DNA from: an uncultured Gammaproteobacteria bacterium
GTDB taxonomy: Bacteria; Pseudomonadota; Gammaproteobacteria; Pseudomonadales; Porticoccaceae
DNA length: 64,000 nt
NCBI GenBank assembly: GCA_913058345.1
Contig: CAJXQR010000005.1
Coordinates: 124,001-188,000, forward strand
Direction of reading: 5' to 3'
This document shows positions 1 through 64,000 of this stretch, one piece after another (positions within the stretch are counted from its first letter, which is position 1; each line of letters starts with the position of its first letter). A program made the translations under genes and the position numbers. The notes under the pieces were generated by a model, which saw only the letters and a list, made by a program, of their open reading frames with translations, did no database searches and was not told where the DNA came from.

Positions 1-564
1 GATGGCATTTGTTATCGCACGCTGCCCGGTACTCACCCTGATAAAGGGGCTTTTTTTACCCGTGGTACTTCACGCAATGAATATGCGGTGTACACCGAGT
101 TTGGCGATGCCTATGTGAAAAACATGGAGCGGCTCAATGCTAAAATGGAAACTGCAAAAAGCTACGTTCCCGGTCCAGTAAGCTACCAAGCCGCGAAGAA
201 AACCCGTGATGGAGTGATCTTTTACGGCTCCAGCACTGACGCTAGTCTCGAAGCACTGGACTTGTTAGCTGCACAGGACTTGCATCTCGATGCCCTGCGT
301 TTGAGAGCGTTCCCGTTTAGCAAAGAGGTCACTGATTTTATTGACAGTCACGACAGGATTTTTGTCGTTGAGCAGAACCGTGACGGACAAATGCGTAAGC
401 TACTGATTATTGAATGCGATCTCAATCCAAAAAAACTGCTTTCTGTCGTTCACTATGACGGTATGCCGATGACGGCCCTCGGTGTGTCTCGGCACATTGC
501 TGAAATACTCGGCAAAAACAATGTTACGCCTCTGCGTAAGCGTAAAGCTGGAGCTAAAGCATGA
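1..564 (+). CDS. korA: 2-oxoacid:ferredoxin oxidoreductase alpha subunit (KorA-like), 3' part
   Basis: The frame is open from base 1, so the gene begins upstream of the window; the first in-window start-like codons are internal. The visible ~187 residues hold the stretch RTLPGTHPDKGAFFTRGTSR and then the C-terminal domain, which is characteristic of the alpha subunit of 2-oxoglutarate/2-oxoacid:ferredoxin oxidoreductases. The complete enzyme oxidatively decarboxylates a 2-oxoacid to acyl-CoA, passing electrons to ferredoxin. The stop overlaps the next start (ATGA at 561-564), so alpha and beta are translationally coupled as is usual for KorAB. Substrate choice (2-oxoglutarate or another 2-oxoacid) cannot be settled from this fragment. 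Confidence 0.9.
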   Translation, partial: DGICYRTLPGTHPDKGAFFTRGTSRNEYAVYTEFGDAYVKNMERLNAKMETAKSYVPGPVSYQAAKKTRDGVIFYGSSTDASLEALDLLAAQDLHLDALRLRAFPFSKEVTDFIDSHDRIFVVEQNRDGQMRKLLIIECDLNPKKLLSVVHYDGMPMTALGVSRHIAEILGKNNVTPLRKRKAGAKA

Positions 565-1610
565 GTTATATTCGCCCCTCATTCAGACACCCCAATGCTC
601 AGGCGAATGCCAAGGGCTACACTCGAGAAGACTATGAAGGCGCTCTGTCAACGCTCTGTGCGGGTTGTGGCCATGATTCGGTGAGTAGTGCCATTATCCA
701 ATCGACGTTTGAATTGAGTATTGAGCCTCACCGAGTTGCTAAAATTTCCGGGATCGGCTGTTCTTCAAAAACGCCCACTTACTTTCTCGGCAAATCCCAT
801 GGCTTTAATTCGGTGCACGGGCGCATGCCCTCAGTAGCGACTGGCGCTAGTATGGCCAACCGCGATCTGCTCTATGTTGGCGTTTCCGGTGATGGCGATA
901 GCGCCTCTATTGGCCTTGGTCAATTCGGTCACATTGCCCGCCGCAACCTGAATATGAGTTACATTGTTGAAAATAACGGTTGCTATGGATTGACCAAGGG
1001 GCAGGACTCGGCAACGACAGATATTGGCTCGAAGAGCAAAAAGGGTGAACCTAATCCTTATGAACCCATCGACCTCTGCGCCCTGGCTTTACAGCTTGGC
1101 GCGACGTTTGTCGCCCGCAGTTTTTCAGGCGACAAAGATCAGCTGGTGCCCTTAATCAAGGCAGCCATGTCTCATAATGGTTTTGCTTTTATCGATGTAA
1201 TTTCACCCTGCGTGACCTTTAATAACACCGCGGCGTCGAGCAAGGGTTATGAGTTTGTGCGCGACCATATGCAAGCCACCGGTAAAATTGATTTTGTCCC
1301 GGTACGTTCGGAAATTACCGCAAATTACCCGGCTGGCTTTAGCGAGGAAATTACTTTGCACGACGGTTCGGTTATCCACCTCTACAAGGATGACAAGCTT
1401 GACTGCACTGACCGTAACAGCGCGATGAATGCTATTGCAGAATTTAAAGACAAAGGCCAGGTGTTGACCGGTCTGCTTTATGTTGATCCAGATAGCAGCG
1501 ATTTTCACAAAACTCAACAGACAGTATCACAACCGCTTTGTAGTCTTAATGAGAATGATCTTTGCCCGGGCGCTAGGGCGTTGGGCGCGATCAATGCCAG
1601 TTTAAGATAA
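561..1610 (+). CDS. korB: 2-oxoacid:ferredoxin oxidoreductase beta subunit (KorB-like)
   Basis: This is the 349-residue thiamine-diphosphate-binding subunit. The CAGCGHD motif (Cys33, Cys36), GIGCSSK (Cys67) and the later SPC cysteine (about residue 212) fit the 4Fe-4S ligand set of beta subunits. GDGD around residues 110-113 and NNGCYGLTKGQ around 138-148 form the TPP/Mg site. It pairs with the upstream alpha subunit through a 4-bp overlap. Family knowledge: such two-subunit enzymes feed reduced ferredoxin and succinyl-CoA in aerobic bacteria. No terminator is obvious directly after the stop. Confidence 0.93.
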   Translation: MSYIRPSFRHPNAQANAKGYTREDYEGALSTLCAGCGHDSVSSAIIQSTFELSIEPHRVAKISGIGCSSKTPTYFLGKSHGFNSVHGRMPSVATGASMANRDLLYVGVSGDGDSASIGLGQFGHIARRNLNMSYIVENNGCYGLTKGQDSATTDIGSKSKKGEPNPYEPIDLCALALQLGATFVARSFSGDKDQLVPLIKAAMSHNGFAFIDVISPCVTFNNTAASSKGYEFVRDHMQATGKIDFVPVRSEITANYPAGFSEEITLHDGSVIHLYKDDKLDCTDRNSAMNAIAEFKDKGQVLTGLLYVDPDSSDFHKTQQTVSQPLCSLNENDLCPGARALGAINASLR

Positions 1611-1965
1611 ACCACAGGCCTCGTACTTTGACATCGATCAAGTCGATATCAAGCTGGTCAATACTAAGCTGATAGTTTTAAGTTGATCAGAGAGGTTCTT
1701 TTTCCGACTTGGTCGCCACAGCGCTTTCTGGCGATCAGGTCGTTTAAAATGTCTATCCGGGAATCCCGAGCAATACCAAGATACGACACTTGAAGGTATC
1801 TGCTAATTGTTGACAGCTATTTCCATCGTTACTACTCCTACTGGATACATCATCAGTATTCGTAGGGGTTGATGGGTGCAACAAAACTCTTTTCCAGCGT
1901 AGGTTCTTCCAGCTCTGTTGATGACAGGGCAGGGTATTAGCGATGCTATAAAAATGGGCTAGCAG

Positions 1966-2031
1966 AATTGTTCCGATCAGCTTGAATTGAAGACGGAAAC
2001 AGTGGTATGCCGGCTGAAAAGAATATTGTAA
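1966..2031 (+). pseudogene. Possible remnant of a LuxR-type HTH regulator
   Basis: One frame reads SDQLELKTETVVCRLKRIL followed by TAA. This resembles the recognition-helix part of GerE/LuxR domains (A-x-x-L-x-L-S-x-x-T-V-x-x-R/H-L-x-x-I). An in-frame stop lies just upstream and no start exists, so if it is real it is only a fragment. Regulators of this class often sit next to DUF1302/DUF1329 clusters, which is the only contextual support. Chance similarity over about 20 residues is possible. Confidence 0.18.
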
Positions 2032-2322
2032 ATATCAAGAGTTTTTAACCGAAGAAAGTATCACCGCCCAGGTTCAATATTAATAGTGTTGCCGTCTAGA
2101 TGTGTGTTATCCGTGATGGGTCGCTATGGTAACGCTTTATCAATACTCTCCCGTGAGAAGGGATGTTTTGTAGAGTGAATAGCACCTGCAACAAATGTTT
2201 AAGGGGAGGAATTTCCCTCTCCTCCCATACTCGGGTTTCCAACAATAATAAATAACAAGACAAATACTTGGGATTTGTTTCCGGTTATATGTAAATAAGA
2301 TGACCTTGTCGTGGCAAATCGC

Positions 2323-2351
2323 TTGACAGCCCAGTTAGCAGAGCTTACCTT
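2323..2351 (+). promoter_or_regulatory. Candidate sigma-70 promoter for the DUF1302 gene
   Basis: A perfect -35 hexamer TTGACA (2323-2328) is followed at 17-bp spacing by a weak -10, TACCTT (2346-2351), about 70 bases upstream of the proposed start. The overlapping TGGCAAA looks like a sigma-54 -24 box but has GA where the invariant -12 GC should be, so sigma-70 is preferred. Confidence 0.35.
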
Positions 2352-2421
2352 TCGCCAGTCGCAATAAGAATAACAATGAATTGTGGCGTGTATAAATAGA
2401 AATCATAAAAGGGGGTGTCAC

Positions 2422-4305
2422 TTGAAGTATTCGAACTTCAATTCAGTACAATCAGTTAAGGGTTTTTCGGCCATTGCCAAAACGACTACCGCAGCAGCAG
2501 TTTTGCTTGCAAGTACTCAGGCACAGGCTTTTCGATTTGAGGTCGGTGAATGGGAAGGGTATGCCGATACTGTGTTTACAGCCAGTGCAGCAATGAGAGT
2601 GGAGAATGCCGCACACTACGGTACTGCAGACCCAACGGGCAATCATAATCTGTTTCGTGACGCAGGGGATGTGTACTCGACGCCACTATCGTTGTTAACA
2701 GATTTTGGTATGAGTAAAGACGGCTTTGGTTTTTTAACCCGTTTTAGCTACACCTATGATTACACCATTATGAATAAGGATTGTACCAACTGTGAACGGC
2801 CCAATGTTTGGCCCTATCCCGCTGGTGGTGATGGAGCGCCAAACACCTCGGTATTTCATGGGGCAGGTGATCCAAGAGTGACGATTGCTCCAGAAGGGGT
2901 TGATGGTATTGCAGACGATGCGCAAAATCTGGCGGGGAATAAATTCACCCTTTACGATGCTTTTGTTTTTGGCAGCTGGGATATTTTTGGTGGACACCCA
3001 CTGAATGTGCGCATTGGTAAGCAGGTGATTAGCTGGGGTGAAAGTAATATTCAAGGTGGTGGTATCAGTCAGATGATGAACCCCACGGATTTATCAAAGG
3101 CAACAACACCAGGCACAGATGTTAAAGAAACGCTCATACCGCAGGAGTCTATCTACTTTAACTTTGGCTTTAATGACGATATCAGCCTGGAGGCTTATTA
3201 CACCTGGAACTGGCGCAACTCAACCTTTATTGCTGCGGGTACCTATTTTAGCCCCTTCGATTTTCTGGGTACGGGCTATAACCCCGATCTTTTTGTCCGT
3301 GGTGTTGAAAAAGCGGGTGAGCAGGAGCCCAGTGGCGGTATGTATGGTATTAATATGCACTTCGTTATTCCTTCATGGAATTTTGCAGACCTGGGTATCT
3401 ACTACGTTCGCTCCCACGCATTTAATCCCTATATTGGTTTAGACCCGGATTATGTTACCCATCCGGATCCCGCAAACCCAGGCTTTGACACGTTGGCGGG
3501 GTATCAGTGGATTTATGAGGAAGATCAAGACACCTACGCTATCTCCTTGAACGGTGAGGGCCCGTTTGATTCTTCATTTGCGTTAGAGTTGAATTTCAAA
3601 CCTGATTTTTATGACACGCGTGACGGGAGGAATCTCTACGGTATTAGTGGTATCTCTGTGCCATATGCACCGATAGCCGGTGTGCAGGTAGGTGAGGCCT
3701 TTGGGTTTAGCACTCCCGAGGGAACCGTTGGGCGTTTTGGTGATATCGTTGATGAGTACGGTGTGATTCCGGGCAGTGAATCGGGTATTGCTGATGTATG
3801 GACACTGCTCTACAACTTTACCCGCTCGGTGGGCACTGACTTTCTTGGGGCGGATAAATTAAGCACAATTTTTGATGTCTCCTTGGTGTGGATCGATGGC
3901 CTGTCATCTGGTGACAATATGGACAGGATTAATGATTCAACAGAATCACCAACTGGTCAAAGCCCCTCTGTGGTAGACCCCGGCAGGTTTGACGGTGTGG
4001 ATAATCTCGACCGCCCAATTACCGATTTCTCCTGGGGTTATACCGCTGTTCTCGCACTGGAATATAATGATGTGTTTGCTAATGTTAATGTTAGCCCAAC
4101 AGTCATTTTTGTTCACAATGTAGAGGGCTATACCCCTTTCAACGCTGGGGCGATGGTAGAAAACCAGCGCACAATAGTCTCTAAGGTTAGCTTTAGCTAC
4201 TTGTCCAGCACGACTCTGGACCTTCAGTATGTAACATGGTTGGGTACTGCAGGAACCAATCAGGGCCGAGATAATGTCTCAATTGTTTTCAAACGTAGCT
4301 TCTAA
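2422..4305 (+). CDS. DUF1302 family outer-membrane-type protein
   Basis: A DUF1302 protein of about 627 residues. The chosen start is TTG at 2422, because AAAAGGGGG sits about 6 bases upstream; a GTG at 2383 would give 13 extra residues and has no Shine-Dalgarno. After a long signal peptide (KTTTAAAVLLASTQAQA, cleavage after AQA) the mature chain begins FRFEVGEWEGYADT. It is rich in Gly/Asn/Asp and alternating aromatic strands and ends in a terminal Phe (VSIVFKRSF), as expected for an outer-membrane beta-barrel. It is the first of four codirectional genes with DUF1329, YCF48 and MMPL proteins. In many proteobacteria this set accompanies uptake or trafficking of hydrophobic compounds. The specific substrate is unknown. 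Confidence 0.85.
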   Translation: MKYSNFNSVQSVKGFSAIAKTTTAAAVLLASTQAQAFRFEVGEWEGYADTVFTASAAMRVENAAHYGTADPTGNHNLFRDAGDVYSTPLSLLTDFGMSKDGFGFLTRFSYTYDYTIMNKDCTNCERPNVWPYPAGGDGAPNTSVFHGAGDPRVTIAPEGVDGIADDAQNLAGNKFTLYDAFVFGSWDIFGGHPLNVRIGKQVISWGESNIQGGGISQMMNPTDLSKATTPGTDVKETLIPQESIYFNFGFNDDISLEAYYTWNWRNSTFIAAGTYFSPFDFLGTGYNPDLFVRGVEKAGEQEPSGGMYGINMHFVIPSWNFADLGIYYVRSHAFNPYIGLDPDYVTHPDPANPGFDTLAGYQWIYEEDQDTYAISLNGEGPFDSSFALELNFKPDFYDTRDGRNLYGISGISVPYAPIAGVQVGEAFGFSTPEGTVGRFGDIVDEYGVIPGSESGIADVWTLLYNFTRSVGTDFLGADKLSTIFDVSLVWIDGLSSGDNMDRINDSTESPTGQSPSVVDPGRFDGVDNLDRPITDFSWGYTAVLALEYNDVFANVNVSPTVIFVHNVEGYTPFNAGAMVENQRTIVSKVSFSYLSSTTLDLQYVTWLGTAGTNQGRDNVSIVFKRSF

Positions 4306-4401
4306 TAGTTCTGGATTTCGGTGAGGGTTTCACTGGAGTCCGGTCGATAGAGGCCCGTTAAAGAACAAGTACATAAAAATAATATGAGGTAGGAAGTAAC
4401 G

Positions 4402-5817
4402 ATGTATAACAATAATCAAATACAGAAAAAGAGCAGACTAAAAGAGCTTGTCACGGTGGGTGCTTTTGCCCTCTGTGCAAGTTCCTCATTGACTTTTGCT
4501 AAAGTGGGTCCTGATGAAATTGCCAAATTGGGTTTTGAGGGCACCGAACTGACGCCCGTTGGTGCTGTGCGCGCTGGCAATGCCGAAGGGACGATCCCGG
4601 CATGGAAAAATGAGCGTTTGCAGCCCCCTGCTGGTTTTGAGCCGGGCACCTATCACCCTGACCCCTTTCCTGATGATAAAGTGTTGTTTAAAATCACTGC
4701 TCAAAATTATAAGGACTATGCCGATAAGTTGAGCGATGGCCAAAAGGCGATGTTCGAAACCTATCCAGACTGGTATATGAATGTCTACGAAACCCGGCGT
4801 ACAGCGGTTTATGATCCTTATATTTACGAGGCGGCCATTAATAATGCAGGGACTGCTGAAATTGTGTTGGCGCCCGATAGAGGTCAGGGTATTGTCGGTT
4901 TTAAAAATGCTTATCATTCCTGGGCCTTTCCTATACCCAAAAATGGCAATGAGCTGTTGATTAATCAGGCAACTCGCCCCCTTAATGTCTGGGTTGATAG
5001 TATGGAGCTAACCTTGGCCATTGCCTCAACAGGTAAATATACAGTTAATCAACTCTCTATCCAGCAGCACTATAAATACAGTGATCCTGAGATTGAAAAC
5101 TTTGATCCCGAAACAGACCATCTTCATTACTATCAGACTTTGCTGGCTCCGGCCAAGGTTGCAGGCCAGGTGGTACTGGCGAAGGATCCTGTCTCCTTCA
5201 CTAAAAAGTTTCGTGGGGCTTGGGCTTACAGCCCGGGTCAGCGTCGCGTCAAGAGAGCGCCGCAGATTGTCTATGATAACCCCCTAACAGCGAGTGATGG
5301 TCTGGCAACCACGGATCAAAAGTGGGGTTACAATGGGCCAAATGACAGGTTTAACTGGAAAAGTCTTGGTAAGAAAGAGATGTATGTCCCTTACAATGCC
5401 TACAGGCTTCATTCTGCAGATGCTACTCCAGAAAACATCATTACTAATGAAGGGCGTTTGAACCAGGATTACGCCCGATATGAGTTACACCGTGTATGGG
5501 TTCTTGAGGGAACGCTGAAGGAAGGTACTAGCCACGATTACGCAAAAAGAGTGTTCTATCTCGATGAAGATTCCTATTTCATTATGATTTCTGATAGTTT
5601 CGATCGTCGCGGTGAGATTTGGCGCTATTGGGAAGATCACGATGTCATGTACTACGATATTGGCTTTATGGCTCCCGCAGCAGAGTTTCAATATGATATG
5701 CAAGCAGGTCGTATGCTAGCCTTGCTTTATGATAAAGAGAATCCACCGGATTTTACAGGCCGTTGGGAAGATAAGTACTTTACGCCTGCTTCGATAAGAC
5801 GCCAGGGTGTAAGATAA
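4402..5817 (+). CDS. DUF1329 family periplasmic protein
   Basis: A 471-residue protein, normal for DUF1329. ATG 4402 follows GAGGTAGGAAG. The N-terminus has a cationic start (KKSRLKEL), a hydrophobic core and a cleavage site near TFA-KVG, so it is exported. The conserved family features GLTPVGA-like (GTELTPVGAVRAGNAEGTIPAWK), YPDWYMNVYETRRTA, FRGAWAYSPGQRRVKRAP and YELHRVWVLEGTLKEG are all present. DUF1329 proteins have been compared with LolB-like lipid- or lipoprotein-carrier folds, so a periplasmic shuttle role beside the DUF1302 barrel and the MMPL transporter is a reasonable inference. A strong terminator follows the gene. Confidence 0.88.
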   Translation: MYNNNQIQKKSRLKELVTVGAFALCASSSLTFAKVGPDEIAKLGFEGTELTPVGAVRAGNAEGTIPAWKNERLQPPAGFEPGTYHPDPFPDDKVLFKITAQNYKDYADKLSDGQKAMFETYPDWYMNVYETRRTAVYDPYIYEAAINNAGTAEIVLAPDRGQGIVGFKNAYHSWAFPIPKNGNELLINQATRPLNVWVDSMELTLAIASTGKYTVNQLSIQQHYKYSDPEIENFDPETDHLHYYQTLLAPAKVAGQVVLAKDPVSFTKKFRGAWAYSPGQRRVKRAPQIVYDNPLTASDGLATTDQKWGYNGPNDRFNWKSLGKKEMYVPYNAYRLHSADATPENIITNEGRLNQDYARYELHRVWVLEGTLKEGTSHDYAKRVFYLDEDSYFIMISDSFDRRGEIWRYWEDHDVMYYDIGFMAPAAEFQYDMQAGRMLALLYDKENPPDFTGRWEDKYFTPASIRRQGVR

Positions 5818-5835
5818 CTTTGATGTAGATGAGTG

Positions 5836-5870
5836 AAAATGGCAGGTGGATAACACCTGCCATTTTTTTT
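5836..5870 (+). terminator. Rho-independent terminator after the DUF1329 gene
   Basis: The stem ATGGCAGGTG / CACCTGCCAT with a 5-base loop (GATAA) is preceded by an A-run and followed by eight T's. It splits the cluster into DUF1302–DUF1329 and YCF48–MMPL transcription units, unless there is read-through. Confidence 0.9.
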
Positions 5871-6105
5871 GCATGAAATTTACCGTTACCTGGGCAGGGT
5901 GAGGCGGGTTTCGAATATGCTATTCCATATACAGGAGGATTTTAATAGAAAATAAATAGAGTTTATGAGGGCAATAAATTACACTATGTAAATCAGTTGT
6001 CATTTGAAAGCTTGAAGAAATAGTGAGGATCAGGGACTACTGCTACTGCAAGTTTTTGGACACTGAATATAAGAAGATTGGTCAGGATTAAAAGAGGTGG
6101 AGAGC

Positions 6106-7152
6106 TTGAAATATTTCCAGTTTAAAGGGAAGAGTGTTGGGTCTAAGCGACCTGGTGTAGGCGTGTTGAGTCGCGTTTTCATTGGTACAGCGCTACTATC
6201 TGTCGCCAGCTTTTCTATGTCGGAACAGACATTACAGACACCGGTAATGAAGTCGGACATGGTTGATCAGATACTATTGACCGACTCAGTTCACAGGGGT
6301 GAGCGCTTTCTTGCGCCGGGACTCTATGGGAACATTATCTATTCTGGCGACGGGATGAGTTGGCAGCAGTCGAATTCGCCGACACAAGCGTTGTTAACAA
6401 ATATCTTTTTTATCGATGATAAAGAAGGCTGGGTTGGTGGCCACGATACTTTGATTCTTCACACCACAGATGGCGGTGAAAATTGGGATATTCAATACGA
6501 AGACCCCATTACAGATGGCGATATCCCAAAACCGGTACTCGATATCGTCTTTAAAGATAAGAATAACGGTTATGCCATTGGTGCCTACGGCTTGATGCTA
6601 ACGACAACTGACGGTGGTGATAACTGGGAAAGAGTCGATACCTCGGGAGCTCTTTATGACTTGCTAGAGAGTAAGGATATGGAGCCAGAACCCAATTTTA
6701 ACAGCATGATTCTCTATAGAGATAAACTGCTTATCGTAGGGGAACTCGGTACTATTCTTGTTTTTGATGATGCTGCTGAGGGTGTAGATCGCTGGCAGGT
6801 CATTGAGTCCCCTTATACTGGCTCTTTCTTTGGTGTCAAAGAGTTGAGCACGGGCGAACTCTTTATCTACGGTTTGCGAGGTAATTTGTATCGTTCTTCG
6901 GACGGTGCGCAAAGCTGGGATAAAATTGAAACAGGTACCATCGCTAATATTTTTGATTGCGTTGAAACTGCAGATGGAACATTAATTTTTGCAGGCGCGA
7001 GCGGTACAATATTGCGAATGAATAAGAGGGCGATGGCTGCTGAAAAAATGCCTTACCCTCACTTTGATTCACTGATGTCGATACAAATTATAAGAGACAG
7101 TGAGTTGTTGTTGTTTGGTAGTGATGGTGTAAAGACGATCTCTCTTCGTTAG
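6106..7152 (+). CDS. YCF48/BNR-repeat beta-propeller protein (photosystem stability factor-like)
   Basis: About 348 residues. TTG at 6106 is preferred, because the GTG at 6097 lies inside the Shine-Dalgarno (AAAGAGGTGGAG). A hydrophobic segment near residues 20-40 (IGTALLSVASFSMS) suggests a signal peptide or anchor. Repeated blocks of the type WVGGHDTLILHTTDGGENW, AIGAYGLMLTTTDGGDNWE and SSDGAQSWDKI are the BNR/YCF48 blades of a propeller. HCF136/YCF48 proteins assist membrane-complex assembly in photosynthetic organisms. Homologues next to MMPL transporters in non-photosynthetic proteobacteria probably act as periplasmic partners of the transporter, which is inference from position. Confidence 0.85.
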   Translation: MKYFQFKGKSVGSKRPGVGVLSRVFIGTALLSVASFSMSEQTLQTPVMKSDMVDQILLTDSVHRGERFLAPGLYGNIIYSGDGMSWQQSNSPTQALLTNIFFIDDKEGWVGGHDTLILHTTDGGENWDIQYEDPITDGDIPKPVLDIVFKDKNNGYAIGAYGLMLTTTDGGDNWERVDTSGALYDLLESKDMEPEPNFNSMILYRDKLLIVGELGTILVFDDAAEGVDRWQVIESPYTGSFFGVKELSTGELFIYGLRGNLYRSSDGAQSWDKIETGTIANIFDCVETADGTLIFAGASGTILRMNKRAMAAEKMPYPHFDSLMSIQIIRDSELLLFGSDGVKTISLR

Positions 7153-7264
7153 TACGTTATTCATTCTTTTCTTAATGACTTTATTCGAGTGGATGAGAAT
7201 TACTGAATCTTTTTTTCAGTAAGGCTGGCTATTTCTCCACAGTACAGAAAATAGGGTAGTAGTA

Positions 7265-9697
7265 ATGCTAAAAACTAAAATTACAGCTTGGGTTCAGGAC
7301 AAACTTTTTTCACATCGGATCTTGATTCTATCGGCATTTTGTTTAGTGACCCTGTTTATGGGGTATCACGCATCGTCACTGAGGATGGAAGCAGGGTTTG
7401 AAAAATTACTGCCTTTAAAACACGGATATTTAGAAACGCTTATAAAATACAGAGAGGAGTTTGGTAGTGGTAACCAGCTGATTGTAGCCCTCACTCAGGA
7501 TGAAGGTGATATTTTTAATGCTGAGTTTTTTGAGGCATTAAAGGCTGCGAATGAAGAAGTTTTCTTTTTACCGGGTGCAGCACGACACACGGTGACTTCT
7601 ATATTAACCCCCAATGTGCGCTACATTGAATTAGTTGAAGATGGCTTTTCCGGTGGTAATGTTGTGCCCGCTGAGTTTAGGCCAACTGATGAATGGTGGC
7701 CAATACTACGCAATAATATTATTAAATCAGGCAGGCTTGGCAATCTGGTTGCCAACGATTTTTCAAGTGCTTTGATTCGCGTTGAATTACTCGATATGGA
7801 CCCCTCAACTCGAGAACCGCTGGATTATCAACAGGTCTCCCGAGATCTTGAGGAGAAGATTCGTAGCAAGATTGAAACTGATAACATTAGTGTGCGAATA
7901 ATTGGCTTTGCAAAGTCTACGGGCGATATTGCCGATGGTGCTCGTGTTGTTATGTTGTTCTTTGGTGCAACTTTTATTTTCACGGGTTTGTTTCTATATG
8001 TTTATACCGGTTCAATTAAGGCCACCGTCTTACCTTTATTAAGCGGCCTGGTTGCTGTCGTCTGGCAAATGGGTTTATTGCCGTTGATGGGCTTTAGTCT
8101 TGACCCCATGAGTATTTTGGTACCCTTCCTGGTATTTTCAATTGCTGTTAGCCACGGTATTCAGAAAATTAATGCCTGGCTTTGGCAGACCATGTACGGC
8201 GGTGCCGAAGATGACTGGGGCAATCCAGTTGACCCTCTGCCCGAAAAAGCCGTGGGTGTTAGTGGCATGACGGCTGCCCAGCGGGCTTTCCATGCGCTCT
8301 TTATACCGGGCATTATCGCCCTGATTAGTGACACAGTTGGTTTCTTAACGGTACTCTTAATCGATATTGGCATTATTCAGGAGATGGCTATTGCGGCTAC
8401 TCTGGGTGTTGCATCGATTATCTTTACCAACATGGTGTTGCTGCCGATCCTACTGTCTTACATCAATCCCAGTAAGCTTGAAAAATTGCGCGCCAAGCAC
8501 GAACGCGGTGAAATTCGACGCGACAAGTGGTGGCGGGTGCTGGCTAAGCTAACTCATACTAAACCTTCAATTGTCGTTCTCGTGTTATGTGCCATCTTGA
8601 CGGTTTGGGGCGGCATCGCTAATAACGATTTAAAGATTGGTGATTCTCAAACGGGGATACCTGAGTTACGGGAGGATGCTCGCTACAATGTTGATAGTCG
8701 TATTATCACTGAACGTTTCTCCGTAGGTGTCGATAAACTCAGTTTGGTGATCGAATCGCAAGATAATGCCTGTGTTGACTTCGATGTGATGAATGAGATT
8801 GATCGCTTTGCCTGGCATGTGCGCAACCTGCCGGGAGTTAAGTCGGTGAGGTCTTTAGTCGACAATATGAAAGTGATTCTAACCGCTAATAATGAAGGCA
8901 GCCCCCGCTGGTTTGCCTTGTCTCGTAATTCGAGCACGATGTCGTCCTCTCTTTATCATATGGGCGCAGGCGGTGATGAGTTTATGGATGCGGCCTGTAA
9001 AGCTATGCCGATTAATATTTTTACCGAAGATCACAAGGCCGAAACTATTAACACGATCATCAAAGGCATTGCCGCTTTTGAGTCGACTTTGCCAATAGAA
9101 AAGTTTAACCCACTCTTGGCTACCGGTAATGTGGGAATTATTGCAGCGACCAATGACGCCGTCGAAGACGCTCAATTACCCATTATGTTTTGGGAATACT
9201 CGGCCATTATTGCCCTGGCACTTATTACCTTTCGATCGATTGGCGGTATGCTCTGTATTGTTCTACCGTTGACCATGGTATCGATACTTTGTTATGCGCT
9301 AATGGCTATTCTGGGTATCGGTCTCAAAGTGAACACCCTGCCTGTTGTCGCACTGGGCGTGGGTGTTGGCGTTGACTATGCGGTGTATATCTACAGTAAG
9401 CTGGGGCACTATATTGAGGAGGGCGAATCTATTGAGGACGCTTTCATACACGCAATGCATACAACCGGGCGCCCAGTTATTTTCACCGGCGTGGTTCTCG
9501 GAGTGGGTGTGTGTACGTGGATATTCGCCCCCCTTAAGTTCCAGGCGGATATGGGTATTATGTTGACCTTTATGTTTGTGGTGAATATGTTGGCTGCAAT
9601 TATTGTGATGCCCGCACTGGCCCGCTGGTTGCTAGTTCCTAAATATAAAGCGGCTCAGGCTGCTTTAGGTAAAAACGATGGGCTTCCAAGCCATTAA
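7265..9697 (+). CDS. MMPL/RND-superfamily transporter
   Basis: An 810-residue inner-membrane protein with duplicated RND halves. TM1 lies near residues 19-37, followed by a large periplasmic loop and a first sterol-sensing-like TM block (about 225-400, with ISDTVGFLTVLLIDIG). A second TM (about 435-453) precedes the second periplasmic loop, and the second TM block lies at about 640-790 and contains GVGVDYAVYIYSKL, whose Asp is typical of proton-coupled RND proteins. MMPL proteins of this size move lipids or other hydrophobic molecules. It is downstream of the YCF48 gene (112 bases) and closes the cluster, with a strong terminator after it. Substrate unknown; sterol, wax-ester or hydrocarbon-related cargo would suit the DUF1302/DUF1329 partners. 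Confidence 0.88.
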   Translation: MLKTKITAWVQDKLFSHRILILSAFCLVTLFMGYHASSLRMEAGFEKLLPLKHGYLETLIKYREEFGSGNQLIVALTQDEGDIFNAEFFEALKAANEEVFFLPGAARHTVTSILTPNVRYIELVEDGFSGGNVVPAEFRPTDEWWPILRNNIIKSGRLGNLVANDFSSALIRVELLDMDPSTREPLDYQQVSRDLEEKIRSKIETDNISVRIIGFAKSTGDIADGARVVMLFFGATFIFTGLFLYVYTGSIKATVLPLLSGLVAVVWQMGLLPLMGFSLDPMSILVPFLVFSIAVSHGIQKINAWLWQTMYGGAEDDWGNPVDPLPEKAVGVSGMTAAQRAFHALFIPGIIALISDTVGFLTVLLIDIGIIQEMAIAATLGVASIIFTNMVLLPILLSYINPSKLEKLRAKHERGEIRRDKWWRVLAKLTHTKPSIVVLVLCAILTVWGGIANNDLKIGDSQTGIPELREDARYNVDSRIITERFSVGVDKLSLVIESQDNACVDFDVMNEIDRFAWHVRNLPGVKSVRSLVDNMKVILTANNEGSPRWFALSRNSSTMSSSLYHMGAGGDEFMDAACKAMPINIFTEDHKAETINTIIKGIAAFESTLPIEKFNPLLATGNVGIIAATNDAVEDAQLPIMFWEYSAIIALALITFRSIGGMLCIVLPLTMVSILCYALMAILGIGLKVNTLPVVALGVGVGVDYAVYIYSKLGHYIEEGESIEDAFIHAMHTTGRPVIFTGVVLGVGVCTWIFAPLKFQADMGIMLTFMFVVNMLAAIIVMPALARWLLVPKYKAAQAALGKNDGLPSH

Positions 9698-9712
9698 AAA
9701 CCAGGTGTGAAT

Positions 9713-9742
9713 AAAAAAGCCCGCGTAATAGCGGGCTTTTTT
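9713..9742 (+). terminator. Rho-independent terminator after the MMPL gene
   Basis: The stem AAGCCCGC / GCGGGCTT with loop GTAATA is flanked by A's upstream and six T's downstream. It is symmetrical enough to act in both directions, but the tRNA gene on the other strand ends more than 100 bases away. Confidence 0.93.
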
Positions 9743-9861
9743 ATGGGTTTTAACAGGGTTCTTGGTGTAGCAGGCGGCAAATCGTGTAAGTATGCGTCGC
9801 GTAGTGATAATGCACGGGTGTCGTAATATTGAAATATAAGGAAGGTATTAGTAAAGAAAGA

Positions 9862-9938
9862 TGGCGCCCCCGGAGAGATTCGAACTCCCGACCAATCGGT
9901 TCGAAGCCGATTACTCTATCCAGCTGAGCTACGGAGGC
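9862..9938 (-). tRNA. tRNA-Arg (anticodon TCG)
   Basis: The minus-strand cloverleaf is complete. The acceptor stem GCCTCCG pairs with CGGGGGC (one G·U), followed by discriminator G and an encoded CCA. The D-arm is GCTC…GAGT, the anticodon stem ATCGG/CCGAT has loop CTTCGAA (anticodon TCG, reading CGA), and the T-arm is GGGAG-TTCGAAT-CTCTC. It is an isolated single tRNA gene. Confidence 0.96.
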
Positions 9939-9953
9939 GTAGTTGGATCTAAA

Positions 9954-9969
9954 CCCGCCAATCGGCGGG
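9954..9969. other. GC-rich hairpin just upstream of tRNA-Arg
   Basis: CCCGCC-AATC-GGCGGG is a perfect 6-bp stem 16 bases before the 5' end of the tRNA on its strand. It may fall in the 5' leader of the precursor or overlap the promoter discriminator region. No function is assigned. Confidence 0.4.
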
Positions 9970-10126
9970 CCGCTATTGTGCCAGCTTTGGCAGGTAAAAA
10001 TCTATCGGATTTTACCGCATGTTGAAAAATCCTGGTTATTATTGGAATCTGGCCTGTATGTCGCGTTGGCGACCGTTGGCCTGATATTCCAATTCATTGC
10101 CGGCGCTGGTAAAAATTGCCGCCTAT

Positions 10127-10154
10127 TGGGTAGTATCTTCTGGGTAGTATCTTC
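10127..10154. repeat. Exact 14-bp tandem duplication
   Basis: TGGGTAGTATCTTC occurs twice back to back (10127-10140, 10141-10154) in the non-coding stretch between the tRNA and the MBL gene. It looks like a slippage duplication. Confidence 0.9.
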
Positions 10155-10215
10155 AACAAAACGTTAAAACTTGCGACCTCAGAAACATTTATGATCAGCA
10201 TAAATTTATGGCTAG

Positions 10216-11259
10216 TTAGCCGGGCGCGGGCGTTGAGCGATAATGGTACTCGATAACACCGTTGCTCTCAGTCGCAGCTAGATGACCTTCATCTTCCAGA
10301 ATGTCGCAATGACCGATAATTTCTGACATCACCGGTACGATTTGTTCTTTCCAGGCTTTAGGGAACAGTTCTTTGCCAACCTCCATGGGTGTCATTGGGC
10401 CACCCGCTTCGAGAATGCGACTGATTTTTAGCAGGCGTCTATCCGTTGATAAACCATAGGATTTAATCAGCTCCCGGTGATCTGTGATCGGTGCGCCGTG
10501 GGAAGGATAAGTGACTCGAGCTGGATAAGGTGCCACTTTGGCTAAGGAGTTTTGATATTCGCTGAGTACCCGGGGCCGTGCTTCGCCTGTCTTGCGGGGT
10601 ATTTGAGTCAGGCAGACGGGCGTGATATCAGGTAGCAGATGGTCGCCTGAAAAGAACACTTTTATGTCCTCCTGCCAGTAAACCACTTCGTCGGGGCAGT
10701 GCCCCGGAGTGTGTATGGTTTTCAAATCAAAGCCAGCAATGGAAACGACCTCGTTATCTTTGAGGAGGTGATCCGGCTCCATGGGGTGGTATAAGTCGGC
10801 AATTTTTGCCCGGCGCGAAATGGCCTTGTCAGCCAGTGCCCGGTCAACACCCCAGAGTGCATAGTAATACAGCTCTAATTCCTTGCGCTCTGGCGGTGGA
10901 CGCATACGCTCGTTCGTGAGCCAGAGGTTTTCGTGTGCCCAAAGCTGGCAGTTGGATAATTCATGTATGCGCTGGGCTTGCCCGTAGTGATCAGTATGGC
11001 CGTGGGTAAGGAGAATCTTGTCAATATCCTCAACCCGCAAACCTAACTCTGTGAGACCATCATTGAGAGCCTGCCAGGCTTCGTCCGAACAAATACCGGT
11101 ATCGATAAGAATTAACTCACCCCCAGGCTGTTCGGGGAAAATAAGATAGCTGTTAATGTCACCTAAACCGGGATAGCCGGTAGGGGTAGGGATGCGACCA
11201 ATTCTGCTGGAACTCTCTTCTTCGCTAAAGCGTTTAACGCCAACGTCTTCTTTACTCAT
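10216..11259 (-). CDS. MBL-fold metallo-hydrolase (LACTB2/glyoxalase II-like)
   Basis: A 347-residue metallo-beta-lactamase fold. The metal site is complete: LLTHGHTDHYGQ (HxHxDH), the next His in HTPGHCPDE, Asp in FFSGDHLLPD and the last His in YPSHGAPI. The C-terminal ~80 residues (RRLLKISRILEAGGPMTPMEVGKELFP) form the winged-helix tail typical of the LACTB2-like subgroup. These enzymes hydrolyse thioesters or phosphodiesters. The neighbouring SDR and CoA-transferase genes on the same strand favour an acyl-thioester substrate, which is inference. A 7-bp AGCGGCC/GGCCGCT hairpin lies just upstream of its start (11270-11288). Confidence 0.88.
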   Translation of the reverse strand: MSKEDVGVKRFSEEESSSRIGRIPTPTGYPGLGDINSYLIFPEQPGGELILIDTGICSDEAWQALNDGLTELGLRVEDIDKILLTHGHTDHYGQAQRIHELSNCQLWAHENLWLTNERMRPPPERKELELYYYALWGVDRALADKAISRRAKIADLYHPMEPDHLLKDNEVVSIAGFDLKTIHTPGHCPDEVVYWQEDIKVFFSGDHLLPDITPVCLTQIPRKTGEARPRVLSEYQNSLAKVAPYPARVTYPSHGAPITDHRELIKSYGLSTDRRLLKISRILEAGGPMTPMEVGKELFPKAWKEQIVPVMSEIIGHCDILEDEGHLAATESNGVIEYHYRSTPAPG

Positions 11260-11388
11260 TGTTTGTTTTAGCGGCCTACAGGGCCGCTACCCATTATTGT
11301 CAGCCAGCAATCATGACCAAAAGTGACGCAAATGGGAAGCAATACAAGACTCTGCAGCCGGTATGGCGAGATTGGTTATGGCTAATGC

Positions 11389-12132
11389 CTAGATCAATGA
11401 GCGCTGGCCGCCATCGATAACCAGGGTTTCACCGGTTACAAAACCGGCTTTTGAGGTGGATAAGAAAGCAATCAACTGGGCTATTTCCTCCGCTTCACCA
11501 AAACGTTTCATAGGAATGCGTGATACCACCAGTTTTTCTACCTCAGTGCCGCCAAAGTTGTCGCCCACCATATCGGTTTTAACAAAGCCCGGAGCCACAC
11601 ACATAACCCGTATTTGGTCTCTCGCCCACTCTCGAGCCAGGGCGCGGGTTAAACCTTCAATGCCAGCTTTTGAACTGCAATAGGGCGAGTTGTTAGCAAC
11701 GCCGGTGGAGCCATAGGTCGAGCCAACATTAATCATCACGCCGCCGCCCCGGGCTTTCATCACGGGTTGAACGGCACGCGCAAGGATCCAGGGGGCTACC
11801 AGGTTTATGTTGAGTACTTCGCGAAAGCGCTCGGGGGAAATGTCTTTTGCTGCTGAACCTTCAGTAATGCCGGCATTGTTAACCAGCACATCAATACCTC
11901 CATACCGCGTGCTGACGTCATCGACCAGTTGTTGAAGGTCTTCATCGTTGCTGACATCACCGGTGTGTACACTGGCTTTGCCACCGGCGCTTTCAATTAA
12001 CGACACAGTCTCTTCGAGTTTGGTTTTGTCACGGGCAAAACAAGCAACGTTATAGTCGTATTCCGCCAGGGCAAGGGCGATGGCGCGACCGATGCCTCGA
12101 CTGGCTCCGGTGACCAGTGCAACTTTTTTCAT
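11389..12132 (-). CDS. SDR oxidoreductase, 3-oxoacyl-ACP/CoA reductase-like (FabG family)
   Basis: A 247-residue classical SDR with the cofactor motif TGASRGIGRAIAL near residues 8-20, NNAG, the active-site Ser in INVGSTYGS, and Tyr/Lys in YCSSKAGIEGL. The C-terminal FVTGETLVIDGGQRS is the FabG-type ending. The reaction is NAD(P)H-dependent reduction of a 3-oxoacyl thioester or the reverse. It lies 34 bases downstream of the CoA-transferase gene, so the two are probably cotranscribed. A housekeeping fabG would normally sit in the fatty-acid synthesis cluster, so a catabolic or accessory role is likelier here. Confidence 0.88.
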   Translation of the reverse strand: MKKVALVTGASRGIGRAIALALAEYDYNVACFARDKTKLEETVSLIESAGGKASVHTGDVSNDEDLQQLVDDVSTRYGGIDVLVNNAGITEGSAAKDISPERFREVLNINLVAPWILARAVQPVMKARGGGVMINVGSTYGSTGVANNSPYCSSKAGIEGLTRALAREWARDQIRVMCVAPGFVKTDMVGDNFGGTEVEKLVVSRIPMKRFGEAEEIAQLIAFLSTSKAGFVTGETLVIDGGQRSLI

Positions 12133-12166
12133 AGTGATTTTTCCTTACAGTCAATGGGTGTGAAAA

Positions 12167-13393
12167 TTAAGGGTGGCTGTCGGGGAGCGGTTCGTTAATT
12201 AACACGCCTTGTGTCGTTAAAGCCTGGATTTTTCCGCTGTCCATGCCCAGCAATTGGGTGAGTACTTCTGCGTTGTGCTCGCCAAGGTAGGGGGCGTCGA
12301 GTTTCAGATCATTGTCAAAGGCGGAAAAGCGCAGTGGCATGCCGGGCATGTCAAAACGACCGGCCCCTCTATCAGTGACAGTTCGAACCGTGCCTCGCGC
12401 TTGCATATGTGGATGTTCCATCACTTCTTTGATGGAGAGAATGGGCGCCACCGGGATATGTTTTTCCCCGAGCATTTTAATCGTGGCCGCGTCACTTTCC
12501 TGAGCCTGTAGCCACTGTTCAATAATCGGTGTGAGTTGTTTCTGGTTTTGTGCACGGGCGGCATCATCAACAAAGCGAGGGTCGTCAACCAACTCGGGCA
12601 TACCGATGACCTCACAGAAATCGGGCCAGCGTCGTAAAATGGCAATTAATATGATGTAACCCTCTTTGCTTTTATAGACCCCAAGGGGCCCCACGGCACT
12701 GTGGTGGCGACCGGGTTTGGGCGTATAAGCTCCTTTGCTGGCGCTTACTGTACCTACATTCATTTCGTGGCAGTGGAAGTAGCAGTCGAGCAGAGAAATG
12801 TCGAGAAACTGACCAGTGCCGCCCGTCGCTCGATGGTAGAGGGCACCATTAATAGCCGCCAGCGCGTGGGCGCCGGTCATGGTGTCTCCCAGTGCGGCAA
12901 GGGGAATATAAGGGCCATTTTCTTCATCGCCTATCATGCCGGTAATACCGGCATAGGCCTGGCCGATAAAATCGTAACCGGGTAGGGTGGCCAGTGGCCC
13001 CGTCTGTCCAAAGGTGGAAACGGAGCACATAATGCACTCGGGGTTGAGTTGTTGTACTTTTTCCCAGCTTAAGCCCAGCCGGGCAATGGCACCCGGGGCA
13101 AAATTCTCGAGCACAATATCGGCCTGTTTTACCAGGCCGTAGACTATCTCGCGGCCCGCGTCTGTTTTCATATCGACGCAGACGCTCTTCTTCCCCCGGT
13201 TTTGTTGGATAAAGTAAATACTGCGGTCATTGATTTTTAAACCAACCTGACGAATTTGCTCACCGAAGGGTGCCAGCTCAAGCTTGATAATTTCAGCGCC
13301 CATCTCGGCCATCATGCGACTGGCACTGGGGCCGGCGACATGTTGGGAAAAATCGAGTACGCGAATGCCATCGAGAATATGTTGCTTTTGCAT
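12167..13393 (-). CDS. CaiB/BaiF family (class III) CoA-transferase
   Basis: A 408-residue class III CoA-transferase. The N-terminus LDGIRVLDFSQHVAGPSASRMMAEMGAEIIKLE, the block NRGKKSVCVDMKTDAGREI, and the catalytic aspartate in ALGDTMTGAHA (about residue 169) are all present. Family members move CoA between carboxylic acids (formyl-CoA, succinyl-CoA, carnitine, bile acid or 2-methylacyl donors). It is the promoter-proximal gene of a minus-strand unit with the SDR and possibly the MBL hydrolase. The substrate cannot be read from the sequence. Confidence 0.9.
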   Translation of the reverse strand: MQKQHILDGIRVLDFSQHVAGPSASRMMAEMGAEIIKLELAPFGEQIRQVGLKINDRSIYFIQQNRGKKSVCVDMKTDAGREIVYGLVKQADIVLENFAPGAIARLGLSWEKVQQLNPECIMCSVSTFGQTGPLATLPGYDFIGQAYAGITGMIGDEENGPYIPLAALGDTMTGAHALAAINGALYHRATGGTGQFLDISLLDCYFHCHEMNVGTVSASKGAYTPKPGRHHSAVGPLGVYKSKEGYIILIAILRRWPDFCEVIGMPELVDDPRFVDDAARAQNQKQLTPIIEQWLQAQESDAATIKMLGEKHIPVAPILSIKEVMEHPHMQARGTVRTVTDRGAGRFDMPGMPLRFSAFDNDLKLDAPYLGEHNAEVLTQLLGMDSGKIQALTTQGVLINEPLPDSHP

Positions 13394-13631
13394 GAGTGTG
13401 ATTTGCCTTTTATATTTTTATGGGCTTCGTTTTTTTGTTGGTTAGTCCTTTAGAATAACGTGATCATAAAGTCTTCAGTGCTACGGTGCCAGCTTCATTT
13501 GGGGCAGTACTAGCCTGGTGAGGGCTAAAAAATTAAGCGTTATTTGTCAGCAAAAAGGGTATGACATGTTATGCAATGCCGTCGCTAGTTAAGCACTAAA
13601 AAAATCAATCACTAAAAAGGTAAATTATAAA
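13394..13631. promoter_or_regulatory. Divergent intergenic control region
   Basis: This 238-base region separates the minus-strand CoA-transferase unit from the plus-strand SDR. Both promoters must lie here. I see no near-consensus -35/-10 pair and no strong operator dyad. AAAAAGGTAAATTATAAA precedes the SDR start at 13632 and supplies a usable ribosome-binding site. Confidence 0.4.
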
Positions 13632-14570
13632 ATGGGAAATTTATTACAGGGGCAAGTGGCCATCGTAACGGGAGCAGGCCGCGGTATGGGTCGTACGCAC
13701 GCACTGGCGCTAGCGGCGGAAGGCGCAAAAGTGGTGGTAAACGACCTTGGTGGTTCCGTGCTCGGGGCCGGTGATGACGCCAGCCCAGCGGATGACGTGG
13801 TCAATGAAATCATCGCCGCCGGTGGTGAGGCGGTTGCCAACTACGGCAATGTCACCAGCGTCGCCGATGGAGCAGGTATGGTACAGCAAGCACTGGATGC
13901 TTTTGGTCGACTCGACATCGTTGTCAACAATGCCGGCAATATCCGCAATCAACTGTTTGTGAAAATGAGCGAGGAAGAGTGGGACAGCGTTATCGCCGTA
14001 CATCTCAAAGGTTTGTTTGCTGTGACCAGACAAGCGGCGGACATTTTTCGTAAGCAGGGCAGTGGTCGCATTGTAAATACCGCATCTGAAGCTGGTTTGG
14101 GTGGTTATGCAGCCTCTAATTATGCGGCTGCGAAAGAAGGCATTGTCGGCTTCTCGCGCACCTTGGCCTTGGAATTAGGGCCTTATAACGTCACCACTAA
14201 TGCCATTCGCCCACGCGCGGGTACGCGTATGGCCGGCGCTGTCGATATGAAAAAAGCCTTGGAAATGGCCCGTGCTGGCAAACTACCTCTGCCTGAATTT
14301 ATGTTTGAAATTGAGGAAATGACCGAAGATTCTGACACTTTTGCTCCTGAGCAAGTTTCTCAGTTGGTGGTCTTCCTCTGTACCGATGCAGCTTCGCATA
14401 TCAATGGTCGCGACTTTATTGTCGGCGGTGGCGAAATCACCCTCGTCTCTCTGCCCACCAAAGAGCGTAGTATTTTCAGTGACACCCGCTGGACACAGGA
14501 GCAGTTGCAGGCGTTGATGCCAAAGACCTTGGCTAAGGGGCTAAAAAACCCTGCGACACCGCGCACATAG
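13632..14570 (+). CDS. SDR oxidoreductase resembling the MFE-2/17beta-HSD4 dehydrogenase domain
   Basis: A 312-residue SDR. TGAGRGMGRTHALALAAEGAKVVVNDLGG is the long acidic-ending cofactor motif found in multifunctional-enzyme 3-hydroxyacyl-CoA dehydrogenases, and the inserted DDASPADDVVNEI loop fits the same group. NNAGN, NTASEAGL and NYAAAKEGIVGF supply the Asn, Ser and Tyr-Lys residues of the active site. The C-terminus is longer than in FabG and includes FIVGGGEITLVS. The likely reaction is oxidation of a 3-hydroxyacyl-CoA or steroid-like hydroxyl. It stands divergent from the CoA-transferase unit, and its end faces the Wzz-fusion gene (37-base gap). Confidence 0.85.
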   Translation: MGNLLQGQVAIVTGAGRGMGRTHALALAAEGAKVVVNDLGGSVLGAGDDASPADDVVNEIIAAGGEAVANYGNVTSVADGAGMVQQALDAFGRLDIVVNNAGNIRNQLFVKMSEEEWDSVIAVHLKGLFAVTRQAADIFRKQGSGRIVNTASEAGLGGYAASNYAAAKEGIVGFSRTLALELGPYNVTTNAIRPRAGTRMAGAVDMKKALEMARAGKLPLPEFMFEIEEMTEDSDTFAPEQVSQLVVFLCTDAASHINGRDFIVGGGEITLVSLPTKERSIFSDTRWTQEQLQALMPKTLAKGLKNPATPRT

Positions 14571-14607
14571 CACACGTAGATAACAATAAAGCTAACGACC
14601 GACTCGT

Positions 14608-16689
14608 TTAGTGATATCGAGTCCGTTCTCCCAGTTGTTTCAGTACATTGAGTGCGGGGTGAACGGTCTCGATTTCCTTTGCAGGTAACCCTGGGCCGGG
14701 TGGTGAAAGCTGACCGTAATGCGTTAATTGCAGGGGTGAAAGCTGGCCGATAACATCCCTTAGCTCTGACAGCTTGATGCCCGAGCGAACCAGATAACAG
14801 ATATAACTTTGATGCAGACAAGCACAGTCGATGTTGGATGGGGCTTCGAGGCCGGCATCAATAGCGGCACAGTTAAGCATGGCGTTAAAACTGACCGTTT
14901 GGGCCTGTTCCGTACTGGTCATCCACTGAGGCACCCCCTGCGTTTTTTCCAGCAACTGCTGTAAAACGGAATTCAGAGTTAACATTCTAGGATGAGATGT
15001 CTTGAGTACTATATGTTGCTCGCTGGTTTGACCAGTGCGTGCAAAGCTCTCTGCCGATAATGTGGTGAGTTCATCAGGTCTCACGCCGGATAATAACAGG
15101 GCAATAAGTTGTTGTGTGGGCAGGTCGGCGGCTGAAAGCAGATCTTGTAGTGCCGTTTCGTCGAGTTCTCGTAAGGCCGTCGAGGTCTTGTTGGGAAGGT
15201 ACCCCGGTGACTCTCTTGTTTCGTCAGCCAGCTGGTTCCCTGTCCGGTTTTGATTTGTAACAGCGTTTGTCTCTGTCGTCATCCGAGGATCGAGAACAGT
15301 GACGTAGTGGGGCGCAGGTGGATAATGATCACTTTGTGATTGCGAGCGGCGGAGAAACTCGTATAGCCAAATAGCGAGAAAACCGAGTAACAGGGAGCCC
15401 CCGACAATATAAGCGGCATCACGCCAGTAATAGGGACGAATGGGTTTACTGGAAAGATAGGCTGGCTCAATGACATCAATTTGTGGATATTGCTGTTGTT
15501 GTTCAACGCGCAGTTCGGTGATCTGCTGCTGTACGAAGCGCTTGTGTTCCTCTAGCTGAATTAACTCCTCTTTCTTCGCTTCATGTCGAGAAAAACTGTT
15601 GCTGAACGCCAGCGCAGTTTGCTTGTAGTCGTCAAGCTGACGCTGCAGAGCGATTTCAGCATTTTTGGCGGCTTGATAGTTGCGGGAAGCGCTTGTCAGT
15701 ACGAGCGATTTCCCGGCAGCTTCCTTTTGTGCAATTTGTTTTTCTACAGCGGCTAATTGTTCGGGAACCGCCTTCATTTCCGGATGCAATGCCATGTAGT
15801 CTCGGGTGTACTTATTGTCGAGCTCGGTGAGCTTATCGCGCAGGTTTTGCTGGCGTCGCTGCAAGTCTGAGAAGGCTCGCTCATCGCTGGGGGGTACCAG
15901 CGTTTTGCCCTGCGCAGCCGCAGCCTGCAGGGCATCGAGTTCAGCTTTGCTGGTGATACGTTTTTCAAGCGCGGTATTGAGTGCTTCCGTCAGACCGTTG
16001 AGCTTGGCGTAGACTTCATTTTCATTTCTGCCTAGCGATAGAATATTGTTATTTGCACGAAAGATTTCGAGCTCTTCACGTTTGATAGCGACCTCTTTTT
16101 CTAGACTACGCTGCTGTTCCAATAGCGCACTGCTTGTCTCGTTGACCGCTGCGGCGATGGCTTCACTACGAGACTGCGCATAGGTAGCGACGAGCGTGTT
16201 GAGCAAGACAGGGAGGATGTCTGCGTTGCCTCCTTCGGCGCTGACCTCGACCAAATTGGTTGCCTCGTGGGGTACGACATTGAGCATTTGTTGGAACTGA
16301 GCGCTATCGGGTAACTGCTCCTGAGAGTAACCTTCAAACTGGAGTCGTTTTAATGTGGCATCAATCGTTGTTTTGGCTCTGAGCAGATTCTTTTGTATCA
16401 GCGCGTGCTGCAGACTAGGGTCATCTACTTCAGCGCCAACCCGGTCGGGTGTTACGGTGAGTAATACGGCGGAGCTACTGAAAACGGCGGGTCGACTGAA
16501 ATCGAAAATCAGCCCGAGTGTGGTACATAGGAGGAAGGTTGCAAAAAAAATTCGAAAGCGTTGAGAGTGATACCAGGGCGCTCTTTGTTTAAATGAAGGA
16601 GAGTGGGTCGTTGCGCCAAAGACCGGGGTTTGATACCCGTCGGGATAAGCCCCTGCTGGTTCCACCAGTGGTAATTTGTTGTTAGCCAC
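14608..16689 (-). CDS. Polysaccharide co-polymerase (Wzz/GumC-type) fused to a degenerate tyrosine-recombinase-like domain
   Basis: A 693-residue protein. Residues 1-45 are cytoplasmic, and TM1 is at about 46-64. A large periplasmic region with long coiled coil follows (about 180-400), then the SSKPIRPYY motif (413-421) before TM2 at about 427-446, which is standard for chain-length determinants. A Ser/Asn/Thr/Gln-rich linker (about 448-505) leads to a cytoplasmic domain (about 506-693) where BY-kinases are usually attached. No Walker motif is present. Instead the tail aligns block by block with XerD-like catalytic domains: LDETALQDLLSA, LLLSGVRPDELTTLS (Arg537 at the box I Arg), LKTSHPRMLTL at the beta-hairpin, CLHQSYICYLVRSG at the HxLRH box, and IGQLSPLQLTHY with Tyr658 at the exact nucleophile spacing. 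The box II His and Arg and the LGH His are replaced. It starts 53 bases after the acyl-CoA ligase gene. The PCP assignment is firm and the recombinase-fold assignment is strong by motif order. Confidence 0.85.
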   Translation of the reverse strand: MANNKLPLVEPAGAYPDGYQTPVFGATTHSPSFKQRAPWYHSQRFRIFFATFLLCTTLGLIFDFSRPAVFSSSAVLLTVTPDRVGAEVDDPSLQHALIQKNLLRAKTTIDATLKRLQFEGYSQEQLPDSAQFQQMLNVVPHEATNLVEVSAEGGNADILPVLLNTLVATYAQSRSEAIAAAVNETSSALLEQQRSLEKEVAIKREELEIFRANNNILSLGRNENEVYAKLNGLTEALNTALEKRITSKAELDALQAAAAQGKTLVPPSDERAFSDLQRRQQNLRDKLTELDNKYTRDYMALHPEMKAVPEQLAAVEKQIAQKEAAGKSLVLTSASRNYQAAKNAEIALQRQLDDYKQTALAFSNSFSRHEAKKEELIQLEEHKRFVQQQITELRVEQQQQYPQIDVIEPAYLSSKPIRPYYWRDAAYIVGGSLLLGFLAIWLYEFLRRSQSQSDHYPPAPHYVTVLDPRMTTETNAVTNQNRTGNQLADETRESPGYLPNKTSTALRELDETALQDLLSAADLPTQQLIALLLSGVRPDELTTLSAESFARTGQTSEQHIVLKTSHPRMLTLNSVLQQLLEKTQGVPQWMTSTEQAQTVSFNAMLNCAAIDAGLEAPSNIDCACLHQSYICYLVRSGIKLSELRDVIGQLSPLQLTHYGQLSPPGPGLPAKEIETVHPALNVLKQLGERTRYH

Positions 16690-16742
16690 TTTGCCCTCCC
16701 TGATGCCTTGCCTGTCATTGATGTCTATTGTGTTTGTGGTAT

Positions 16743-18266
16743 TTATTTCAGTAAAGCCCGCAATTGGGTTTTAAGAATTTTCCCGTAATTGTTCTTCGGC
16801 AGTTGTTTGACAAAATGGTAACTTTTGGGGCGCTTAAAGCGAGCCATATTGTCAATGCAGAAGGCGTCAAGTTGCGTGCTGTCGAGAGTTGCCGTTTCCC
16901 GTTGCACGACAAAGGCGATAACTTCTTCGCCCCACTCGGGGTGGGCTTTGCCAATCACTGAAACTTCGACAATATCGGGGTGTTCGAGAAGTATCTCCTC
17001 GACCTCTCGGGGGTAGATATTAGTACCGCCGCTAATAATTAAATCTTTGGAACGATCTTTCAGCGTTAAATAACCCTGCGCATTGAGTACGCCCATGTCG
17101 CCGGTATAAAGCCAGCCATCAACGATGGTTTTTGCCGTTGCCTCGGGGTTTTGCCAGTAGCCGCGCATGACCGTGTCACCGCTAACCAGTATTTCGCCGA
17201 TCTCGCCATCGGGCAAGCTAAGGCCCTCGGCATCGGCAATGCGAATTTCAACGGGTACTTGAGCACAGCCTACTGAAGCCAGGAGCTCATCGAGGGGCAG
17301 GTCATCGCGCCCGAGATGATCGGCCCGGTTCAGGCAGGTGATGGTCATAGGTGTTTCACCCTGGCCATAGATCTGAGCAAACTTATTGCCAAAGCGCGCC
17401 ATAGCAGCTTTTAAGTCGGCGACATACATGGGGCCACCACCGTAGATCATCACTTTTAAATTATCGGTGTTTTCGTCGTCTGCCGCAGGGGTTTCGACCA
17501 TCCGTTTTATCATGGTGGGTGCGGCAAACATCGATACTTGCGGGTAGTGACCAATGAGCTGGAATATTTCCTCCGGTTCAAAACTGCCACTTTGAGCCAC
17601 CACCTGATGGGCACCAGCGGCAATAGTGGGGAAGGCGTAAAGGCCGGAGCCGTGAGACATGGGGGCGGCGTGTAGCAGCGTGGCGCCAGGTTCTATAGTG
17701 TCGACACTAGCGAAGTAACTTTGCGTCATCGCCATTAAATTGCGGTGGCTGAGCATCGCGCCTTTTGGCTGGCCGGTGGTGCCACTGGTGTAGAACAGCC
17801 AGGCGATGGCATCGGGTTCACAGCGCTGCATGGTTAGCGGTGGTGAATTATAGGCCTCCTGAAAAGTCGCCGAATTAACGCTGATAGAGGATTTTAGCGT
17901 ATCGATGGTACTGGTTAACTCGCCGACAGTATCGTTGAAATCATCGCTAATAAAGACGTGGCTGGCAGCACTGTTTTCGAGAATATAGGCAAATTCTCTG
18001 CGGTGAAGCTTGGCGTTGACGGGCACAGCGGTTAGCCCAGCGTGCAAGACGCCAAAGAGTATCTCGATGTATTCGGGGGCGTTTTTCATCACCAGTGCGA
18101 TGCGCTCGCCGGGTTGGCAGTTCAGCTCGTTTTTTAAATAGCCGGCAATGGCGGCAGCGCGTTGAGCGAGGGTCGCGTAGTTGCAGTGTAGCTCTAGTCC
18201 TCTGGAGAGGGCGCTGTGGTCAGGATAACGGCGCGCAGATTTTTCAAGTAAGGAGGCAATGTTCAT
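16743..18266 (-). CDS. Class I adenylate-forming acyl-CoA ligase
   Basis: A 507-residue ANL-superfamily enzyme. The AMP-binding P-loop is FYTSGTTGQPKGAMLSH, the A5 motif region is IYGQGETPMT, and A7/A8 are YTGDMGVL and LKDRSKDLIISGGTNIYPREVE. The catalytic C-terminal lysine lies in KNNYGKILKTQLR. The enzyme activates a carboxylic acid to acyl-AMP and then acyl-CoA. The carboxylate is probably a fatty or aryl acid; the substrate pocket cannot be read by eye. It lies directly upstream of the Wzz-fusion gene on the same strand, so the two probably share a transcript. With the CoA-transferase and SDRs it forms an acyl-CoA metabolism group. Confidence 0.9.
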   Translation of the reverse strand: MNIASLLEKSARRYPDHSALSRGLELHCNYATLAQRAAAIAGYLKNELNCQPGERIALVMKNAPEYIEILFGVLHAGLTAVPVNAKLHRREFAYILENSAASHVFISDDFNDTVGELTSTIDTLKSSISVNSATFQEAYNSPPLTMQRCEPDAIAWLFYTSGTTGQPKGAMLSHRNLMAMTQSYFASVDTIEPGATLLHAAPMSHGSGLYAFPTIAAGAHQVVAQSGSFEPEEIFQLIGHYPQVSMFAAPTMIKRMVETPAADDENTDNLKVMIYGGGPMYVADLKAAMARFGNKFAQIYGQGETPMTITCLNRADHLGRDDLPLDELLASVGCAQVPVEIRIADAEGLSLPDGEIGEILVSGDTVMRGYWQNPEATAKTIVDGWLYTGDMGVLNAQGYLTLKDRSKDLIISGGTNIYPREVEEILLEHPDIVEVSVIGKAHPEWGEEVIAFVVQRETATLDSTQLDAFCIDNMARFKRPKSYHFVKQLPKNNYGKILKTQLRALLK

Positions 18267-18338
18267 GGGTTAAATTCGCTCAGTCAATAGCAACAGATAA
18301 AGTGGTTGCGCCAATAACATGACATCTTCAGGCGGGTT

Positions 18339-18767
18339 TTATTCTTTTACCCGCGTATCAATAAATGAATAGCCTTCGATTAGCTCAGACGTTTTATCAT
18401 CGGTCGTTATTTCAGTAAATTTTATTTTGTCCTTGCCAATAAATTCGAATGAATATTTATCGGCCTTGTCGTGCTTGCCATTTTGTTTTTCGTAAAAATA
18501 GCGGCCTTCAAGCCACCAGGTGCCTTTGTTAATTTCTGTGCTGCTCAGTACACCGTATTGATAGACTTCATAAACGAGCTCAAACGTGCCATCTGAGGTT
18601 CTTGTTTGCACCCAACTATCCCTGCGGGTTTTGTTTTTATGAATATACTCACCAGACCATGCACCGACAAATTTTTCCGGGTGAGTGTTGCCATCTTCTG
18701 CGCTGCTATTGACGCAGAGGCAGCTGAGCAAAATCAATGTAAAAAGAGCGCGTAATCGCATGGCCAA
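18339..18767 (-). CDS. Small secreted hypothetical protein
   Basis: A 142-residue protein I do not recognise. The N-terminus MRLRALFTLILLSCLCVNSSA is a clear Sec signal peptide. The mature part (about 120 residues) begins EDGNTHPEKFVGAWSGEYIHKNKTRRDSW and is dominated by short alternating hydrophobic/charged strands (GAWSGEY, GTFELVYEVYQYG, GTWWLEGRYFYEK, YSFEFIGKDKIKFTEI). This is suggestive of a small lipocalin-like beta-barrel, but that is only inference. An ATG two codons in (18761) is an equally good start. It lies between the acyl-CoA ligase and yciK, all on the minus strand. Confidence 0.7.
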   Translation of the reverse strand: MAMRLRALFTLILLSCLCVNSSAEDGNTHPEKFVGAWSGEYIHKNKTRRDSWVQTRTSDGTFELVYEVYQYGVLSSTEINKGTWWLEGRYFYEKQNGKHDKADKYSFEFIGKDKIKFTEITTDDKTSELIEGYSFIDTRVKE

Positions 18768-18836
18768 AATCCTTTCAAGGTGGGGTTTGTCGATTAGTCA
18801 GAGTGGTGTTGCCGTTCGGGATTTTCGCCCGACTGA

Positions 18837-19592
18837 CTATTGGGCGTCAAAAGACTGCCCGCTAATACCCTGGCTATCTGGTCCCAGCAGATAGAGGTAG
18901 GCGGGCATTATATCTTCTGGGCTAAGCAGAGTGCCGGGGTCTTCTGCCGGGTAGGCGACCGCACGCATCGGCGTGCGGGTAGCGCCGGGATTAAGGCAGT
19001 TGACGCGAATATGACTGACTTCTTCCAGCTCGCCAGCAAGTACTTGAGCGAGCCCTTCGGTGGCAAACTTCGATACTGCGTAAGCACCCCAGAAAGGGCG
19101 ACCTTTACGTCCGACGCCGGACGAGGTGAAAACAATAGCCGCATCGTCTGTCGTTTTCATTATCGGCAGCAGGGCTTTGGTGAGCAGGAACTGAGCGTTG
19201 AGGTTGACCTGCATAACCTGCTGCCAAATTTGTGCCTGGTAATTGGCGATCGTGGTGCGCTGCCCAAGTAGCCCTGCGTTGTGGAGCAGGCCGTGCAAAG
19301 CGCCGAACTCTTGTTCAACAGTGTTGGCCAGCGTTTGGTAATCCTGCTCAGTGGCACCTTCCAGGCAGAGGGGATAAATAGCTGGAGTAGGTGAGCCCGC
19401 GTTTTCTATTTCATCGTAAACTGCCTCGAGCTTTTCGACTGTGCGCCCGAGCAAAATTACTGTAGCCCCGTGACTCGCGAAACTGATGGCCGCCGCACGA
19501 CCAATGCCGCTGCCTGCCCCGGTAACGAGAATGATTCTGCCCTGTAGGCATTTTTCCGGTGGATGATAGGCTTTAGGTACTTGAAGGCTCAT
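18837..19592 (-). CDS. yciK: YciK family SDR oxidoreductase
   Basis: A 251-residue SDR: ILVTGAGSGIGRAAAISFA (residues about 21-39), HNAGLLGQR, FTSSGVGRKGRPFWGAYAVSKFATEGL with the Ser-Tyr-Lys triad, and LNPGATRTPMRA. The ending GPDSQGISGQSFDAQ is diagnostic for YciK. The position next to mupP, ubiG, mtaD and gyrA matches the Pseudomonas order. The natural substrate of YciK is not known. It is the last gene of a four-gene minus-strand run. Confidence 0.93.
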   Translation of the reverse strand: MSLQVPKAYHPPEKCLQGRIILVTGAGSGIGRAAAISFASHGATVILLGRTVEKLEAVYDEIENAGSPTPAIYPLCLEGATEQDYQTLANTVEQEFGALHGLLHNAGLLGQRTTIANYQAQIWQQVMQVNLNAQFLLTKALLPIMKTTDDAAIVFTSSGVGRKGRPFWGAYAVSKFATEGLAQVLAGELEEVSHIRVNCLNPGATRTPMRAVAYPAEDPGTLLSPEDIMPAYLYLLGPDSQGISGQSFDAQ

Positions 19593-19651
19593 GGTGTGGG
19601 TCTTTTATTGAGTGGACTGATGTGTTGGATGGGTGCAATTTCTCGTGAGTA

Positions 19652-20317
19652 CTAGGCGAATATTAAGTCGAAGAGCTGTCTTGAATCATCGACCAGATAG
19701 TCAGCCGCCCAGTCCTGTGGGCGCTCATCTGTGTCAATATAACCAAAGGCAGCAGCGATAGTTGCCGTGCCCGCGTTGCGGCCGGATTCGATGTCGCGTA
19801 GGTGGTCGCCGATAAAGACGCTATCGCAGGTCGCGACACCGAGTTGCTTGCAAGCCAATAGCACTGGCTCAGGGTGGGGTTTGTTGTGTGTGACATCATC
19901 GGGGCATACCACAGACTGAGGCGCTGGTTGCAGGTCGAGACGTTCAAGTATTGCCTGGGTAAAACGCCGCGGCTTATTGGTCACGATACCCCAGGGAATG
20001 TTGCGCTGGCCCAAGGCTTCGAGCAAGTTTGCCAGGCCGGGGAAAAGACAGGTTTTCTGTGCCAGGTGTACAAAGTAAATATCGAGAAATTCTGCTCGCA
20101 GCGTTTCAAAGTTGGCGTCATTTTCAGGGCAAAAGAAAGCCTGGCTGACTAGACCGGCGGAGCCGTGGGTAATGGAGGCGCGGATGTCATTTTCCGTCAA
20201 GGTTGGCCGTTGGTGTCGTTCTAACAGTTGGTTTATCGAGGTGGTAAAGTCGGGCGCGGTGTCGAGCAGGGTGCCGTCGAGGTCAAACAATACAGCTTTA
20301 TACTTGGCGGGTGACAT
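19652..20317 (-). CDS. mupP: HAD-IA phosphatase, probable N-acetylmuramic acid 6-phosphate phosphatase (MupP)
   Basis: A 221-residue HAD hydrolase, counted from ATG 20317, which has AAAGGAAAG upstream; a longer reading from 20338 has no ribosome-binding site. Motif I is FDLDGTLLDTAPDF, motif II is VTNKP, and motif IV is FIGDHLRDIESGRNAG. In Pseudomonas the gene between ubiG and yciK is mupP, which dephosphorylates MurNAc-6P in the peptidoglycan recycling route that bypasses MurA. Synteny is the reason for naming MupP rather than the similar phosphoglycolate phosphatase Gph. Confidence 0.88.
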   Translation of the reverse strand: MSPAKYKAVLFDLDGTLLDTAPDFTTSINQLLERHQRPTLTENDIRASITHGSAGLVSQAFFCPENDANFETLRAEFLDIYFVHLAQKTCLFPGLANLLEALGQRNIPWGIVTNKPRRFTQAILERLDLQPAPQSVVCPDDVTHNKPHPEPVLLACKQLGVATCDSVFIGDHLRDIESGRNAGTATIAAAFGYIDTDERPQDWAADYLVDDSRQLFDLIFA

Positions 20318-20355
20318 GCACGGCTTTCCTTTTAACAAGGGGTTGGGGGCTTTGC

Positions 20356-21081
20356 TTAAGTGGATTTGCGGGCGTGCATCAAATAATTGATGCTGACATC
20401 ACGTTGGTTGAGACTGTATTTTTTGCTCAGTGGGTTATACACCATGCCGGTCATTTCGGTCACGTCAAGTCCGGCCTCTCGCGCCCAGCGGGTCAGTTCA
20501 GACGGGCGAATAAAACTGCCGTAAGTGTGGGTGCCGCGGGGCAGCATATTGAGCACATATTCGGCCCCAACGATGGCAAACAAAAAGGCCTTCGGGTTGC
20601 GGTTGATAGTGGAAAAGTAAACATCGCCACCAGGCTTAACTAGCCGCATGCAAGCTTTGATAATGGATGAGGGATCGGGCACGTGCTCGAGCATCTCCAT
20701 GCAGGTGACTACGTCGTAGCTTTCCGGTGTTTGCTCGGCGAGTTGCTCGGCAGTGATTTGTTGATAATCGACAGTGACGCCTGAATCAAGACTGTGCAGA
20801 CGGGCGATTTGCAAGGGTGTTTCGCCCATGTCGATGCCTGTTACCTGAGCGCCGCGTTGGGCCATTGCTTCACAGAGTATGCCACCACCGCAACCAACAT
20901 CGAGTAGTGATTTCTCTGCCACAGGCGACAGTTGGTCGATCCAGTTAGCGCGCAGGGGATTAATGTCATGCAGGGCTTTGAACTCACTGGTCTTGTCCCA
21001 CCAGCGACTGGCGAGGGCTTCAAATTTTGCAATTTCTGCGGTATCGACATTTTGTGTGTTGGCGGGCTCGTTGTTGCTCAC
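20356..21081 (-). CDS. ubiG: Ubiquinone biosynthesis O-methyltransferase UbiG
   Basis: A 241-residue SAM-dependent methyltransferase catalysing both O-methylations of ubiquinone synthesis. GTG at 21081 is chosen because GGGAGAG lies 6 bases upstream; the frame extends to 21111 without a better site. UbiG hallmarks are [25 protein letters not shown], motif [25 protein letters not shown], and [16 protein letters not shown]-like ([13 protein letters not shown]). It sits between mupP and mtaD. Confidence 0.95.
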
Positions 21082-21122
21082 GTATTTCTCTCCCGAAATT
21101 TCTTTGCGCACGACGCTGTGTA

Positions 21123-22448
21123 TTAGCGCTCGGCTTGTATTTTTGTTTGCCAGTGTTGCACTTTGTGAATGAGTTCACTCTGGTCAAGAGCCAGCAATCG
21201 ACCGTCTTCTACCAGCAATTTACCGTTGACCCAAGTGTGGCTGATATGGCGAGCAGTATCGGTATAAATTAATTGTGAGACAGTATTGTACAGGGGTTGA
21301 CTGGTGATATGGGCAAGGTCAATGGCAACCAGGTCGGCGGCTTTGCCAGCTTCAATACTGCCGGTTTTACTGTCAATACCCAGCGCTCGCGCACTATTAA
21401 TCGTCGCTAGTTCAAGTGCTTCGTGGGCTGGCAGTAGCTCCGGGTTTCCCGACACACCTTTGGCGATGAGTGCCGCAGTACGCGCTTCGCCGAGCATGTT
21501 GAGGTCGTTATTGCTGGCAGCGCCGTCAGTGCCCAGGGCGATATTGATACCGGCGTTTAACAGGGCTTCTATGGGGCAAAAGCCGTTGCTGAGCTTGAGG
21601 TTTGATTCTGGGCAGTGCACAACATGGCTACCGCTTTCAGCTAATAGTGCGATGTCGCTGTCGATCAGCTGGGTCATGTGTACACACTGGGTGAGAGGTG
21701 TCAGTAGTCCGAGTTGGTGCAGACGTTCGATGGGGCGTTGGCCGTGATCGGCCATGCTTTGAGTGATTTCCTCGGTGCTTTCGTGTAGATGGATTTGAAT
21801 CGGTGCGTCTAACTCACCAGCCAGCGTTGCGATTTTTTCCAGTGTGGGGTCGTTCACTGTGTAGGGCGCGTGAGGACCAAAGGCGATAGAGATGCGGCTG
21901 TCGTCGCGGTATTCATCCCGCAGGGCCAGACCTTTATGAATGTACTCATCAGCATGGCGCGCCCAGGCGCTGGGGAATTCGAGTACGGGAAAAGCCAGCT
22001 GGCATTTAATGCCATGGCTGCGGGCAGCGCGGGCTGTTTGGTCGGGAAAGAAGTACATATCGCTGAAGCAGGTAGTGCCACTGAGCAGCATTTCTGCAAT
22101 GGCGAGCTCCGCTCCCACGTGGACGAACTCTTCGCTCATCCAGCGGCTTTCCGCAGGCCAGATTGACTCATTGAGCCAGGCGTGCAATTTTTGATCGTCG
22201 GCATAGCCACGCAGTAACGACATGCCGGCATGGCCGTGGGCGTTGATCAAACCAGGGATTAGCAGTGAGCTGGGTAAGTCGTATTGCTCTGTCGCGTTAA
22301 AACGTTGTCGTGCCTCGCCACTGGGTAACAGAGCGATAATCTTGCCCTCGTGGATGGCGATACTGCAGTTGCGCAACACTGTGTTGCTCGGCACTACGGG
22401 AATCAGCCAGCCCGCATGGATCAGAGTGTCGATGTTTTTTTCAGGCAT
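21123..22448 (-). CDS. mtaD: TRZ/ATZ family hydrolase, probable 5'-methylthioadenosine/S-adenosylhomocysteine deaminase
   Basis: A 441-residue amidohydrolase. The metal ligands are in [15 protein letters not shown] (HxH), HLHESTEE, the His of CVHMTQ, and the Asp of [15 protein letters not shown]. In Pseudomonas the orthologue next to ubiG and gyrA deaminates methylthioadenosine to methylthioinosine. It is the promoter-proximal gene of the mtaD–ubiG–mupP–yciK run and is divergent from gyrA. An mtnA gene, often adjacent in Pseudomonas, is absent here. Confidence 0.9.
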
Positions 22449-22555
22449 TTTTTTTCAGGATTCTCAGCGTTGGCAACAGGGGGGAACGCGAAGTATAGCC
22501 TACTGGACGATGGCTTGGCGGGCTTGGTCAAAATAGGGGTATTAGTCGAGTTATA

Positions 22556-22564
22556 TGGTATAAT
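22556..22564 (+). promoter_or_regulatory. Extended -10 promoter of gyrA
   Basis: TGG-TATAAT at 22556-22564 is a perfect -10 with the extended TGn motif, about 85 bases before gyrA. No good -35 lies at 16-18 bp (GGGGTA), which fits an extended -10 promoter. Confidence 0.6.
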
Positions 22565-22647
22565 TTCGCGCTTATGTGCCGGTAAAAGAGTGCAGTGCCA
22601 CCAGTGTACTGCGTGTGCTGGGCAAGACGTAAATTTCCAGGAAATAA

Positions 22648-25272
22648 GTGGGTATGGTTGAAACAGCCGAACAAATATCGCCGGTCAATATTGAACATGA
22701 GTTGAGCAAGTCCTATCTCGATTACGCGATGAGTGTGATCGTGGGTCGGGCATTGCCGGATTTGCGCGATGGTCTAAAACCAGTGCACAGACGTGTTTTG
22801 TTCGCTATGAACGAACTTAACAACGATTGGAACAAGCCTTATAAAAAGTCGGCTCGTGTGGTTGGTGATGTGATTGGTAAATATCATCCCCACGGCGATT
22901 CTGCTGTGTACGATACGATTGTCCGCATGGCGCAGTCGTTCTCTTTGCGTTATCCCCTGGTTGATGGGCAGGGGAATTTTGGTTCGGTTGACGGCGATTC
23001 TGCTGCGGCGATGCGTTATACCGAAATCCGCATGTCAAAAATCGCCCACGCACTGCTCGCCGATCTCGATAAAGAAACGGTCGATTTTGTGCCGAACTAT
23101 GATGAGTCGGAGTGGATCCCCGAGGTGCTGCCAACCCGAGTGCCCAATCTGTTGGTCAATGGTTCATCGGGCATTGCCGTGGGTATGGCGACGAATATCC
23201 CGCCCCACAATTTACGCGAAGTGATTGCCGCCTGTCTGGCGCTGATTGAAAATAAAGACATTAGTATTGATGAGCTAATGACTTTGGTGCCGGGGCCGGA
23301 CTTCCCCACTGCCGGCATTATCAATGGCCGAGCCGGTATTCTAGAAGCCTATCGCACGGGTCGTGGTCGCATCTACATTCGCGCCAGGGCTGAAGTTGAG
23401 GTCGACGAAAAGACCCAGCGCGAGACTGTCATCATTACTGAAATCCCCTATCAGCTGAACAAGGCGAAGCTGATTGAGAAGATCGCTGAGCTGGTTAAAG
23501 ACAAAAAAATTGAAGGTATTTCCGAACTTCGGGATGAGTCTGATAAAGATGGCCTGCGGGTTGTGATCGAGCTCAAGCGTGGTGAGATGGGCGATGTGCT
23601 GCTCAACAATCTCTATGCCCAGACGCAACTCGAAAGCGTGTTTGGTATTAATATTGTTGGCATTGTCGATGGTCAGCCGCAAACGGTTAATCTCAAGCGT
23701 CTTTTAGAGATTTTTGTTCGTCATCGCATGGAAGTCGTGACCCGGCGCACAGTCTATTTATTGCGCAAGGCGCGGGAACGCGGCCATATTCTTGAAGGTT
23801 TAGCCGTTGCTATCGCCAATATCGACCAGGTGATTGCGTTGATTAAAGGCTCGCCAACACCTGCCGATGCCCGCCAGGGTTTGCTCGACATGGGCTGGAG
23901 TGCGGCCCAGGTGCTACCTTTTTTAGAGCGTGCCGAGGGTGCTTGCCGCCCTGATGAGTTAAGTGCCCAGTATGGCTTGCGCGATAACAAATACTATTTG
24001 TCCGAAGCCCAGGCCCAGGCTATTCTCGAATTACGGCTGCACCGCTTAACGGGCATGGAGCATGAAAAGCTGTTGGCGGAATATCAGGTGAAGCTTGACG
24101 AAATTGTTGAGTATCTCAATATTCTCGGTAACACCGATCGCTTGATGGCAGTGATTAAAGAAGAGTTGATCGCTATTGACGAAGAGTTCGGTGATGAGCG
24201 TAAAACCGAAATTGTCGATTCGCGCCGCGATTTGACCGTCGCCGATTTAATTCCTGAAGAAGATCGTGTGGTGACTATTTCTCACGGTGGTTACGCTAAG
24301 ACGCAACCCTTGGGTGATTATCAAGCTCAGCGCCGTGGCGGTACTGGTCGCTCGGCCACAGCGGTGAAAGATGAAGATTTTGTTGAACATTTATTGATCG
24401 CCAACACCCACAACACCATTTTGTGTTTCACCAGCGCCGGCAAGGTCTACTGGTTAAAAGTGTTTGAAATACCTGTGGCCAGCCGCAATGCCCGTGGTCG
24501 GCCGATGGTGAATTTGCTACCCCTCGAAGAAGGAGAGCGGATTACTTCGATGTTGCCGGTGGAAGAGTATCGCGATGATCAATATGTATTTATGGCGACA
24601 GCTAAGGGCACGGTGAAAAAGACCGAGTTGTCCGCCTTTGCCCGGCGGCGCAGTGTCGGTTTGCGCGCGCTGGAGCTGGAAGAAGGTGATCGGTTGATCG
24701 GCACAGCGATCACCAATGGCGATTGCGACGTTATGCTGTTTTGTTCGAGCGGCAAAGTCACACGTTTTAATGAAAACGATGTGCGAGCTATGGGTCGTAC
24801 TGCAAAGGGTGTGCGCGGCATGCGGGTGCCAGAGGGTGAAGAGTTGATTTCGCTGATTATCCCGGCTGAAGATAAAACGATATTGACCGTCTGTGCAAAA
24901 GGCTATGGCAAGCGCACATCGCTGAACGAGTTCCCCAACTATAAGCGTGGTGGGCAGGGTGTGATCGCTATCCAAACTTCAGAACGCAACGGCAATTTGG
25001 TGGGTGCTGTGCAGGTTGACGCCAGCCACGAAATTATGTTGATTTCTGATCAGGGTACGTTGGTGCGCACTCGTGTTGACGGAATCCCCACGCTGGGTCG
25101 CAATACACAGGGTGTACGCCTGATTCGCGTGCGGGAGGATGAAACGCTCGTCGGTGTGGCCGATATTCAGGAAGAAGAAGTCGAGGTGACCGACACGGGT
25201 GCTGAAAATGACGCCAGCGTCGCTTCGTCCAACTCTGGACCGAACACGGATGCGGAAAGCAGTGATGACTAA
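22648..25272 (+). CDS. gyrA: DNA gyrase subunit A
   Basis: An 874-residue type IIA topoisomerase subunit that breaks and rejoins DNA during ATP-driven negative supercoiling with GyrB. It has [38 protein letters not shown] at the N-terminus, the catalytic Tyr in AMRYTEIRM, and the GyrA box QRRGGTGR before the C-terminal pinwheel. The quinolone-resistance region reads [13 protein letters not shown], the susceptible Ser83/Asp87 type. GTG 22648 has AGGA five bases upstream; ATG 22654 is the alternative. The acidic tail ([23 protein letters not shown]) is usual. The stop overlaps pheA by 8 bases. Confidence 0.98.
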
Positions 25273-26371
25273 TGATAAGAGTGATGTAGCCACAACTGTC
25301 GATTTGCCTGCACTGCGGGATCAGATTGATGGTATCGACAAGCATTTATTGGCGTTAATCAGTGAGCGGGCGCGTTGTGCCCAGCGTGTCGCCGAGGTCA
25401 AAGTCGCCAGTGGTGACGCTGTTTTTTATCGGCCCGAGAGGGAGGCGCAGGTGTTGCGCAAAGTGATGGAGGCCAACACAGGGCCTCTTGATGACGAAGA
25501 CGTGGCCCGCTTATTTCGCGAGATCATGTCGGCCTGCTTAGCGCTTGAACAACCGGTTACCGTGGCTTTTCTCGGTCCAGAGGGCACGTTTACTCAGGAA
25601 GCCGCTTTAAAACATTTTGGTCATTCGGTGCTGAGCCGGCCAATGACGGCAATTGATGAAGTGTTTCGTGAGGTTTCTTCGGGGGCAGTGAATTACGGTG
25701 TCGTGCCAATTGAAAATTCAACCGAGGGCGTAGTCAATCACACTCTCGACAGCTTCCTCGAGTCGTCATTAAAGATTTGCGGTGAAGTTGAGTTGCGTAT
25801 TCACCACCATTTTATGCTCGGTGCTAATACGCGGGCTGAAAATATTACTCGGGTTTATTCGCACCCCCAGTCATTGGCTCAGTGCCGCAAATGGCTGGAT
25901 GCCAACTATCCAAATATCGAACGCATACCCGTGAGCAGTAATGCTGAGGCGGCACGGCGCGTACAGGGTGAATGGAATTCCGCGGCGATTGCTGGTGACA
26001 TGGCGGAACAGTTATATGGATTAGAAAAAATTCACGAAAAAATTGAAGACTACCCGGATAATTCGACGCGTTTCCTGGTCATAGGGCGGGATGATATCCC
26101 CCCTAGCGGCGATGATAAAACTTCCATTATCGCTTCGGTCAACAATGCGCCCGGTGCGTTGTATCTGTTGCTGGAACCCTTTCAGGTGCACGGTGTTGAT
26201 TTGACCCGTGTCGAGACTCGGCCAGCACGCAGTGGGACCTGGAGCTATGTGTTTTTTATTGACTTCGTTGGTCACCAGGATGATAAAAATGTGACATCGG
26301 CGTTGGATCTGGTTCGCGAGCGGGTTGCTGATTTGCGGATTCTAGGCTCTTACCCCAGCGCTGTATTGTAG
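25265..26371 (+). CDS. pheA: Bifunctional chorismate mutase/prephenate dehydratase (P-protein)
   Basis: A 368-residue enzyme of phenylalanine synthesis. The start is ATG 25265, inside the end of gyrA. The AroQ-type chorismate mutase domain is at about 15-90 ([30 protein letters not shown]). The prephenate dehydratase domain is at about 98-275 ([36 protein letters not shown], and the catalytic Thr in [10 protein letters not shown]). A C-terminal ACT domain for Phe feedback follows ([30 protein letters not shown]). Next gene is tyrA/aroA. serC, usually between gyrA and pheA in Pseudomonas, is absent. Confidence 0.96.
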
Positions 26372-26472
26372 GTACGCAGGACTAAATCAACACCAGGCTG
26401 GCGTATTTTTCTCTTAATCACCGGTAATTTCTCCTATGCTTTTCAACCTTGCTCATTACTCGGTCCAGTATT

Positions 26473-28725
26473 GTGACTGACTCCCCACTACCTTCAGTGA
26501 ATAAGGTTGCGCCTGGTGGTCGGCTACTGGTGATTGGGCTCGGTTTGATTGGCGGCAGCCTGTCCCTGGCTGCACGGCAACGGCATTTGTTTAGCGAGGT
26601 GATTGGCGCTTCTCGCAGCCCTGAAACGTTGCGTAAAGCACTTGAGCTGGGTGTTGTTGACAGGGTTGAGAGTGACTTACCCATGGTGCTCGCGTCTCTG
26701 CGCGCTGGAGACATTGTCGTGGTTGGCGTGCCGACGTTGACGGTGCCGAAGATTATTGCTCAGTTGCAGGAGTACCTGCCGCCAGAAGTGAGCTTTACGG
26801 ATGTGGCGAGTGTTAAAGGCAGTATTGTCACGGCTGTAAAAGCTATTTACGGCACGGTGCCAGAGCAGTTTGTGCCGGGCCACCCCATTGCGGGATCGGA
26901 GAAAAGCGGTGTTTCAGCTTCTTTGCCAGATCTTTATGATGATCATCGGGTCATTCTTACGCCCTTGGCTGCAACGGCTGAAGTCCATACGGCGCGCGTT
27001 CGTGCTATGTGGAGTGGCGTTGGAGCAACGGTGAGTGAAATGTCGGTTGAAGAGCACGATGAGGTGTTGGCGGCGACTAGTCATTTGCCTCACCTGTTGG
27101 CCTATTCGTTGGTCGATACACTTGCCAGTATGGAAGAAAATCGCGAGATTTTTCGCTATGCAGCCGGTGGCTTTAGAGATTTTACCCGTATCGCGGCAAG
27201 TGACCCCATTATGTGGCACGACATTACCCTGGCCAATAGCGCTGCTATTGTCGAGGTGTTAGATAGTGTGACCAGCCACTTACAAAGCTTACGCACCGCC
27301 ATTCTTTCAGGTGACAGTGAACATCTGTTGGGTGTTTTTACCCGGGCTAAAGAAGCTCGTCACCATTTCCAAATCATGCTCGACAACAAGGCGTATTTGC
27401 AAACTATGGATTCAACAGAAATTCAATACCGCGTAGAAGCGGGTGGTGTATTGCAGGGTCAGGCCCGGGTGCCAGGCGATAAATCAATTTCTCACCGGGC
27501 GATTATGCTGGGTTCGTTGGCTGAGGGTATAACCGAAGTGTCAGGTTTCCTCGAAGGCGAAGACAGTCTGGCGACACTGCAGGCTTTTCGTGATATGGGG
27601 GTGGTGATTGAAGGCCCGGACAAGGGTCGAGTTGTGATTCATGGCGTGGGTTTGCAGGGTTTAAAAGCACCGGCTGGCCCATTGTATTTGGGTAACTCTG
27701 GCACCTCTATGCGCTTATTGGTAGGTATCTTGGCGGGTCAGACCTTCGATAGTGTACTGACCGGTGATGAGTCGCTTTCCACGCGCCCAATGAAGCGTGT
27801 CGCGGATCCGCTGGCGCTCATGGGTGCAGAGATAGAAACCGGTGAAGGCGGCACACCTCCGCTGCGTATTTTGGGAAATCATTCGTTGCAGAGTATTGAT
27901 TACAACTTGCCGATGGCCAGCGCTCAGGTGAAATCCTGCCTTTTGCTGGCGGGCCTCTATGCTAATGGTGAGACCAGTGTCACTGAACCTGCACCTACCC
28001 GCGATCACACGGAACGAATGCTAAGAGGTTTTGGCTACGAGGTGAAAACCGATAAGGGCCGGGTTTCTCTCAATGGTGACGGTGTGTTACAGGGCGGCCC
28101 TATTGATGTACCTTCTGATATATCCTCGGCCACCTTCTTCATGGTCGCGGCCTCTATAGCCGAGGGTTCTGATATTACACTCAGTCACGTTGGCATTAAC
28201 CCAACGCGTATTGGGGTGATCAATATTCTTCGCTTGATGGGTGGCGATATTACGCTGCTGAACGAGCGGCTCGCAGGTGGGGAACCTGTAGCCGATATTC
28301 GTGTGCGCTCCTCTGTTTTAAAAGGTATCGCCATACCTGAAGAGCAGGTGCCACTGGCGATCGATGAATTCCCCGCTATCTTTGTAGCCGCGGCTTGCGC
28401 CGAGGGCACCACCCTATTGACCGGTGCCGAAGAGCTGCGTGTTAAAGAGAGTGACCGTATTCAGGCCATGGCCGACGGCCTGGCCATATTAGGTATTTCG
28501 GCTAAACCTACCGCTGATGGCATTGTTATCGAAGGTGGTCAAATTCAGTCCGGCGAAGTGGATAGCTTGGGTGATCACCGTATTGCCATGTCATTCGCTA
28601 TCGCAGGCCTTCGAGCTAGCGGGCCTATTCTGATTCGCAACTGTAACAACGTAGCGACATCATTCCCTGGCTTTGTCGACGTATCAAATTCGCTGGGTTT
28701 GAAGCTGGGTGAGGTCAATCAATGA
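26473..28725 (+). CDS. tyrA-aroA: Fused prephenate/arogenate dehydrogenase – 3-phosphoshikimate 1-carboxyvinyltransferase (TyrA–AroA)
   Basis: A 750-residue two-enzyme fusion. The N-terminal ~295 residues are TyrA: NAD motif VIGLGLIGGSLSLAARQ, PGHPIAGSEKSG, and ATSHLPHLLAYSLVD. The C-terminal ~435 residues are EPSP synthase: VPGDKSISHRAIMLGSLAEG, LGNSGTSMRLLVGILAG, DEFPAIFVAAACAEG and RVKESDRIQAM. GTG 26473 is taken as start; TTG 26449 is in frame and neither has a strong Shine-Dalgarno. The fusion is typical of pseudomonads and relatives. It overlaps cmk by ATGA, so the two are translationally coupled. Confidence 0.95.
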   Translation: MTDSPLPSVNKVAPGGRLLVIGLGLIGGSLSLAARQRHLFSEVIGASRSPETLRKALELGVVDRVESDLPMVLASLRAGDIVVVGVPTLTVPKIIAQLQEYLPPEVSFTDVASVKGSIVTAVKAIYGTVPEQFVPGHPIAGSEKSGVSASLPDLYDDHRVILTPLAATAEVHTARVRAMWSGVGATVSEMSVEEHDEVLAATSHLPHLLAYSLVDTLASMEENREIFRYAAGGFRDFTRIAASDPIMWHDITLANSAAIVEVLDSVTSHLQSLRTAILSGDSEHLLGVFTRAKEARHHFQIMLDNKAYLQTMDSTEIQYRVEAGGVLQGQARVPGDKSISHRAIMLGSLAEGITEVSGFLEGEDSLATLQAFRDMGVVIEGPDKGRVVIHGVGLQGLKAPAGPLYLGNSGTSMRLLVGILAGQTFDSVLTGDESLSTRPMKRVADPLALMGAEIETGEGGTPPLRILGNHSLQSIDYNLPMASAQVKSCLLLAGLYANGETSVTEPAPTRDHTERMLRGFGYEVKTDKGRVSLNGDGVLQGGPIDVPSDISSATFFMVAASIAEGSDITLSHVGINPTRIGVINILRLMGGDITLLNERLAGGEPVADIRVRSSVLKGIAIPEEQVPLAIDEFPAIFVAAACAEGTTLLTGAEELRVKESDRIQAMADGLAILGISAKPTADGIVIEGGQIQSGEVDSLGDHRIAMSFAIAGLRASGPILIRNCNNVATSFPGFVDVSNSLGLKLGEVNQ

Positions 28726-29411
28726 CTACTATTAAGCCCCCGGTGATAACTATTGACGGGCCAAGTGGCTCGGGTAAGGGTACGATTAGCCAGTTGTTAG
28801 CGAGTAAGTTGGGCTTTCATTACTTAGATAGTGGTGCGCTCTATCGCCTGGTTGCGATGGCGGCGCAGCGTCATGGTGTTGCTCTGGATAATGTTGAGGC
28901 GCTTGCAGTGCTGGCGGCCCATATGGATGTTGCTTTTGAAATGGATGCAGAGGGTGGCTCACCCAAAGTGGTACTCGAAACAGAAAATGTCTCCGACTTG
29001 ATTCGCAGCGAAGAGGTCGGTGCACAGGCGTCAAGAGTGGCGGCTTTGCCCGAGGTCCGCAATGCATTATTGCAGCGCCAGAAGGCTTTTGCGCAGCAGC
29101 CTGGGCTGGTTGCCGATGGACGTGATATGGGCACCATAATTTTCCCCGATGCCGAGGTTAAAATTTTCCTCACCGCAAGTGCTGGAGCACGCGCCGAAAG
29201 GCGCCATAAGCAGTTGATTACTAAGGGGGAAAGTGGTAACCTCCGCGACCTCGTTGAGAAGGTTGAAAGTCGTGATAAACGAGATAGGACCCGTGCGGTA
29301 GCTCCTCTGCTGCCAGCGGAGGATGCTGTAACTGTTGATAGTACAGCGTTGAACATAGCAGAGGCCCTTGAAGCTGTATTGACTGTCGTCGCTCAACGGC
29401 TAAAAATTTAG
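28722..29411 (+). CDS. cmk: Cytidylate kinase
   Basis: A 229-residue (d)CMP kinase: ITIDGPSGSGKGTISQLLASKL (P-loop), YLDSGALYRLVA, and VADGRDMGTIIFPDA. The lid contains RDKRDRTRAVAPL. It phosphorylates CMP/dCMP with ATP. Overlap with aroA and proximity to rpsA are the conserved gammaproteobacterial arrangement. Confidence 0.97.
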   Translation: MTTIKPPVITIDGPSGSGKGTISQLLASKLGFHYLDSGALYRLVAMAAQRHGVALDNVEALAVLAAHMDVAFEMDAEGGSPKVVLETENVSDLIRSEEVGAQASRVAALPEVRNALLQRQKAFAQQPGLVADGRDMGTIIFPDAEVKIFLTASAGARAERRHKQLITKGESGNLRDLVEKVESRDKRDRTRAVAPLLPAEDAVTVDSTALNIAEALEAVLTVVAQRLKI

Positions 29412-29635
29412 GGCGAATAGTGATGGTGGGGCCGTGAGAGGCTTAAGCCTGAAATAGAGTTGAAGAAAGACGTTTAAACAAGAAAATTTAACAGAAGTTA
29501 CTGATATTCACGCCAGTATCGCATCAGTGGCTTCTTAATGTGGATGACCCAAGAATCTGGCAACTTGGCTGTGGGCACTAGTGACGAATATAAGCCGCGT
29601 ACTAGAGGGCCCTGTTTAATAGAGGTATTACCCGA
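29412..29635 (+). promoter_or_regulatory. rpsA leader region
   Basis: A 224-base untranslated stretch between cmk and rpsA. In other gammaproteobacteria the rpsA leader is a structured AU-rich target for autogenous repression by S1. An AU-rich segment (29462-29500) is visible, but I could not fold it reliably. The start at 29636 follows TAGAGGTATTACCCGA. Confidence 0.4.
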
Positions 29636-31321
29636 ATGAGCGAAAGCTTTGCTGATCTTTTTGAAGAGAGTTTATTAACCGTTGAAATGGCTCCTGGTTC
29701 AATAGTAACCGGCGTTGTTATCGATATCGACAAGGACTGGGTAACAGTTCACGCTGGTTTAAAGTCGGAAGGTGTTATCGCTGTAGAAGAATTTTTCGAT
29801 GAAAACGGTGAGCTGGCTGTGGCGATTGGTGATGAAGTACAGGTATCGCTAGAGACAGTAGAAGACGGCTTTGGTGCCACCAAATTATCTCGAGAAAAAG
29901 CGCGTCGTGCTGAATCCTGGATTGCACTTGAAGCCGCACAGGCAGCTGATGAAGTGGTGGTCGGTGTTATCAATGGCAAGGTTAAGGGCGGTTTTACAGT
30001 TGATCTCAATGGTTTGCGCGCTTTCTTGCCAGGTTCGCTCGTTGATGTTCGCCCGATGCGCGAAACATCCCACCTTGAAGACAAGCCCTTAGAGTTTAAA
30101 GTCATTAAACTCGATCAAAAGCGTAATAACGTTGTTGTTTCTCGCCGTGCGGTGATGGAGGCGATCAACTCCTCAGAGCGTGAAGAACTGCTCAACAACC
30201 TCGAAGAAGGCGTTACGCTGAAAGGTGTGGTTAAAAATCTCACCGACTATGGTGCCTTTGTCGACCTCGGCGGCATCGATGGCCTGCTGCACATCACTGA
30301 TATGTCCTGGAAGCGTATCAAGCATCCTTCTGAAGTCGTTAATGTTGGTGACGACATTGATGTTAAAGTGCTGAAGTTCGATCGTGAGCGCAATCGCGTC
30401 TCCCTTGGTATGAAGCAAATGGGCGAAGACCCCTGGAGCGATATCAAAGGTCGTTATCCTGAGAAAGTTAAAGTTAAAGCTACCGTCACAAATCTTACCG
30501 ACTATGGCTGTTTTGCTGAGCTGGAAGATGGCGTTGAAGGTTTGGTTCACGTATCTGAAATGGATTGGACTAACAAGAATGTTCATCCTTCTAAAGTTGT
30601 TCAGGTGGGTGAAGAAATTGAAGTCATGGTGCTTGACATCGATGAAGAGCGTCGTCGAATTTCTCTGGGTATGAAGCAGTGCTTTACTAATCCCTGGGAC
30701 GACTTTGGTGGCCAGCACGCCAAAGGCGACAAAATTTCAGGCACTATTAAGTCGATTACCGACTTCGGTATCTTTATTGGCTTAGATGGCGGTATTGACG
30801 GACTGGTTCATCTCTCCGATATCTCATGGAATGAAACAGGCGAGGATGTCGTCAGAAACTACAAAAAAGGTGATGAAATAGAGACGGTTATTCTTGCCAT
30901 TGATTCTGAGCGCGAGCGTATCTCTCTAGGTATTAAGCAGCTTGCTGACGATCCTTTCTCCAACTTTATCGCTGAAAATGAAAAAGGTGGTTTGATTAAA
31001 GGCGTGGTCAAGGAAGTCGAAGTGAAGTTTGCGACGATTACTTTGGGTGATGAAATCGAAGGTGTTATAAAGGCTTCGGAGGTTTCGCAGGATAAAGTTG
31101 ACGATGTTCGCTCTGTACTGAAAGTAGGTGATGAAATTGAAGCCCGCGTTATTGGTACCGATAGAAAGAACCGAGTGATTAATTTATCGGTTAAAGCGAA
31201 GGATGTCGCCGAAGAGAAAGCAGCAATTCAGGATCATAAGAAGCAGGAGACTGAAAATGCAGCGACACCAACTACCATTGGTGACCTGATTAAGGCGCAG
31301 ATGGAGAGCAATGACAGATAA
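29636..31321 (+). CDS. rpsA: 30S ribosomal protein S1
   Basis: A 561-residue protein with six S1/OB-fold repeats. Repeats 3-6 are clear from the recurrent pattern G[14 protein letters not shown] and [10 protein letters not shown] / [10 protein letters not shown] / [10 protein letters not shown], each ending R-x-S-L-G-M/I-K-Q. It binds mRNA leaders and places them on the 30S subunit. Length and repeat number are normal. It is followed 40 bases later by ihfB, as in most gammaproteobacteria. Confidence 0.98.
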
Positions 31322-31361
31322 CTGTCGGCTATAATAGAGCGAGATTGGCAAGAAAAACAAA

Positions 31362-31652
31362 ATGACCAAATCTGAATTAATTGATAGAATTGCGCAGTTT
31401 CAAGATCAGTTGCCGCCAAAAGATGTTGAATTGGCAGTTAAAATGATACTGGAAGAAATGACACAAGCTCTGGTCGATAATCAGCGTATAGAGATAAGAG
31501 GATTTGGTAGTTTTTGCTTGCATTATCGTAAGCCGCGAGTTGGGCGAAATCCCAAGACAGGAGAAACTGTTGAATTACCTGGGAAGTATGTGCCCTATTT
31601 TAAGCCTGGTAAGGAGCTTCGGGAGCGGGTTAACGCTGGAATCGGCAAGTAA
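31362..31652 (+). CDS. ihfB: Integration host factor subunit beta
   Basis: A 96-residue HU/IHF protein: [23 protein letters not shown] at the N-terminus and the conserved arm [27 protein letters not shown], which contains the DNA-intercalating Pro. It forms the IHF heterodimer with IhfA and bends DNA. This may matter locally because sigma-54 promoters, as proposed for the PEP-CTERM gene, often use IHF. A terminator lies just downstream. Confidence 0.97.
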
Positions 31653-31676
31653 CCCCTCGTTGTTGTAAGCTTAGTT

Positions 31677-31711
31677 AAAAACGGTGAAGCGAAAGCTTTG
31701 CCGTTTTTTTT
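31677..31711 (+). terminator. Rho-independent terminator after ihfB
   Basis: The stem AAAACGGTGAAGC / GCTTTGCCGTTTT (with two G·U pairs) is closed by a GAAA tetraloop at 31691-31694 and followed by a T-run. The longer in-frame lapA reading from 31684 would begin inside this stem, which is a reason to prefer the downstream start. Confidence 0.85.
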
Positions 31712-31722
31712 CGGAGATGGAA

Positions 31723-32022
31723 ATGACAAAAGTAAAGCGATGGGTTGGGCTGTTATTACTACTCATTTGTGTGTTGATGGGTGTCTGGGTTGTTCAGGAT
31801 AATCCGCTGGAGGTTCCTGTGACTCTTCTGGGTTTTCCTCTGCTTAAATTACCCCTTGGTATCTGGTTGTTGGTGGCTTTTCTTGCGGGTAGCGTGCTTA
31901 GTTATGTGGTGGGTTTACCCGGTTCTTTGAGACAAAAGGCACAATGTCGACGTCTTCAGCGACAGCTTGCTCTCGCTGAAACCGAGATACAGACGCTGAA
32001 ATCTGCAGCCATAAAGAGTTAA
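31723..32022 (+). CDS. lapA: LapA-domain inner-membrane protein
   Basis: A 99-residue protein. ATG 31723 has GGAG six bases upstream and lies just beyond the ihfB terminator. Two TM helices (VGLLLLLICVLMGVWVV and LGIWLLVAFLAGSVLSYVVG) carry the conserved DNP and P-L-G elements of DUF1049/LapA, and a short cytoplasmic coiled coil follows. In Enterobacteria LapA/LapB act in LPS-assembly quality control. Here no lapB follows; pyrF does. Confidence 0.85.
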   Translation: MTKVKRWVGLLLLLICVLMGVWVVQDNPLEVPVTLLGFPLLKLPLGIWLLVAFLAGSVLSYVVGLPGSLRQKAQCRRLQRQLALAETEIQTLKSAAIKS

Positions 32023-32047
32023 TGCTCACTGATAAAAGAACTTAAAA

Positions 32048-32773
32048 ATGCATGATGAAGCTGTTGAAAAGCGTATTATTGTTGCGCTAGATTACCCTGA
32101 TCAATCTTCCGTTCTCACTTTTGCGGATAGTGTGAGCCCAGATCTTTGCCGTTTGAAAGTTGGTAAGGAGGTGTTTACCCACTCTGGTCCTGAGCTGGTG
32201 CGAGCTTTGGTTGACCGTGGTTTTGATGTTTTTCTTGATCTTAAATTTCATGATATTCCGACGACTGTCGCTAAGGCCGTGAGTGCTGCGTTGGATCTCG
32301 GGGTATGGATGCTCAATGTGCATGCTTTGGGTGGTTCGAGAATGATGCAGGCTGCCCGGGAAGCTCTCGAGCAGCAGGGTGGGGGCTCCAAGCTCGTTGC
32401 TGTAACCGTATTGACAAGTATGAGAGATAACGATCTCGCTGAGCTTGGTTTGAAGATGCCAGCGGGTGAATTAGCCGCCAAATTGTCCGGTCTTGCTATG
32501 CAATGCGGCTTTCACGGTGTGGTGTGTTCGGCGCAGGAAGCAAGGGGAATAGCGGATCAATGTGGTGAATCGTTTTTACGAGTCACGCCAGGTATTCGCC
32601 CTGTTAGTCCTTCGCTTGGTGATGATCAGCGACGGATAATGACTCCACTGCAGGCTGTAGATGGGGGGAGTAATTATCTAGTCATAGGTCGACCTGTAAC
32701 GCAATCTGTCGATCCGGTGGCAGCGTTACTTGCCATAAAAAAGGAAATTGGAGAAGATGTCGGCGAGGGATGA
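32048..32773 (+). CDS. pyrF: Orotidine 5'-phosphate decarboxylase
   Basis: A 241-residue TIM-barrel enzyme making UMP. The catalytic motif is DVFLDLKFHDIPTTVAKAV (Asp-Lys-Asp). RIIVALDYPD opens the barrel, and TPGIRPVSPSLGDDQRRIMTP and YLVIGRPVTQS close the phosphate site. It starts 25 bases after lapA. Confidence 0.97.
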   Translation: MHDEAVEKRIIVALDYPDQSSVLTFADSVSPDLCRLKVGKEVFTHSGPELVRALVDRGFDVFLDLKFHDIPTTVAKAVSAALDLGVWMLNVHALGGSRMMQAAREALEQQGGGSKLVAVTVLTSMRDNDLAELGLKMPAGELAAKLSGLAMQCGFHGVVCSAQEARGIADQCGESFLRVTPGIRPVSPSLGDDQRRIMTPLQAVDGGSNYLVIGRPVTQSVDPVAALLAIKKEIGEDVGEG

Positions 32774-32824
32774 GCCCTTTTTTTAAATAAGTTACATGGA
32801 GCACTTTAGTGCACGGAGTAAAGT

Positions 32825-33133
32825 ATGAAAGGTATAAGGACATTGTTGGCTTGTGTTGTTGCTGTTGTGTTATTGGGTTTGACAGTTGCTGGGCCGGTGT
32901 ATGCGGTGGAGCAGCCTGATTCTAAAAAGACTGTTGTCTCAACTGTTAGTATCAATAATGCAGACGCCAAGGAACTTGCTGCCAAATTACACAATATTGG
33001 TAAGAGTAAGGCTGAAGCAATCGTTAATTACCGTAAAGAACACGGGCTTTTTACGAGTAAGGAACAACTGTTAAATATTAAAGGTATAGGTGCCGAGACG
33101 TTAAAAAAGAACAAGGCGTTAATTACTTTATGA
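32825..33133 (+). CDS. ComEA-like helix-hairpin-helix periplasmic protein
   Basis: A 102-residue protein with a Sec signal peptide (TLLACVVAVVLLGLTVAGPVYA). A double helix-hairpin-helix follows (SINNADAKELAAKLHNIGKSKAEAIVNYRKEHGLF, then IKGIGAETLKKNKALI). ComEA-type proteins bind incoming double-stranded DNA in the periplasm during natural transformation. Many gammaproteobacteria carry such stand-alone copies near pyrF. A strong terminator follows and ends the housekeeping block. Confidence 0.88.
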   Translation: MKGIRTLLACVVAVVLLGLTVAGPVYAVEQPDSKKTVVSTVSINNADAKELAAKLHNIGKSKAEAIVNYRKEHGLFTSKEQLLNIKGIGAETLKKNKALITL

Positions 33134-33151
33134 TATTTAAGGGCTGAAAAT

Positions 33152-33182
33152 AAAATGGCCACGCTATTACGTGGCCATTTTT
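33152..33182 (+). terminator. Rho-independent terminator
   Basis: The stem ATGGCCACG (33155-33163) / CGTGGCCAT (33170-33178) with loop CTATTA has an A-run before and T's after. It separates the housekeeping block from the exopolysaccharide/PEP-CTERM block. Confidence 0.92.
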
Positions 33183-33218
33183 ATATGGGCTGAAGTTGCT
33201 GGGTATTCGTGAGTTAAG

Positions 33219-34571
33219 ATGGGTAGAGTCAATACAACTCCAAACATTAATGTTGTCCCTATAGTTATCGATACTATTCTGGTCGTACTGATGGGTTACT
33301 TCAGTTACTTCCTGCGTTTCGGTGAATGGGTTTTACCGCCGTATTATCATCTGTTTATTTTTGCGGCCAGTTTGACGACAGGCTTAGTACTTGTCGTTTT
33401 TAATTCATACCCCTCTGCTGATTCAAAGCTAAGAGAAATTTTTTTCTATTTCACCAGTCGTGTCGTTTTGTCATTTAGCATTTTTATGATGCTATTGGTG
33501 TTCCTTAAAGTCACCCAGCTGTATTCCCGTCTTTGGCTGGGGGCTTGGATTTCCCTCTCATCATTAGTACTTTTTAGTGCTCATGCCGCTTATCAGCAGC
33601 TGGTTGCCGGATTACAGGCAAAGGGCAAGATGACAAATGACGTGTTGATTGTCTATAGAACCGAACAGGGCTACGACACTTTGAAGGGTATGGACACTGC
33701 TGGTTACCGAATTTGTAAAGAAGTCAATTTGTTGAAAGATGATGTGGAGTGTCACGGGTTGGCTGATCTTGTTGAGAGTTCCAGGGTGTCTGAAGTCTGG
33801 ATTAGTATGCCCTTTAATGACTTCGCAACGGTCGACCAAATCACCTATGAGCTTCGCCACTCTCTGGCTAATATCCGGTTTATCCCGCAACATAATGATG
33901 CCAGATTGCTCAAACACCGTATCAGCTATCTGGGTTCTCAATATACTATTGACCTTAGCTACACGCCTCTCGATGGTTTTAACAGGTGCGTGAAACGACT
34001 TGAAGATTTGATTTTAGCGACGCTGATTAGTTTATCGATAATTCCAGTATGCCTGATAATTGCCTTAGCGATAAGGCTGACTTCAGAAGGCCCCGTCCTT
34101 TTTAAACAAAAACGTAACGGTATGGGTGGCGAAAAAATCACGGTCTACAAGTTTCGCAGTATGGAAGTGCATAATGAGGAGCAAGGCGCAGTCACTCAAG
34201 CAAAAATAGATGATGCTAGGATACCACCTCTAGGACATTTTTTGCGAAGAACAAGTCTTGATGAATTACCGCAGTTTTTTAATGTTCTTCAGGGGCGAAT
34301 GTCTATAGTGGGTCCCCGGCCGCACGCCTTAGTCCACAATGAGTATTATAAAGATCTCGTTCAATCTTATATGTGGCGACATAAAGTGAAACCAGGCATT
34401 ACTGGTTGGGCTCAAATTAATGGATACCGAGGTCGCACCGATACCTTAGAAAAAATGAGCCGCCGAGTCGAACATGATCTTTGGTACATTAACAACTGGA
34501 GCCTTTGGCTTGATCTGAAAATTATTCTAAAGAGTTGCTACAAGGGGTTTTTCAATAAAAATGCATACTGA
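33219..34571 (+). CDS. Undecaprenyl-phosphate sugar phosphotransferase (WcaJ/WbaP type)
   Basis: A 450-residue polyprenyl-phosphate hexose-1-phosphate transferase that starts glycan assembly on the lipid carrier. Four or five N-terminal TM helices (about 10-120) and a CoA-binding-like cytosolic domain (about 140-245) precede the catalytic domain (about 262-450). That domain has KRLEDLILATLISL, SEGPVLFKQKRNGMGGEKITVYKFRSM, RRTSLDELPQFFNVLQGRMSIVGPRPH, VKPGITGWAQINGYRG and DLWYINNWSLWLDLKIILKS. It is the first gene of a long codirectional run reaching prsT. Confidence 0.93.
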   Translation: MGRVNTTPNINVVPIVIDTILVVLMGYFSYFLRFGEWVLPPYYHLFIFAASLTTGLVLVVFNSYPSADSKLREIFFYFTSRVVLSFSIFMMLLVFLKVTQLYSRLWLGAWISLSSLVLFSAHAAYQQLVAGLQAKGKMTNDVLIVYRTEQGYDTLKGMDTAGYRICKEVNLLKDDVECHGLADLVESSRVSEVWISMPFNDFATVDQITYELRHSLANIRFIPQHNDARLLKHRISYLGSQYTIDLSYTPLDGFNRCVKRLEDLILATLISLSIIPVCLIIALAIRLTSEGPVLFKQKRNGMGGEKITVYKFRSMEVHNEEQGAVTQAKIDDARIPPLGHFLRRTSLDELPQFFNVLQGRMSIVGPRPHALVHNEYYKDLVQSYMWRHKVKPGITGWAQINGYRGRTDTLEKMSRRVEHDLWYINNWSLWLDLKIILKSCYKGFFNKNAY

Positions 34572-34613
34572 ATACTCTTCAATTCGTTGGCTTGATGTAA
34601 CATTCTGTTTTAA

Positions 34614-35141
34614 TTGAGTTTTTTTAGAAGCAAGTTTTTTCCTGCCAAGAGTGATTTTAATCAGATCTCAGTCTTAATGGTTTGCACTGCGAACTATTGT
34701 CGCTCGCCTATGGCTGAAGGTATTTTACGACGTAAGCTATATGAGCGAGGTTTGTTACCACAGATTAGAGTCGATTCAGCGGGTACTCATGTGTCAAGAA
34801 AGGGACTGAAACCCGATCTCAGGGCTCAAAAAGTTGTGCGTTCCGCTGGGATTGATATTTCAAAATTACGTTCGCGCAGTATTCGGCCTGTCGATTTTGT
34901 TGAATTTGACTATATTCTAGTAATGGATGAAAGTAATTTGCAGAGTGTCTCCAAACTTTGCCCCCATGAGCACCAACATAAAGTAGCACTGATAATGGCT
35001 TTTACTCCGCAGACAGGTGTGACCGAAGTTCCAGATCCCTACTATAGTAATAAAGCGGGATTTGAGCAGGTGTATACTTTCTTGGAACAAGCTATTACGG
35101 GCTTGGTCATGACGATTGAAGAAAGACACAGCCTGTCTTAG
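34614..35141 (+). CDS. Low-molecular-weight protein tyrosine phosphatase (Wzb-like)
   Basis: A 175-residue LMW-PTP. The P-loop CTANYCRS (Cys24, Arg30) is followed by PMAEGIL, and the general-acid Asp is in VPDPYYS near the C-terminus. Such enzymes dephosphorylate BY-kinases or sugar transferases in capsule/EPS systems. No ATG gives the full domain: the start must be TTG 34614 (weak Shine-Dalgarno) or a shorter non-canonical one, because ATG 34678 would leave only a single residue ahead of the P-loop Cys. No BY-kinase is in the window, so its target may be the sugar transferase upstream or a kinase elsewhere. Confidence 0.87.
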   Translation: MSFFRSKFFPAKSDFNQISVLMVCTANYCRSPMAEGILRRKLYERGLLPQIRVDSAGTHVSRKGLKPDLRAQKVVRSAGIDISKLRSRSIRPVDFVEFDYILVMDESNLQSVSKLCPHEHQHKVALIMAFTPQTGVTEVPDPYYSNKAGFEQVYTFLEQAITGLVMTIEERHSLS

Positions 35142-35258
35142 TCGCTTGATATTTGTTGCCAGCTTTGTGGTACTCGATAGGTTGCCACTTTGGTGTGAGT
35201 TTTAGTTTGGGGTACTCGATCTACTCAAGTCAAATCATGGTACAAAAAGGGGCTGGCT

Positions 35259-36005
35259 ATGGATAATGAAAAGGAGTCGCTTACAAGGAGGTTTCTACAG
35301 TACTTTCAGGTCGAGTTGGCGACCAGTGCGGAGGATAAAAGAGCTATATATGAAGTCCGGTACCGTGTGTATTGTGAAGAGTTTAAATATGAATCAGGTG
35401 AGAGCTTTCCCGATAAGGCTGAAATGGATGAGTATGATGAAAGGTCTTTGCACTGCCTGATTAGGCATAAAAGCAGTGGTAGAGCGGCTGGTTGTGTTCG
35501 GCTGGTACCCGCAAGCAAGAATATCACTGAGCTCTTACCTTTTGAGAAGTTCTGTGCTGAAAGCGTTGATCACGTGTTTGTTGATAGCCTGAATACTGAG
35601 CGTTCTCACATAGCCGAAATTTCTCGTCTAGCTGTTGATGGTGCTTTTCGTCGTCGCCCTGGTGAAGTCGCAACTCGCTTTGGTGGGATAGAGGCTTTGG
35701 ATTGTTCGGCTGCGGAAACACGCACTTTTTCGCTCATTGCTATATCCGGCTTTCTCGCTTCTGCTGCGTTGGCAGAGTTATCTGGGCGGAGTGATGTGTT
35801 TGCCATGATGGAACCCTTTTTGCCTCGCTTGGTCAGTCGCTCTGGGATTTGCTGGCAACAAGCGGGAAGGCCTATTCAGTATCATGGTGAAAGGGCCCTC
35901 TATTATATAAAAACACAGTCAGCAGTGGATAATATGCTTCCCGACTTGAAGGAGCTTTACTTGGCGATTTATCAGGAAATAGCAGATACATACTCCGCCT
36001 GTTAG
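35259..36005 (+). CDS. PEP-CTERM/exosortase-associated N-acyltransferase (FeeM-like N-acyl amino acid synthase family)
   Basis: A 248-residue GNAT-like protein of the family annotated as PEP-CTERM/exosortase system-associated acyltransferase. The FeeM/autoinducer-synthase-like start is AIYEVRYRVYCEEFKYE, followed by DEYDERSLHCLIRHKSSGRAAGCVRLV and AEISRLAVDGAFRRR. Published work (Craig and co-workers) linked long-chain N-acyl amino acid synthases to PEP-CTERM loci. The expected reaction is transfer of a long-chain acyl group from ACP to an amino acid; which one is not visible. It is followed by the E1–nitroreductase fusion and an efflux pair, suggesting modification and export of the product. 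Confidence 0.85.
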   Translation: MDNEKESLTRRFLQYFQVELATSAEDKRAIYEVRYRVYCEEFKYESGESFPDKAEMDEYDERSLHCLIRHKSSGRAAGCVRLVPASKNITELLPFEKFCAESVDHVFVDSLNTERSHIAEISRLAVDGAFRRRPGEVATRFGGIEALDCSAAETRTFSLIAISGFLASAALAELSGRSDVFAMMEPFLPRLVSRSGICWQQAGRPIQYHGERALYYIKTQSAVDNMLPDLKELYLAIYQEIADTYSAC

Positions 36006-36086
36006 CCAAGCAGCTGTTAGGGATGAATGACTGATTGTTTATTATCTCCTAGGTATGTGAGACTGACATCCATAAAGGGCAAAAAT

Positions 36087-38054
36087 ATGCTAGCAGAACA
36101 TTTTGACTATGATGTTGCTTTTTCACGAAATTTGGGGTGGGTGAACGAAGCTGAGCAACACTTACTGCGCACTAAACGTATAGCCATTGCAGGTTTAGGG
36201 GGTGTGGGTGGTAGTCACCTGCTTACATTGACGCGCCTGGGTATTGGCAATTTCAATATTGCTGATCTCGATATTTTTGAGCAGGAAAATTTTAATCGCC
36301 AGGCAGGAGCGAGTTTGCCTCACGTTGGGCGTGAAAAAATTGATGTGCTGCAGGAACTGGCTCTGGGTATCAATCCCGAGTTGAACTTTCATAAATTTTC
36401 ATCGGGAGTTGATGCGAACAATCTCGATGCATTTCTCGATGGTGTTGACCTCTATGTTGATGCCCTCGATTTCTTCGCTGTCGAAATACGTCGGGCTGTG
36501 TTTGCTGCTTGTGCTGAGAAGGGTATTCCGGCGATTACAGCTGCACCACTGGGAATGGGTGTTGCTTTTCTCGCTTTTCTGCCAGGGCAAATGAGTTTTG
36601 AGGAGTATTTTCGTCTGGCGGGTCGGGCAGAAGATGAGCAGCTGCTACGTTTTTTGCTGGGCTTGTCACCGGCAATGCTTCAAGCTAAGTATTTGGTTGA
36701 TGATACTCGTCTCGATCTTAACGCCCATAAAGGACCATCAACGCCCATGGCCTGTGAGCTTTGTGCCGGCATGGCGGGCACTCACGCGTTAAAGTTGCTC
36801 TTGAATCGAGGCGATGTGCCTGCAGCCCCTAGAGGGCTTCATTTCGATGCCTATCGTAACAAGATGGTGAAAACCTGGCGGCCTATGGGTAATGATAATC
36901 CCATTCAGCGCCTCGGCTTGAAGATTGTCCGTCAACGCTTGTCAGCGAAGATGTCAGAAACGCCCGAAAACATACAGTCTACGCCAGCAACCGTGATTGA
37001 GAGAATACTCGACTACGCCCGTTGGGCGCCGAGCGGTGACAATACTCAGCCCTGGCAATTTGAAATAGTCAGTGACAAGCATTTTGTTATTTATACTCGT
37101 GATACCAGAAATTGGTGTGTTTATGATCTAGCCGGGCGTGCTAGCCAAACATCGGCGGGCACCTTACTTGAAAATATTTCGATTGCCGCTTTGAGCGAAG
37201 GACTGGAGGCTTCGTTTACGCTACGTGATCCGGCAGTTGATGCCGAGCCTGTTATCGATGTGCTTTTGACGGCTTTGTCTCAGCACACTGAAAAGCCACC
37301 GCTACTCCCTTACATTCAAGTGCGCAGCGTGCAGCGCTTACCGCTGTCTACGCAGCCTTTGATGGAAGCACATAAGCAGGCACTGGAGAAAGCCGTTGGC
37401 TCAGGTTATCGCCTGATCTGGATCGAAGGTCGCCAAAAAAAATGGCAAATCACACGCTTATTGCTGCGGGCAGCGAGCATTCGCTTAACGATTCCAGAAG
37501 TTTATGAAGTCCATAAAAAAATTATTCACTGGGGTGTTCAGTTTAGTAGTGACCGTATTCCCGATCAGGCCTTAGGGGCAGATAGCGTCACAGTGAAAAT
37601 GATGAAATGGGCTTTAAAAAGTTGGTCGCGGGTTAAAATGCTCAATCGCTATTTCGCTGGCACTGTAATGCCTCGAATACAACTCGATCTAATACCTGGT
37701 CTCCGCTGTGGCGCCCATTTTATCATCGTTGCCGACACCCCTCGTGTTAAAACTGCTGACTATTTGGATGGTGGGCGGGCAGTACAACGGTTTTGGCTCA
37801 CTGCAACTAAACTCCATTTACAGCTACAGCCAGAGATGACGCCACTCATCTTTTCGACCTATTCCCGAGAAGGTCGGCGATTTACCGACAATGCTGATAA
37901 ACAAGCGGCAGCTGACACCCTGCGATTGGAGCTTGATGCCTTGAGTGGAGGAGAGGTCGATGCCGTATTCATGGGGCGGCTTGGTTATGGTGCGGCCGCT
38001 TCCTCGCGCTCCTTACGTAAGCCATTACAACAGTTAAAAACAGTTAAAAAATAA
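36087..38054 (+). CDS. ThiF/E1-like adenylation enzyme fused to a nitroreductase-like domain (Rv1355c type)
   Basis: A 655-residue protein. ATG 36087 has AAAGGG upstream; an in-frame ATG at 36027 adds 20 residues without a site. Residues about 28-270 are ThiF/MoeB-like: IAIAGLGGVGGSHLLTLTRLG (nucleotide loop 36-42), DLDIFEQENFNRQ with the conserved Asp/Asn/Arg, YVDALDFF, and a CELC pair near 222. Residues about 300-620 resemble FMN nitroreductases (VIERILDYARWAPSGDNTQPWQFEI). The same architecture is annotated in actinobacteria as Rv1355c family. E1-like enzymes adenylate a carboxylate, often a C-terminus or an amino acid, and nitroreductases oxidise or reduce heterocycles. The combination next to an N-acyl amino acid synthase points to tailoring of that product, which is inference. 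Confidence 0.8.
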   Translation: MLAEHFDYDVAFSRNLGWVNEAEQHLLRTKRIAIAGLGGVGGSHLLTLTRLGIGNFNIADLDIFEQENFNRQAGASLPHVGREKIDVLQELALGINPELNFHKFSSGVDANNLDAFLDGVDLYVDALDFFAVEIRRAVFAACAEKGIPAITAAPLGMGVAFLAFLPGQMSFEEYFRLAGRAEDEQLLRFLLGLSPAMLQAKYLVDDTRLDLNAHKGPSTPMACELCAGMAGTHALKLLLNRGDVPAAPRGLHFDAYRNKMVKTWRPMGNDNPIQRLGLKIVRQRLSAKMSETPENIQSTPATVIERILDYARWAPSGDNTQPWQFEIVSDKHFVIYTRDTRNWCVYDLAGRASQTSAGTLLENISIAALSEGLEASFTLRDPAVDAEPVIDVLLTALSQHTEKPPLLPYIQVRSVQRLPLSTQPLMEAHKQALEKAVGSGYRLIWIEGRQKKWQITRLLLRAASIRLTIPEVYEVHKKIIHWGVQFSSDRIPDQALGADSVTVKMMKWALKSWSRVKMLNRYFAGTVMPRIQLDLIPGLRCGAHFIIVADTPRVKTADYLDGGRAVQRFWLTATKLHLQLQPEMTPLIFSTYSREGRRFTDNADKQAAADTLRLELDALSGGEVDAVFMGRLGYGAAASSRSLRKPLQQLKTVKK

Positions 38055-38113
38055 TCAGGCATATCGGTCGTTATGGCCGTGCTGGCCAAGTACCGTTCAC
38101 CACAGGCTTTAGA

Positions 38114-39136
38114 ATGACAATGAATTGTTTTTATAGAATGATTGTTTTTATCATAATGACTCACTGTTGTTCTCAGCTTGCTGCTGAACCGACGCCGGTG
38201 ACCACGAAAAAGATAGCCGATGTGTTGTTTTATCCTGTACGTGATGCACCTTCCACAACGTTGAGTTTGAATGACACGCGTGTGAGTAGTCAGCTGAAGG
38301 GCATCCTCAAAGAGATTAATGTACGGGTTGGCGACAGTGTCAAGCAAGGTAACGTGCTTGCTAGTATGGACTGTGAAGACTATAAGATTGCTGTCACCCA
38401 GGCTACCGCTGCACTCACTGCTCAACGTGCGACCTTGAAATTTGACCGTTCTCGCTTGAAAAAAGTCACTCAGCTCTCGAAGAAAAAAAATATATCCACT
38501 GAAGAGGTAGAGAGGCGCACATCTAATGCGGCTATTTCTGCTGCGGATGTTGAAGGTTTAAAGGCATCATTGAGAGCGACTGAGCGAGCAGTGGAGAAAT
38601 GCGCTATTCGGGCTCCCTATGATGCGGTTGTGATCTCTAAAATAGCTAATGTTGGTGATTATCTGGTACCCGGCAGTCCCGTTTTACGCTTACTTGACCG
38701 AGATAATGTTGAGGTGTCTGCGAAAGTGCAAGAGCAAGATCTAGCCTTGTTAAAACAGTCGGGAAATACAGCCTTTATCGCCAATGAAAAACGTTATCCG
38801 CTTAAATTAAGGGCCATTTTGCCGCTTATGGAAAGCCGTATTCGCAGTTACGAAGTGCGTCTCGAATTTACTGACGATAAGGCCTATCCGGGTAGTGCCG
38901 GGCGCACCGAATGGCTTACCCCGACACCCTACATACCTGCAGAATTTTTAGTGCGGCGTAAAGGCTTGGGTGTGTTTTTGGCTGTTGCTGGCCGAGCCCG
39001 TTTTATACCTTTACCTGCAGCGAATGCAGGGCAGCCCGCAGCACTTGCTCCCCCGCTGACAAAAAGCAGTAACGTCATTATTAACGGCCGTTTTAAAATA
39101 AACGATGGAGATGCAGTGCGAGTCGTAGAGCACTAA
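38114..39136 (+). CDS. HlyD/AcrA-type RND periplasmic adaptor
   Basis: A 340-residue adaptor. The signal peptide is MIVFIIMTHCCSQLAA. The lipoyl half-motifs are QLKGILKEINVRVGDSVKQGNVLASMD and CAIRAPYDAVVISKIANVGDYLVPGSPVLRLLD, which bracket an alpha-helical hairpin (about 85-150). A beta-barrel and membrane-proximal domain complete it. It connects an inner-membrane RND permease to an outer-membrane channel; the permease gene starts 4 bases after its stop. No TolC-type gene is in the window. Confidence 0.9.
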   Translation: MTMNCFYRMIVFIIMTHCCSQLAAEPTPVTTKKIADVLFYPVRDAPSTTLSLNDTRVSSQLKGILKEINVRVGDSVKQGNVLASMDCEDYKIAVTQATAALTAQRATLKFDRSRLKKVTQLSKKKNISTEEVERRTSNAAISAADVEGLKASLRATERAVEKCAIRAPYDAVVISKIANVGDYLVPGSPVLRLLDRDNVEVSAKVQEQDLALLKQSGNTAFIANEKRYPLKLRAILPLMESRIRSYEVRLEFTDDKAYPGSAGRTEWLTPTPYIPAEFLVRRKGLGVFLAVAGRARFIPLPAANAGQPAALAPPLTKSSNVIINGRFKINDGDAVRVVEH

Positions 39137-39140
39137 GCCC

Positions 39141-42100
39141 ATGTTTGTAAAACTACTGCAAAACCATACGCTGACTAACCTGACTTTCTTATTGGTGCTC
39201 GTTCTTGGCTGGCTGTCTTATCAGCAACTTCCTCGCGAGCAGGACCCAAGCATTAATTTTAACTGGGTGCAGGTTTGGGCATATTGGCCAGGCGCAACTG
39301 CGCCTGATGTTGAGACTCGGTTAACTAAGCCCCTCGAAAATGGCATTAAAAGAGTAGCGGACGTGAAGTTTGTGTCCAGCACCAGCCGTGAGGGTGTATC
39401 GAGTATCTTGATTCGGTTCGACGATATCAGTGACGCTGAATTTGATAAAAGAATGGCCGACTTGCGACGCGAACTACAGGCTCGTCAGGACGAGCTGCCG
39501 GCAGAGGTGAAACAGCCAGATGTCTTCGAAATCACCAGCTCGAAAGCCTTTCCCACCGCCACCTTGGTTGTTTATGGGGAAACAGATGAGGAGTCTCTAC
39601 AGGGCATTGCACAAGATGTAAAAGATGATTTGGAACGCCTGGATGGTGTTGATGACGTTTTGTCTGTTGGTGATAGAGGTGCCGAGTTACAGGTCGAGTT
39701 TTTGCCAGAGCGTTTGTTGGGTCTGGGTGTTTCTGCTATTGATCTGGCTGATACGGTACAAGGCTACTTCAAAGATCTCGCGGCTGGTGATATTGCCTTA
39801 GGTGACCAGAAGTGGTTGGTTCGTCTTACCGGTACTAGCAGTGACCCGGATTATGTCGGTACCTTCCCAATAGCCAGTGAGCAAGGCGAAGTGTTATTGC
39901 GCAATATTGCTGATGTGGAAAGAACAAGAGAAGACCCTCGGGAGCTGGTTCGCTATAAGGGGGGGGCGGCCGTTTTACTGCTTGTTTATAAAAAAGGCAA
40001 GGTCAACAATATTAAGCTGCTGGAGCAGGTAAGTCGCTATATCGAGCAGAAAAACTGGCTGACTGAGCGGACGGGTATAGAGCTTGTGTTACTGGACGAT
40101 CAGACAGAAACGACCAAAGCGGCACTGGGCGTGATGGAGCGAAATGCCGTTATTGGCCTACTACTTGTCATGTTGGTGACCTGGGCTTTCCTTGGTTTTA
40201 AAATGGCTTTATTCACCAGTGTGGGTATCGCGTTTGTTCTAGCGGGCACCTTTGGTGTCATGAGCCTTATCGGTGAAACCCTGAATATTTCAATTTTACT
40301 CGGCATAGTGATAAGCCTCGGTATGCTTGTCGACGACGCTGTAGTCGTCGTTGAATCCATCCATCACCGTCTTCGTCGAGGCGTCGATTCACTACAGGCG
40401 GTTCGAGAGGCACTGAAAGAAGTTGTGCCACCAGTAACCACCGCAGTACTGACGACTATCGCCGCTTTTTTACCGCTTATGCTGTTACCTGGAGTACTGG
40501 GTGATTTCATGCGTGTTGTGCCATTGGTCGTGAGTGTTGCTTTAGTCATAAGTTTGATTGAGGCCTTCTGGATACTGCCTAGCCATGTCATCGAATTTGA
40601 ACCCAATCTTGCACAACGAAATCAAGCACAATTGTTACGCAATAAGGCCACTAAGCGACTACGCAACACGTATACGCGTCTACTGATTACAGTGCTGCGT
40701 CGACCCAAGCATGGTTTATACGGTATTTGCCTATTACTGGTGCTGGTCGCTTCAATTTTGGGTTTAGGTCTCGTCAAAATAGATTTTTTTGCGAGCGATT
40801 ATTATCGACTTTTTTACGTTAATGTCGAAATGCAGCCCGGCACTACTTTGCAAAGAACCAGCGCTACTCTAGATAGAGTGAGACAAGTGATCGAGAAGGA
40901 GTTACGCCCTGGGGAGGCCAGGGGTATTGTTCATTACGCAGGACAACAATTTACAGACAAAGAAGTGCTGACAGGAGATGACAGAGGACAAATATTCGTT
41001 AGCCTAAACCCTGCAACACCTGAAGCGAGGGATATGCAGGACATTATTAATACTGTCGAAAACCAAGTTATGGCAGTGCCCGGCCCGATGAATATTTCAT
41101 TCTTACGACGAAAAATGGGACCCCCTACCTCAAAGCCGATTAGCCTAAAAATCAGGGGTGACGATATAGTAGAAATTAGAAGAGCGCTGGCCAGCCTTAA
41201 AAAAATAGTGGCTGATGTTCCCGGCGTGGCCGATATTACAGACGATGATGCCAAAGGTGGAATGGAATTAAGGGTACGTCTTAACCCCGATGTTATTACG
41301 CAAACAGGGTTGCCCCCCCAGGATGTGACCCGCGCCGTTCATCTTTATGTCGATGGCGAAATTGTTGCCAATACGCAATACAAGGGTGAACGGCTCGATG
41401 TCCGCGTTCGCGCGAAGCCCGATACCTTGCAAAACATTGATACTTTTATGGCCAACAGCATAGGTCTCAAGACAGGTGGAGCTATAGCCTTTGGTGAATT
41501 GTTGACTGCTGATGAGCAGATCACGGTAAGTAATATTCGGCACCAAAATTTCCGTAGGGCGGTTACCCTTGAGGCAAGCCTGGATTCTACAATAACAGAT
41601 ACATTAAGCGCTAACCGGCTGATTAAGCAGCGTTGGTCAGAGATAAGCTCGACATTTCCCGGTATTAATCTGGATTTTTCGGGTGAAATGGATGATATCC
41701 AAGATAGCCTGGGTGCTATGTTGATCTTGTTCATCCTGGGTTTGGGGTTGATCTACCTGGTGCTCGGAACGCAGTTTAACAGCTACCTTCAACCACTGAT
41801 TATTCTAGCCGTTGTGCCGCTTGCTTTTGTTGGTGTTGTATTGGGGCTTTTTATCAGTGCCAATCCGATGAGTCTTTTTACCCTCTACGGTACGGTTGCT
41901 CTCGCAGGTATTGCAGCTAATGATGCGATAGTGCTGATTGTTACCGCCAATAAAAACCTGGCTAAAGGCATGACCATGGCAACGGCAGTGACTTATGCTG
42001 CCAGACGAAGAGTCGTGCCGATAACAATTACTTCTGTGACGACGATTGCCGGCCTTTTTGCCCTGGCTGTTGGTCTTGGAGGCAAGTCGTTATTATGGGG

Positions 42101-42620
42101 GCCAGTTGCAACAACTATTGTTTGGGGATTAAGTTTTTCTACGGTATTAACTCTCTTTGTCATTCCTATCGTCTACTTAGCTTGTTTCAAAGCGCCTACG
42201 ACACAAATGCTTGTGTTACAGCTACCTGATCAGGAAGAAGGTTTGTCTGGGCGCGTTCTACGTACTATTGCATCTAAATTGTCCCTGACTTTACGCGCTG
42301 AAGACGAAGGCATGGCGGAGGCCTTGCTTGACCCAGCTCAGCGAGCCCTTTACGAAGAGGGTGTTTTTGCCTTAAGAGAGGGTGATAGTGCCCAAGCGAT
42401 TAAGAATTTTGAGCAATTAACGAACGAGCATCCTTCGGTAAGGGCGTATAGTTTTTTAGCAGCTCAGGCACTGATCATTCACATGCAGAAATATGGCTGG
42501 GATATTGGCTTTATGCCTCGAGCGAAGCGTTATCTCAATAGAGCTAAGCTACTAGGTATGGAGGAGGATAAACTCCTTAAATTAGAGCAAGCTTGTGACG
42601 TGCTGGATCGACAGCAATAG
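39141..42620 (+). CDS. RND efflux permease with a C-terminal TPR-like cytoplasmic extension
   Basis: A 1159-residue inner-membrane pump of the HAE/Czc type, longer than the usual ~1020-1050. TM1 is near residue 15, and the N-terminus has LPREQDPSINFNWVQVWAYWPGATAPDVE. The proton-relay pair in TM4 is GMLVDDAVVVVE (Asp about 399-400). A second TM set (about 860-1015) contains GIAANDAIVLI. After TM12 an extra ~135 residues include LYEEGVFALREGDSAQAIKNFEQL and VRAYSFLAAQALI, which look like TPR helices. It probably exports the product made by the upstream acyltransferase/E1–nitroreductase pair; metal export is not supported by context. Confidence 0.9.
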   Translation: MFVKLLQNHTLTNLTFLLVLVLGWLSYQQLPREQDPSINFNWVQVWAYWPGATAPDVETRLTKPLENGIKRVADVKFVSSTSREGVSSILIRFDDISDAEFDKRMADLRRELQARQDELPAEVKQPDVFEITSSKAFPTATLVVYGETDEESLQGIAQDVKDDLERLDGVDDVLSVGDRGAELQVEFLPERLLGLGVSAIDLADTVQGYFKDLAAGDIALGDQKWLVRLTGTSSDPDYVGTFPIASEQGEVLLRNIADVERTREDPRELVRYKGGAAVLLLVYKKGKVNNIKLLEQVSRYIEQKNWLTERTGIELVLLDDQTETTKAALGVMERNAVIGLLLVMLVTWAFLGFKMALFTSVGIAFVLAGTFGVMSLIGETLNISILLGIVISLGMLVDDAVVVVESIHHRLRRGVDSLQAVREALKEVVPPVTTAVLTTIAAFLPLMLLPGVLGDFMRVVPLVVSVALVISLIEAFWILPSHVIEFEPNLAQRNQAQLLRNKATKRLRNTYTRLLITVLRRPKHGLYGICLLLVLVASILGLGLVKIDFFASDYYRLFYVNVEMQPGTTLQRTSATLDRVRQVIEKELRPGEARGIVHYAGQQFTDKEVLTGDDRGQIFVSLNPATPEARDMQDIINTVENQVMAVPGPMNISFLRRKMGPPTSKPISLKIRGDDIVEIRRALASLKKIVADVPGVADITDDDAKGGMELRVRLNPDVITQTGLPPQDVTRAVHLYVDGEIVANTQYKGERLDVRVRAKPDTLQNIDTFMANSIGLKTGGAIAFGELLTADEQITVSNIRHQNFRRAVTLEASLDSTITDTLSANRLIKQRWSEISSTFPGINLDFSGEMDDIQDSLGAMLILFILGLGLIYLVLGTQFNSYLQPLIILAVVPLAFVGVVLGLFISANPMSLFTLYGTVALAGIAANDAIVLIVTANKNLAKGMTMATAVTYAARRRVVPITITSVTTIAGLFALAVGLGGKSLLWGPVATTIVWGLSFSTVLTLFVIPIVYLACFKAPTTQMLVLQLPDQEEGLSGRVLRTIASKLSLTLRAEDEGMAEALLDPAQRALYEEGVFALREGDSAQAIKNFEQLTNEHPSVRAYSFLAAQALIIHMQKYGWDIGFMPRAKRYLNRAKLLGMEEDKLLKLEQACDVLDRQQ

Positions 42621-42851
42621 CTACTACAAAATGAAATCGCTTTGGTGTATGGCTGTATGATTTTTTATGCCAATGTTACACTCAGCTAGTACGGTTTATC
42701 TTCCTAAAGAGCCTCTGATTACGTCAAATACGATGTTGTGACTTGTTCAGGAGCTCCTCGACGTGCAGCCTGCGGCCAAGTGCTAATTTCAGGTCTTTTA
42801 ATAATATTTGTCAGATTTGATGATTCGAGTTTGATGATAATGAGGTATGTA

Positions 42852-45548
42852 ATGTGTCCACACCGTAAGCCCAATACTATCAACAAACTGATCCTGCTGT
42901 TTTTTATCGTTGCTGGGCTGTCAGCCTGTAGTGCTGATATAAGTTCTGATGAATATGTCGCTCGCGCCATTGAGCAGCAATCAGAAGGTGATGTAAATGC
43001 TGCGGTTATTGAACTAAAAAATGCATTGCAAAAAACACCTCGGCATAAAGAAGCCCGTTATTTGTTGGGAACCCTTTATCTTGAACAGGGCGCGCTAATT
43101 TCGGCTGAAAAGGAGTTCTATCGAGCTATTGATTACGGTGTGGAACCCAGTGCAGTCGCTGTACCACTGGCACGCACATTATTAGCACAGGGTAAATTTC
43201 AGGAATTACTGGATAGTACAAATGATCTTTCTTTTACGTCGGCCTACACGCAGGCTAATCTGTTGGCGCTTAAGGGGCAGGCGTACTTGGGCCTGGCAAG
43301 GCTTGACGCTGCAGAGCAATTGTATGATCAGGCTTTGCAATTGGACGAAGAGAATGCAGAAGCCAAAACAGGTCTAGCCCAGCTTGCGATAGTGCGAAAC
43401 CAGGATGATGCGGCTCGGCAATATGTTACCGCTGTGTTGAAACAAACACCCGATTTTGCCTTTGCTCAATCTCTACTCGGCTTGATTGAATTGCGAGCTA
43501 GTAATCTGGAGGCTGCCGAGCAAGCCTATCGGTCTGCAGCTGAACACCCGCTATACAAAAGCCACTCCCAGATACAACTTGGTTTTATCTATATTCAGCT
43601 AAAGCAATTCGACAAAGCTGAAGAGATGGTGGCTTTGTTAAAACAGCGCATAAAAGGGAGTCCTCAGGTTGATTATTTAGAAGGTTTCCTGGCCTTTAAT
43701 CAGCAGAATTTTAAAGACGCAAAAGACTTATTTGACGCTTTACTGGGTAAAGACCCCAATCATCTACGTGGTTTGTTTTATGCCGGCTCAACAAATGCTT
43801 ATTTGGGTAATTTTGCTTCTGCTAAAAATCAACTGGAGCAGCATTTAAAGGCTAATCCTGGCAATGTGTATGCGCAAACATTATTGGCCCAGGTTGAATT
43901 GGCCGAGGGCAACCCTGCTCATGCTCAACACTTGATTTTGAGTGTTCTTGAAAGGTTTCCTGACGACTTGATGGCCTTGAACCTTCTTGCCGGTGTCTCT
44001 TTAAGTCAGGGTAGTTCACAGGAGGCATTGAGCAGTTTACAAAAAGCCGCACAGGCTCAGCCAACATCCGTTGAGACACAAATACGTTTGGGCAACCTTT
44101 TAGCTGGACAAGGACAAGTTGAGGCTAGCTTGCTGCAATTGGAGCAGGCCTATGAGTCAGAGCCCGATAACGGTCGGGTGGTTGAAACACTGGTGCGGCA
44201 GTATTTAAGTGCCGGTGAAAATGACAAAGCCTTGGCTGTGGCGGAGAAGCACTTGGCGCTTAACCCCAACCGGCCCCTACCCCATGCTCTGATGGGCATG
44301 GTGTTTATGAGTTTAAACGATAATGAGGCCGCTGAAGAAGCATTGCAGAGAGCCTTGAATATCGACCCCAGTGCGACATCAATTTACAATGGTCTGGCGG
44401 CTTTGGCTATCCGTGGCGAGGAGTTAGATACAGCTGAGCAGCATCTTCGAAAGGCGCTCAGCTATCGGCCCGGGGATTATCAAACGGTCACTAATCTTGT
44501 CACTCTGAAGAGGATACAGGGCAAGCAAGCAGATATTGCCAATATTCTTGAAGAGGCTGTCGACGTTGAACCGCGCGTCGAGTTTCAATTAAGGTTGGGA
44601 CGAATTTATCTCGATGATAATGAGCCCCAGAGAACACTAGATCTTCTAAGTAATGTTCAGGGTAGTAATAATACGCAAAAAGCCAACCTCTTTGGTTTGC
44701 GTGCTGAAGCCCTTTTGGCAGTTGGGCAATACAGTGATGCCAGGCAAGCCTTGAATGAGTTGCTTGTGTTGGCGCCAAAAACTGCCGTCGTGCACTTTTA
44801 TCTTGCCCAGGCGGCTCAAGGGCTCAATGAGAGAGTGGTCATGCGAGAAGAGCTCGAGACGGCTACCCAGCTGGACGCTAACTATCTACCCGCTAAAATA
44901 GCACTGGCACGTATGGCCATTGAAGATAGAGATATTGCGGTCGCCAAGCAATGGCTGGCAGAGCTGGAAGGCCAAGTTAAACCGGATAATGCCGATGTCA
45001 CATTGATCAAGGCTCAGCTGTCTGAATTAACGAACGACCTGCCGGCAGCGATTACAGCCTATCAGCGCTTATTTGACCGGAACCCCAGTGCCAGTGCTCT
45101 GCTGCCCTTAACAAGGGTGCAGTGGCGTAATGGCGACAAAGATATAGCCTTGACGTCTTTGCAAAGCTGGACAGAAGCTAATCCTCGTGAGCGGCTCGTT
45201 AAACACGACCTTGCACTGCGGTATATGGCGCTGCAGCGCAACGATGATGCTGTTGCAACCTACACAGCCCTGATAAAAAATGAGCCTGAGGATGCGCTGG
45301 CATTAAATAACCTGGCATCCTTATTAACCGTTTCTAAGCCCAAAGTGGCATTGGATTACGCCAGGCGAGCTTATGCTCTGTTTCCAGAAGACCCCGCTGC
45401 TATCGATACCCTTTCAGGGGCGATGTTGGCTAACAACGATATCGTTGGGGCGCAGCGGATGATAGAGAGAGCCCTGGCGAAGGAGCCAAATAATACGGCA
45501 TTTTTGTCTCGACAAGAGCAAATTCAACGTGTGAGTGGTCAGCGCTAA
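42852..45548 (+). CDS. prsT: PEP-CTERM system TPR-repeat lipoprotein PrsT (copy 1)
   Basis: About 898 residues. ATG 42852 has TGAGG at proper spacing, and the N-terminal lipobox AGLSAC (Cys near residue 27) predicts an outer- or inner-membrane lipoprotein. The rest is almost entirely TPR helices, many with the A-x-x-x-[YF]-x-x-A/L-L pattern, e.g. EAEEALQRALNIDPSATSIYNGLAAL. PrsT is one of the conserved proteins of exosortase-A loci and is thought to take part in EPS or protein export across the periplasm. It ends the run that starts at 33219; a second copy lies at 53424. Confidence 0.88.
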   Translation: MCPHRKPNTINKLILLFFIVAGLSACSADISSDEYVARAIEQQSEGDVNAAVIELKNALQKTPRHKEARYLLGTLYLEQGALISAEKEFYRAIDYGVEPSAVAVPLARTLLAQGKFQELLDSTNDLSFTSAYTQANLLALKGQAYLGLARLDAAEQLYDQALQLDEENAEAKTGLAQLAIVRNQDDAARQYVTAVLKQTPDFAFAQSLLGLIELRASNLEAAEQAYRSAAEHPLYKSHSQIQLGFIYIQLKQFDKAEEMVALLKQRIKGSPQVDYLEGFLAFNQQNFKDAKDLFDALLGKDPNHLRGLFYAGSTNAYLGNFASAKNQLEQHLKANPGNVYAQTLLAQVELAEGNPAHAQHLILSVLERFPDDLMALNLLAGVSLSQGSSQEALSSLQKAAQAQPTSVETQIRLGNLLAGQGQVEASLLQLEQAYESEPDNGRVVETLVRQYLSAGENDKALAVAEKHLALNPNRPLPHALMGMVFMSLNDNEAAEEALQRALNIDPSATSIYNGLAALAIRGEELDTAEQHLRKALSYRPGDYQTVTNLVTLKRIQGKQADIANILEEAVDVEPRVEFQLRLGRIYLDDNEPQRTLDLLSNVQGSNNTQKANLFGLRAEALLAVGQYSDARQALNELLVLAPKTAVVHFYLAQAAQGLNERVVMREELETATQLDANYLPAKIALARMAIEDRDIAVAKQWLAELEGQVKPDNADVTLIKAQLSELTNDLPAAITAYQRLFDRNPSASALLPLTRVQWRNGDKDIALTSLQSWTEANPRERLVKHDLALRYMALQRNDDAVATYTALIKNEPEDALALNNLASLLTVSKPKVALDYARRAYALFPEDPAAIDTLSGAMLANNDIVGAQRMIERALAKEPNNTAFLSRQEQIQRVSGQR

Positions 45549-45919
45549 GACTTTCTCTACTGCCGTATGCTCGGGTAATTTCAGCTCGGTAGGATCAATT
45601 ATTTAGCGGGTGGTACAAAAGGTGTATAAAACCTGTGTCGCGACGAGCTTGCTGAGTTCTGCAATGTTCTTTGTGGTACTTAAACAGACAATAACTTCCT
45701 TCTGGTGCTGATAGCGACCCACTCTGTCGAAAAACCTTACACTTTTGTTCAAGAAGGTGGGCTGCTGAAAGAAAGAATTTTAGATTGCTTGAGTGGGATG
45801 CTGCTGACCATGAGAACAAACTGCTTTTGTTGCTCATTGACCCATAACAATGAGAGTATTCAGGGGTCTTCCTTTGGTATTAAGCGGCATGAAGGTTTTT
45901 AGTTGCAGACGCGCAAGGC

Positions 45920-45942
45920 AAGTGTCAAGGTTCTTTACACTT
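45920..45942 (+). promoter_or_regulatory. Candidate upstream activator site (possible PrsR enhancer)
   Basis: The inverted repeat AAGTGT-N11-ACACTT is centred about 80 bases upstream of the -24 element, roughly -105 from the predicted transcription start. That is the usual placement for a sigma-54 activator such as PrsR. It is a single example without a known consensus to compare. Confidence 0.3.
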
Positions 45943-46012
45943 TGCTACCTGTAATGCTCGAAAGCCGTCATAGTTTTTTGTATGCCTTTGTTTATAAAGG
46001 ATAATTCATAGT

Positions 46013-46027
46013 TGGCATGGTATTCGC
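46013..46027 (+). promoter_or_regulatory. Sigma-54 (-24/-12) promoter of the PEP-CTERM gene
   Basis: TGGCATG-GTAT-TCGC has GG at 46014-46015 and GC at 46026-46027, exactly 12 bases apart as RpoN requires. Only the -12 second base deviates (TCGC for TTGC). PEP-CTERM genes in Zoogloea and relatives depend on RpoN with PrsK/PrsR, and both regulator genes are in this window. Confidence 0.65.
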
Positions 46028-46117
46028 TTGCTAAAGGCAAGAGGTGGGAATCGTCTTGTTGCTTACTTCTTTATTTCAAAACAAAGACCATTTCCGTAAA
46101 AAGGAGATACCAGGAGA

Positions 46118-46966
46118 ATGACTATGTTGAGTAAAGTGAAAATAGTAGGTGCAGCCTCACTGCTGGCCTTGAGCGTTGGTGCACAGGCAAATGTTGTCGA
46201 CCTGTTCACAGATCCTGTGGCGGGGCAGAAGGTTGATACCGATGGGCTTGCTACAGGCACGAGCGTCTACAATGAAATCGGTTCTTACGCCAGTATAATT
46301 GGCGGGTACCGCAGTTTAGAAATTGTAGAGGTTTCGGATGGTAATACTCTTCCGTTGCAGAATGGTGCTTCAATGGTTGCTGGCGGTGGTGAGCTTGCCT
46401 TTAATAGTGGTACGGCTATTGAAGCGGTAGGCACTCTCCAATGGGATGGCAACGATGCTTCATCAGATTTAACAAAAACCGGCATGGGCTCAGAGAACCT
46501 GGTTGTCCAAGCGGGCTGTCCAGCGGGTGGATGTGACCGGTTTATTTTTGATGTCTTAGAAGCAGATCACGCCTTCGATTTTACTATCGGTCTTTATACT
46601 GATGATGATTATTGGACAGAGTTTGATTTGACAGCTACGACTGGTGCACACACCAGTGAGATTTTCTTTTCGTTCTTTGAAAATGCGGCTGGATGCGGTC
46701 TTGCAGGTTCCCCCCCACTGCCATCCGGTGTTGTCGCGCAAAGATGCGGTACTTCCGGAGTTGCTGATGTGGAAAGCATCGGTGCGATCCAGTTAATCTT
46801 TAATCTTGATCCATTGACTACAGCGCTTGATTTTAGAATTGGTGCTGTCACCAAAACAGGTGTTCCAGAGCCTAGTATGGTTGCCTTATTGGGCTTGGGC
46901 TTAGCATCTTCTGGCCTGGTGTCAATTCGCCGCCGCAGAAAAGAGAAAGCATTGCTGGCTGACTAG
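46118..46966 (+). CDS. PEP-CTERM sorting-domain protein (exosortase substrate)
   Basis: A 282-residue exported protein. The signal peptide is KIVGAASLLALSVGAQA. The body is of unknown fold, rich in Gly/Asp/Thr, with one paired-Cys motif GCPAGGCD. The C-terminus is a canonical sorting signal: VPEPSMVALLGLGLASSGLV, then SIRRRRKEK, with PEP at residues 250-252 before the TM helix and basic tail. Exosortase would cleave near PEP and release or attach the protein to the surface matrix. ATG 46118 (AAGGAG 11 bases upstream) and ATG 46124 (CAGGAG 7 bases upstream) are both possible starts. It has its own sigma-54 promoter and terminator. Confidence 0.93.
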   Translation: MTMLSKVKIVGAASLLALSVGAQANVVDLFTDPVAGQKVDTDGLATGTSVYNEIGSYASIIGGYRSLEIVEVSDGNTLPLQNGASMVAGGGELAFNSGTAIEAVGTLQWDGNDASSDLTKTGMGSENLVVQAGCPAGGCDRFIFDVLEADHAFDFTIGLYTDDDYWTEFDLTATTGAHTSEIFFSFFENAAGCGLAGSPPLPSGVVAQRCGTSGVADVESIGAIQLIFNLDPLTTALDFRIGAVTKTGVPEPSMVALLGLGLASSGLVSIRRRRKEKALLAD

Positions 46967-46991
46967 ACTTTCAGTATCAAGTGATGATTTG

Positions 46992-47021
46992 AAAAGCAGC
47001 CCTCCGGGGCTGCTTTTTTTT
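46992..47021 (+). terminator. Rho-independent terminator after the PEP-CTERM gene
   Basis: The stem AAAAGCAGCCC / GGGGCTGCTTTT with a TCC loop is followed by eight T's. It lies between convergent genes. Confidence 0.93.
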
Positions 47022-47147
47022 GTGCTGACTCTTGACAGGACAGTCTTAAATTACACGAAAGGCTTAAATAAGAAAGGGGTAGAAGCCAGTAGTCTTGTTT
47101 AAGTTTTGAATGGCGCTTTGTGGCACACTGGAGATAGGTAGCGGCTT

Positions 47148-48389
47148 TTACAACAGGATTTTTTGTACTATATCTCGAAAGGTTTTTTCTCCATCATAAT
47201 GGGATAAAACATCAGCGGCTCCTTGGGCAGCCGCTTGATAGCGTGTCGTGTTCAGTAAAGTGTTTATTGCTTGTTTAATTTGGGCAATAGACGTTGATCC
47301 AGTACGTATAGCGATACCCGCGTTGATACGCTCGACGGCTTGCATATTCAGCTGTTGGTCTAAATTATTTGTGAAGCCCAGCACTGGCACACCTGCTGTT
47401 AGGGCTTCATAGGTGCTTAAGCTGCCTCCGTTACAGATGATGAGCTGGCTATTGCGGATAGCTGTTTTAATGGGCAAGTAGTCACTGACAAACACATTAC
47501 TGGGTGTCTCTAATTTAGAGGTGTCGCTTCGCCCTGCGCTTGCCGCTATCAGGGTAACGGGCAACCCACTTAGTGCCTCTATTACTCTTGGGAGCAAATC
47601 ATCTTGGCCCGAGCTGCCAGGGCTGGCAAAAATGATGGGTTTCCCCCGGGGGAACTGGTCCCACCATGTCGGTAAAGCGGTGTTCGTGGACCATTGTACT
47701 GGGCCCAGGTAATGGTGGTTGACTGGAAGTTTTTCGCAGGGAATCAACTCGGGTATATCTGCATACAAGGTATGGTCGGCCCAGGTATATACCTTGCGTA
47801 AATCATTGCCGATAGGTGCTAAGCCGTGACGGCGGCGGAGTGTGTTCAATGGCCTGGCATGTAGAGCAAAGGCAAAGGGGCGCACCGCGTTAAATATCTT
47901 TTGACCCAGTGTCAGTCCGAGTATTCTGGTGAAGGGCAAGTCGGGGACGGGGTAGGTGATTTTAGCAAAAGGGCTCCAGTAAGCATTAACAACCGATGCG
48001 TAGGGAACGGCTGTAAGAGGCGCACTAATGGCTAGTGACAGCCTGAAATCCCCGACGACTAGGTCCGGCTTTACTGTTGCGAGTAGTTGTAAGTCGTCTT
48101 CAACATAGTGGGCGAGGGTTTTTGTATCGAAAACGACCTTGCCCTGTGCCAGAGACTGACTAAACTGTGAGCCGGGAATGGTCCAAATGGACTCAAATTC
48201 GAAGGGGAAGGGTTGTTCGAGATGTAAATAACGGGGGTCAGAAGCCACAACGATCCGGTATTGTGCAGGATCGAGGGCTCTCGCCAGCGTCATCATTCGG
48301 CCAAAATGGGCAAGTGTAACGGCCTCTGCGATAAATAAGACGGTTTTTTTGGTGCCGATATTTGTCTCTGTTTTTTTATCACTTAACAT
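47148..48389 (-). CDS. GT1/MGT-family glycosyltransferase
   Basis: A 413-residue two-domain glycosyltransferase. The N-terminal acceptor domain begins KKTVLFIAEAVTLAHFGRMMTLARAL. The C-terminal nucleotide-sugar domain has IIFASPGSSGQDDLLPRV and the donor motif ICNGGSLSTYEALTAGVPVLGFTNNLDQQLN, typical of UGT/MGT enzymes that glycosylate small or lipid acceptors. It is the last gene of the tight five-gene minus-strand operon (GMC oxidoreductase, two methyltransferases, SDR, this gene). The sugar donor and acceptor are not evident. Confidence 0.88.
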   Translation of the reverse strand: MLSDKKTETNIGTKKTVLFIAEAVTLAHFGRMMTLARALDPAQYRIVVASDPRYLHLEQPFPFEFESIWTIPGSQFSQSLAQGKVVFDTKTLAHYVEDDLQLLATVKPDLVVGDFRLSLAISAPLTAVPYASVVNAYWSPFAKITYPVPDLPFTRILGLTLGQKIFNAVRPFAFALHARPLNTLRRRHGLAPIGNDLRKVYTWADHTLYADIPELIPCEKLPVNHHYLGPVQWSTNTALPTWWDQFPRGKPIIFASPGSSGQDDLLPRVIEALSGLPVTLIAASAGRSDTSKLETPSNVFVSDYLPIKTAIRNSQLIICNGGSLSTYEALTAGVPVLGFTNNLDQQLNMQAVERINAGIAIRTGSTSIAQIKQAINTLLNTTRYQAAAQGAADVLSHYDGEKTFRDIVQKILL

Positions 48390-48431
48390 TGCTGGCTCAT
48401 TGAATGATGAGATAGAGGCTTGTTTATTCAG

Positions 48432-49193
48432 TTATTGATGGTCGTTGAGCATTTTTGTCATTTGGCGGTGAAGTATGCCTTCACAAAAAGTGGGTGCTAG
48501 TCTAGCTAGCCACTTTAGTGCCCTGGCTGAGCCCAGAGGCATGTCATAGTGGTTTTTTTTAATGCCCGACACTATTTTTTGGGCGAGTAGATCGGGCTGT
48601 AGTTTTTGTACCTTAAAACGAGACACGAGTTGGGTGTCGACCGCTGGAGGTAGTACTTCAAATACCTTAAGGGGAGTGTTCGCAAGTTGTTGGCGGAGCA
48701 CATGGGTGATACTGCTGAATGCTGCTTTGCTAGCACTATAGCCTGGCATGATAGTGAGTGGCAGGTAGACCCCGGCAGTAGTTATGTTGACGATTGCTGG
48801 TGAAGGCTGCTGCCGAAGTTGAGGCAATAATAATAAGCTGAGGTGTAAAGGCGCGAGATAGTTGGTATCAATCTCAATACAGGCATGTTTAAACAACTCA
48901 GTAGGTTGTTGCGCGTCACCAAAATAAGCAACACCCGCATTATTTACCAGTAGGTTTAGTCCTGGAAATTCTGTTGTCAACGTTTCTGCGAGTTCGAGAC
49001 GCTGTTGTTCGCTAGTGATGTCGACTTGCAGGGTATGCAAGCCAGGGTAACGCTTTTGTGCTTGTGCAAGTTTGTCCTGGCTTCGCCCCAGGATGATAAC
49101 GGTATTTTTTTCACGATAAAAAGCGCCGGCAAGTGCCAGACCTATGCCGGAGGCTCCTCCGGTAATTAATACGGTGTTGCCGCTGATTTTCAT
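48432..49193 (-). CDS. SDR oxidoreductase (DltE-like)
   Basis: A 253-residue SDR with VLITGGASGIGLALAGAFY, NNAGVAYFG, and YSASKAAFSSI giving Tyr and Lys. The usual catalytic Ser is replaced by Thr (IVNITTAGVYLP). The C-terminus lacks the FabG ending and has a hydrophobic or basic tail (ALKWLARLAPTFCEGILHRQMTK). It starts within the stop of the methyltransferase gene (TAATG), so the two are translationally coupled. It probably interconverts a hydroxyl and a keto group on the operon's product. Confidence 0.88.
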   Translation of the reverse strand: MKISGNTVLITGGASGIGLALAGAFYREKNTVIILGRSQDKLAQAQKRYPGLHTLQVDITSEQQRLELAETLTTEFPGLNLLVNNAGVAYFGDAQQPTELFKHACIEIDTNYLAPLHLSLLLLPQLRQQPSPAIVNITTAGVYLPLTIMPGYSASKAAFSSITHVLRQQLANTPLKVFEVLPPAVDTQLVSRFKVQKLQPDLLAQKIVSGIKKNHYDMPLGSARALKWLARLAPTFCEGILHRQMTKMLNDHQ

Positions 49194-50152
49194 TAGCTGT
49201 CATCACTGCTGGCGGAGAGAGAGCTTGGTGGAGATTTGGGTTTTTGCTTGCGCACGATAACGGCAGGTTCAAAGGCTGATGGAAACAGATAGCCGAACAG
49301 TGCAAAAAACCATAAACGGGGGCTGCGCAAAAAGACCCGATTGACTTCTGAGGGATCCATGGCGCGGTCAAGATCATGGCCGACGGCTTTATTGAGCTCG
49401 TCGAGAAATCGATAGTTGGAGAAAGGGCGTAAGGTGTCATGGTAGGAGCGACGGTAGCTGTGTTCGATAGTAAGGTTGTACTCGGTAACGAGCTTATGTA
49501 GACCTTTCTCGGTCAGAATCACGCGGTGAAAAGGTTGGTGTAAGCGCATGATTTCAGGTTCTAAGTTCGACATATTTACAGGCTCGGAATCTGCAGTGCC
49601 CAAATATAAAAGCCCCCCTGTTTTTAGCAGGTTGAGGTTCTCTAGTAGCATGCCGTGAATATCATCACAGTGTTCTAACGTGTCATTGTTTACGACGACG
49701 TCAAACAGAGATTGTGCAGGTGGTAAGGAGGAAAATTCAGGCACATAAGGGTCGTAACCAACAACATTGAGGTAGCCGCGTTGCTTTAGATACTCAACAA
49801 AAATGCCATTACCACAGCCATAGTCGAGAATAGAGTCTGTTTTTTGTAGGCCTGCATGACGTAAACGTCTTAGCAGATTGCCATAAGTGCCCTGAGCAAA
49901 AATATCGAGCTTGCGCTTGTTGAGAGGGTAATCGCTATAGATATCGTGAAAGTCTACGGGATCAATGCTGGTGATAGCTTGGCATTGGGGGCACTTCCAT
50001 AGCATGAATTCAGAGCCTGAGTAGCGCTTGGTATTGCCGCGTACCGAGCCGAGATCTGCGTCTGAGGGCAGGCTGGTTTCGTAGTGACATGCAGGGCAAT
50101 TGAGTTCAAAGAGTCCTTTGTCAGTCACGGTGTCAGTATTTTCGTTATTCAT
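49193..50152 (-). CDS. Class I SAM methyltransferase with N-terminal zinc ribbon
   Basis: 319 residues. CPAC (about 19-22) and CPQC (about 54-57) make an N-terminal zinc ribbon. The Rossmann methyltransferase follows: ILDYGCGNGIFVEYLKQRGY (motif I, about 107-126), VVGYDPY, VVVNDTLEHCDD and LLYLGTADSEP. The zinc ribbon plus methyltransferase layout recalls sugar C-methyltransferases and some lipid or quinone methyltransferases. The C-terminus (LRSPRLWFFALFGYLFPSAFE) is hydrophobic and may touch the membrane. It is the third gene of the operon and overlaps the SDR by one base. Confidence 0.85.
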   Translation of the reverse strand: MNNENTDTVTDKGLFELNCPACHYETSLPSDADLGSVRGNTKRYSGSEFMLWKCPQCQAITSIDPVDFHDIYSDYPLNKRKLDIFAQGTYGNLLRRLRHAGLQKTDSILDYGCGNGIFVEYLKQRGYLNVVGYDPYVPEFSSLPPAQSLFDVVVNNDTLEHCDDIHGMLLENLNLLKTGGLLYLGTADSEPVNMSNLEPEIMRLHQPFHRVILTEKGLHKLVTEYNLTIEHSYRRSYHDTLRPFSNYRFLDELNKAVGHDLDRAMDPSEVNRVFLRSPRLWFFALFGYLFPSAFEPAVIVRKQKPKSPPSSLSASSDDS

Positions 50153-50185
50153 AAACGAGTCCTGCTATCGTTATGATGAGGCCGT

Positions 50186-50803
50186 TCATTGGCTATTCAT
50201 GCTATTTCGACGGCCCACGCCAAAGACAAAATCACCGCCACCGCGTTTTTCCCAATTGTTATCGACGGCTATACCTTGTTGCTCAATTTCTTGAATAAAC
50301 TCTTCGCTGCTAAAGCGGTTTTCTTTGGGATGTTCAAATAGAACGCTATAGGGCCATCGATGGATCCATTGTGAGGTGACCTCCTGGAAAAAGAAGCGGC
50401 CATCAGGTTTGAGTACTCGGGCGATTTCTACGACGGCAGCTTGCCAGTTAGGCACGTGATGAATAGCCGCGAAATTGAAGACGGCATCGTAAGATTGATT
50501 GGGTGCGTCAATGTCAGTGACATCACCGGTCTCTAGTTTAAGTTGTGTAGGACTATACTTGGCCAATCGCTTGCGTGCATGTTTAAGCATACTTTCGTCA
50601 AGGTCTATTGCATGTACCTTGGCTGCCCCTAGTTGCTTAAAGAGTAATTCAGTACCGACACCCCGTCCGCAGCCTACCTCTAGCACACTCATGCCATCGA
50701 GGCGTCCTCCAAGTTTTTGTAACAGGGGCAACTCAAAATGACGCTGAATCAATAGGCGAACGGGGTTATTCATGGCCAGTTTTTCAAGCGTATTCATCTT
50801 CAT
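50186..50803 (-). CDS. Class I SAM methyltransferase
   Basis: A 205-residue methyltransferase: SVLEVGCGRGVGTELLFKQLGA (motif I), VHAIDLDESML, YDAVFNFAAIHHVPNWQAAVVEIARVLKPDGRFFFQE (motifs II/III). The type resembles UbiE/COQ5-like or small-lipid methyltransferases. It lies 16 bases after the GMC oxidoreductase gene and 33 before the next methyltransferase. Two different methyltransferases in one operon imply two distinct methylations. Confidence 0.88.
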   Translation of the reverse strand: MKMNTLEKLAMNNPVRLLIQRHFELPLLQKLGGRLDGMSVLEVGCGRGVGTELLFKQLGAAKVHAIDLDESMLKHARKRLAKYSPTQLKLETGDVTDIDAPNQSYDAVFNFAAIHHVPNWQAAVVEIARVLKPDGRFFFQEVTSQWIHRWPYSVLFEHPKENRFSSEEFIQEIEQQGIAVDNNWEKRGGGDFVFGVGRRNSMNSQ

Positions 50804-50819
50804 TAGTCATTACCCTCGA

Positions 50820-52487
50820 TTAATTTGTTCTTTCTACTATTGGTTGGGGTGGGGGGTTAGATGCTTCTAACATGTGATCCGCAACGCGTAATGCATTGGC
50901 GGCTAATGTTAATGCTGGGTTGGTACCGCCGCTGGAAGGGAAAAAGGAGGCGTCAACGATGTACAGGTTATCCAGCTCGTGACTCCGATTGTTGCGATTG
51001 AGCACGCTGTCCTGGGGTGTTAAGCCAAACCGGCATGTGCCACAGGCATGGGCAATGCGTTGGTTGTTTTCAGCTTGTTTGATAAGCATATAAGGGCGTG
51101 AGTTAAATATTGTTTTTAATTGTTGTCTAAACTGTTTAATTCGCTCCCGTTCATGAGAACAAATATTGTACTCTAGTCGTATCCTCTGGCCATCATCAGT
51201 TAGCGTGACCCTATTCCCACTATAGGGCAAATCTTCCATGATAGAGGCAAATAACACGCGGTCTTTAAATAAGTGGGTTAGAGCAGCACGGAGAATAGGC
51301 TTGCCTAATTTGAAAAAAGGAAGTAACCAAGCGTGGTTGCTTTGACGCAGTTCTGCCTCCATTTCTTCAGCGATGATTGTTGCTGAGGGTAGAGCTCCGA
51401 AAGATTGCACAGTGCCGAATTTGCCACGATCATTGCAATAGAAATCATTTAAAGCCAGCTCTTTAAGGTTGCCCGGGTTATCTTTTCGATTGACAGGGCG
51501 TACGGCATATATATCCGTGTAATGACGCATTAAATTGCGGCCCACCAGCCCCGACCCGTTTGCCAGGCCTCTGGGCCATCTCTTGGATGTTGATTGTAGT
51601 AGTAGTTTTGGCGTTGCCAGGGCTCCAGCAGCGAGCACTATAGTCTCGCCCGTGAGTCTGATTTGCTGTCCTTTATAATTGCATATGGCGCTGCTTATAC
51701 GATCGTTGCTTGTTTCTAATCGTACAGCTTCACACTCTTCTAGCAAATGAGCCTGGTGTTTCTCAAGAGCTGGTTTAAGGCAGATGCGCGTACTGTCATT
51801 TTTACAGTCACGGGGGCAGAGAAAGCCCTGACAGCCTTGGCAACCGGGTACATACTCACAAGCTTGTGGGAGGCGATAAGGGTGTAGTCCCTGTTGAACA
51901 AAGAGGCTCTTTAGTTCTTCATTTGGTTGGCACAGGGGTGGTGCTAATTTGAATTGGTAAGACTGATCAGCTTTGTAGGGGTCGGCTTCACCTCGGACAC
52001 GATAAAGCTGCTCTGCTTGTTTGTAATAGGGTGTCAGCTCATCATAATCGATTGGCCAGCGCTCGGGCAGGTTTGATTCTGATGCGGCAGTGTGGCGTTC
52101 CCTAGGGGTGAAATCTGCAGGAAAAAAGCGTTCCATGGCGTAGCCATAAAGGCTGCTAGACCCACCCGTACCACTACCTATAAATGGAATGCTTCGTTTT
52201 ACCTTGGTTGCTGAATGATCGTCAAGCAGCTCGGCGCTGCGGCCTGCTTGTCGTAATATAGCCTGGTGCTTTGTGCTTGGTGCACAAGGTGAGGGGAAAA
52301 ATGTTTCTGCAAAGTTACCGCGTAATGCTTTTATATCGTCAATCTGTGAAAGGCCTTTTTCGCAGAACAACACGCTTTTTCCGCCGCGTGCGAGAGCATA
52401 CCCTAATGTAGATCCGGCTACTCCGGTGCCGATGATCACCACGTCCCAGGTGAAGTTGATGATTTTATCGATATCCTGATATGCCAA
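50820..52487 (-). CDS. GMC-family FAD oxidoreductase with a Cys cluster
   Basis: A 555-residue flavoprotein. The FAD motif is VVIIGTGVAGSTLGYALARGG (GxGxxG at 20-25), followed by GSGTGGSSSLYGYAMERF. The C-terminal signature is HACGTCRFG … LYIVDASFFPSSGGTNPALTLAANALRVADHM, with the His and Asn of the GMC active site. Four cysteines (C216, C219, C224, C228) form a C-x2-C-x4-C-x3-C cluster as in many bacterial GMC alcohol/lipid oxidases. It oxidises an alcohol to aldehyde or ketone. It is the promoter-proximal gene of the operon that ends with the glycosyltransferase. Confidence 0.88.
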   Translation of the reverse strand: MAYQDIDKIINFTWDVVIIGTGVAGSTLGYALARGGKSVLFCEKGLSQIDDIKALRGNFAETFFPSPCAPSTKHQAILRQAGRSAELLDDHSATKVKRSIPFIGSGTGGSSSLYGYAMERFFPADFTPRERHTAASESNLPERWPIDYDELTPYYKQAEQLYRVRGEADPYKADQSYQFKLAPPLCQPNEELKSLFVQQGLHPYRLPQACEYVPGCQGCQGFLCPRDCKNDSTRICLKPALEKHQAHLLEECEAVRLETSNDRISSAICNYKGQQIRLTGETIVLAAGALATPKLLLQSTSKRWPRGLANGSGLVGRNLMRHYTDIYAVRPVNRKDNPGNLKELALNDFYCNDRGKFGTVQSFGALPSATIIAEEMEAELRQSNHAWLLPFFKLGKPILRAALTHLFKDRVLFASIMEDLPYSGNRVTLTDDGQRIRLEYNICSHERERIKQFRQQLKTIFNSRPYMLIKQAENNQRIAHACGTCRFGLTPQDSVLNRNNRSHELDNLYIVDASFFPSSGGTNPALTLAANALRVADHMLEASNPPPQPIVERTN

Positions 52488-53423
52488 TGCGCTTGGCCTC
52501 TTCCTACGGTGAGTATGTTTATCAGCATAGCAGAACGGGCTTTACCATTGTGGAAGCTTGTTCGAGGCATTAGGCTATGGAGTCTAATCAAGTGAATGGC
52601 TGAACAGATGGCTGTCATTAGTCGGCTAAATGGTCGCGCGCCTTCGGCGCTGGGTCTGTCTTCCATGATCTTGGGTGCCGTACAAGCCTCAAGAAAAGAC
52701 TGTATAATTTGCTACCCAGCTAGTAGGTATTTATTGGTGCTAAGGGCTTACCATAGGTATTGTGGGCGTTGCGGTTTCATTTCAATCCCGCAATGTCATT
52801 GCACTTTGAGGGACGACAGGCGGTTCTTAGTCTCGTCTGTGTGAATCAAAAGCTTTGCCACTGCCCAAGTAAAAGCGCGTCCGTAGCTAAGAAAAGAGTG
52901 CCCCTAGGTTCTTCCTAGACTCCTTTAATTTATGCGTTTTTTTCTGTGATTTTGTCTTGGGTTTAAGCTCGCTCGATGATGATAGTCATATTTTGCTGTG
53001 GGGGGCGGAGTAATGCTTCTAATGGCCGCTGCAACACTTCGTTGCCTGATCATTGAGTTTGTTGTGGGTTTTTGGCGTTGCGTCGCTTATGCTATTCGGT
53101 ATTATTTGGCGTCGCGTTATAATGTGACAGCATTTTACGCATTGCTATGAAGAAAAGAACATCATAAAGGGCAATGAAAGCGATGAGTTTCAATACAGGG
53201 TTAAGACTGCTATCACTATTTTCTTCTATTGATCGCTTTAGGGTGCATTGGAAAAGCAGTTAAGAGAAGCTTTGTTCATCAATTTAATAACACTGAGTCG
53301 ATGAGAGTGAAGAGAGTTGAAATTGTTTATATCTCATGGAGTCTTGCAGGAGCCCTCTCCTAACCTCCGTCATGGTGCAAATTATAATTTTAATCCGTTA
53401 ATGTTAAACCTGAGAGCGTAATA
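52488..53423. other. Long divergent intergenic region
   Basis: About 936 bases between the GMC operon and prsT copy 2. Two perfect TATAAT hexamers (52703-52708 and 53118-53123, plus strand) lack good -35 partners at 16-18 bp. Short open frames here (for example 52596-52844) have no family resemblance. A small AGGAG-CCCT-CTCCT hairpin occurs near 53349. No sigma-54 site or RNA gene is recognised. Confidence 0.45.
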
Positions 53424-56195
53424 ATGAAACAGCTTTATCATGTTGTGGTAATACTGTCTTTGGTCGGTCTTTTTGCCTGTGGCGAAAGTACCACGACAAG
53501 TGAATATGTCGATAATGCTCGGCGTTATCTAGATGATGGCAAAACGACAGCCGCTATTATCGAGCTTAAAAATGCTTTAAAAATTGAGGGAGATAATGCC
53601 GAGGCTCGATGGTTGCTCGGAAAGGTTTATTTCGATCAGGACGATATGCCGAGTGCGGATAAAGAGTTGCGTCATGCAAGAAAGCTTGGTGTTTCAAAGG
53701 ATCAGGTCTTGCCCTTGCTGGCCCAGGCTTTTTTACGTCAGACCAAACTTGATGAGCTTCAGGCCTTATCTGTAGAAACCTTAAGGACTGAAGCCTTGGC
53801 GACGGTTTTGTCTGCGCAGGGCTTGGGGAAGTTAGCTGAGAATGAGGTCGTAGCTGGAGGAAGATTAATTGAGCGAGCGGTCGGTGAAGCCCCGCAGCTA
53901 GCTTATGCCCAAATGGCAAAAGCCCGATTGTTGCAGGCGGGTGGTGATGCAGATTTGGTTCTTGCGCAGCTTAATGTGATCTTTGCAATTGACCCCGATT
54001 ACTCTCAGGCTTTGAGTTTGCTTGGCGATCTGGAGTTGCAGAAAAACGAGTTTAAAGCTGCCGAGCAAGCTTATACCCGTGCAATTGATGGGGGCTCATC
54101 TAAGGCGGAAAAATTTGCGAATACGCTGAAGCGAGCAATAGTCCGTATCACCCTGCAGCAACTTGATGCTGCTCAGATCGATGCGACTTACTTGCTTGCC
54201 ACAGCACCTAAGCACCCGAGTGCCCACTATGTGCAGGGCATGATTAATTTTCAGCAGAAAAAGATGGTAGAGGCAAAAGAGTCACTAATTCAGGCCCTGC
54301 CAGCAAAAGAACGTCACCCCCAGATAGTCTATTACCTCTCCGCATTGCACTTGCTGGAGGGTGAGCGTGAGCAAGCGACGGCCTATGCTAGTGAGTTTCA
54401 TGGACTTGCCCCTAACAATATAGCAGGGAGAAAGTTACTGGCAACAATTCGTCTCGCTGAGCGTGATTACGCGCAGGTCGAAAAGCTACTTCGCCCTGTG
54501 TTAGCGCTGGGTCAGAATGATGCGGGCGCAATGAATCTGCTCGCCAATGCATTGCTGCGTCAGGGGAAAACGGATGAAGCGATCGATTTGTTGTCGGAAG
54601 TTGCGGAGCTGGCCCCCGATTCCCCGACGGCACAGATGCGCCTGGGCGCCGGTATGTTGGTTGGCGGTGAGCAGGCGGGAGTGGAATATATTGAGTCTGC
54701 GTTGCGTTTAAATCCGGACTACCAGCAAGGTGAAATACTGCTGGTGCTAAATTACTTGCGTCAAAATGAGCCTGGTAAAGCATTACAGGCAGCAGAGGCT
54801 TACCGTGATCGTCAACCTGAAAATGTGACGCCCTATAATTTGTTAGGTCGTGTACACATGGAATCAAAAAGAAAGGAGGCAGCACAAGAGGCCTTTCAGC
54901 AAGCTCGATCGATATCGCCGGGGGATCCGTTTGCTTGTCAGAGCCTAGCTTTGTTTGCTGTGCAAGATAAACAATACAGTGCGGCTGAAAGCTACTATAA
55001 AGAGATTCTCGAACACCATGAGGATTATTTACCGGCTTTGCTGAAAATCGCCGCTTTAAAACAGCTGGAAGGTGACGAGGATGCAATGCTCGTTTATCTA
55101 GAGCGTGCGATGGAGGCGCATCCATCAGCTTACCAGCCTCGGTTAATATTGGCGCGTTTACACTTGTCAAAAGGGCGTTCAGATAAAGTGGCTGTATTGC
55201 TCAGTGGTTTAGAGGACTGGGATGGAAATCCTGAGTTATTGCATGTTGCGGGTGTTGCTCAGCTGGCAGAAAAGAACTATCACTCCGCCCAGGTCTCGTT
55301 CGATAAACTGGTGCAGCTTCAGCCTGATGGAGCTGTCGGGCATTATCTCCTGGCCCGAGCCCATGAAGGCCTGGGTCGCCATGAGCTTGTGTCGGGAGGC
55401 TTGCAGCAAGCGATTGAGCTTGCTCCTGACTATATTGAACCTCGTGTGGCTCTGGCTCGTCTGTCCTTACAGCAGAAGAATAATGTCGCTTTTGAGGAGC
55501 AATTAAAAAAGCTCAAAGTCTTGGCTCCAGACAATCCGGCAATATGGCAGCTGCAAATTGCGGAGGCAAAGCTAAAAGGGGATAAGGCGGGCGAACTGGC
55601 GATCTATGAAAAAGCCTTTAAGACGATGCCAAGCACTTCCACTTTACTTGGCTTCGCTGAGCAAAGGCTGTCTTTCGGTGATACGGATGGTGCCTTGGGG
55701 CTATATAAAACCTGGATTGTCGATAACCCAAAAGACGTGTCTGCCCGTCTGGCATTGGCGAATATGCATGTTAAAAATGGAGGGGCTGACTTGGCCATGT
55801 CTCAGTACCAGCATGTGTTAGAGCACGACGGTAGTAACTTGGTTGCGCTGAATAACCTAGCCTGGTTCTTACGTGATTCTAAGCCAAAGCAAGCACTTGA
55901 GTACGCCAGAAAAGCCGAAGAAGTTGATGGAGAGTCTGCGGCCGTGCAGGATACTTTAGCCATGGCTTTTATGGCTGATGGTCAGCTCAGTGAGGCGAAA
56001 AAGGCGATTGACAACGCCCTTGGTAAAACACCGGATAACCTCTCAATGCGCTATCATCGTGTGTTGATTAACCTCGCCTTGGGCCAAAAGAGTAGTGCTC
56101 TCAGTGAGTTGAAGCGCTTGTTGAAATCTGGGGAGGGATTTTCAGAAAGACCGGATGCAGAGGCTTTGATGCAAGAGCTTTCTACCAGTAGTTAA
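53424..56195 (+). CDS. prsT: PEP-CTERM system TPR-repeat lipoprotein PrsT (copy 2)
   Basis: 923 residues. The lipobox LVGLFAC (Cys19) marks a lipoprotein. The mature start ESTTTSEYVDNARRYLDDGKTTAAIIELKNALK closely parallels copy 1 (SDEYVARAIEQQSEGDVNAAVIELKNALQ). TPR units fill the length, e.g. AEQAYTRAIDGG, AQEAFQQARSISPGDPFACQSLAL, and the C-terminal LVALNNLAWFLRDSKPKQALEYARKAEEV, which also matches copy 1. It should act in the periplasm with the exosortase/EPS machinery. It stands alone on the plus strand, 359 bases before the acyltransferase fusion. Confidence 0.9.
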   Translation: MKQLYHVVVILSLVGLFACGESTTTSEYVDNARRYLDDGKTTAAIIELKNALKIEGDNAEARWLLGKVYFDQDDMPSADKELRHARKLGVSKDQVLPLLAQAFLRQTKLDELQALSVETLRTEALATVLSAQGLGKLAENEVVAGGRLIERAVGEAPQLAYAQMAKARLLQAGGDADLVLAQLNVIFAIDPDYSQALSLLGDLELQKNEFKAAEQAYTRAIDGGSSKAEKFANTLKRAIVRITLQQLDAAQIDATYLLATAPKHPSAHYVQGMINFQQKKMVEAKESLIQALPAKERHPQIVYYLSALHLLEGEREQATAYASEFHGLAPNNIAGRKLLATIRLAERDYAQVEKLLRPVLALGQNDAGAMNLLANALLRQGKTDEAIDLLSEVAELAPDSPTAQMRLGAGMLVGGEQAGVEYIESALRLNPDYQQGEILLVLNYLRQNEPGKALQAAEAYRDRQPENVTPYNLLGRVHMESKRKEAAQEAFQQARSISPGDPFACQSLALFAVQDKQYSAAESYYKEILEHHEDYLPALLKIAALKQLEGDEDAMLVYLERAMEAHPSAYQPRLILARLHLSKGRSDKVAVLLSGLEDWDGNPELLHVAGVAQLAEKNYHSAQVSFDKLVQLQPDGAVGHYLLARAHEGLGRHELVSGGLQQAIELAPDYIEPRVALARLSLQQKNNVAFEEQLKKLKVLAPDNPAIWQLQIAEAKLKGDKAGELAIYEKAFKTMPSTSTLLGFAEQRLSFGDTDGALGLYKTWIVDNPKDVSARLALANMHVKNGGADLAMSQYQHVLEHDGSNLVALNNLAWFLRDSKPKQALEYARKAEEVDGESAAVQDTLAMAFMADGQLSEAKKAIDNALGKTPDNLSMRYHRVLINLALGQKSSALSELKRLLKSGEGFSERPDAEALMQELSTSS

Positions 56196-56554
56196 GGCCG
56201 GCAGATGTTTTCCTTTCCTACCGTTTTTCGATGTATTGAATGGCTGAACATCAGTTTCAGCCACTTAAGTTATAGATGACTACGCGAGTTAAATGTTCTT
56301 CTCTGAAAAGTGGAACTAAGTTTCCGGTTGTCTGTCCACCTTCAGGCGGCAGCCGAGGGGGCTACTGTGTTAGAGCCGAGAGTTGTTAATTAGGTGGCTC
56401 TCTAATGATGGCAGCTTGTCAAATTAGCGCGATATGTCAATTGCATGGATGCTCAGGAGGGCTTGGATGGACTCTGAGCTACTCCTTATGTACCCCAAAT
56501 AATACCCAAAAGACAAGCTAGGCTTGCTTTAATCTACTTACCTGAGGGTGGACA
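56196..56554. other. Intergenic region, nothing recognised
   Basis: 359 bases between prsT copy 2 and the acyltransferase–cNMP fusion. No terminator, promoter with both hexamers or dyad stands out, apart from the TGAGG ribosome-binding site directly before GTG 56555. Confidence 0.5.
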
Positions 56555-57808
56555 GTGCCGATTAAACTGAAAGTGGCCCGTACAGCAAAAGAGCTGGATG
56601 ATGTATTCCGGCTTCGTTACGATGTCTATGTGAGTGAAAGAAAGAAATTTTCAGAAAAACGCTCAGCCTGTGATGAGCGGATTGTCGATCATTTTGATAC
56701 TTTGCCAGGGGTGGCGAGCATTATTGCTTATGATGGAGATACGGCGATTGCCTCATTCCGGGTTAATAAGGACTCTGAAATTGGCTTGGCACCTGAGAAA
56801 TATTTTGATTTTTCTCAAGTAAGGGACCAGATCGGGCGATCTGCTGAAGATCTCGATACTGCTCCCTGTATCGTCAGTGGCAGTATGTTAGCGATTCGTA
56901 AAGAGTGGCGGCATAAACGTAATGTCATCTTTGCCTTGTTTAAAAAAACCACCGCAGTTATGAGTGACTGGGGGGCGACTCATGTTTTCGGTGCGGCTAG
57001 TGCAGAAACCTTCTCACTTTATGGCCGGTTAGGTTTCAGTGCGATTGCCGCTGAGCAATGGGTGGAGTCTGTTGGTGATAGTCTGATACCAATGATGGCG
57101 CCTTTTGACAAGGTGTTGGCTTGGGCCTTTGGACGTAGTAAGCCCACCGTCAAACACTTCTGGTTGGATAATGATTGCACTCGGTTTGAAACCATTTTGC
57201 TCTCGCCAGGCGAGGCGCTATTTTGTGAAAAGGATCATGCTAAGCACATATATTCAATAATACGTGGTGGGATCACGCTCTCTCGAAAAGGACCTGATCA
57301 GAAAAACCTTGTTATAGGCGAGGTTCACCAGGGGGCGCTATTTGGAGAGCTTGCCATTTTTGATGATGAGAGGCGCTCTGCTACGGCGACCGCAACAATG
57401 AATACCCAGGTGATTGCCATCGAACGCAGCCATATACTGGATATAATTCAGAAAGACCCGGAGAAGGCCTACCAACTACTCATATACTTCGCCCACAGGC
57501 TACGAACGACCGAGCATTTGGCAATGGCACAACAATTTGCTCCTCAGACTAGTCGCGTGAGCTATGCATTGGAGCAGTTGTGGCGTTCTGCAAAAATTGA
57601 GGAAGGCCGCTTTCCGGCGCGGGTATTGCAAATGGATGCAGAGCCAGTAGCAGAGCAGATAGCGAGGCAGGCTCAGGTTAGAGAATCTGAAGTCAGAAGG
57701 GTACTGGAGATGAATAGGGTGAGCGGAGGATTAGATTATAGTGACGATATGTTGCGTTTCTTCCGTTCTCCCTCTAGCGAAGCCGTGGTGAATGGCAGTA
57801 CCCCATAG
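56555..57808 (+). CDS. FeeM-like acyltransferase fused to a cyclic-nucleotide-binding/Crp-like module
   Basis: 417 residues from GTG 56555 (TGAGG 7-8 bases upstream). Residues about 1-195 are GNAT/N-acyl amino acid synthase-like: VFRLRYDVYVSERKKF, IAYDGDTAIASFRVN, SGSMLAIRKEWRHKRNVIFALFK and VFGAASAETFSLYGRLGF. Residues about 210-330 are a cNMP-binding fold with SPGEALFCEKD and the phosphate cassette GALFGELAIFDDERRSATATA. The C-terminal ~80 residues (VAEQIARQAQVRESEVRRVLEMNRVSGGLD) look like a Crp-type HTH. Either ligand binding gates acylation or the protein also regulates DNA. Its distance from the first acyltransferase and its different sequence suggest a separate role. Confidence 0.8.
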   Translation: MPIKLKVARTAKELDDVFRLRYDVYVSERKKFSEKRSACDERIVDHFDTLPGVASIIAYDGDTAIASFRVNKDSEIGLAPEKYFDFSQVRDQIGRSAEDLDTAPCIVSGSMLAIRKEWRHKRNVIFALFKKTTAVMSDWGATHVFGAASAETFSLYGRLGFSAIAAEQWVESVGDSLIPMMAPFDKVLAWAFGRSKPTVKHFWLDNDCTRFETILLSPGEALFCEKDHAKHIYSIIRGGITLSRKGPDQKNLVIGEVHQGALFGELAIFDDERRSATATATMNTQVIAIERSHILDIIQKDPEKAYQLLIYFAHRLRTTEHLAMAQQFAPQTSRVSYALEQLWRSAKIEEGRFPARVLQMDAEPVAEQIARQAQVRESEVRRVLEMNRVSGGLDYSDDMLRFFRSPSSEAVVNGSTP

Positions 57809-58403
57809 TAGTTTGTTGAACTAATTGTGGAGATATCATGGTCGTTTCTGCTCGCGTTGCACTTCAAGCGTTCACTTGAAAATAGTGTTTCTAGAAATGG
57901 CATTTTAGATCTTGTCTTGCTTTATACTCCCGGTCGTTCTGAGTAATAGTTGCCCCATCAATTTCATGCTTGTTCATGACTTTAGGTTGAAACAGAGGCT
58001 ATGAGACATGCAGTAAATACTATGAAGGATGTCTTTCTATTGTCTTATGTTGCAGATAAATTGAAAATTCCAATCGTATGGTGCTTGTACGATTGTTTTT
58101 ACAACAAAAAAGCCGATAGGGTATTTACTTCGTACACATAAGGACATGTGAATTTGTGTGGTTGATAACTTCAATTCTACAAATTGTTAATTCTTGAGTG
58201 TATCTCCCCGTGTTTGGGTTGAGCTGGTTAGATTACCACTAATCAGTGTTTGCGACCGCTAATCATTGGTTTGTTTGTTTTTAAAAAGGGGTTGTAAGAC
58301 AATCCCCGCCTGTTGAAAGGGCTTTGCTCTCTATGCGGCATGCAGTTTCCTGTGGCACGGCCCTTTTTAAGAGCAGAAGTTGGTGGAAGAAAGGATTAAG
58401 TAA
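57809..58403. other. Intergenic region with two dyads
   Basis: 595 bases. It has an 18-bp dyad at 57863-57880, a 10-bp palindrome TTTCTAGAAA at 57888-57897, and a 46-codon open frame at 58001-58141 without a usable ribosome-binding site, probably not a gene. TGGCACG at 58353 resembles a -24 box but has no -12 GC. Confidence 0.45.
57863..57880. promoter_or_regulatory. Candidate operator, Crp-like dyad
   Basis: TTCAAG-N6-CTTGAA is a perfect 6-bp dyad with a 6-base spacer, the half-site geometry of CRP/FNR-family operators. It begins 55 bases after the stop of the acyltransferase–Crp fusion. A perfect TTTCTAGAAA palindrome follows at 57888. No T-run is present, so it is not a terminator. Confidence 0.3.
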
Positions 58404-59915
58404 ATGGAAAAGTTGGATGCAGGGGTCGTTACCAAGGTAGGCCTTGATGAGCTACACCCCAGAGCCAAAGGCCGTGAGGGGCTCCGCTTGCCTCACGTCC
58501 GTGGTGCAACGGGAAAATTTCGATTATTTGGTCATTATGTCCATGTGCAATTCCTGCTGCTCGCTTTTTCAGAACTTGCGGTAATTTTTACACTGAGTCT
58601 CGCGATAAATAATTATTTTGTCGCTGTAACAAGCCCCGGTGGTGAAGCTTCGATCTTTGATGTTGGGTCTAAAATAGTCCTGATGTCAATCGTGTTTGTC
58701 TTATTCATGGTGGCAATGGGCTTGTACGACACACGTCAACGAGAAAGACTGTCTGGCTTGGTTGCACGGTTGATAGCTGCATTGCTGTTCGCCTCAGTTG
58801 CCCTTCTGGTGTTTTATCAGTTAATACCATCCCTCGCCGTTGCTGACGGCGTTTTAAAGACGAGTGCTGTTGCTTCTGTCGTTAGTCTGGCTGTTATTCG
58901 TGCATTATTTTATAGATTCGTCGATGGTCGAGTCTTATTGCGACGAGTACTCGTTGTGGGGGCGGGTAAGAACGCTCTATTTATTGACAGGTTGCGCCGT
59001 AAAGCCGATATGCGCGGCTTTCACTTAGTTGGGTTCGTTAATTCGGGGGCAAATCAGGGTGTTCAGGTTGACCAGAGTAGGGTTCTCCAGCTCGACAAAA
59101 CCTTGTGTGCTTACGCTTTGGAGAATGATATTGACGAAGTTGTTGTGGCCCTTGATGATCGTAGAGAAAATTTGCCGACAGATGATTTGTTGAATTGTCG
59201 AATGAGCGGTATTGATATTACAGACACGCTTGACTTTTTTGAGCGAGAAAGTGCACTGATACAACTAGACCTTGTTCACCCTGGCTGGTTAATTCATGCT
59301 GGTGGTTTCAAGCGAAATTTTATGCGATCTGGTGTAAAGCGAAGCTTTGATATATTAGTGAGCATTTTTCTCCTTGTATTTAGCTCGCCTTTTATGTTGC
59401 TGGCTACGGTAGCGATTTTGTTGGAAAGTCGTGGTAAAGGTCCTATTTTTTATAGTCAGCAGCGCGTCGGCCGTAATAACCAGTATTTCAATGTGCACAA
59501 ATTTCGCAGCATGAAAACAGATGCGGAGTCCGATGGCGTAGCTCGCTGGGCGCAAAAGGATGATCCCCGTGTTACGAGGGTAGGGGCTTTTATTCGAAAG
59601 TATCGGCTTGACGAATTACCGCAACTGTGGAATGTGCTGGTGGGCGATATGAGTTTAGTGGGTCCTAGACCGGAACGCCCTGAGTTCGTTAAGGAGTTAT
59701 GTCAGGCCAATCCTCTTTATAGTGAGCGACACAGAGTCCGCCCAGGGATTACGGGTTGGGCCCAGTTGTGTTATCCCTATGGCGCTTCCGCTGAGGATTC
59801 TATGTCGAAGCTACAATATGATTTATATTATGTGAAGAACCATAGTCTCTTCCTGGATGCCTATACCTTAATCCAGACCGTTGAGGTTGTTCTCTTTAAA
59901 AAAGGTTCTCGCTAA
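58404..59915 (+). CDS. PEP-CTERM-associated polyprenyl glycosylphosphotransferase (EpsB type)
   Basis: A 503-residue sugar transferase of the kind annotated as PEP-CTERM system associated (TIGR03013-like). N-terminal TM helices (about 47-165) are followed by a Rossmann-like domain with RRVLVVGAGKNALFIDRL, then VDVVVVALDDRRENLP-like sequence (DEVVVALDDRRENLP). The catalytic domain has KRSFDILVSIFLLVFSSPFM, SRGKGPIFYSQQRVGRNNQYFNVHKFRSMK, YRLDELPQLWNVLVGDMSLVGPRPERPEF and VRPGITGWAQLCYPYG. It loads the first sugar phosphate on the lipid carrier for EPS made with the exosortase system. It is distinct from the WcaJ-type enzyme at 33219. ATG follows AAGGATTAAGTAA. Confidence 0.92.
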   Translation: MEKLDAGVVTKVGLDELHPRAKGREGLRLPHVRGATGKFRLFGHYVHVQFLLLAFSELAVIFTLSLAINNYFVAVTSPGGEASIFDVGSKIVLMSIVFVLFMVAMGLYDTRQRERLSGLVARLIAALLFASVALLVFYQLIPSLAVADGVLKTSAVASVVSLAVIRALFYRFVDGRVLLRRVLVVGAGKNALFIDRLRRKADMRGFHLVGFVNSGANQGVQVDQSRVLQLDKTLCAYALENDIDEVVVALDDRRENLPTDDLLNCRMSGIDITDTLDFFERESALIQLDLVHPGWLIHAGGFKRNFMRSGVKRSFDILVSIFLLVFSSPFMLLATVAILLESRGKGPIFYSQQRVGRNNQYFNVHKFRSMKTDAESDGVARWAQKDDPRVTRVGAFIRKYRLDELPQLWNVLVGDMSLVGPRPERPEFVKELCQANPLYSERHRVRPGITGWAQLCYPYGASAEDSMSKLQYDLYYVKNHSLFLDAYTLIQTVEVVLFKKGSR

Positions 59916-59950
59916 TACGCTTTGTTTTCACGGTTTGACCGTCGTCATAT

Positions 59951-59980
59951 AAGACCAAGCTCATGTGAAATTGGTCTTTT
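59951..59980 (+). terminator. Probable terminator after the EpsB-type gene
   Basis: The stem AAGACCAA / TTGGTCTT with a 12-base loop ends in only four T's. It is weaker than the other terminators in the window. Confidence 0.5.
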
Positions 59981-60280
59981 CTAGGCTGTGGCGGCCTAGG
60001 GTTAAATAAATGTGGTAATACTTTTCACTCACGCAGATTTAGTTTTGGCAATGATCAAGGTATATATCGCCTGAGCGGAAACACGAAGACTACCGTAGCT
60101 TATCCTGTTCCGGAATTCTGGGTTGTATTTGAAGATTCAATCAGCGTTGGCATGCACGCTCGTCAGTTCGATCAGCTGGCCGATGGACGGCTCCGTTTGG
60201 CTTTTCATGACCTTGCCCACAAGCATGCGATAGGCGGTTTTTGTCTCAGACGAGAAACAAATAACCCAGCTGTTAAGTAG
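59969..60280 (+). pseudogene. Possible gene remnant without a start codon
   Basis: One frame stays open for 103 codons and ends at TAG 60278-60280. It has no ATG/GTG/TTG except an internal Met. The translation (for example FSFGNDQGIYRLSGNTKTT, VPEFWVVFEDSISVGMHARQ, LRLAFHDLAHKHAIGGFCLR) has protein-like composition, but I match no family. It may be the truncated end of a lost gene or a chance open frame. The remaining sequence to dusC is AT-rich and otherwise empty. Confidence 0.2.
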
Positions 60281-60558
60281 GATGTTTAATCTATAGTCGT
60301 CGAGAACCTCTAACTTATAAACCCTTGTGTTCTTGCTTTACGACTGAGGCCAGCTGTACCGGCAGTTCTCGACACTATTCCTAAGTGTAACCATGAATAT
60401 TTGCCAGTAATTGCTTTCTCTATTGTTTGTTTTTATCTTGATGCATAGTCTTATTTATTTAGCAAATCGCTGTAAATTTAATCATTCAGACTATTTCGTG
60501 ACCTGCTCATTACTGGGGTAGAATCCCCTGCTTTTTCACACTTACCATTAGAATTGAC

Positions 60559-61533
60559 ATGCAAATATATCTCGCCCCTATGGAGGGCGTTATCGATCAT
60601 CATATGCGCTTCCTACTTGATCAATTGGGCGGCATAGACTTGTGTGTTACAGAATTTATTCGGGTTAGTAAAACAGTGTTGCCTAGCCGTGTTTTTTTAA
60701 GTGCCTGCCCTGAGTTGACTCCGCTGAATGAACGTGACGGCAAAGAAGGCTCTGAATATGGCTCTGTGAATACAACACGATTACAACTACTTGGAAGTAA
60801 TCCCGAGTTGGTTGCATTAAATGCGCAGAAAGCGGTGGAGCTAGGTGCATCAGCTATCGACTTGAACTTTGGTTGTCCGGCCAAAACAGTTAATCGCAGT
60901 TACGGCGGTGCCCGTCTGCTCGATGAGACCTCTCTCTTGCACGATATTGTTAAGGCCACGCGGGAGCAGCTGCCATCAAGCGTTTTGGTCACTGCCAAAA
61001 TCCGTCTTGGTTACAATGATCGCAGCAGCTACCTGCGTAATGCCATTGCCATTGCCGAAGCTGGCGCTGATGAGTTGATTGTTCACGCTCGTTCTAAGGC
61101 CGATGGTTATCAGCCTCCCGCCTACTGGACTTATCTTAATACAATACAACAGCACCTCGATATACCTGTGGTGGCTAATGGCGAGATATGGACACTCGGA
61201 GATTATATCGAGTGCCGTGAACAGTCCGGATGTGATCGCGTTATGATCGGGCGCGGTCTACTGGCTCGTCCCGATTTAGGCCTGGCCATTAAAGCGTATC
61301 ACCGGGGTGAGGACTATCAGTATATGATCTGGCCACAGATCGCAACATTAGCACTACAATTATTGCGGCTGACGCAAGCCCATTATCCTCCCAAGCACAT
61401 GGGCAACCGTATTAAACAATGGTTGTTTTATTTAATGCGTAGCTATCCTCAAGCTGGTGCATTATTTGAAAACATCAAACGATCCAGAGATTTCGATTTT
61501 ATTGAGCGAGCCCTGATAAAAGAGGCGGGATAA
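60559..61533 (+). CDS. dusC: tRNA-dihydrouridine(16) synthase DusC
   Basis: A 324-residue FMN enzyme reducing uridine 16 of tRNA. It has YLAPMEGVIDHHMRFLL at the N-terminus, DLNFGCPAKTVNRSYGGA with the catalytic Cys (about residue 98), VTAKIRLGY and VVANGEIWTLGDY. GCDRVMIGRGLLARPDLGLAI completes the FMN-phosphate site. DusC rather than DusA/B is inferred from the C-terminal helical part (GNRIKQWLFYLMRSYPQA). It is a housekeeping gene convergent with prsR. Confidence 0.93.
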   Translation: MQIYLAPMEGVIDHHMRFLLDQLGGIDLCVTEFIRVSKTVLPSRVFLSACPELTPLNERDGKEGSEYGSVNTTRLQLLGSNPELVALNAQKAVELGASAIDLNFGCPAKTVNRSYGGARLLDETSLLHDIVKATREQLPSSVLVTAKIRLGYNDRSSYLRNAIAIAEAGADELIVHARSKADGYQPPAYWTYLNTIQQHLDIPVVANGEIWTLGDYIECREQSGCDRVMIGRGLLARPDLGLAIKAYHRGEDYQYMIWPQIATLALQLLRLTQAHYPPKHMGNRIKQWLFYLMRSYPQAGALFENIKRSRDFDFIERALIKEAG

Positions 61534-61606
61534 ACGTCAACTGCAATAAATTTAAAAGGGGGTGTTGCCTCCGTAGTTGTCTGATATTACAACGATTTCC
61601 TGATTT

Positions 61607-62965
61607 TTATTTTGATTTAATCCTGTATTTCTCAAATAAATTATAAAGAGTGGGTCGCGAGATGCCGAGTGCTTTCGCTGTCTCAGAAATATTGTGATTG
61701 GTGTAGCTGAGAGCGCGTTGAATAGCTTTTCGTTCGGCTGCCTCTCTGACGAGCTTTAAATTTAACGGTAACGGCTCTTCTTGAGGGAGTGAAATCTGTA
61801 AATCGTCGACTGTGATTTGAGTATTTTCAGCCATAATGACGGCACGTTTCAGCTTGCTTTCAATTTCACGCACGTTGCCTGGCCAGCTATAGCTTTCGAT
61901 TGCAGAGAGTGCTTCTTTGTCAAAGCCGCGTATGGTTTTATTGTATTCACGGTTAAATCTATCGAGGAAAGCTTTTGCGAGGATGAGGGCATCTCCTTCA
62001 CGGTCTTTCAGCGATGGTATATCTATAGTGACTTCGCTGATTCGATAGTAAAGGTCTTCTCGAAATCGTCCCTCTTCGATGTGTTGTGTTAAGTTTTGAT
62101 GTGTAGCGCAGATGATGCGTACGTTGACGGGTATTTCTACTCTACCTCCAACTCGCTCTATGACGCGCTCTTGTAAGAATCGCAATAGCTTTGCTTGCAG
62201 CTCAAAAGGCAGGTCGCCAATTTCATCAAGAAATAAAGTGCCACCATCAGCGAGCTCAATTTTTCCCTGTGTTTGTTTGGCCGCACCGGTAAAAGCTCCC
62301 TTTTCATAACCAAATAACTCGCTTTCTAGTAGGTTGTCAGGAATCGCGGCACAATTGATAGCAACAATTTTCTCGTTTGATCGAGGGCTTAAAGCGTGCA
62401 GTGCTTGTGCGAATAGCTCTTTACCAGTACCACTTGCACCGAGTAATAACGTGGTGATATCAGAGGGGGCAATTTTTTCAACGGTTTGACAGGTCTTCAG
62501 CAACTGTGAGCTTGCGCCAATGATACCTTCAAGGGGCATATTCTGTCGGGCGCATAATAGTTGCTGGTTTTCCTCTTCCAGCGCATTTACCCGATAAGCG
62601 CGGTCAGCGACGAGCGTCAGCACCTCTGGATCAACCGGTTTTTGGTAAAAGTCATAAGCGCCAAGGCCAATCGCCTTTACTGCATTGGAGCGATCATTGT
62701 CACCAGTAACGATAATGACTTTTGTTGATGGAGCCATTGATAGTATTTCTTCGAGGGTGGCGAGTCCCTCACTTACACCTCCAGGGTCTGGGGGTAGCCC
62801 AAGATCCAGCATGACAACACCGGGCTGATGACGTTTAAACTGATTAATGGCCTCAACGCGGTCGCCACTAATGGTGACTTCATATTCGTCAAAACACCAG
62901 CGCATCTGGCTCTGTAGCCCAGGATCGTCTTCTACGATTAACAGGTGTTTGTTAGTTGTATTCAA
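61607..62965 (-). CDS. prsR: PrsR, PEP-CTERM sigma-54-dependent response regulator
   Basis: A 452-residue NtrC-type regulator. The receiver domain (residues 1-125) has acidic residues E12/D13/D14 and phosphoacceptor D54 in VVMLDLGLP. The AAA+ domain (about 148-380) has Walker A GASGTGKELFAQAL, the sigma-54 contact loop GAFTGA, and Walker B ADGGTLFLDEIGDL. The Fis-type HTH at the end is NHNISETAKALGISRPTLYNLFEKY. The family is the exosortase-linked PrsR, which activates RpoN-dependent PEP-CTERM promoters. It lies 22 bases after prsK, in one operon. Confidence 0.93.
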   Translation of the reverse strand: MNTTNKHLLIVEDDPGLQSQMRWCFDEYEVTISGDRVEAINQFKRHQPGVVMLDLGLPPDPGGVSEGLATLEEILSMAPSTKVIIVTGDNDRSNAVKAIGLGAYDFYQKPVDPEVLTLVADRAYRVNALEEENQQLLCARQNMPLEGIIGASSQLLKTCQTVEKIAPSDITTLLLGASGTGKELFAQALHALSPRSNEKIVAINCAAIPDNLLESELFGYEKGAFTGAAKQTQGKIELADGGTLFLDEIGDLPFELQAKLLRFLQERVIERVGGRVEIPVNVRIICATHQNLTQHIEEGRFREDLYYRISEVTIDIPSLKDREGDALILAKAFLDRFNREYNKTIRGFDKEALSAIESYSWPGNVREIESKLKRAVIMAENTQITVDDLQISLPQEEPLPLNLKLVREAAERKAIQRALSYTNHNISETAKALGISRPTLYNLFEKYRIKSK

Positions 62966-62987
62966 TGTAGGCGTTCCTTTTTATCTG

Positions 62988-64000
62988 TTAGTTTGGGCAT
63001 GGTATGGCTATGCAAAACAATGAACCACTACCTGGGGTGCTTTTTACGCCAATGTCTCCCCCCAGGCTTCTTATAAACTCCCGGCTTTCAAATGCGCCGA
63101 TTCCCATGCCGGTTAAGCCCTTGGTCGAATCAAAAGGATTAAATAATCGATTTTTGATAAATGTTGCGTCCATACCGCAGCCCTTGTCTTCTACTTCAAT
63201 AATGATTTGTCCTGCCTTTTCAAAAAGACGAACTATTACCTGACCGGTGTTTTTTGTGGCTTCCTGAGCATTTTGTATGATATGGGAAAATACGGTAGAA
63301 AGTTGTTCGTAGTCGGCGAAAACGCCGGGAACTTGTTCGCAAACTTCCAGCTTTGGTACGGGTAGTTGTGAGGAGTGGCTGCTAATCACCTGGTTCAAGA
63401 GGGATGCGATATCGACATTAGTAGGCTGGCTGCCTCTTAATCCGCTTCTCATCTGTTCCATCAATCCTGTCATGCGCGCAACTGAATTCTCGATGGTCAA
63501 AATCACGTCGTCGACGAAGGCGGGTTTGTGTTTGTGTTTTTCGGCGTTGGCAATGATGAGCGACTGTTGCGCCAGAATATTTTTTAAGTCATGGACTATA
63601 TAAGCAGAAAGACGGTTAAAGGCTTCGAATTGGCGAGCTTGTAGTAGAGTTTGGTCTGTCTGATATTGTGCGAGATGACTGGCCGCTTGTAGCCCTGCTG
63701 TTTTCAGTAAATCTCTGTCCTCCCAGTTGAGCGATTTGTAAACTTCAGAGTGCCTGATAATAACAAAACCGCACAGCTCGGCATTAAATTCCAGTGGAAC
63801 AACGAGCCAGGCTCCTTCCATTTCAGTGAGCGACGGAGGTAAGGCCAAGCCCGAATAGAGTGAGGGGTCATGGCGGAACTCTTCTATATCAATGATCCAT
63901 GAATTGGCTTTCACAAAGTCGATTAATGGTTCGAACTCTGTGTTGTTAGAGGAGCTAGGCTCTGGCATATTCCAGTTGCTGAGTACCGTATAAGCTCCTT
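62988..64000 (-). CDS. prsK: PrsK, PEP-CTERM system histidine kinase, 3' part
   Basis: The frame remains open to the right edge, beyond the internal ATG at 63968, so only the C-terminal ~337 residues are seen; PrsK is normally about 680 with N-terminal TM helices. Visible are a GAF-like sensor (WLVVPLEFNAELCGFVIIRHSEVY), the phospho-His motif LSAYIVHDLKNILAQQ (His codon at 63591-63593), the N box IIQNAQEATKN, and the G boxes VEDKGCGMD and GMGIGAFESREFIRSLGG. It phosphorylates PrsR, encoded directly downstream. Confidence 0.92.
   Translation of the reverse strand, partial: GAYTVLSNWNMPEPSSSNNTEFEPLIDFVKANSWIIDIEEFRHDPSLYSGLALPPSLTEMEGAWLVVPLEFNAELCGFVIIRHSEVYKSLNWEDRDLLKTAGLQAASHLAQYQTDQTLLQARQFEAFNRLSAYIVHDLKNILAQQSLIIANAEKHKHKPAFVDDVILTIENSVARMTGLMEQMRSGLRGSQPTNVDIASLLNQVISSHSSQLPVPKLEVCEQVPGVFADYEQLSTVFSHIIQNAQEATKNTGQVIVRLFEKAGQIIIEVEDKGCGMDATFIKNRLFNPFDSTKGLTGMGIGAFESREFIRSLGGDIGVKSTPGSGSLFCIAIPCPN

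Follow-up and report, generated by a model that had tools for sequence, protein, structure and literature searches.

A predicted chain-length co-polymerase with a tyrosine-recombinase-like tail that has lost its catalytic set

Related co-polymerases and layout of the gene

The known control of chain-length co-polymerases (PCPs) acts on the cytoplasmic side, through BY-kinase phosphorylation. PslE of Pseudomonas (PDB 9v6l and 9v75) is a kinase-free PCP. Wzc, a PCP-2a with a BY-kinase (PDB 7nhr, 7ni2, and 9r62), is reported to be an octamer whose ring is disassembled by autophosphorylation (PMC8285477). Among tyrosine recombinases, MrpR/YopR of phage SPbeta (PDB 8A0A) is reported to be a soluble repressor of two domains that binds DNA and has a positive groove; in it, both catalytic Arg positions are changed or shifted and Glu, Lys, and Tyr are kept (PMC10516654).

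Here, we analyzed a gene in a stretch of 64,000 nucleotides (the window) from an uncultured Porticoccaceae bacterium. Its product is predicted to be a PCP that sets the length of surface sugar chains, joined to an inner-side domain apparently descended from DNA-cutting recombinases. The fusion shares with Wzc the PCP region, the second transmembrane (TM) helix, and the presence of a cytoplasmic domain after that helix, but it lacks the BY-kinase and the Tyr-rich tail and has a seemingly dead recombinase core instead. Wzc proteins form a clade separate from the fusion PCPs in the PCP tree. Like MrpR/YopR, the tail is predicted to have a recombinase fold with altered Arg residues, but it is a single acidic domain on a membrane PCP. 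The open reading frame (ORF) comprises 693 codons from a GTG start to a TAA stop, and its features are as follows; box and hairpin equivalents were compared across 44 family members, and the boxes carry the established names and roles of tyrosine recombinase catalytic boxes.

14608..16689, minus strand: whole gene, PCP with a predicted dead tyrosine-recombinase-like tail, 693 aa (ORF and profile matches)
16694..16701, minus strand: probable ribosome-binding site AGGGAGGG, four bases 5' of the GTG start
16495..16560, minus strand: first TM helix, residues 44-65 (hydropathy windows; helix 40-57 in a low-confidence model)
15421..16494, minus strand: periplasmic PCP region, residues 66-423 (TIGR03007, Wzc, and PslE matches; the low-confidence model shows long helices)
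15352..15420, minus strand: second TM helix, residues 424-446 (hydropathy)
15178..15351, minus strand: variable cytoplasmic linker, residues 447-504 (mean pairwise identity of 22% over 44 members)
14611..15177, minus strand: tail with tyrosine-recombinase-like catalytic fold, residues 505-693 (profile matches)
15055..15087, minus strand: box I equivalent GVRPDELTTLS, residues 535-545
14974..15006, minus strand: beta-hairpin equivalent LKTSHPRMLTL, residues 562-572
14779..14820, minus strand: box II equivalent CLHQSYICYLVRSG, residues 624-637, with His626 at the catalytic Arg position
14716..14751, minus strand: IGQLSPLQLTHY, residues 647-658, with Tyr658 at the nucleophile position
14656..14661, minus strand: C-terminal His-Pro, residues 677-678

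The N-terminal 450 residues had been read in a first-pass annotation as a Wzz/GumC-type co-polymerase, and the matches agree with this reading. TIGR03007 (XrtA-type chain-length determinant) matched residues 130-449 at an E value of 5.3e-10 and is the named family that fits the PCP domain best, yet the score of 38.1 bits lies far under the curated cut-off of 278.85, which places the protein outside that family. In a family profile built from 15 members, the N-terminal part matched Wzc (1.3e-12) and PslE (1.4e-4), and some Wzc chains aligned as far as profile position 526, beyond the linker. PF02706 (Wzz) was matched at E<=0.01 by 6 of the 15 members, the window protein excluded. No kinase family was found in the window protein in Pfam and NCBIfam scans at E<=10. 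With two TM helices around a periplasmic domain homologous to Wzc and PslE, the product is, as judged from its sequence, a two-TM inner-membrane PCP with a predicted role in chain-length control. The matched part of PslE stops at residue 486 of about 662-670; therefore, PslE has a C-terminal part of its own. A profile of the tail alone, which matched recombinases, did not list PslE at E<=1.

Homology of the tail and loss of the catalytic set

The C-terminal part of the 15-member profile matched XerC-like 4a8e (9.5e-12), XerD 1a0p (5.3e-7), XerA, and IntI4. A tail-only profile matched 4a8e at 5.9e-11 over profile positions 3-169, and hhalign gave 98.2% for tail-recombinase profile homology. NF040815 (XerA/integron integrase) was matched at E<=0.01 by 9 of the 15 tails, the best at 3.7e-12, and PF00589 by 5 of the 15 members, the window protein excluded; one family member (31.6 bits) passes the PF00589 gathering cut-off of 27.1. 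The window tail alone gave weaker matches. It reached NCBIfam XerD NF002685 at E 0.0025-0.0029, its best Pfam match was DUF7085 (0.041, far under cut-off), and PF00589 was absent from its Pfam scan at E<=10, in which filters remove most matches above about 0.1. Because other members match more strongly, the homology of the window tail to the tyrosine recombinase catalytic domain is confirmed through them at the profile level. Thus, the first-pass proposal that a tyrosine-recombinase-type domain takes the kinase position of the PCP was borne out by family, tail, and NF040815 matches, strong ones coming through the relatives.

Structure prediction gave a full-length model with a pLDDT of 42.7 and a tail model, built from three sequences, with a pLDDT of 58.7. 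The latter had no Foldseek match at E<=0.001. Its top six matches were XerA (three), Cre (two), and YopR (one, at E 0.3), with E values of 0.03-0.39 and TMq of 0.30-0.38; non-recombinases came next.

The six peptides quoted in the annotation were all found, at residues 509-520, 535-545, 562-572, 601-614, 624-637, and 647-658. The spacing claimed from box II to Tyr also held: His626 to Tyr658 is 32 residues, as is R290 to Y322 in the XerC/D-type recombinase of the window genome (L001) that served as the spacing reference. For box II itself, position and spacing stood, and the His in place of the Arg had been overlooked. XerC, XerD, XerA, and integron integrases share the catalytic-domain homology and the spacing of 32 with the fusion tail, which differs from them in having no core-binding domain, in the loss of the catalytic set, in its acidity, and in its membrane anchoring.

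Among the 44 members, at most three of the six residues of the catalytic set R-K-H-R-H/W-Y are present in any one, and none has both catalytic arginines. In box I, the G column is kept in 44/44 and E in 43/44, with Arg in only 4/44; in the beta-hairpin, the catalytic Lys column is K in 2/44, and Arg568 is present in 43/44. Retention is higher in box II (Arg in 37/44 and His in 32/44) and at the nucleophile position (Tyr in 39/44). In the window's own genus, the box II Arg was lost in all four members read (three His and one Gln). Every tail is acidic in net charge (44/44), versus 8/8 basic for the true recombinases of the window genome. No core-binding domain precedes the tail; across the 44 members, the 37-62 residues between the second TM helix and the tail form only a linker of low conservation. 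An active recombinase was ruled out on the catalytic residues, and the tail is, on its sequence, enzymatically dead.

The alignment points to the fold and its C-terminal segment as the parts that the tail has kept. G535, G637, L643, and G648 are invariant (44/44), Pro678 is present in 42/44, and the Tyr-to-Pro spacing of 20 in 40/44. Mean pairwise identity over the 44 members was 37% for the tail versus 40% for the PCP domain. The tail is under purifying selection, with a dN/dS of 0.15-0.22 (six pairs from four genus members); the linker gave 0.13-0.46 (six pairs of the genus).

Distribution and genomic context

The survey recovered the complete fusion in 44 genomes, which fall into 10 taxonomic families (grouping as used there). 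The fusion is frequent in one order, in which 8 of 10 tested genomes carry methane/ammonia monooxygenase. Three changes on the PCP tree fit one gain and two losses of the tail, and the tree favours a single origin; the tails form one clade against eight recombinases (99/95). No tail remnant was seen at 14 of 14 tailless loci in the approximately 4 kb inspected. Two lineages lack the tail, which is therefore dispensable in some. Broken or split copies occur in three genomes (G006, G1114, and G1170).

The exopolysaccharide (EPS) region of the window lies elsewhere on the stretch and contains the following genes.

33219..34571, plus strand: WcaJ-type undecaprenyl-phosphate glucose phosphotransferase (TIGR03023, over cut-off)
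34614..35141, plus strand: low molecular weight tyrosine phosphatase, Wzb-like (family match)
35259..36005, plus strand: PEP-CTERM/exosortase-associated acyltransferase (TIGR03694, over cut-off)
42738..45548, plus strand: XrtA/PEP-CTERM TPR protein PrsT (over cut-off)
46118..46966, plus strand: protein with a PEP-CTERM-type C-terminus (pattern: VPEP, hydrophobic stretch, RRRR), which matched no family at E<=1e-5 or 1e-10
53424..56195, plus strand: second PrsT (over cut-off)
58404..59915, plus strand: EpsB_2 XrtA/PEP-CTERM-system glycosyltransferase (TIGR03013, over cut-off)

An EPS operon around the fusion gene was sought and not found, and the neighbourhoods had no consistent partner. Across the 16 neighbourhoods from other genera, every family apart from the fusion gene itself was present in 5 or fewer. 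When ten EPS-region genes of the window were compared by blastp with the proteins of 20 neighbourhoods and the window's surroundings, there were only two matches, a weak exosortase-acyltransferase in G1091 and a CRP-like protein in G216. Within one order, the PCP family and exosortase (PEP-CTERM) systems tend to occur together (57/60 versus 38/91, a count that ignores phylogeny and includes tailless members); this link is correlated only. The PCP probably belongs to an exosortase-type exopolysaccharide system.

An XrtA PCP over the TIGR03007 cut-off is encoded elsewhere in 27 of 32 family-bearing genomes and is lacking in 5 of 32. In the window genome, the bona fide TIGR03007 member is another PCP (C7:41995-43491, a 519-aa frame). 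Alongside the fusion, this genome encodes a PCP of the Wzc type and one of the XrtA type, the latter with a separate kinase-like gene, so that the fusion PCP is not necessarily its main regulator.

Candidate roles of the tail

Tyrosine recombinase protomers form a cyclic assembly in which the C-terminal segment is passed to the neighbour, and the C-terminal end of XerC/D is a contact region. We infer that, at the place of the Wzc kinase, the dead core acts as a cytoplasmic module for ring assembly or docking. Two TM helices hold the periplasmic PCP domain, with a flexible linker and then the predicted recombinase fold after the second helix. The core would have been kept for a non-chemical ability, namely, head-to-tail cyclic assembly via the C-terminal segment. 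Such an assembly would match the PCP ring and form a collar that holds or gates it, and the collar may thereby influence chain length and export, in the role that a phosphorylatable kinase has in Wzc. Ring assembly, gating, and the effect on chain length are proposed steps; an oligomerisation role, the other suggestion of the first-pass annotation, is plausible for this putative module. As a whole, the collar is our tentative choice, held with a little less than even confidence.

Some observations sit against a collar. The box II Arg and the Tyr are mostly kept and would be unneeded in a purely structural role. The gene lies outside an EPS operon, and two lineages do without the tail. The tail model, for its part, is weak and without a significant Foldseek match.

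The tail may instead be an adaptor that docks a cytoplasmic partner (an initiating glycosyltransferase, a separate tyrosine kinase, or a polymerase) and forms no rings of its own. The acidic domain, the variable linker, and the solitary gene fit this reading, as do the separate kinase-like gene and the EpsB_2 gene elsewhere in the genome. However, no partner gene consistently adjoins the fusion gene, and a generic dock would not require the C-terminal segment to keep so fixed a spacing, although this spacing is compatible with one. We consider an adaptor rather unlikely.

The higher retention of box II Arg, box II His, and Tyr than of box I Arg, together with the Wzb-like phosphatase gene inside the window, could point to a phosphate-binding or phospho-acceptor site, formed by the retained Arg and Tyr, through which the tail would switch the PCP on sensing a phosphorylated ligand or on its own phosphorylation. 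The loss of this Arg in all four own-genus members read and the absence of the Tyr in 5/44 make a phosphate switch distinctly improbable. Doubtful, though within reach, is a combination with the collar: an undescribed, multi-family group of exopolysaccharide PCPs in which a collar made of a domesticated dead recombinase takes the place of kinase control. Its Arg/Tyr pocket, retained in most members, would read a phosphorylated ligand, and ring assembly and chain length would be set without autophosphorylation.

A tail that binds DNA and so anchors the EPS machinery to the chromosome, in the manner of an MrpR relative placed at the membrane, has a precedent in MrpR/YopR, a DNA-binding tyrosine recombinase reported as dead (PMC10516654). 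The DNA link proposed in the annotation is nonetheless unlikely because the catalytic set is lost, with most catalytic phosphate contacts gone, and the tails are all acidic against basic recombinases; a linker stands in place of the core-binding domain. We give such a tether very little weight. Equally slight is the chance of a functionless leftover, an accidental fusion of a recombinase gene that has been tolerated: the tail losses and the broken or split copies would suit it, but its low dN/dS and a conservation near that of the PCP over 44 members and 10 families speak against it. Nothing but the oddness of the combination speaks for an artefact of assembly or reading frame that fused separate PCP and recombinase genes, and independent full-length copies without inner stops in many genomes rule it out with near certainty.

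Among the matches listed, no PCP-recombinase fusion appeared in titles or abstract openings of open-licence PMC papers. A dead recombinase core conserved as part of these PCPs offers a concrete alternative to kinase control, and it extends the uses of repurposed tyrosine recombinases to one that is anchored in the membrane and apparently independent of DNA. In the fusion-rich order, whose members are mostly monooxygenase carriers, exopolysaccharide may matter for biofilms. The recurrence of a PCP with a dead domain in several related bacterial families suggests that an ancient DNA enzyme has been given a new function.

Two halves of one protein

The first-pass annotation had read the fusion gene as a Wzz/GumC-type polysaccharide co-polymerase (PCP) with a XerC/D-like domain where Wzc has its BY-kinase. 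The open reading frame is genuine, with a start, a stop, and AGGGAGGG shortly 5' of the GTG all present.

14608-16689, minus strand: fusion gene, 693 codons, GTG start, TAA stop

All six peptides quoted in the annotation were found in the protein, and the spacing from box II to the Tyr was indeed exact, at 32 residues, equal to that of L001, one of the genome's own XerC/D-type recombinases. Hydropathy placed transmembrane helices at residues 44-65 and 424-446. From PCP topology, residues 447-693 after the second helix, comprising a linker (447-504) and the tail, are predicted to be cytoplasmic.

By itself, the window protein was divergent. It matched nothing in Pfam at E ≤ 0.01, and PF00589 was absent from its Pfam matches at E ≤ 10; the best Pfam match of the tail alone, DUF7085 (E 0.041), was far under the cut-off. 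In NCBIfam, TIGR03007 matched residues 130-449 (E 5.3e-10), and XerD NF002685 matched the tail alone (E 0.0025).

A full-length family profile of 15 members was run against PDB sequences at E ≤ 0.01 and matched 20 distinct sequences. Ten were PCPs: eight Wzc, of which seven had E-values from 1.3e-12 to 3.6e-12 and a shorter chain 9.9e-8, plus two PslE (1.4e-4 and 1.5e-4). Nine were tyrosine recombinases or integrases, matched through the tail part (best 9.5e-12); the remaining match was a weak ESAT-6-like chain (0.008). The annotated fusion of a PCP to a tyrosine-recombinase-related domain was thus recovered by one profile matching both halves. The best stretch of five Wzc sequences extended to profile position 526, beyond the linker, and therefore the domain boundary on the Wzc side is not sharp.

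The similarity of the tail to recombinases also emerged from profile comparison through its relatives. At E ≤ 1, a tail-only profile matched 15 PDB sequences. Recombinases or integrases took the top 13 places, ahead of two weak non-recombinases (0.0074 and 1). With hhalign, the tails matched eight recombinases of the organism's own genome with 98.2% probability over 163 columns, and the fusion member L015 scored above the PF00589 gathering cut-off. At E ≤ 0.01, PF00589 was matched by 5 of the 15 members, Wzz PF02706 by 6, NF040815 by 9 of the 15 tails, and NF002685 by 8. With relatives included, sequence comparison makes a firm case for the homology of both halves. No earlier description of a PCP-recombinase fusion was found in the open-licence literature, among the matches listed (titles and abstract starts).

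Distribution and history of the family

Among 58 close relatives (own genome included), 11 matches were obtained at E ≤ 0.001: 7 full-length, 1 broken (genome G006), and 3 in the PCP region only. In G006, of the same genus, the gene (L017, L022) is broken, with one in-frame TAG, and matches skip from query residue 264 to 549. The 390 genomes of the organism's order gave 27 matches at E ≤ 1e-8, namely 5 full-length, 6 tailless short PCPs, and 16 longer proteins matched in the PCP region only. Three of these 16 were read (663-733 aa, one ending at a contig edge) and by eye carry kinase-like sequence after the PCP region. All 6 matches at E ≤ 1e-20 in 369 genomes of the class were full-length; of 13 matches in 299 genomes of the phylum, only those in the own genome and G733 were.

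In the order of genome G660, 60 of 151 genomes matched. The family thus occurs sporadically across the class and is common in a single order. Forty-six of the 60 matches reached the tail end (position ≥660 of 669; one N-terminally cut by a contig end), 11 were tailless (8 of them read), 2 were broken or split (L125 in G1170, L126 in G1114), and 1 was contig-cut before the tail (G1036). Five tailless copies in genus g552 had a TAG, their match extending as far as profile position 497-499; past the TAG, no tail sequence was found in the three copies read (L117-L119). A methane/ammonia monooxygenase subunit was present in 8 of 10 tested genomes of this order and in 10 of 19 overall, including the own genome (G000:C8:170921-171604, outside the window; PF02461, 3.8e-77). 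Of the own genome's two named relatives, the nearest is a Porticoccaceae MAG and the other a gammaproteobacterial genome.

A midpoint-rooted tree was built from the PCP parts of 44 fusions, 14 tailless members, and 5 Wzc (63 in all); it placed fusions and tailless members together on one side and Wzc on the other (100/100). The tailless rows formed two clades within the fusion side, with three changes overall. This would fit one gain and two losses of the tail, on a tree with long branches (L053, L027, and L054 among them) in which L054 was possibly drawn falsely towards Wzc. The 44 tails formed a single clade against a small comparison set of 8 recombinases (99/95). Most recent groups were common to both trees, as judged without a formal congruence test; placement differed for L050, L053, L054, and the deep rows L018, L025, and L026. 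At the 14 tailless loci, no tail remnant was found within the ~4 kb examined (best E 0.34).

Among four genus members, dN/dS was 0.15-0.22 for the tail (6/6 pairs), 0.13-0.46 for the linker (6/6 pairs), and 0.07-0.11 for the PCP domain (3/6 pairs computable, the others saturated); these Nei-Gojobori values are rough, with tail dS of 0.84 to 1.96.

Genomic surroundings

The fusion gene is solitary. Outside the genus, 16 neighbourhoods were compared, some of them truncated at contig ends, and apart from the fusion itself no family occurred in more than 5; the most recurrent (5/16) resembles, by eye, a peptidase-type ABC transporter. Also by eye, an acyl-CoA ligase-like gene lies immediately upstream in 5/5 genus loci, and a HAD-phosphatase-like gene is common to the genus and G040. 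On the opposite side from the acyl-CoA ligase-like gene, the fusion gene of G002 and G006 adjoins a gene whose product ends, by eye, in a PEP-CTERM-type signal.

L013:111-992 (G002): protein with PEP-CTERM-type end, adjoining the fusion gene
L022:2118-3197 (G006): protein with PEP-CTERM-type end, adjoining the fusion gene

EPS genes of the XrtA type, together with a gene for a PEP-CTERM-type protein, lie in the window about 16.5 to 43 kb from the fusion gene. The own genome also has a Wzc-type PCP, plus an XrtA-type PCP adjoining a kinase-like gene. A TIGR03007 protein above cut-off was present in 27 of 32 family-bearing genomes (25 with a tail or broken copy, 7 tailless). Within the G660 order, 57/60 family-bearing versus 38/91 other genomes had an exosortase (TIGR03109, E ≤ 1e-20; Fisher 2.5e-12), and XrtA above cut-off in 41/60 versus 13/91 (2.1e-11), kinship being ignored in both. 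Because tailless and broken members are counted among the 60, the exosortase link is that of the PCP family, not of the tail itself.

At 35259-42620 of the window, a gene resembling those of exosortase-associated N-acyl amino acid synthases adjoins genes for a HlyD protein, an RND transporter of 1159 aa, and a protein that is ThiF plus nitroreductase-like; together they may form a cluster for making and exporting an acyl amino acid. The window also has a pair of PrsT genes inside 14 kb, at 42738-45548 and 53424-56195 (TIGR02917, each above cut-off).

Residues, fold, and possible role of the tail

Among 44 tails, the box I Arg was retained in 4, Lys at the Lys column in 2, His/Lys at box II -3 in none, the box II Arg in 37, the box III His in 3 (Trp in none), and the Tyr in 39. 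Both catalytic Arg never occurred together (0/44). Two of the six catalytic residues were kept in 33 tails, one in 7, and three in 4. Structural positions were nearly invariant (G535, G637, L643, and G648 in 44/44; E540 and R568 in 43/44; P678 in 42/44). A Pro followed the Tyr at 20 residues in 40/44 tails; the residue ahead of the Pro position was His in 27 tails, Tyr in 14, Phe in 2, and Met in 1. In L001 and L002, XerC/D-type recombinases of the own genome, the Pro of HPRA, a possible equivalent of the tails' His-Pro, lies 17 residues past the Tyr; the integron-type L003 has SPLDI at its C terminus.

A tail model from three sequences (pLDDT 58.7) had the expected order of helices, three short strands, and helices. 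Its top six Foldseek matches were XerA (three), Cre (two), and YopR (E 0.03-0.39, TMq 0.30-0.38), with non-recombinases right after. The model lends weak support to a recombinase-like fold; the full-length model reached a pLDDT of 42.7.

Tyrosine recombinases act in cyclic assemblies in which C-terminal segments are exchanged. In the tails it is not the chemistry that is retained but the fold, along with the C-terminal segment. We therefore favour, tentatively, the reading of the tail as a collar over three others. A docking adaptor is somewhat unlikely, and a phospho-ligand switch is improbable. A DNA tether is the least probable of these; net charge, a whole-domain count rather than a surface map, was negative in 44/44 tails and positive in 8/8 true recombinases. 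Among dead recombinases, the nearest precedent is MrpR, which binds DNA (PMC10516654). In the first-pass reading, the relation to the recombinase fold and the fusion itself held, but the proposed link to DNA is unlikely.

For the collar reading, the comparison is with Wzc, which alternates between a dephosphorylated octamer and a phosphorylated monomer (PMC8285477). Wzc has this phosphorylation cycle, whereas in the fusion protein no kinase domain was found by Pfam and NCBIfam scans. Oligomerisation by the tail, also proposed at first pass, is plausible, and the collar would stabilise or gate the PCP ring.
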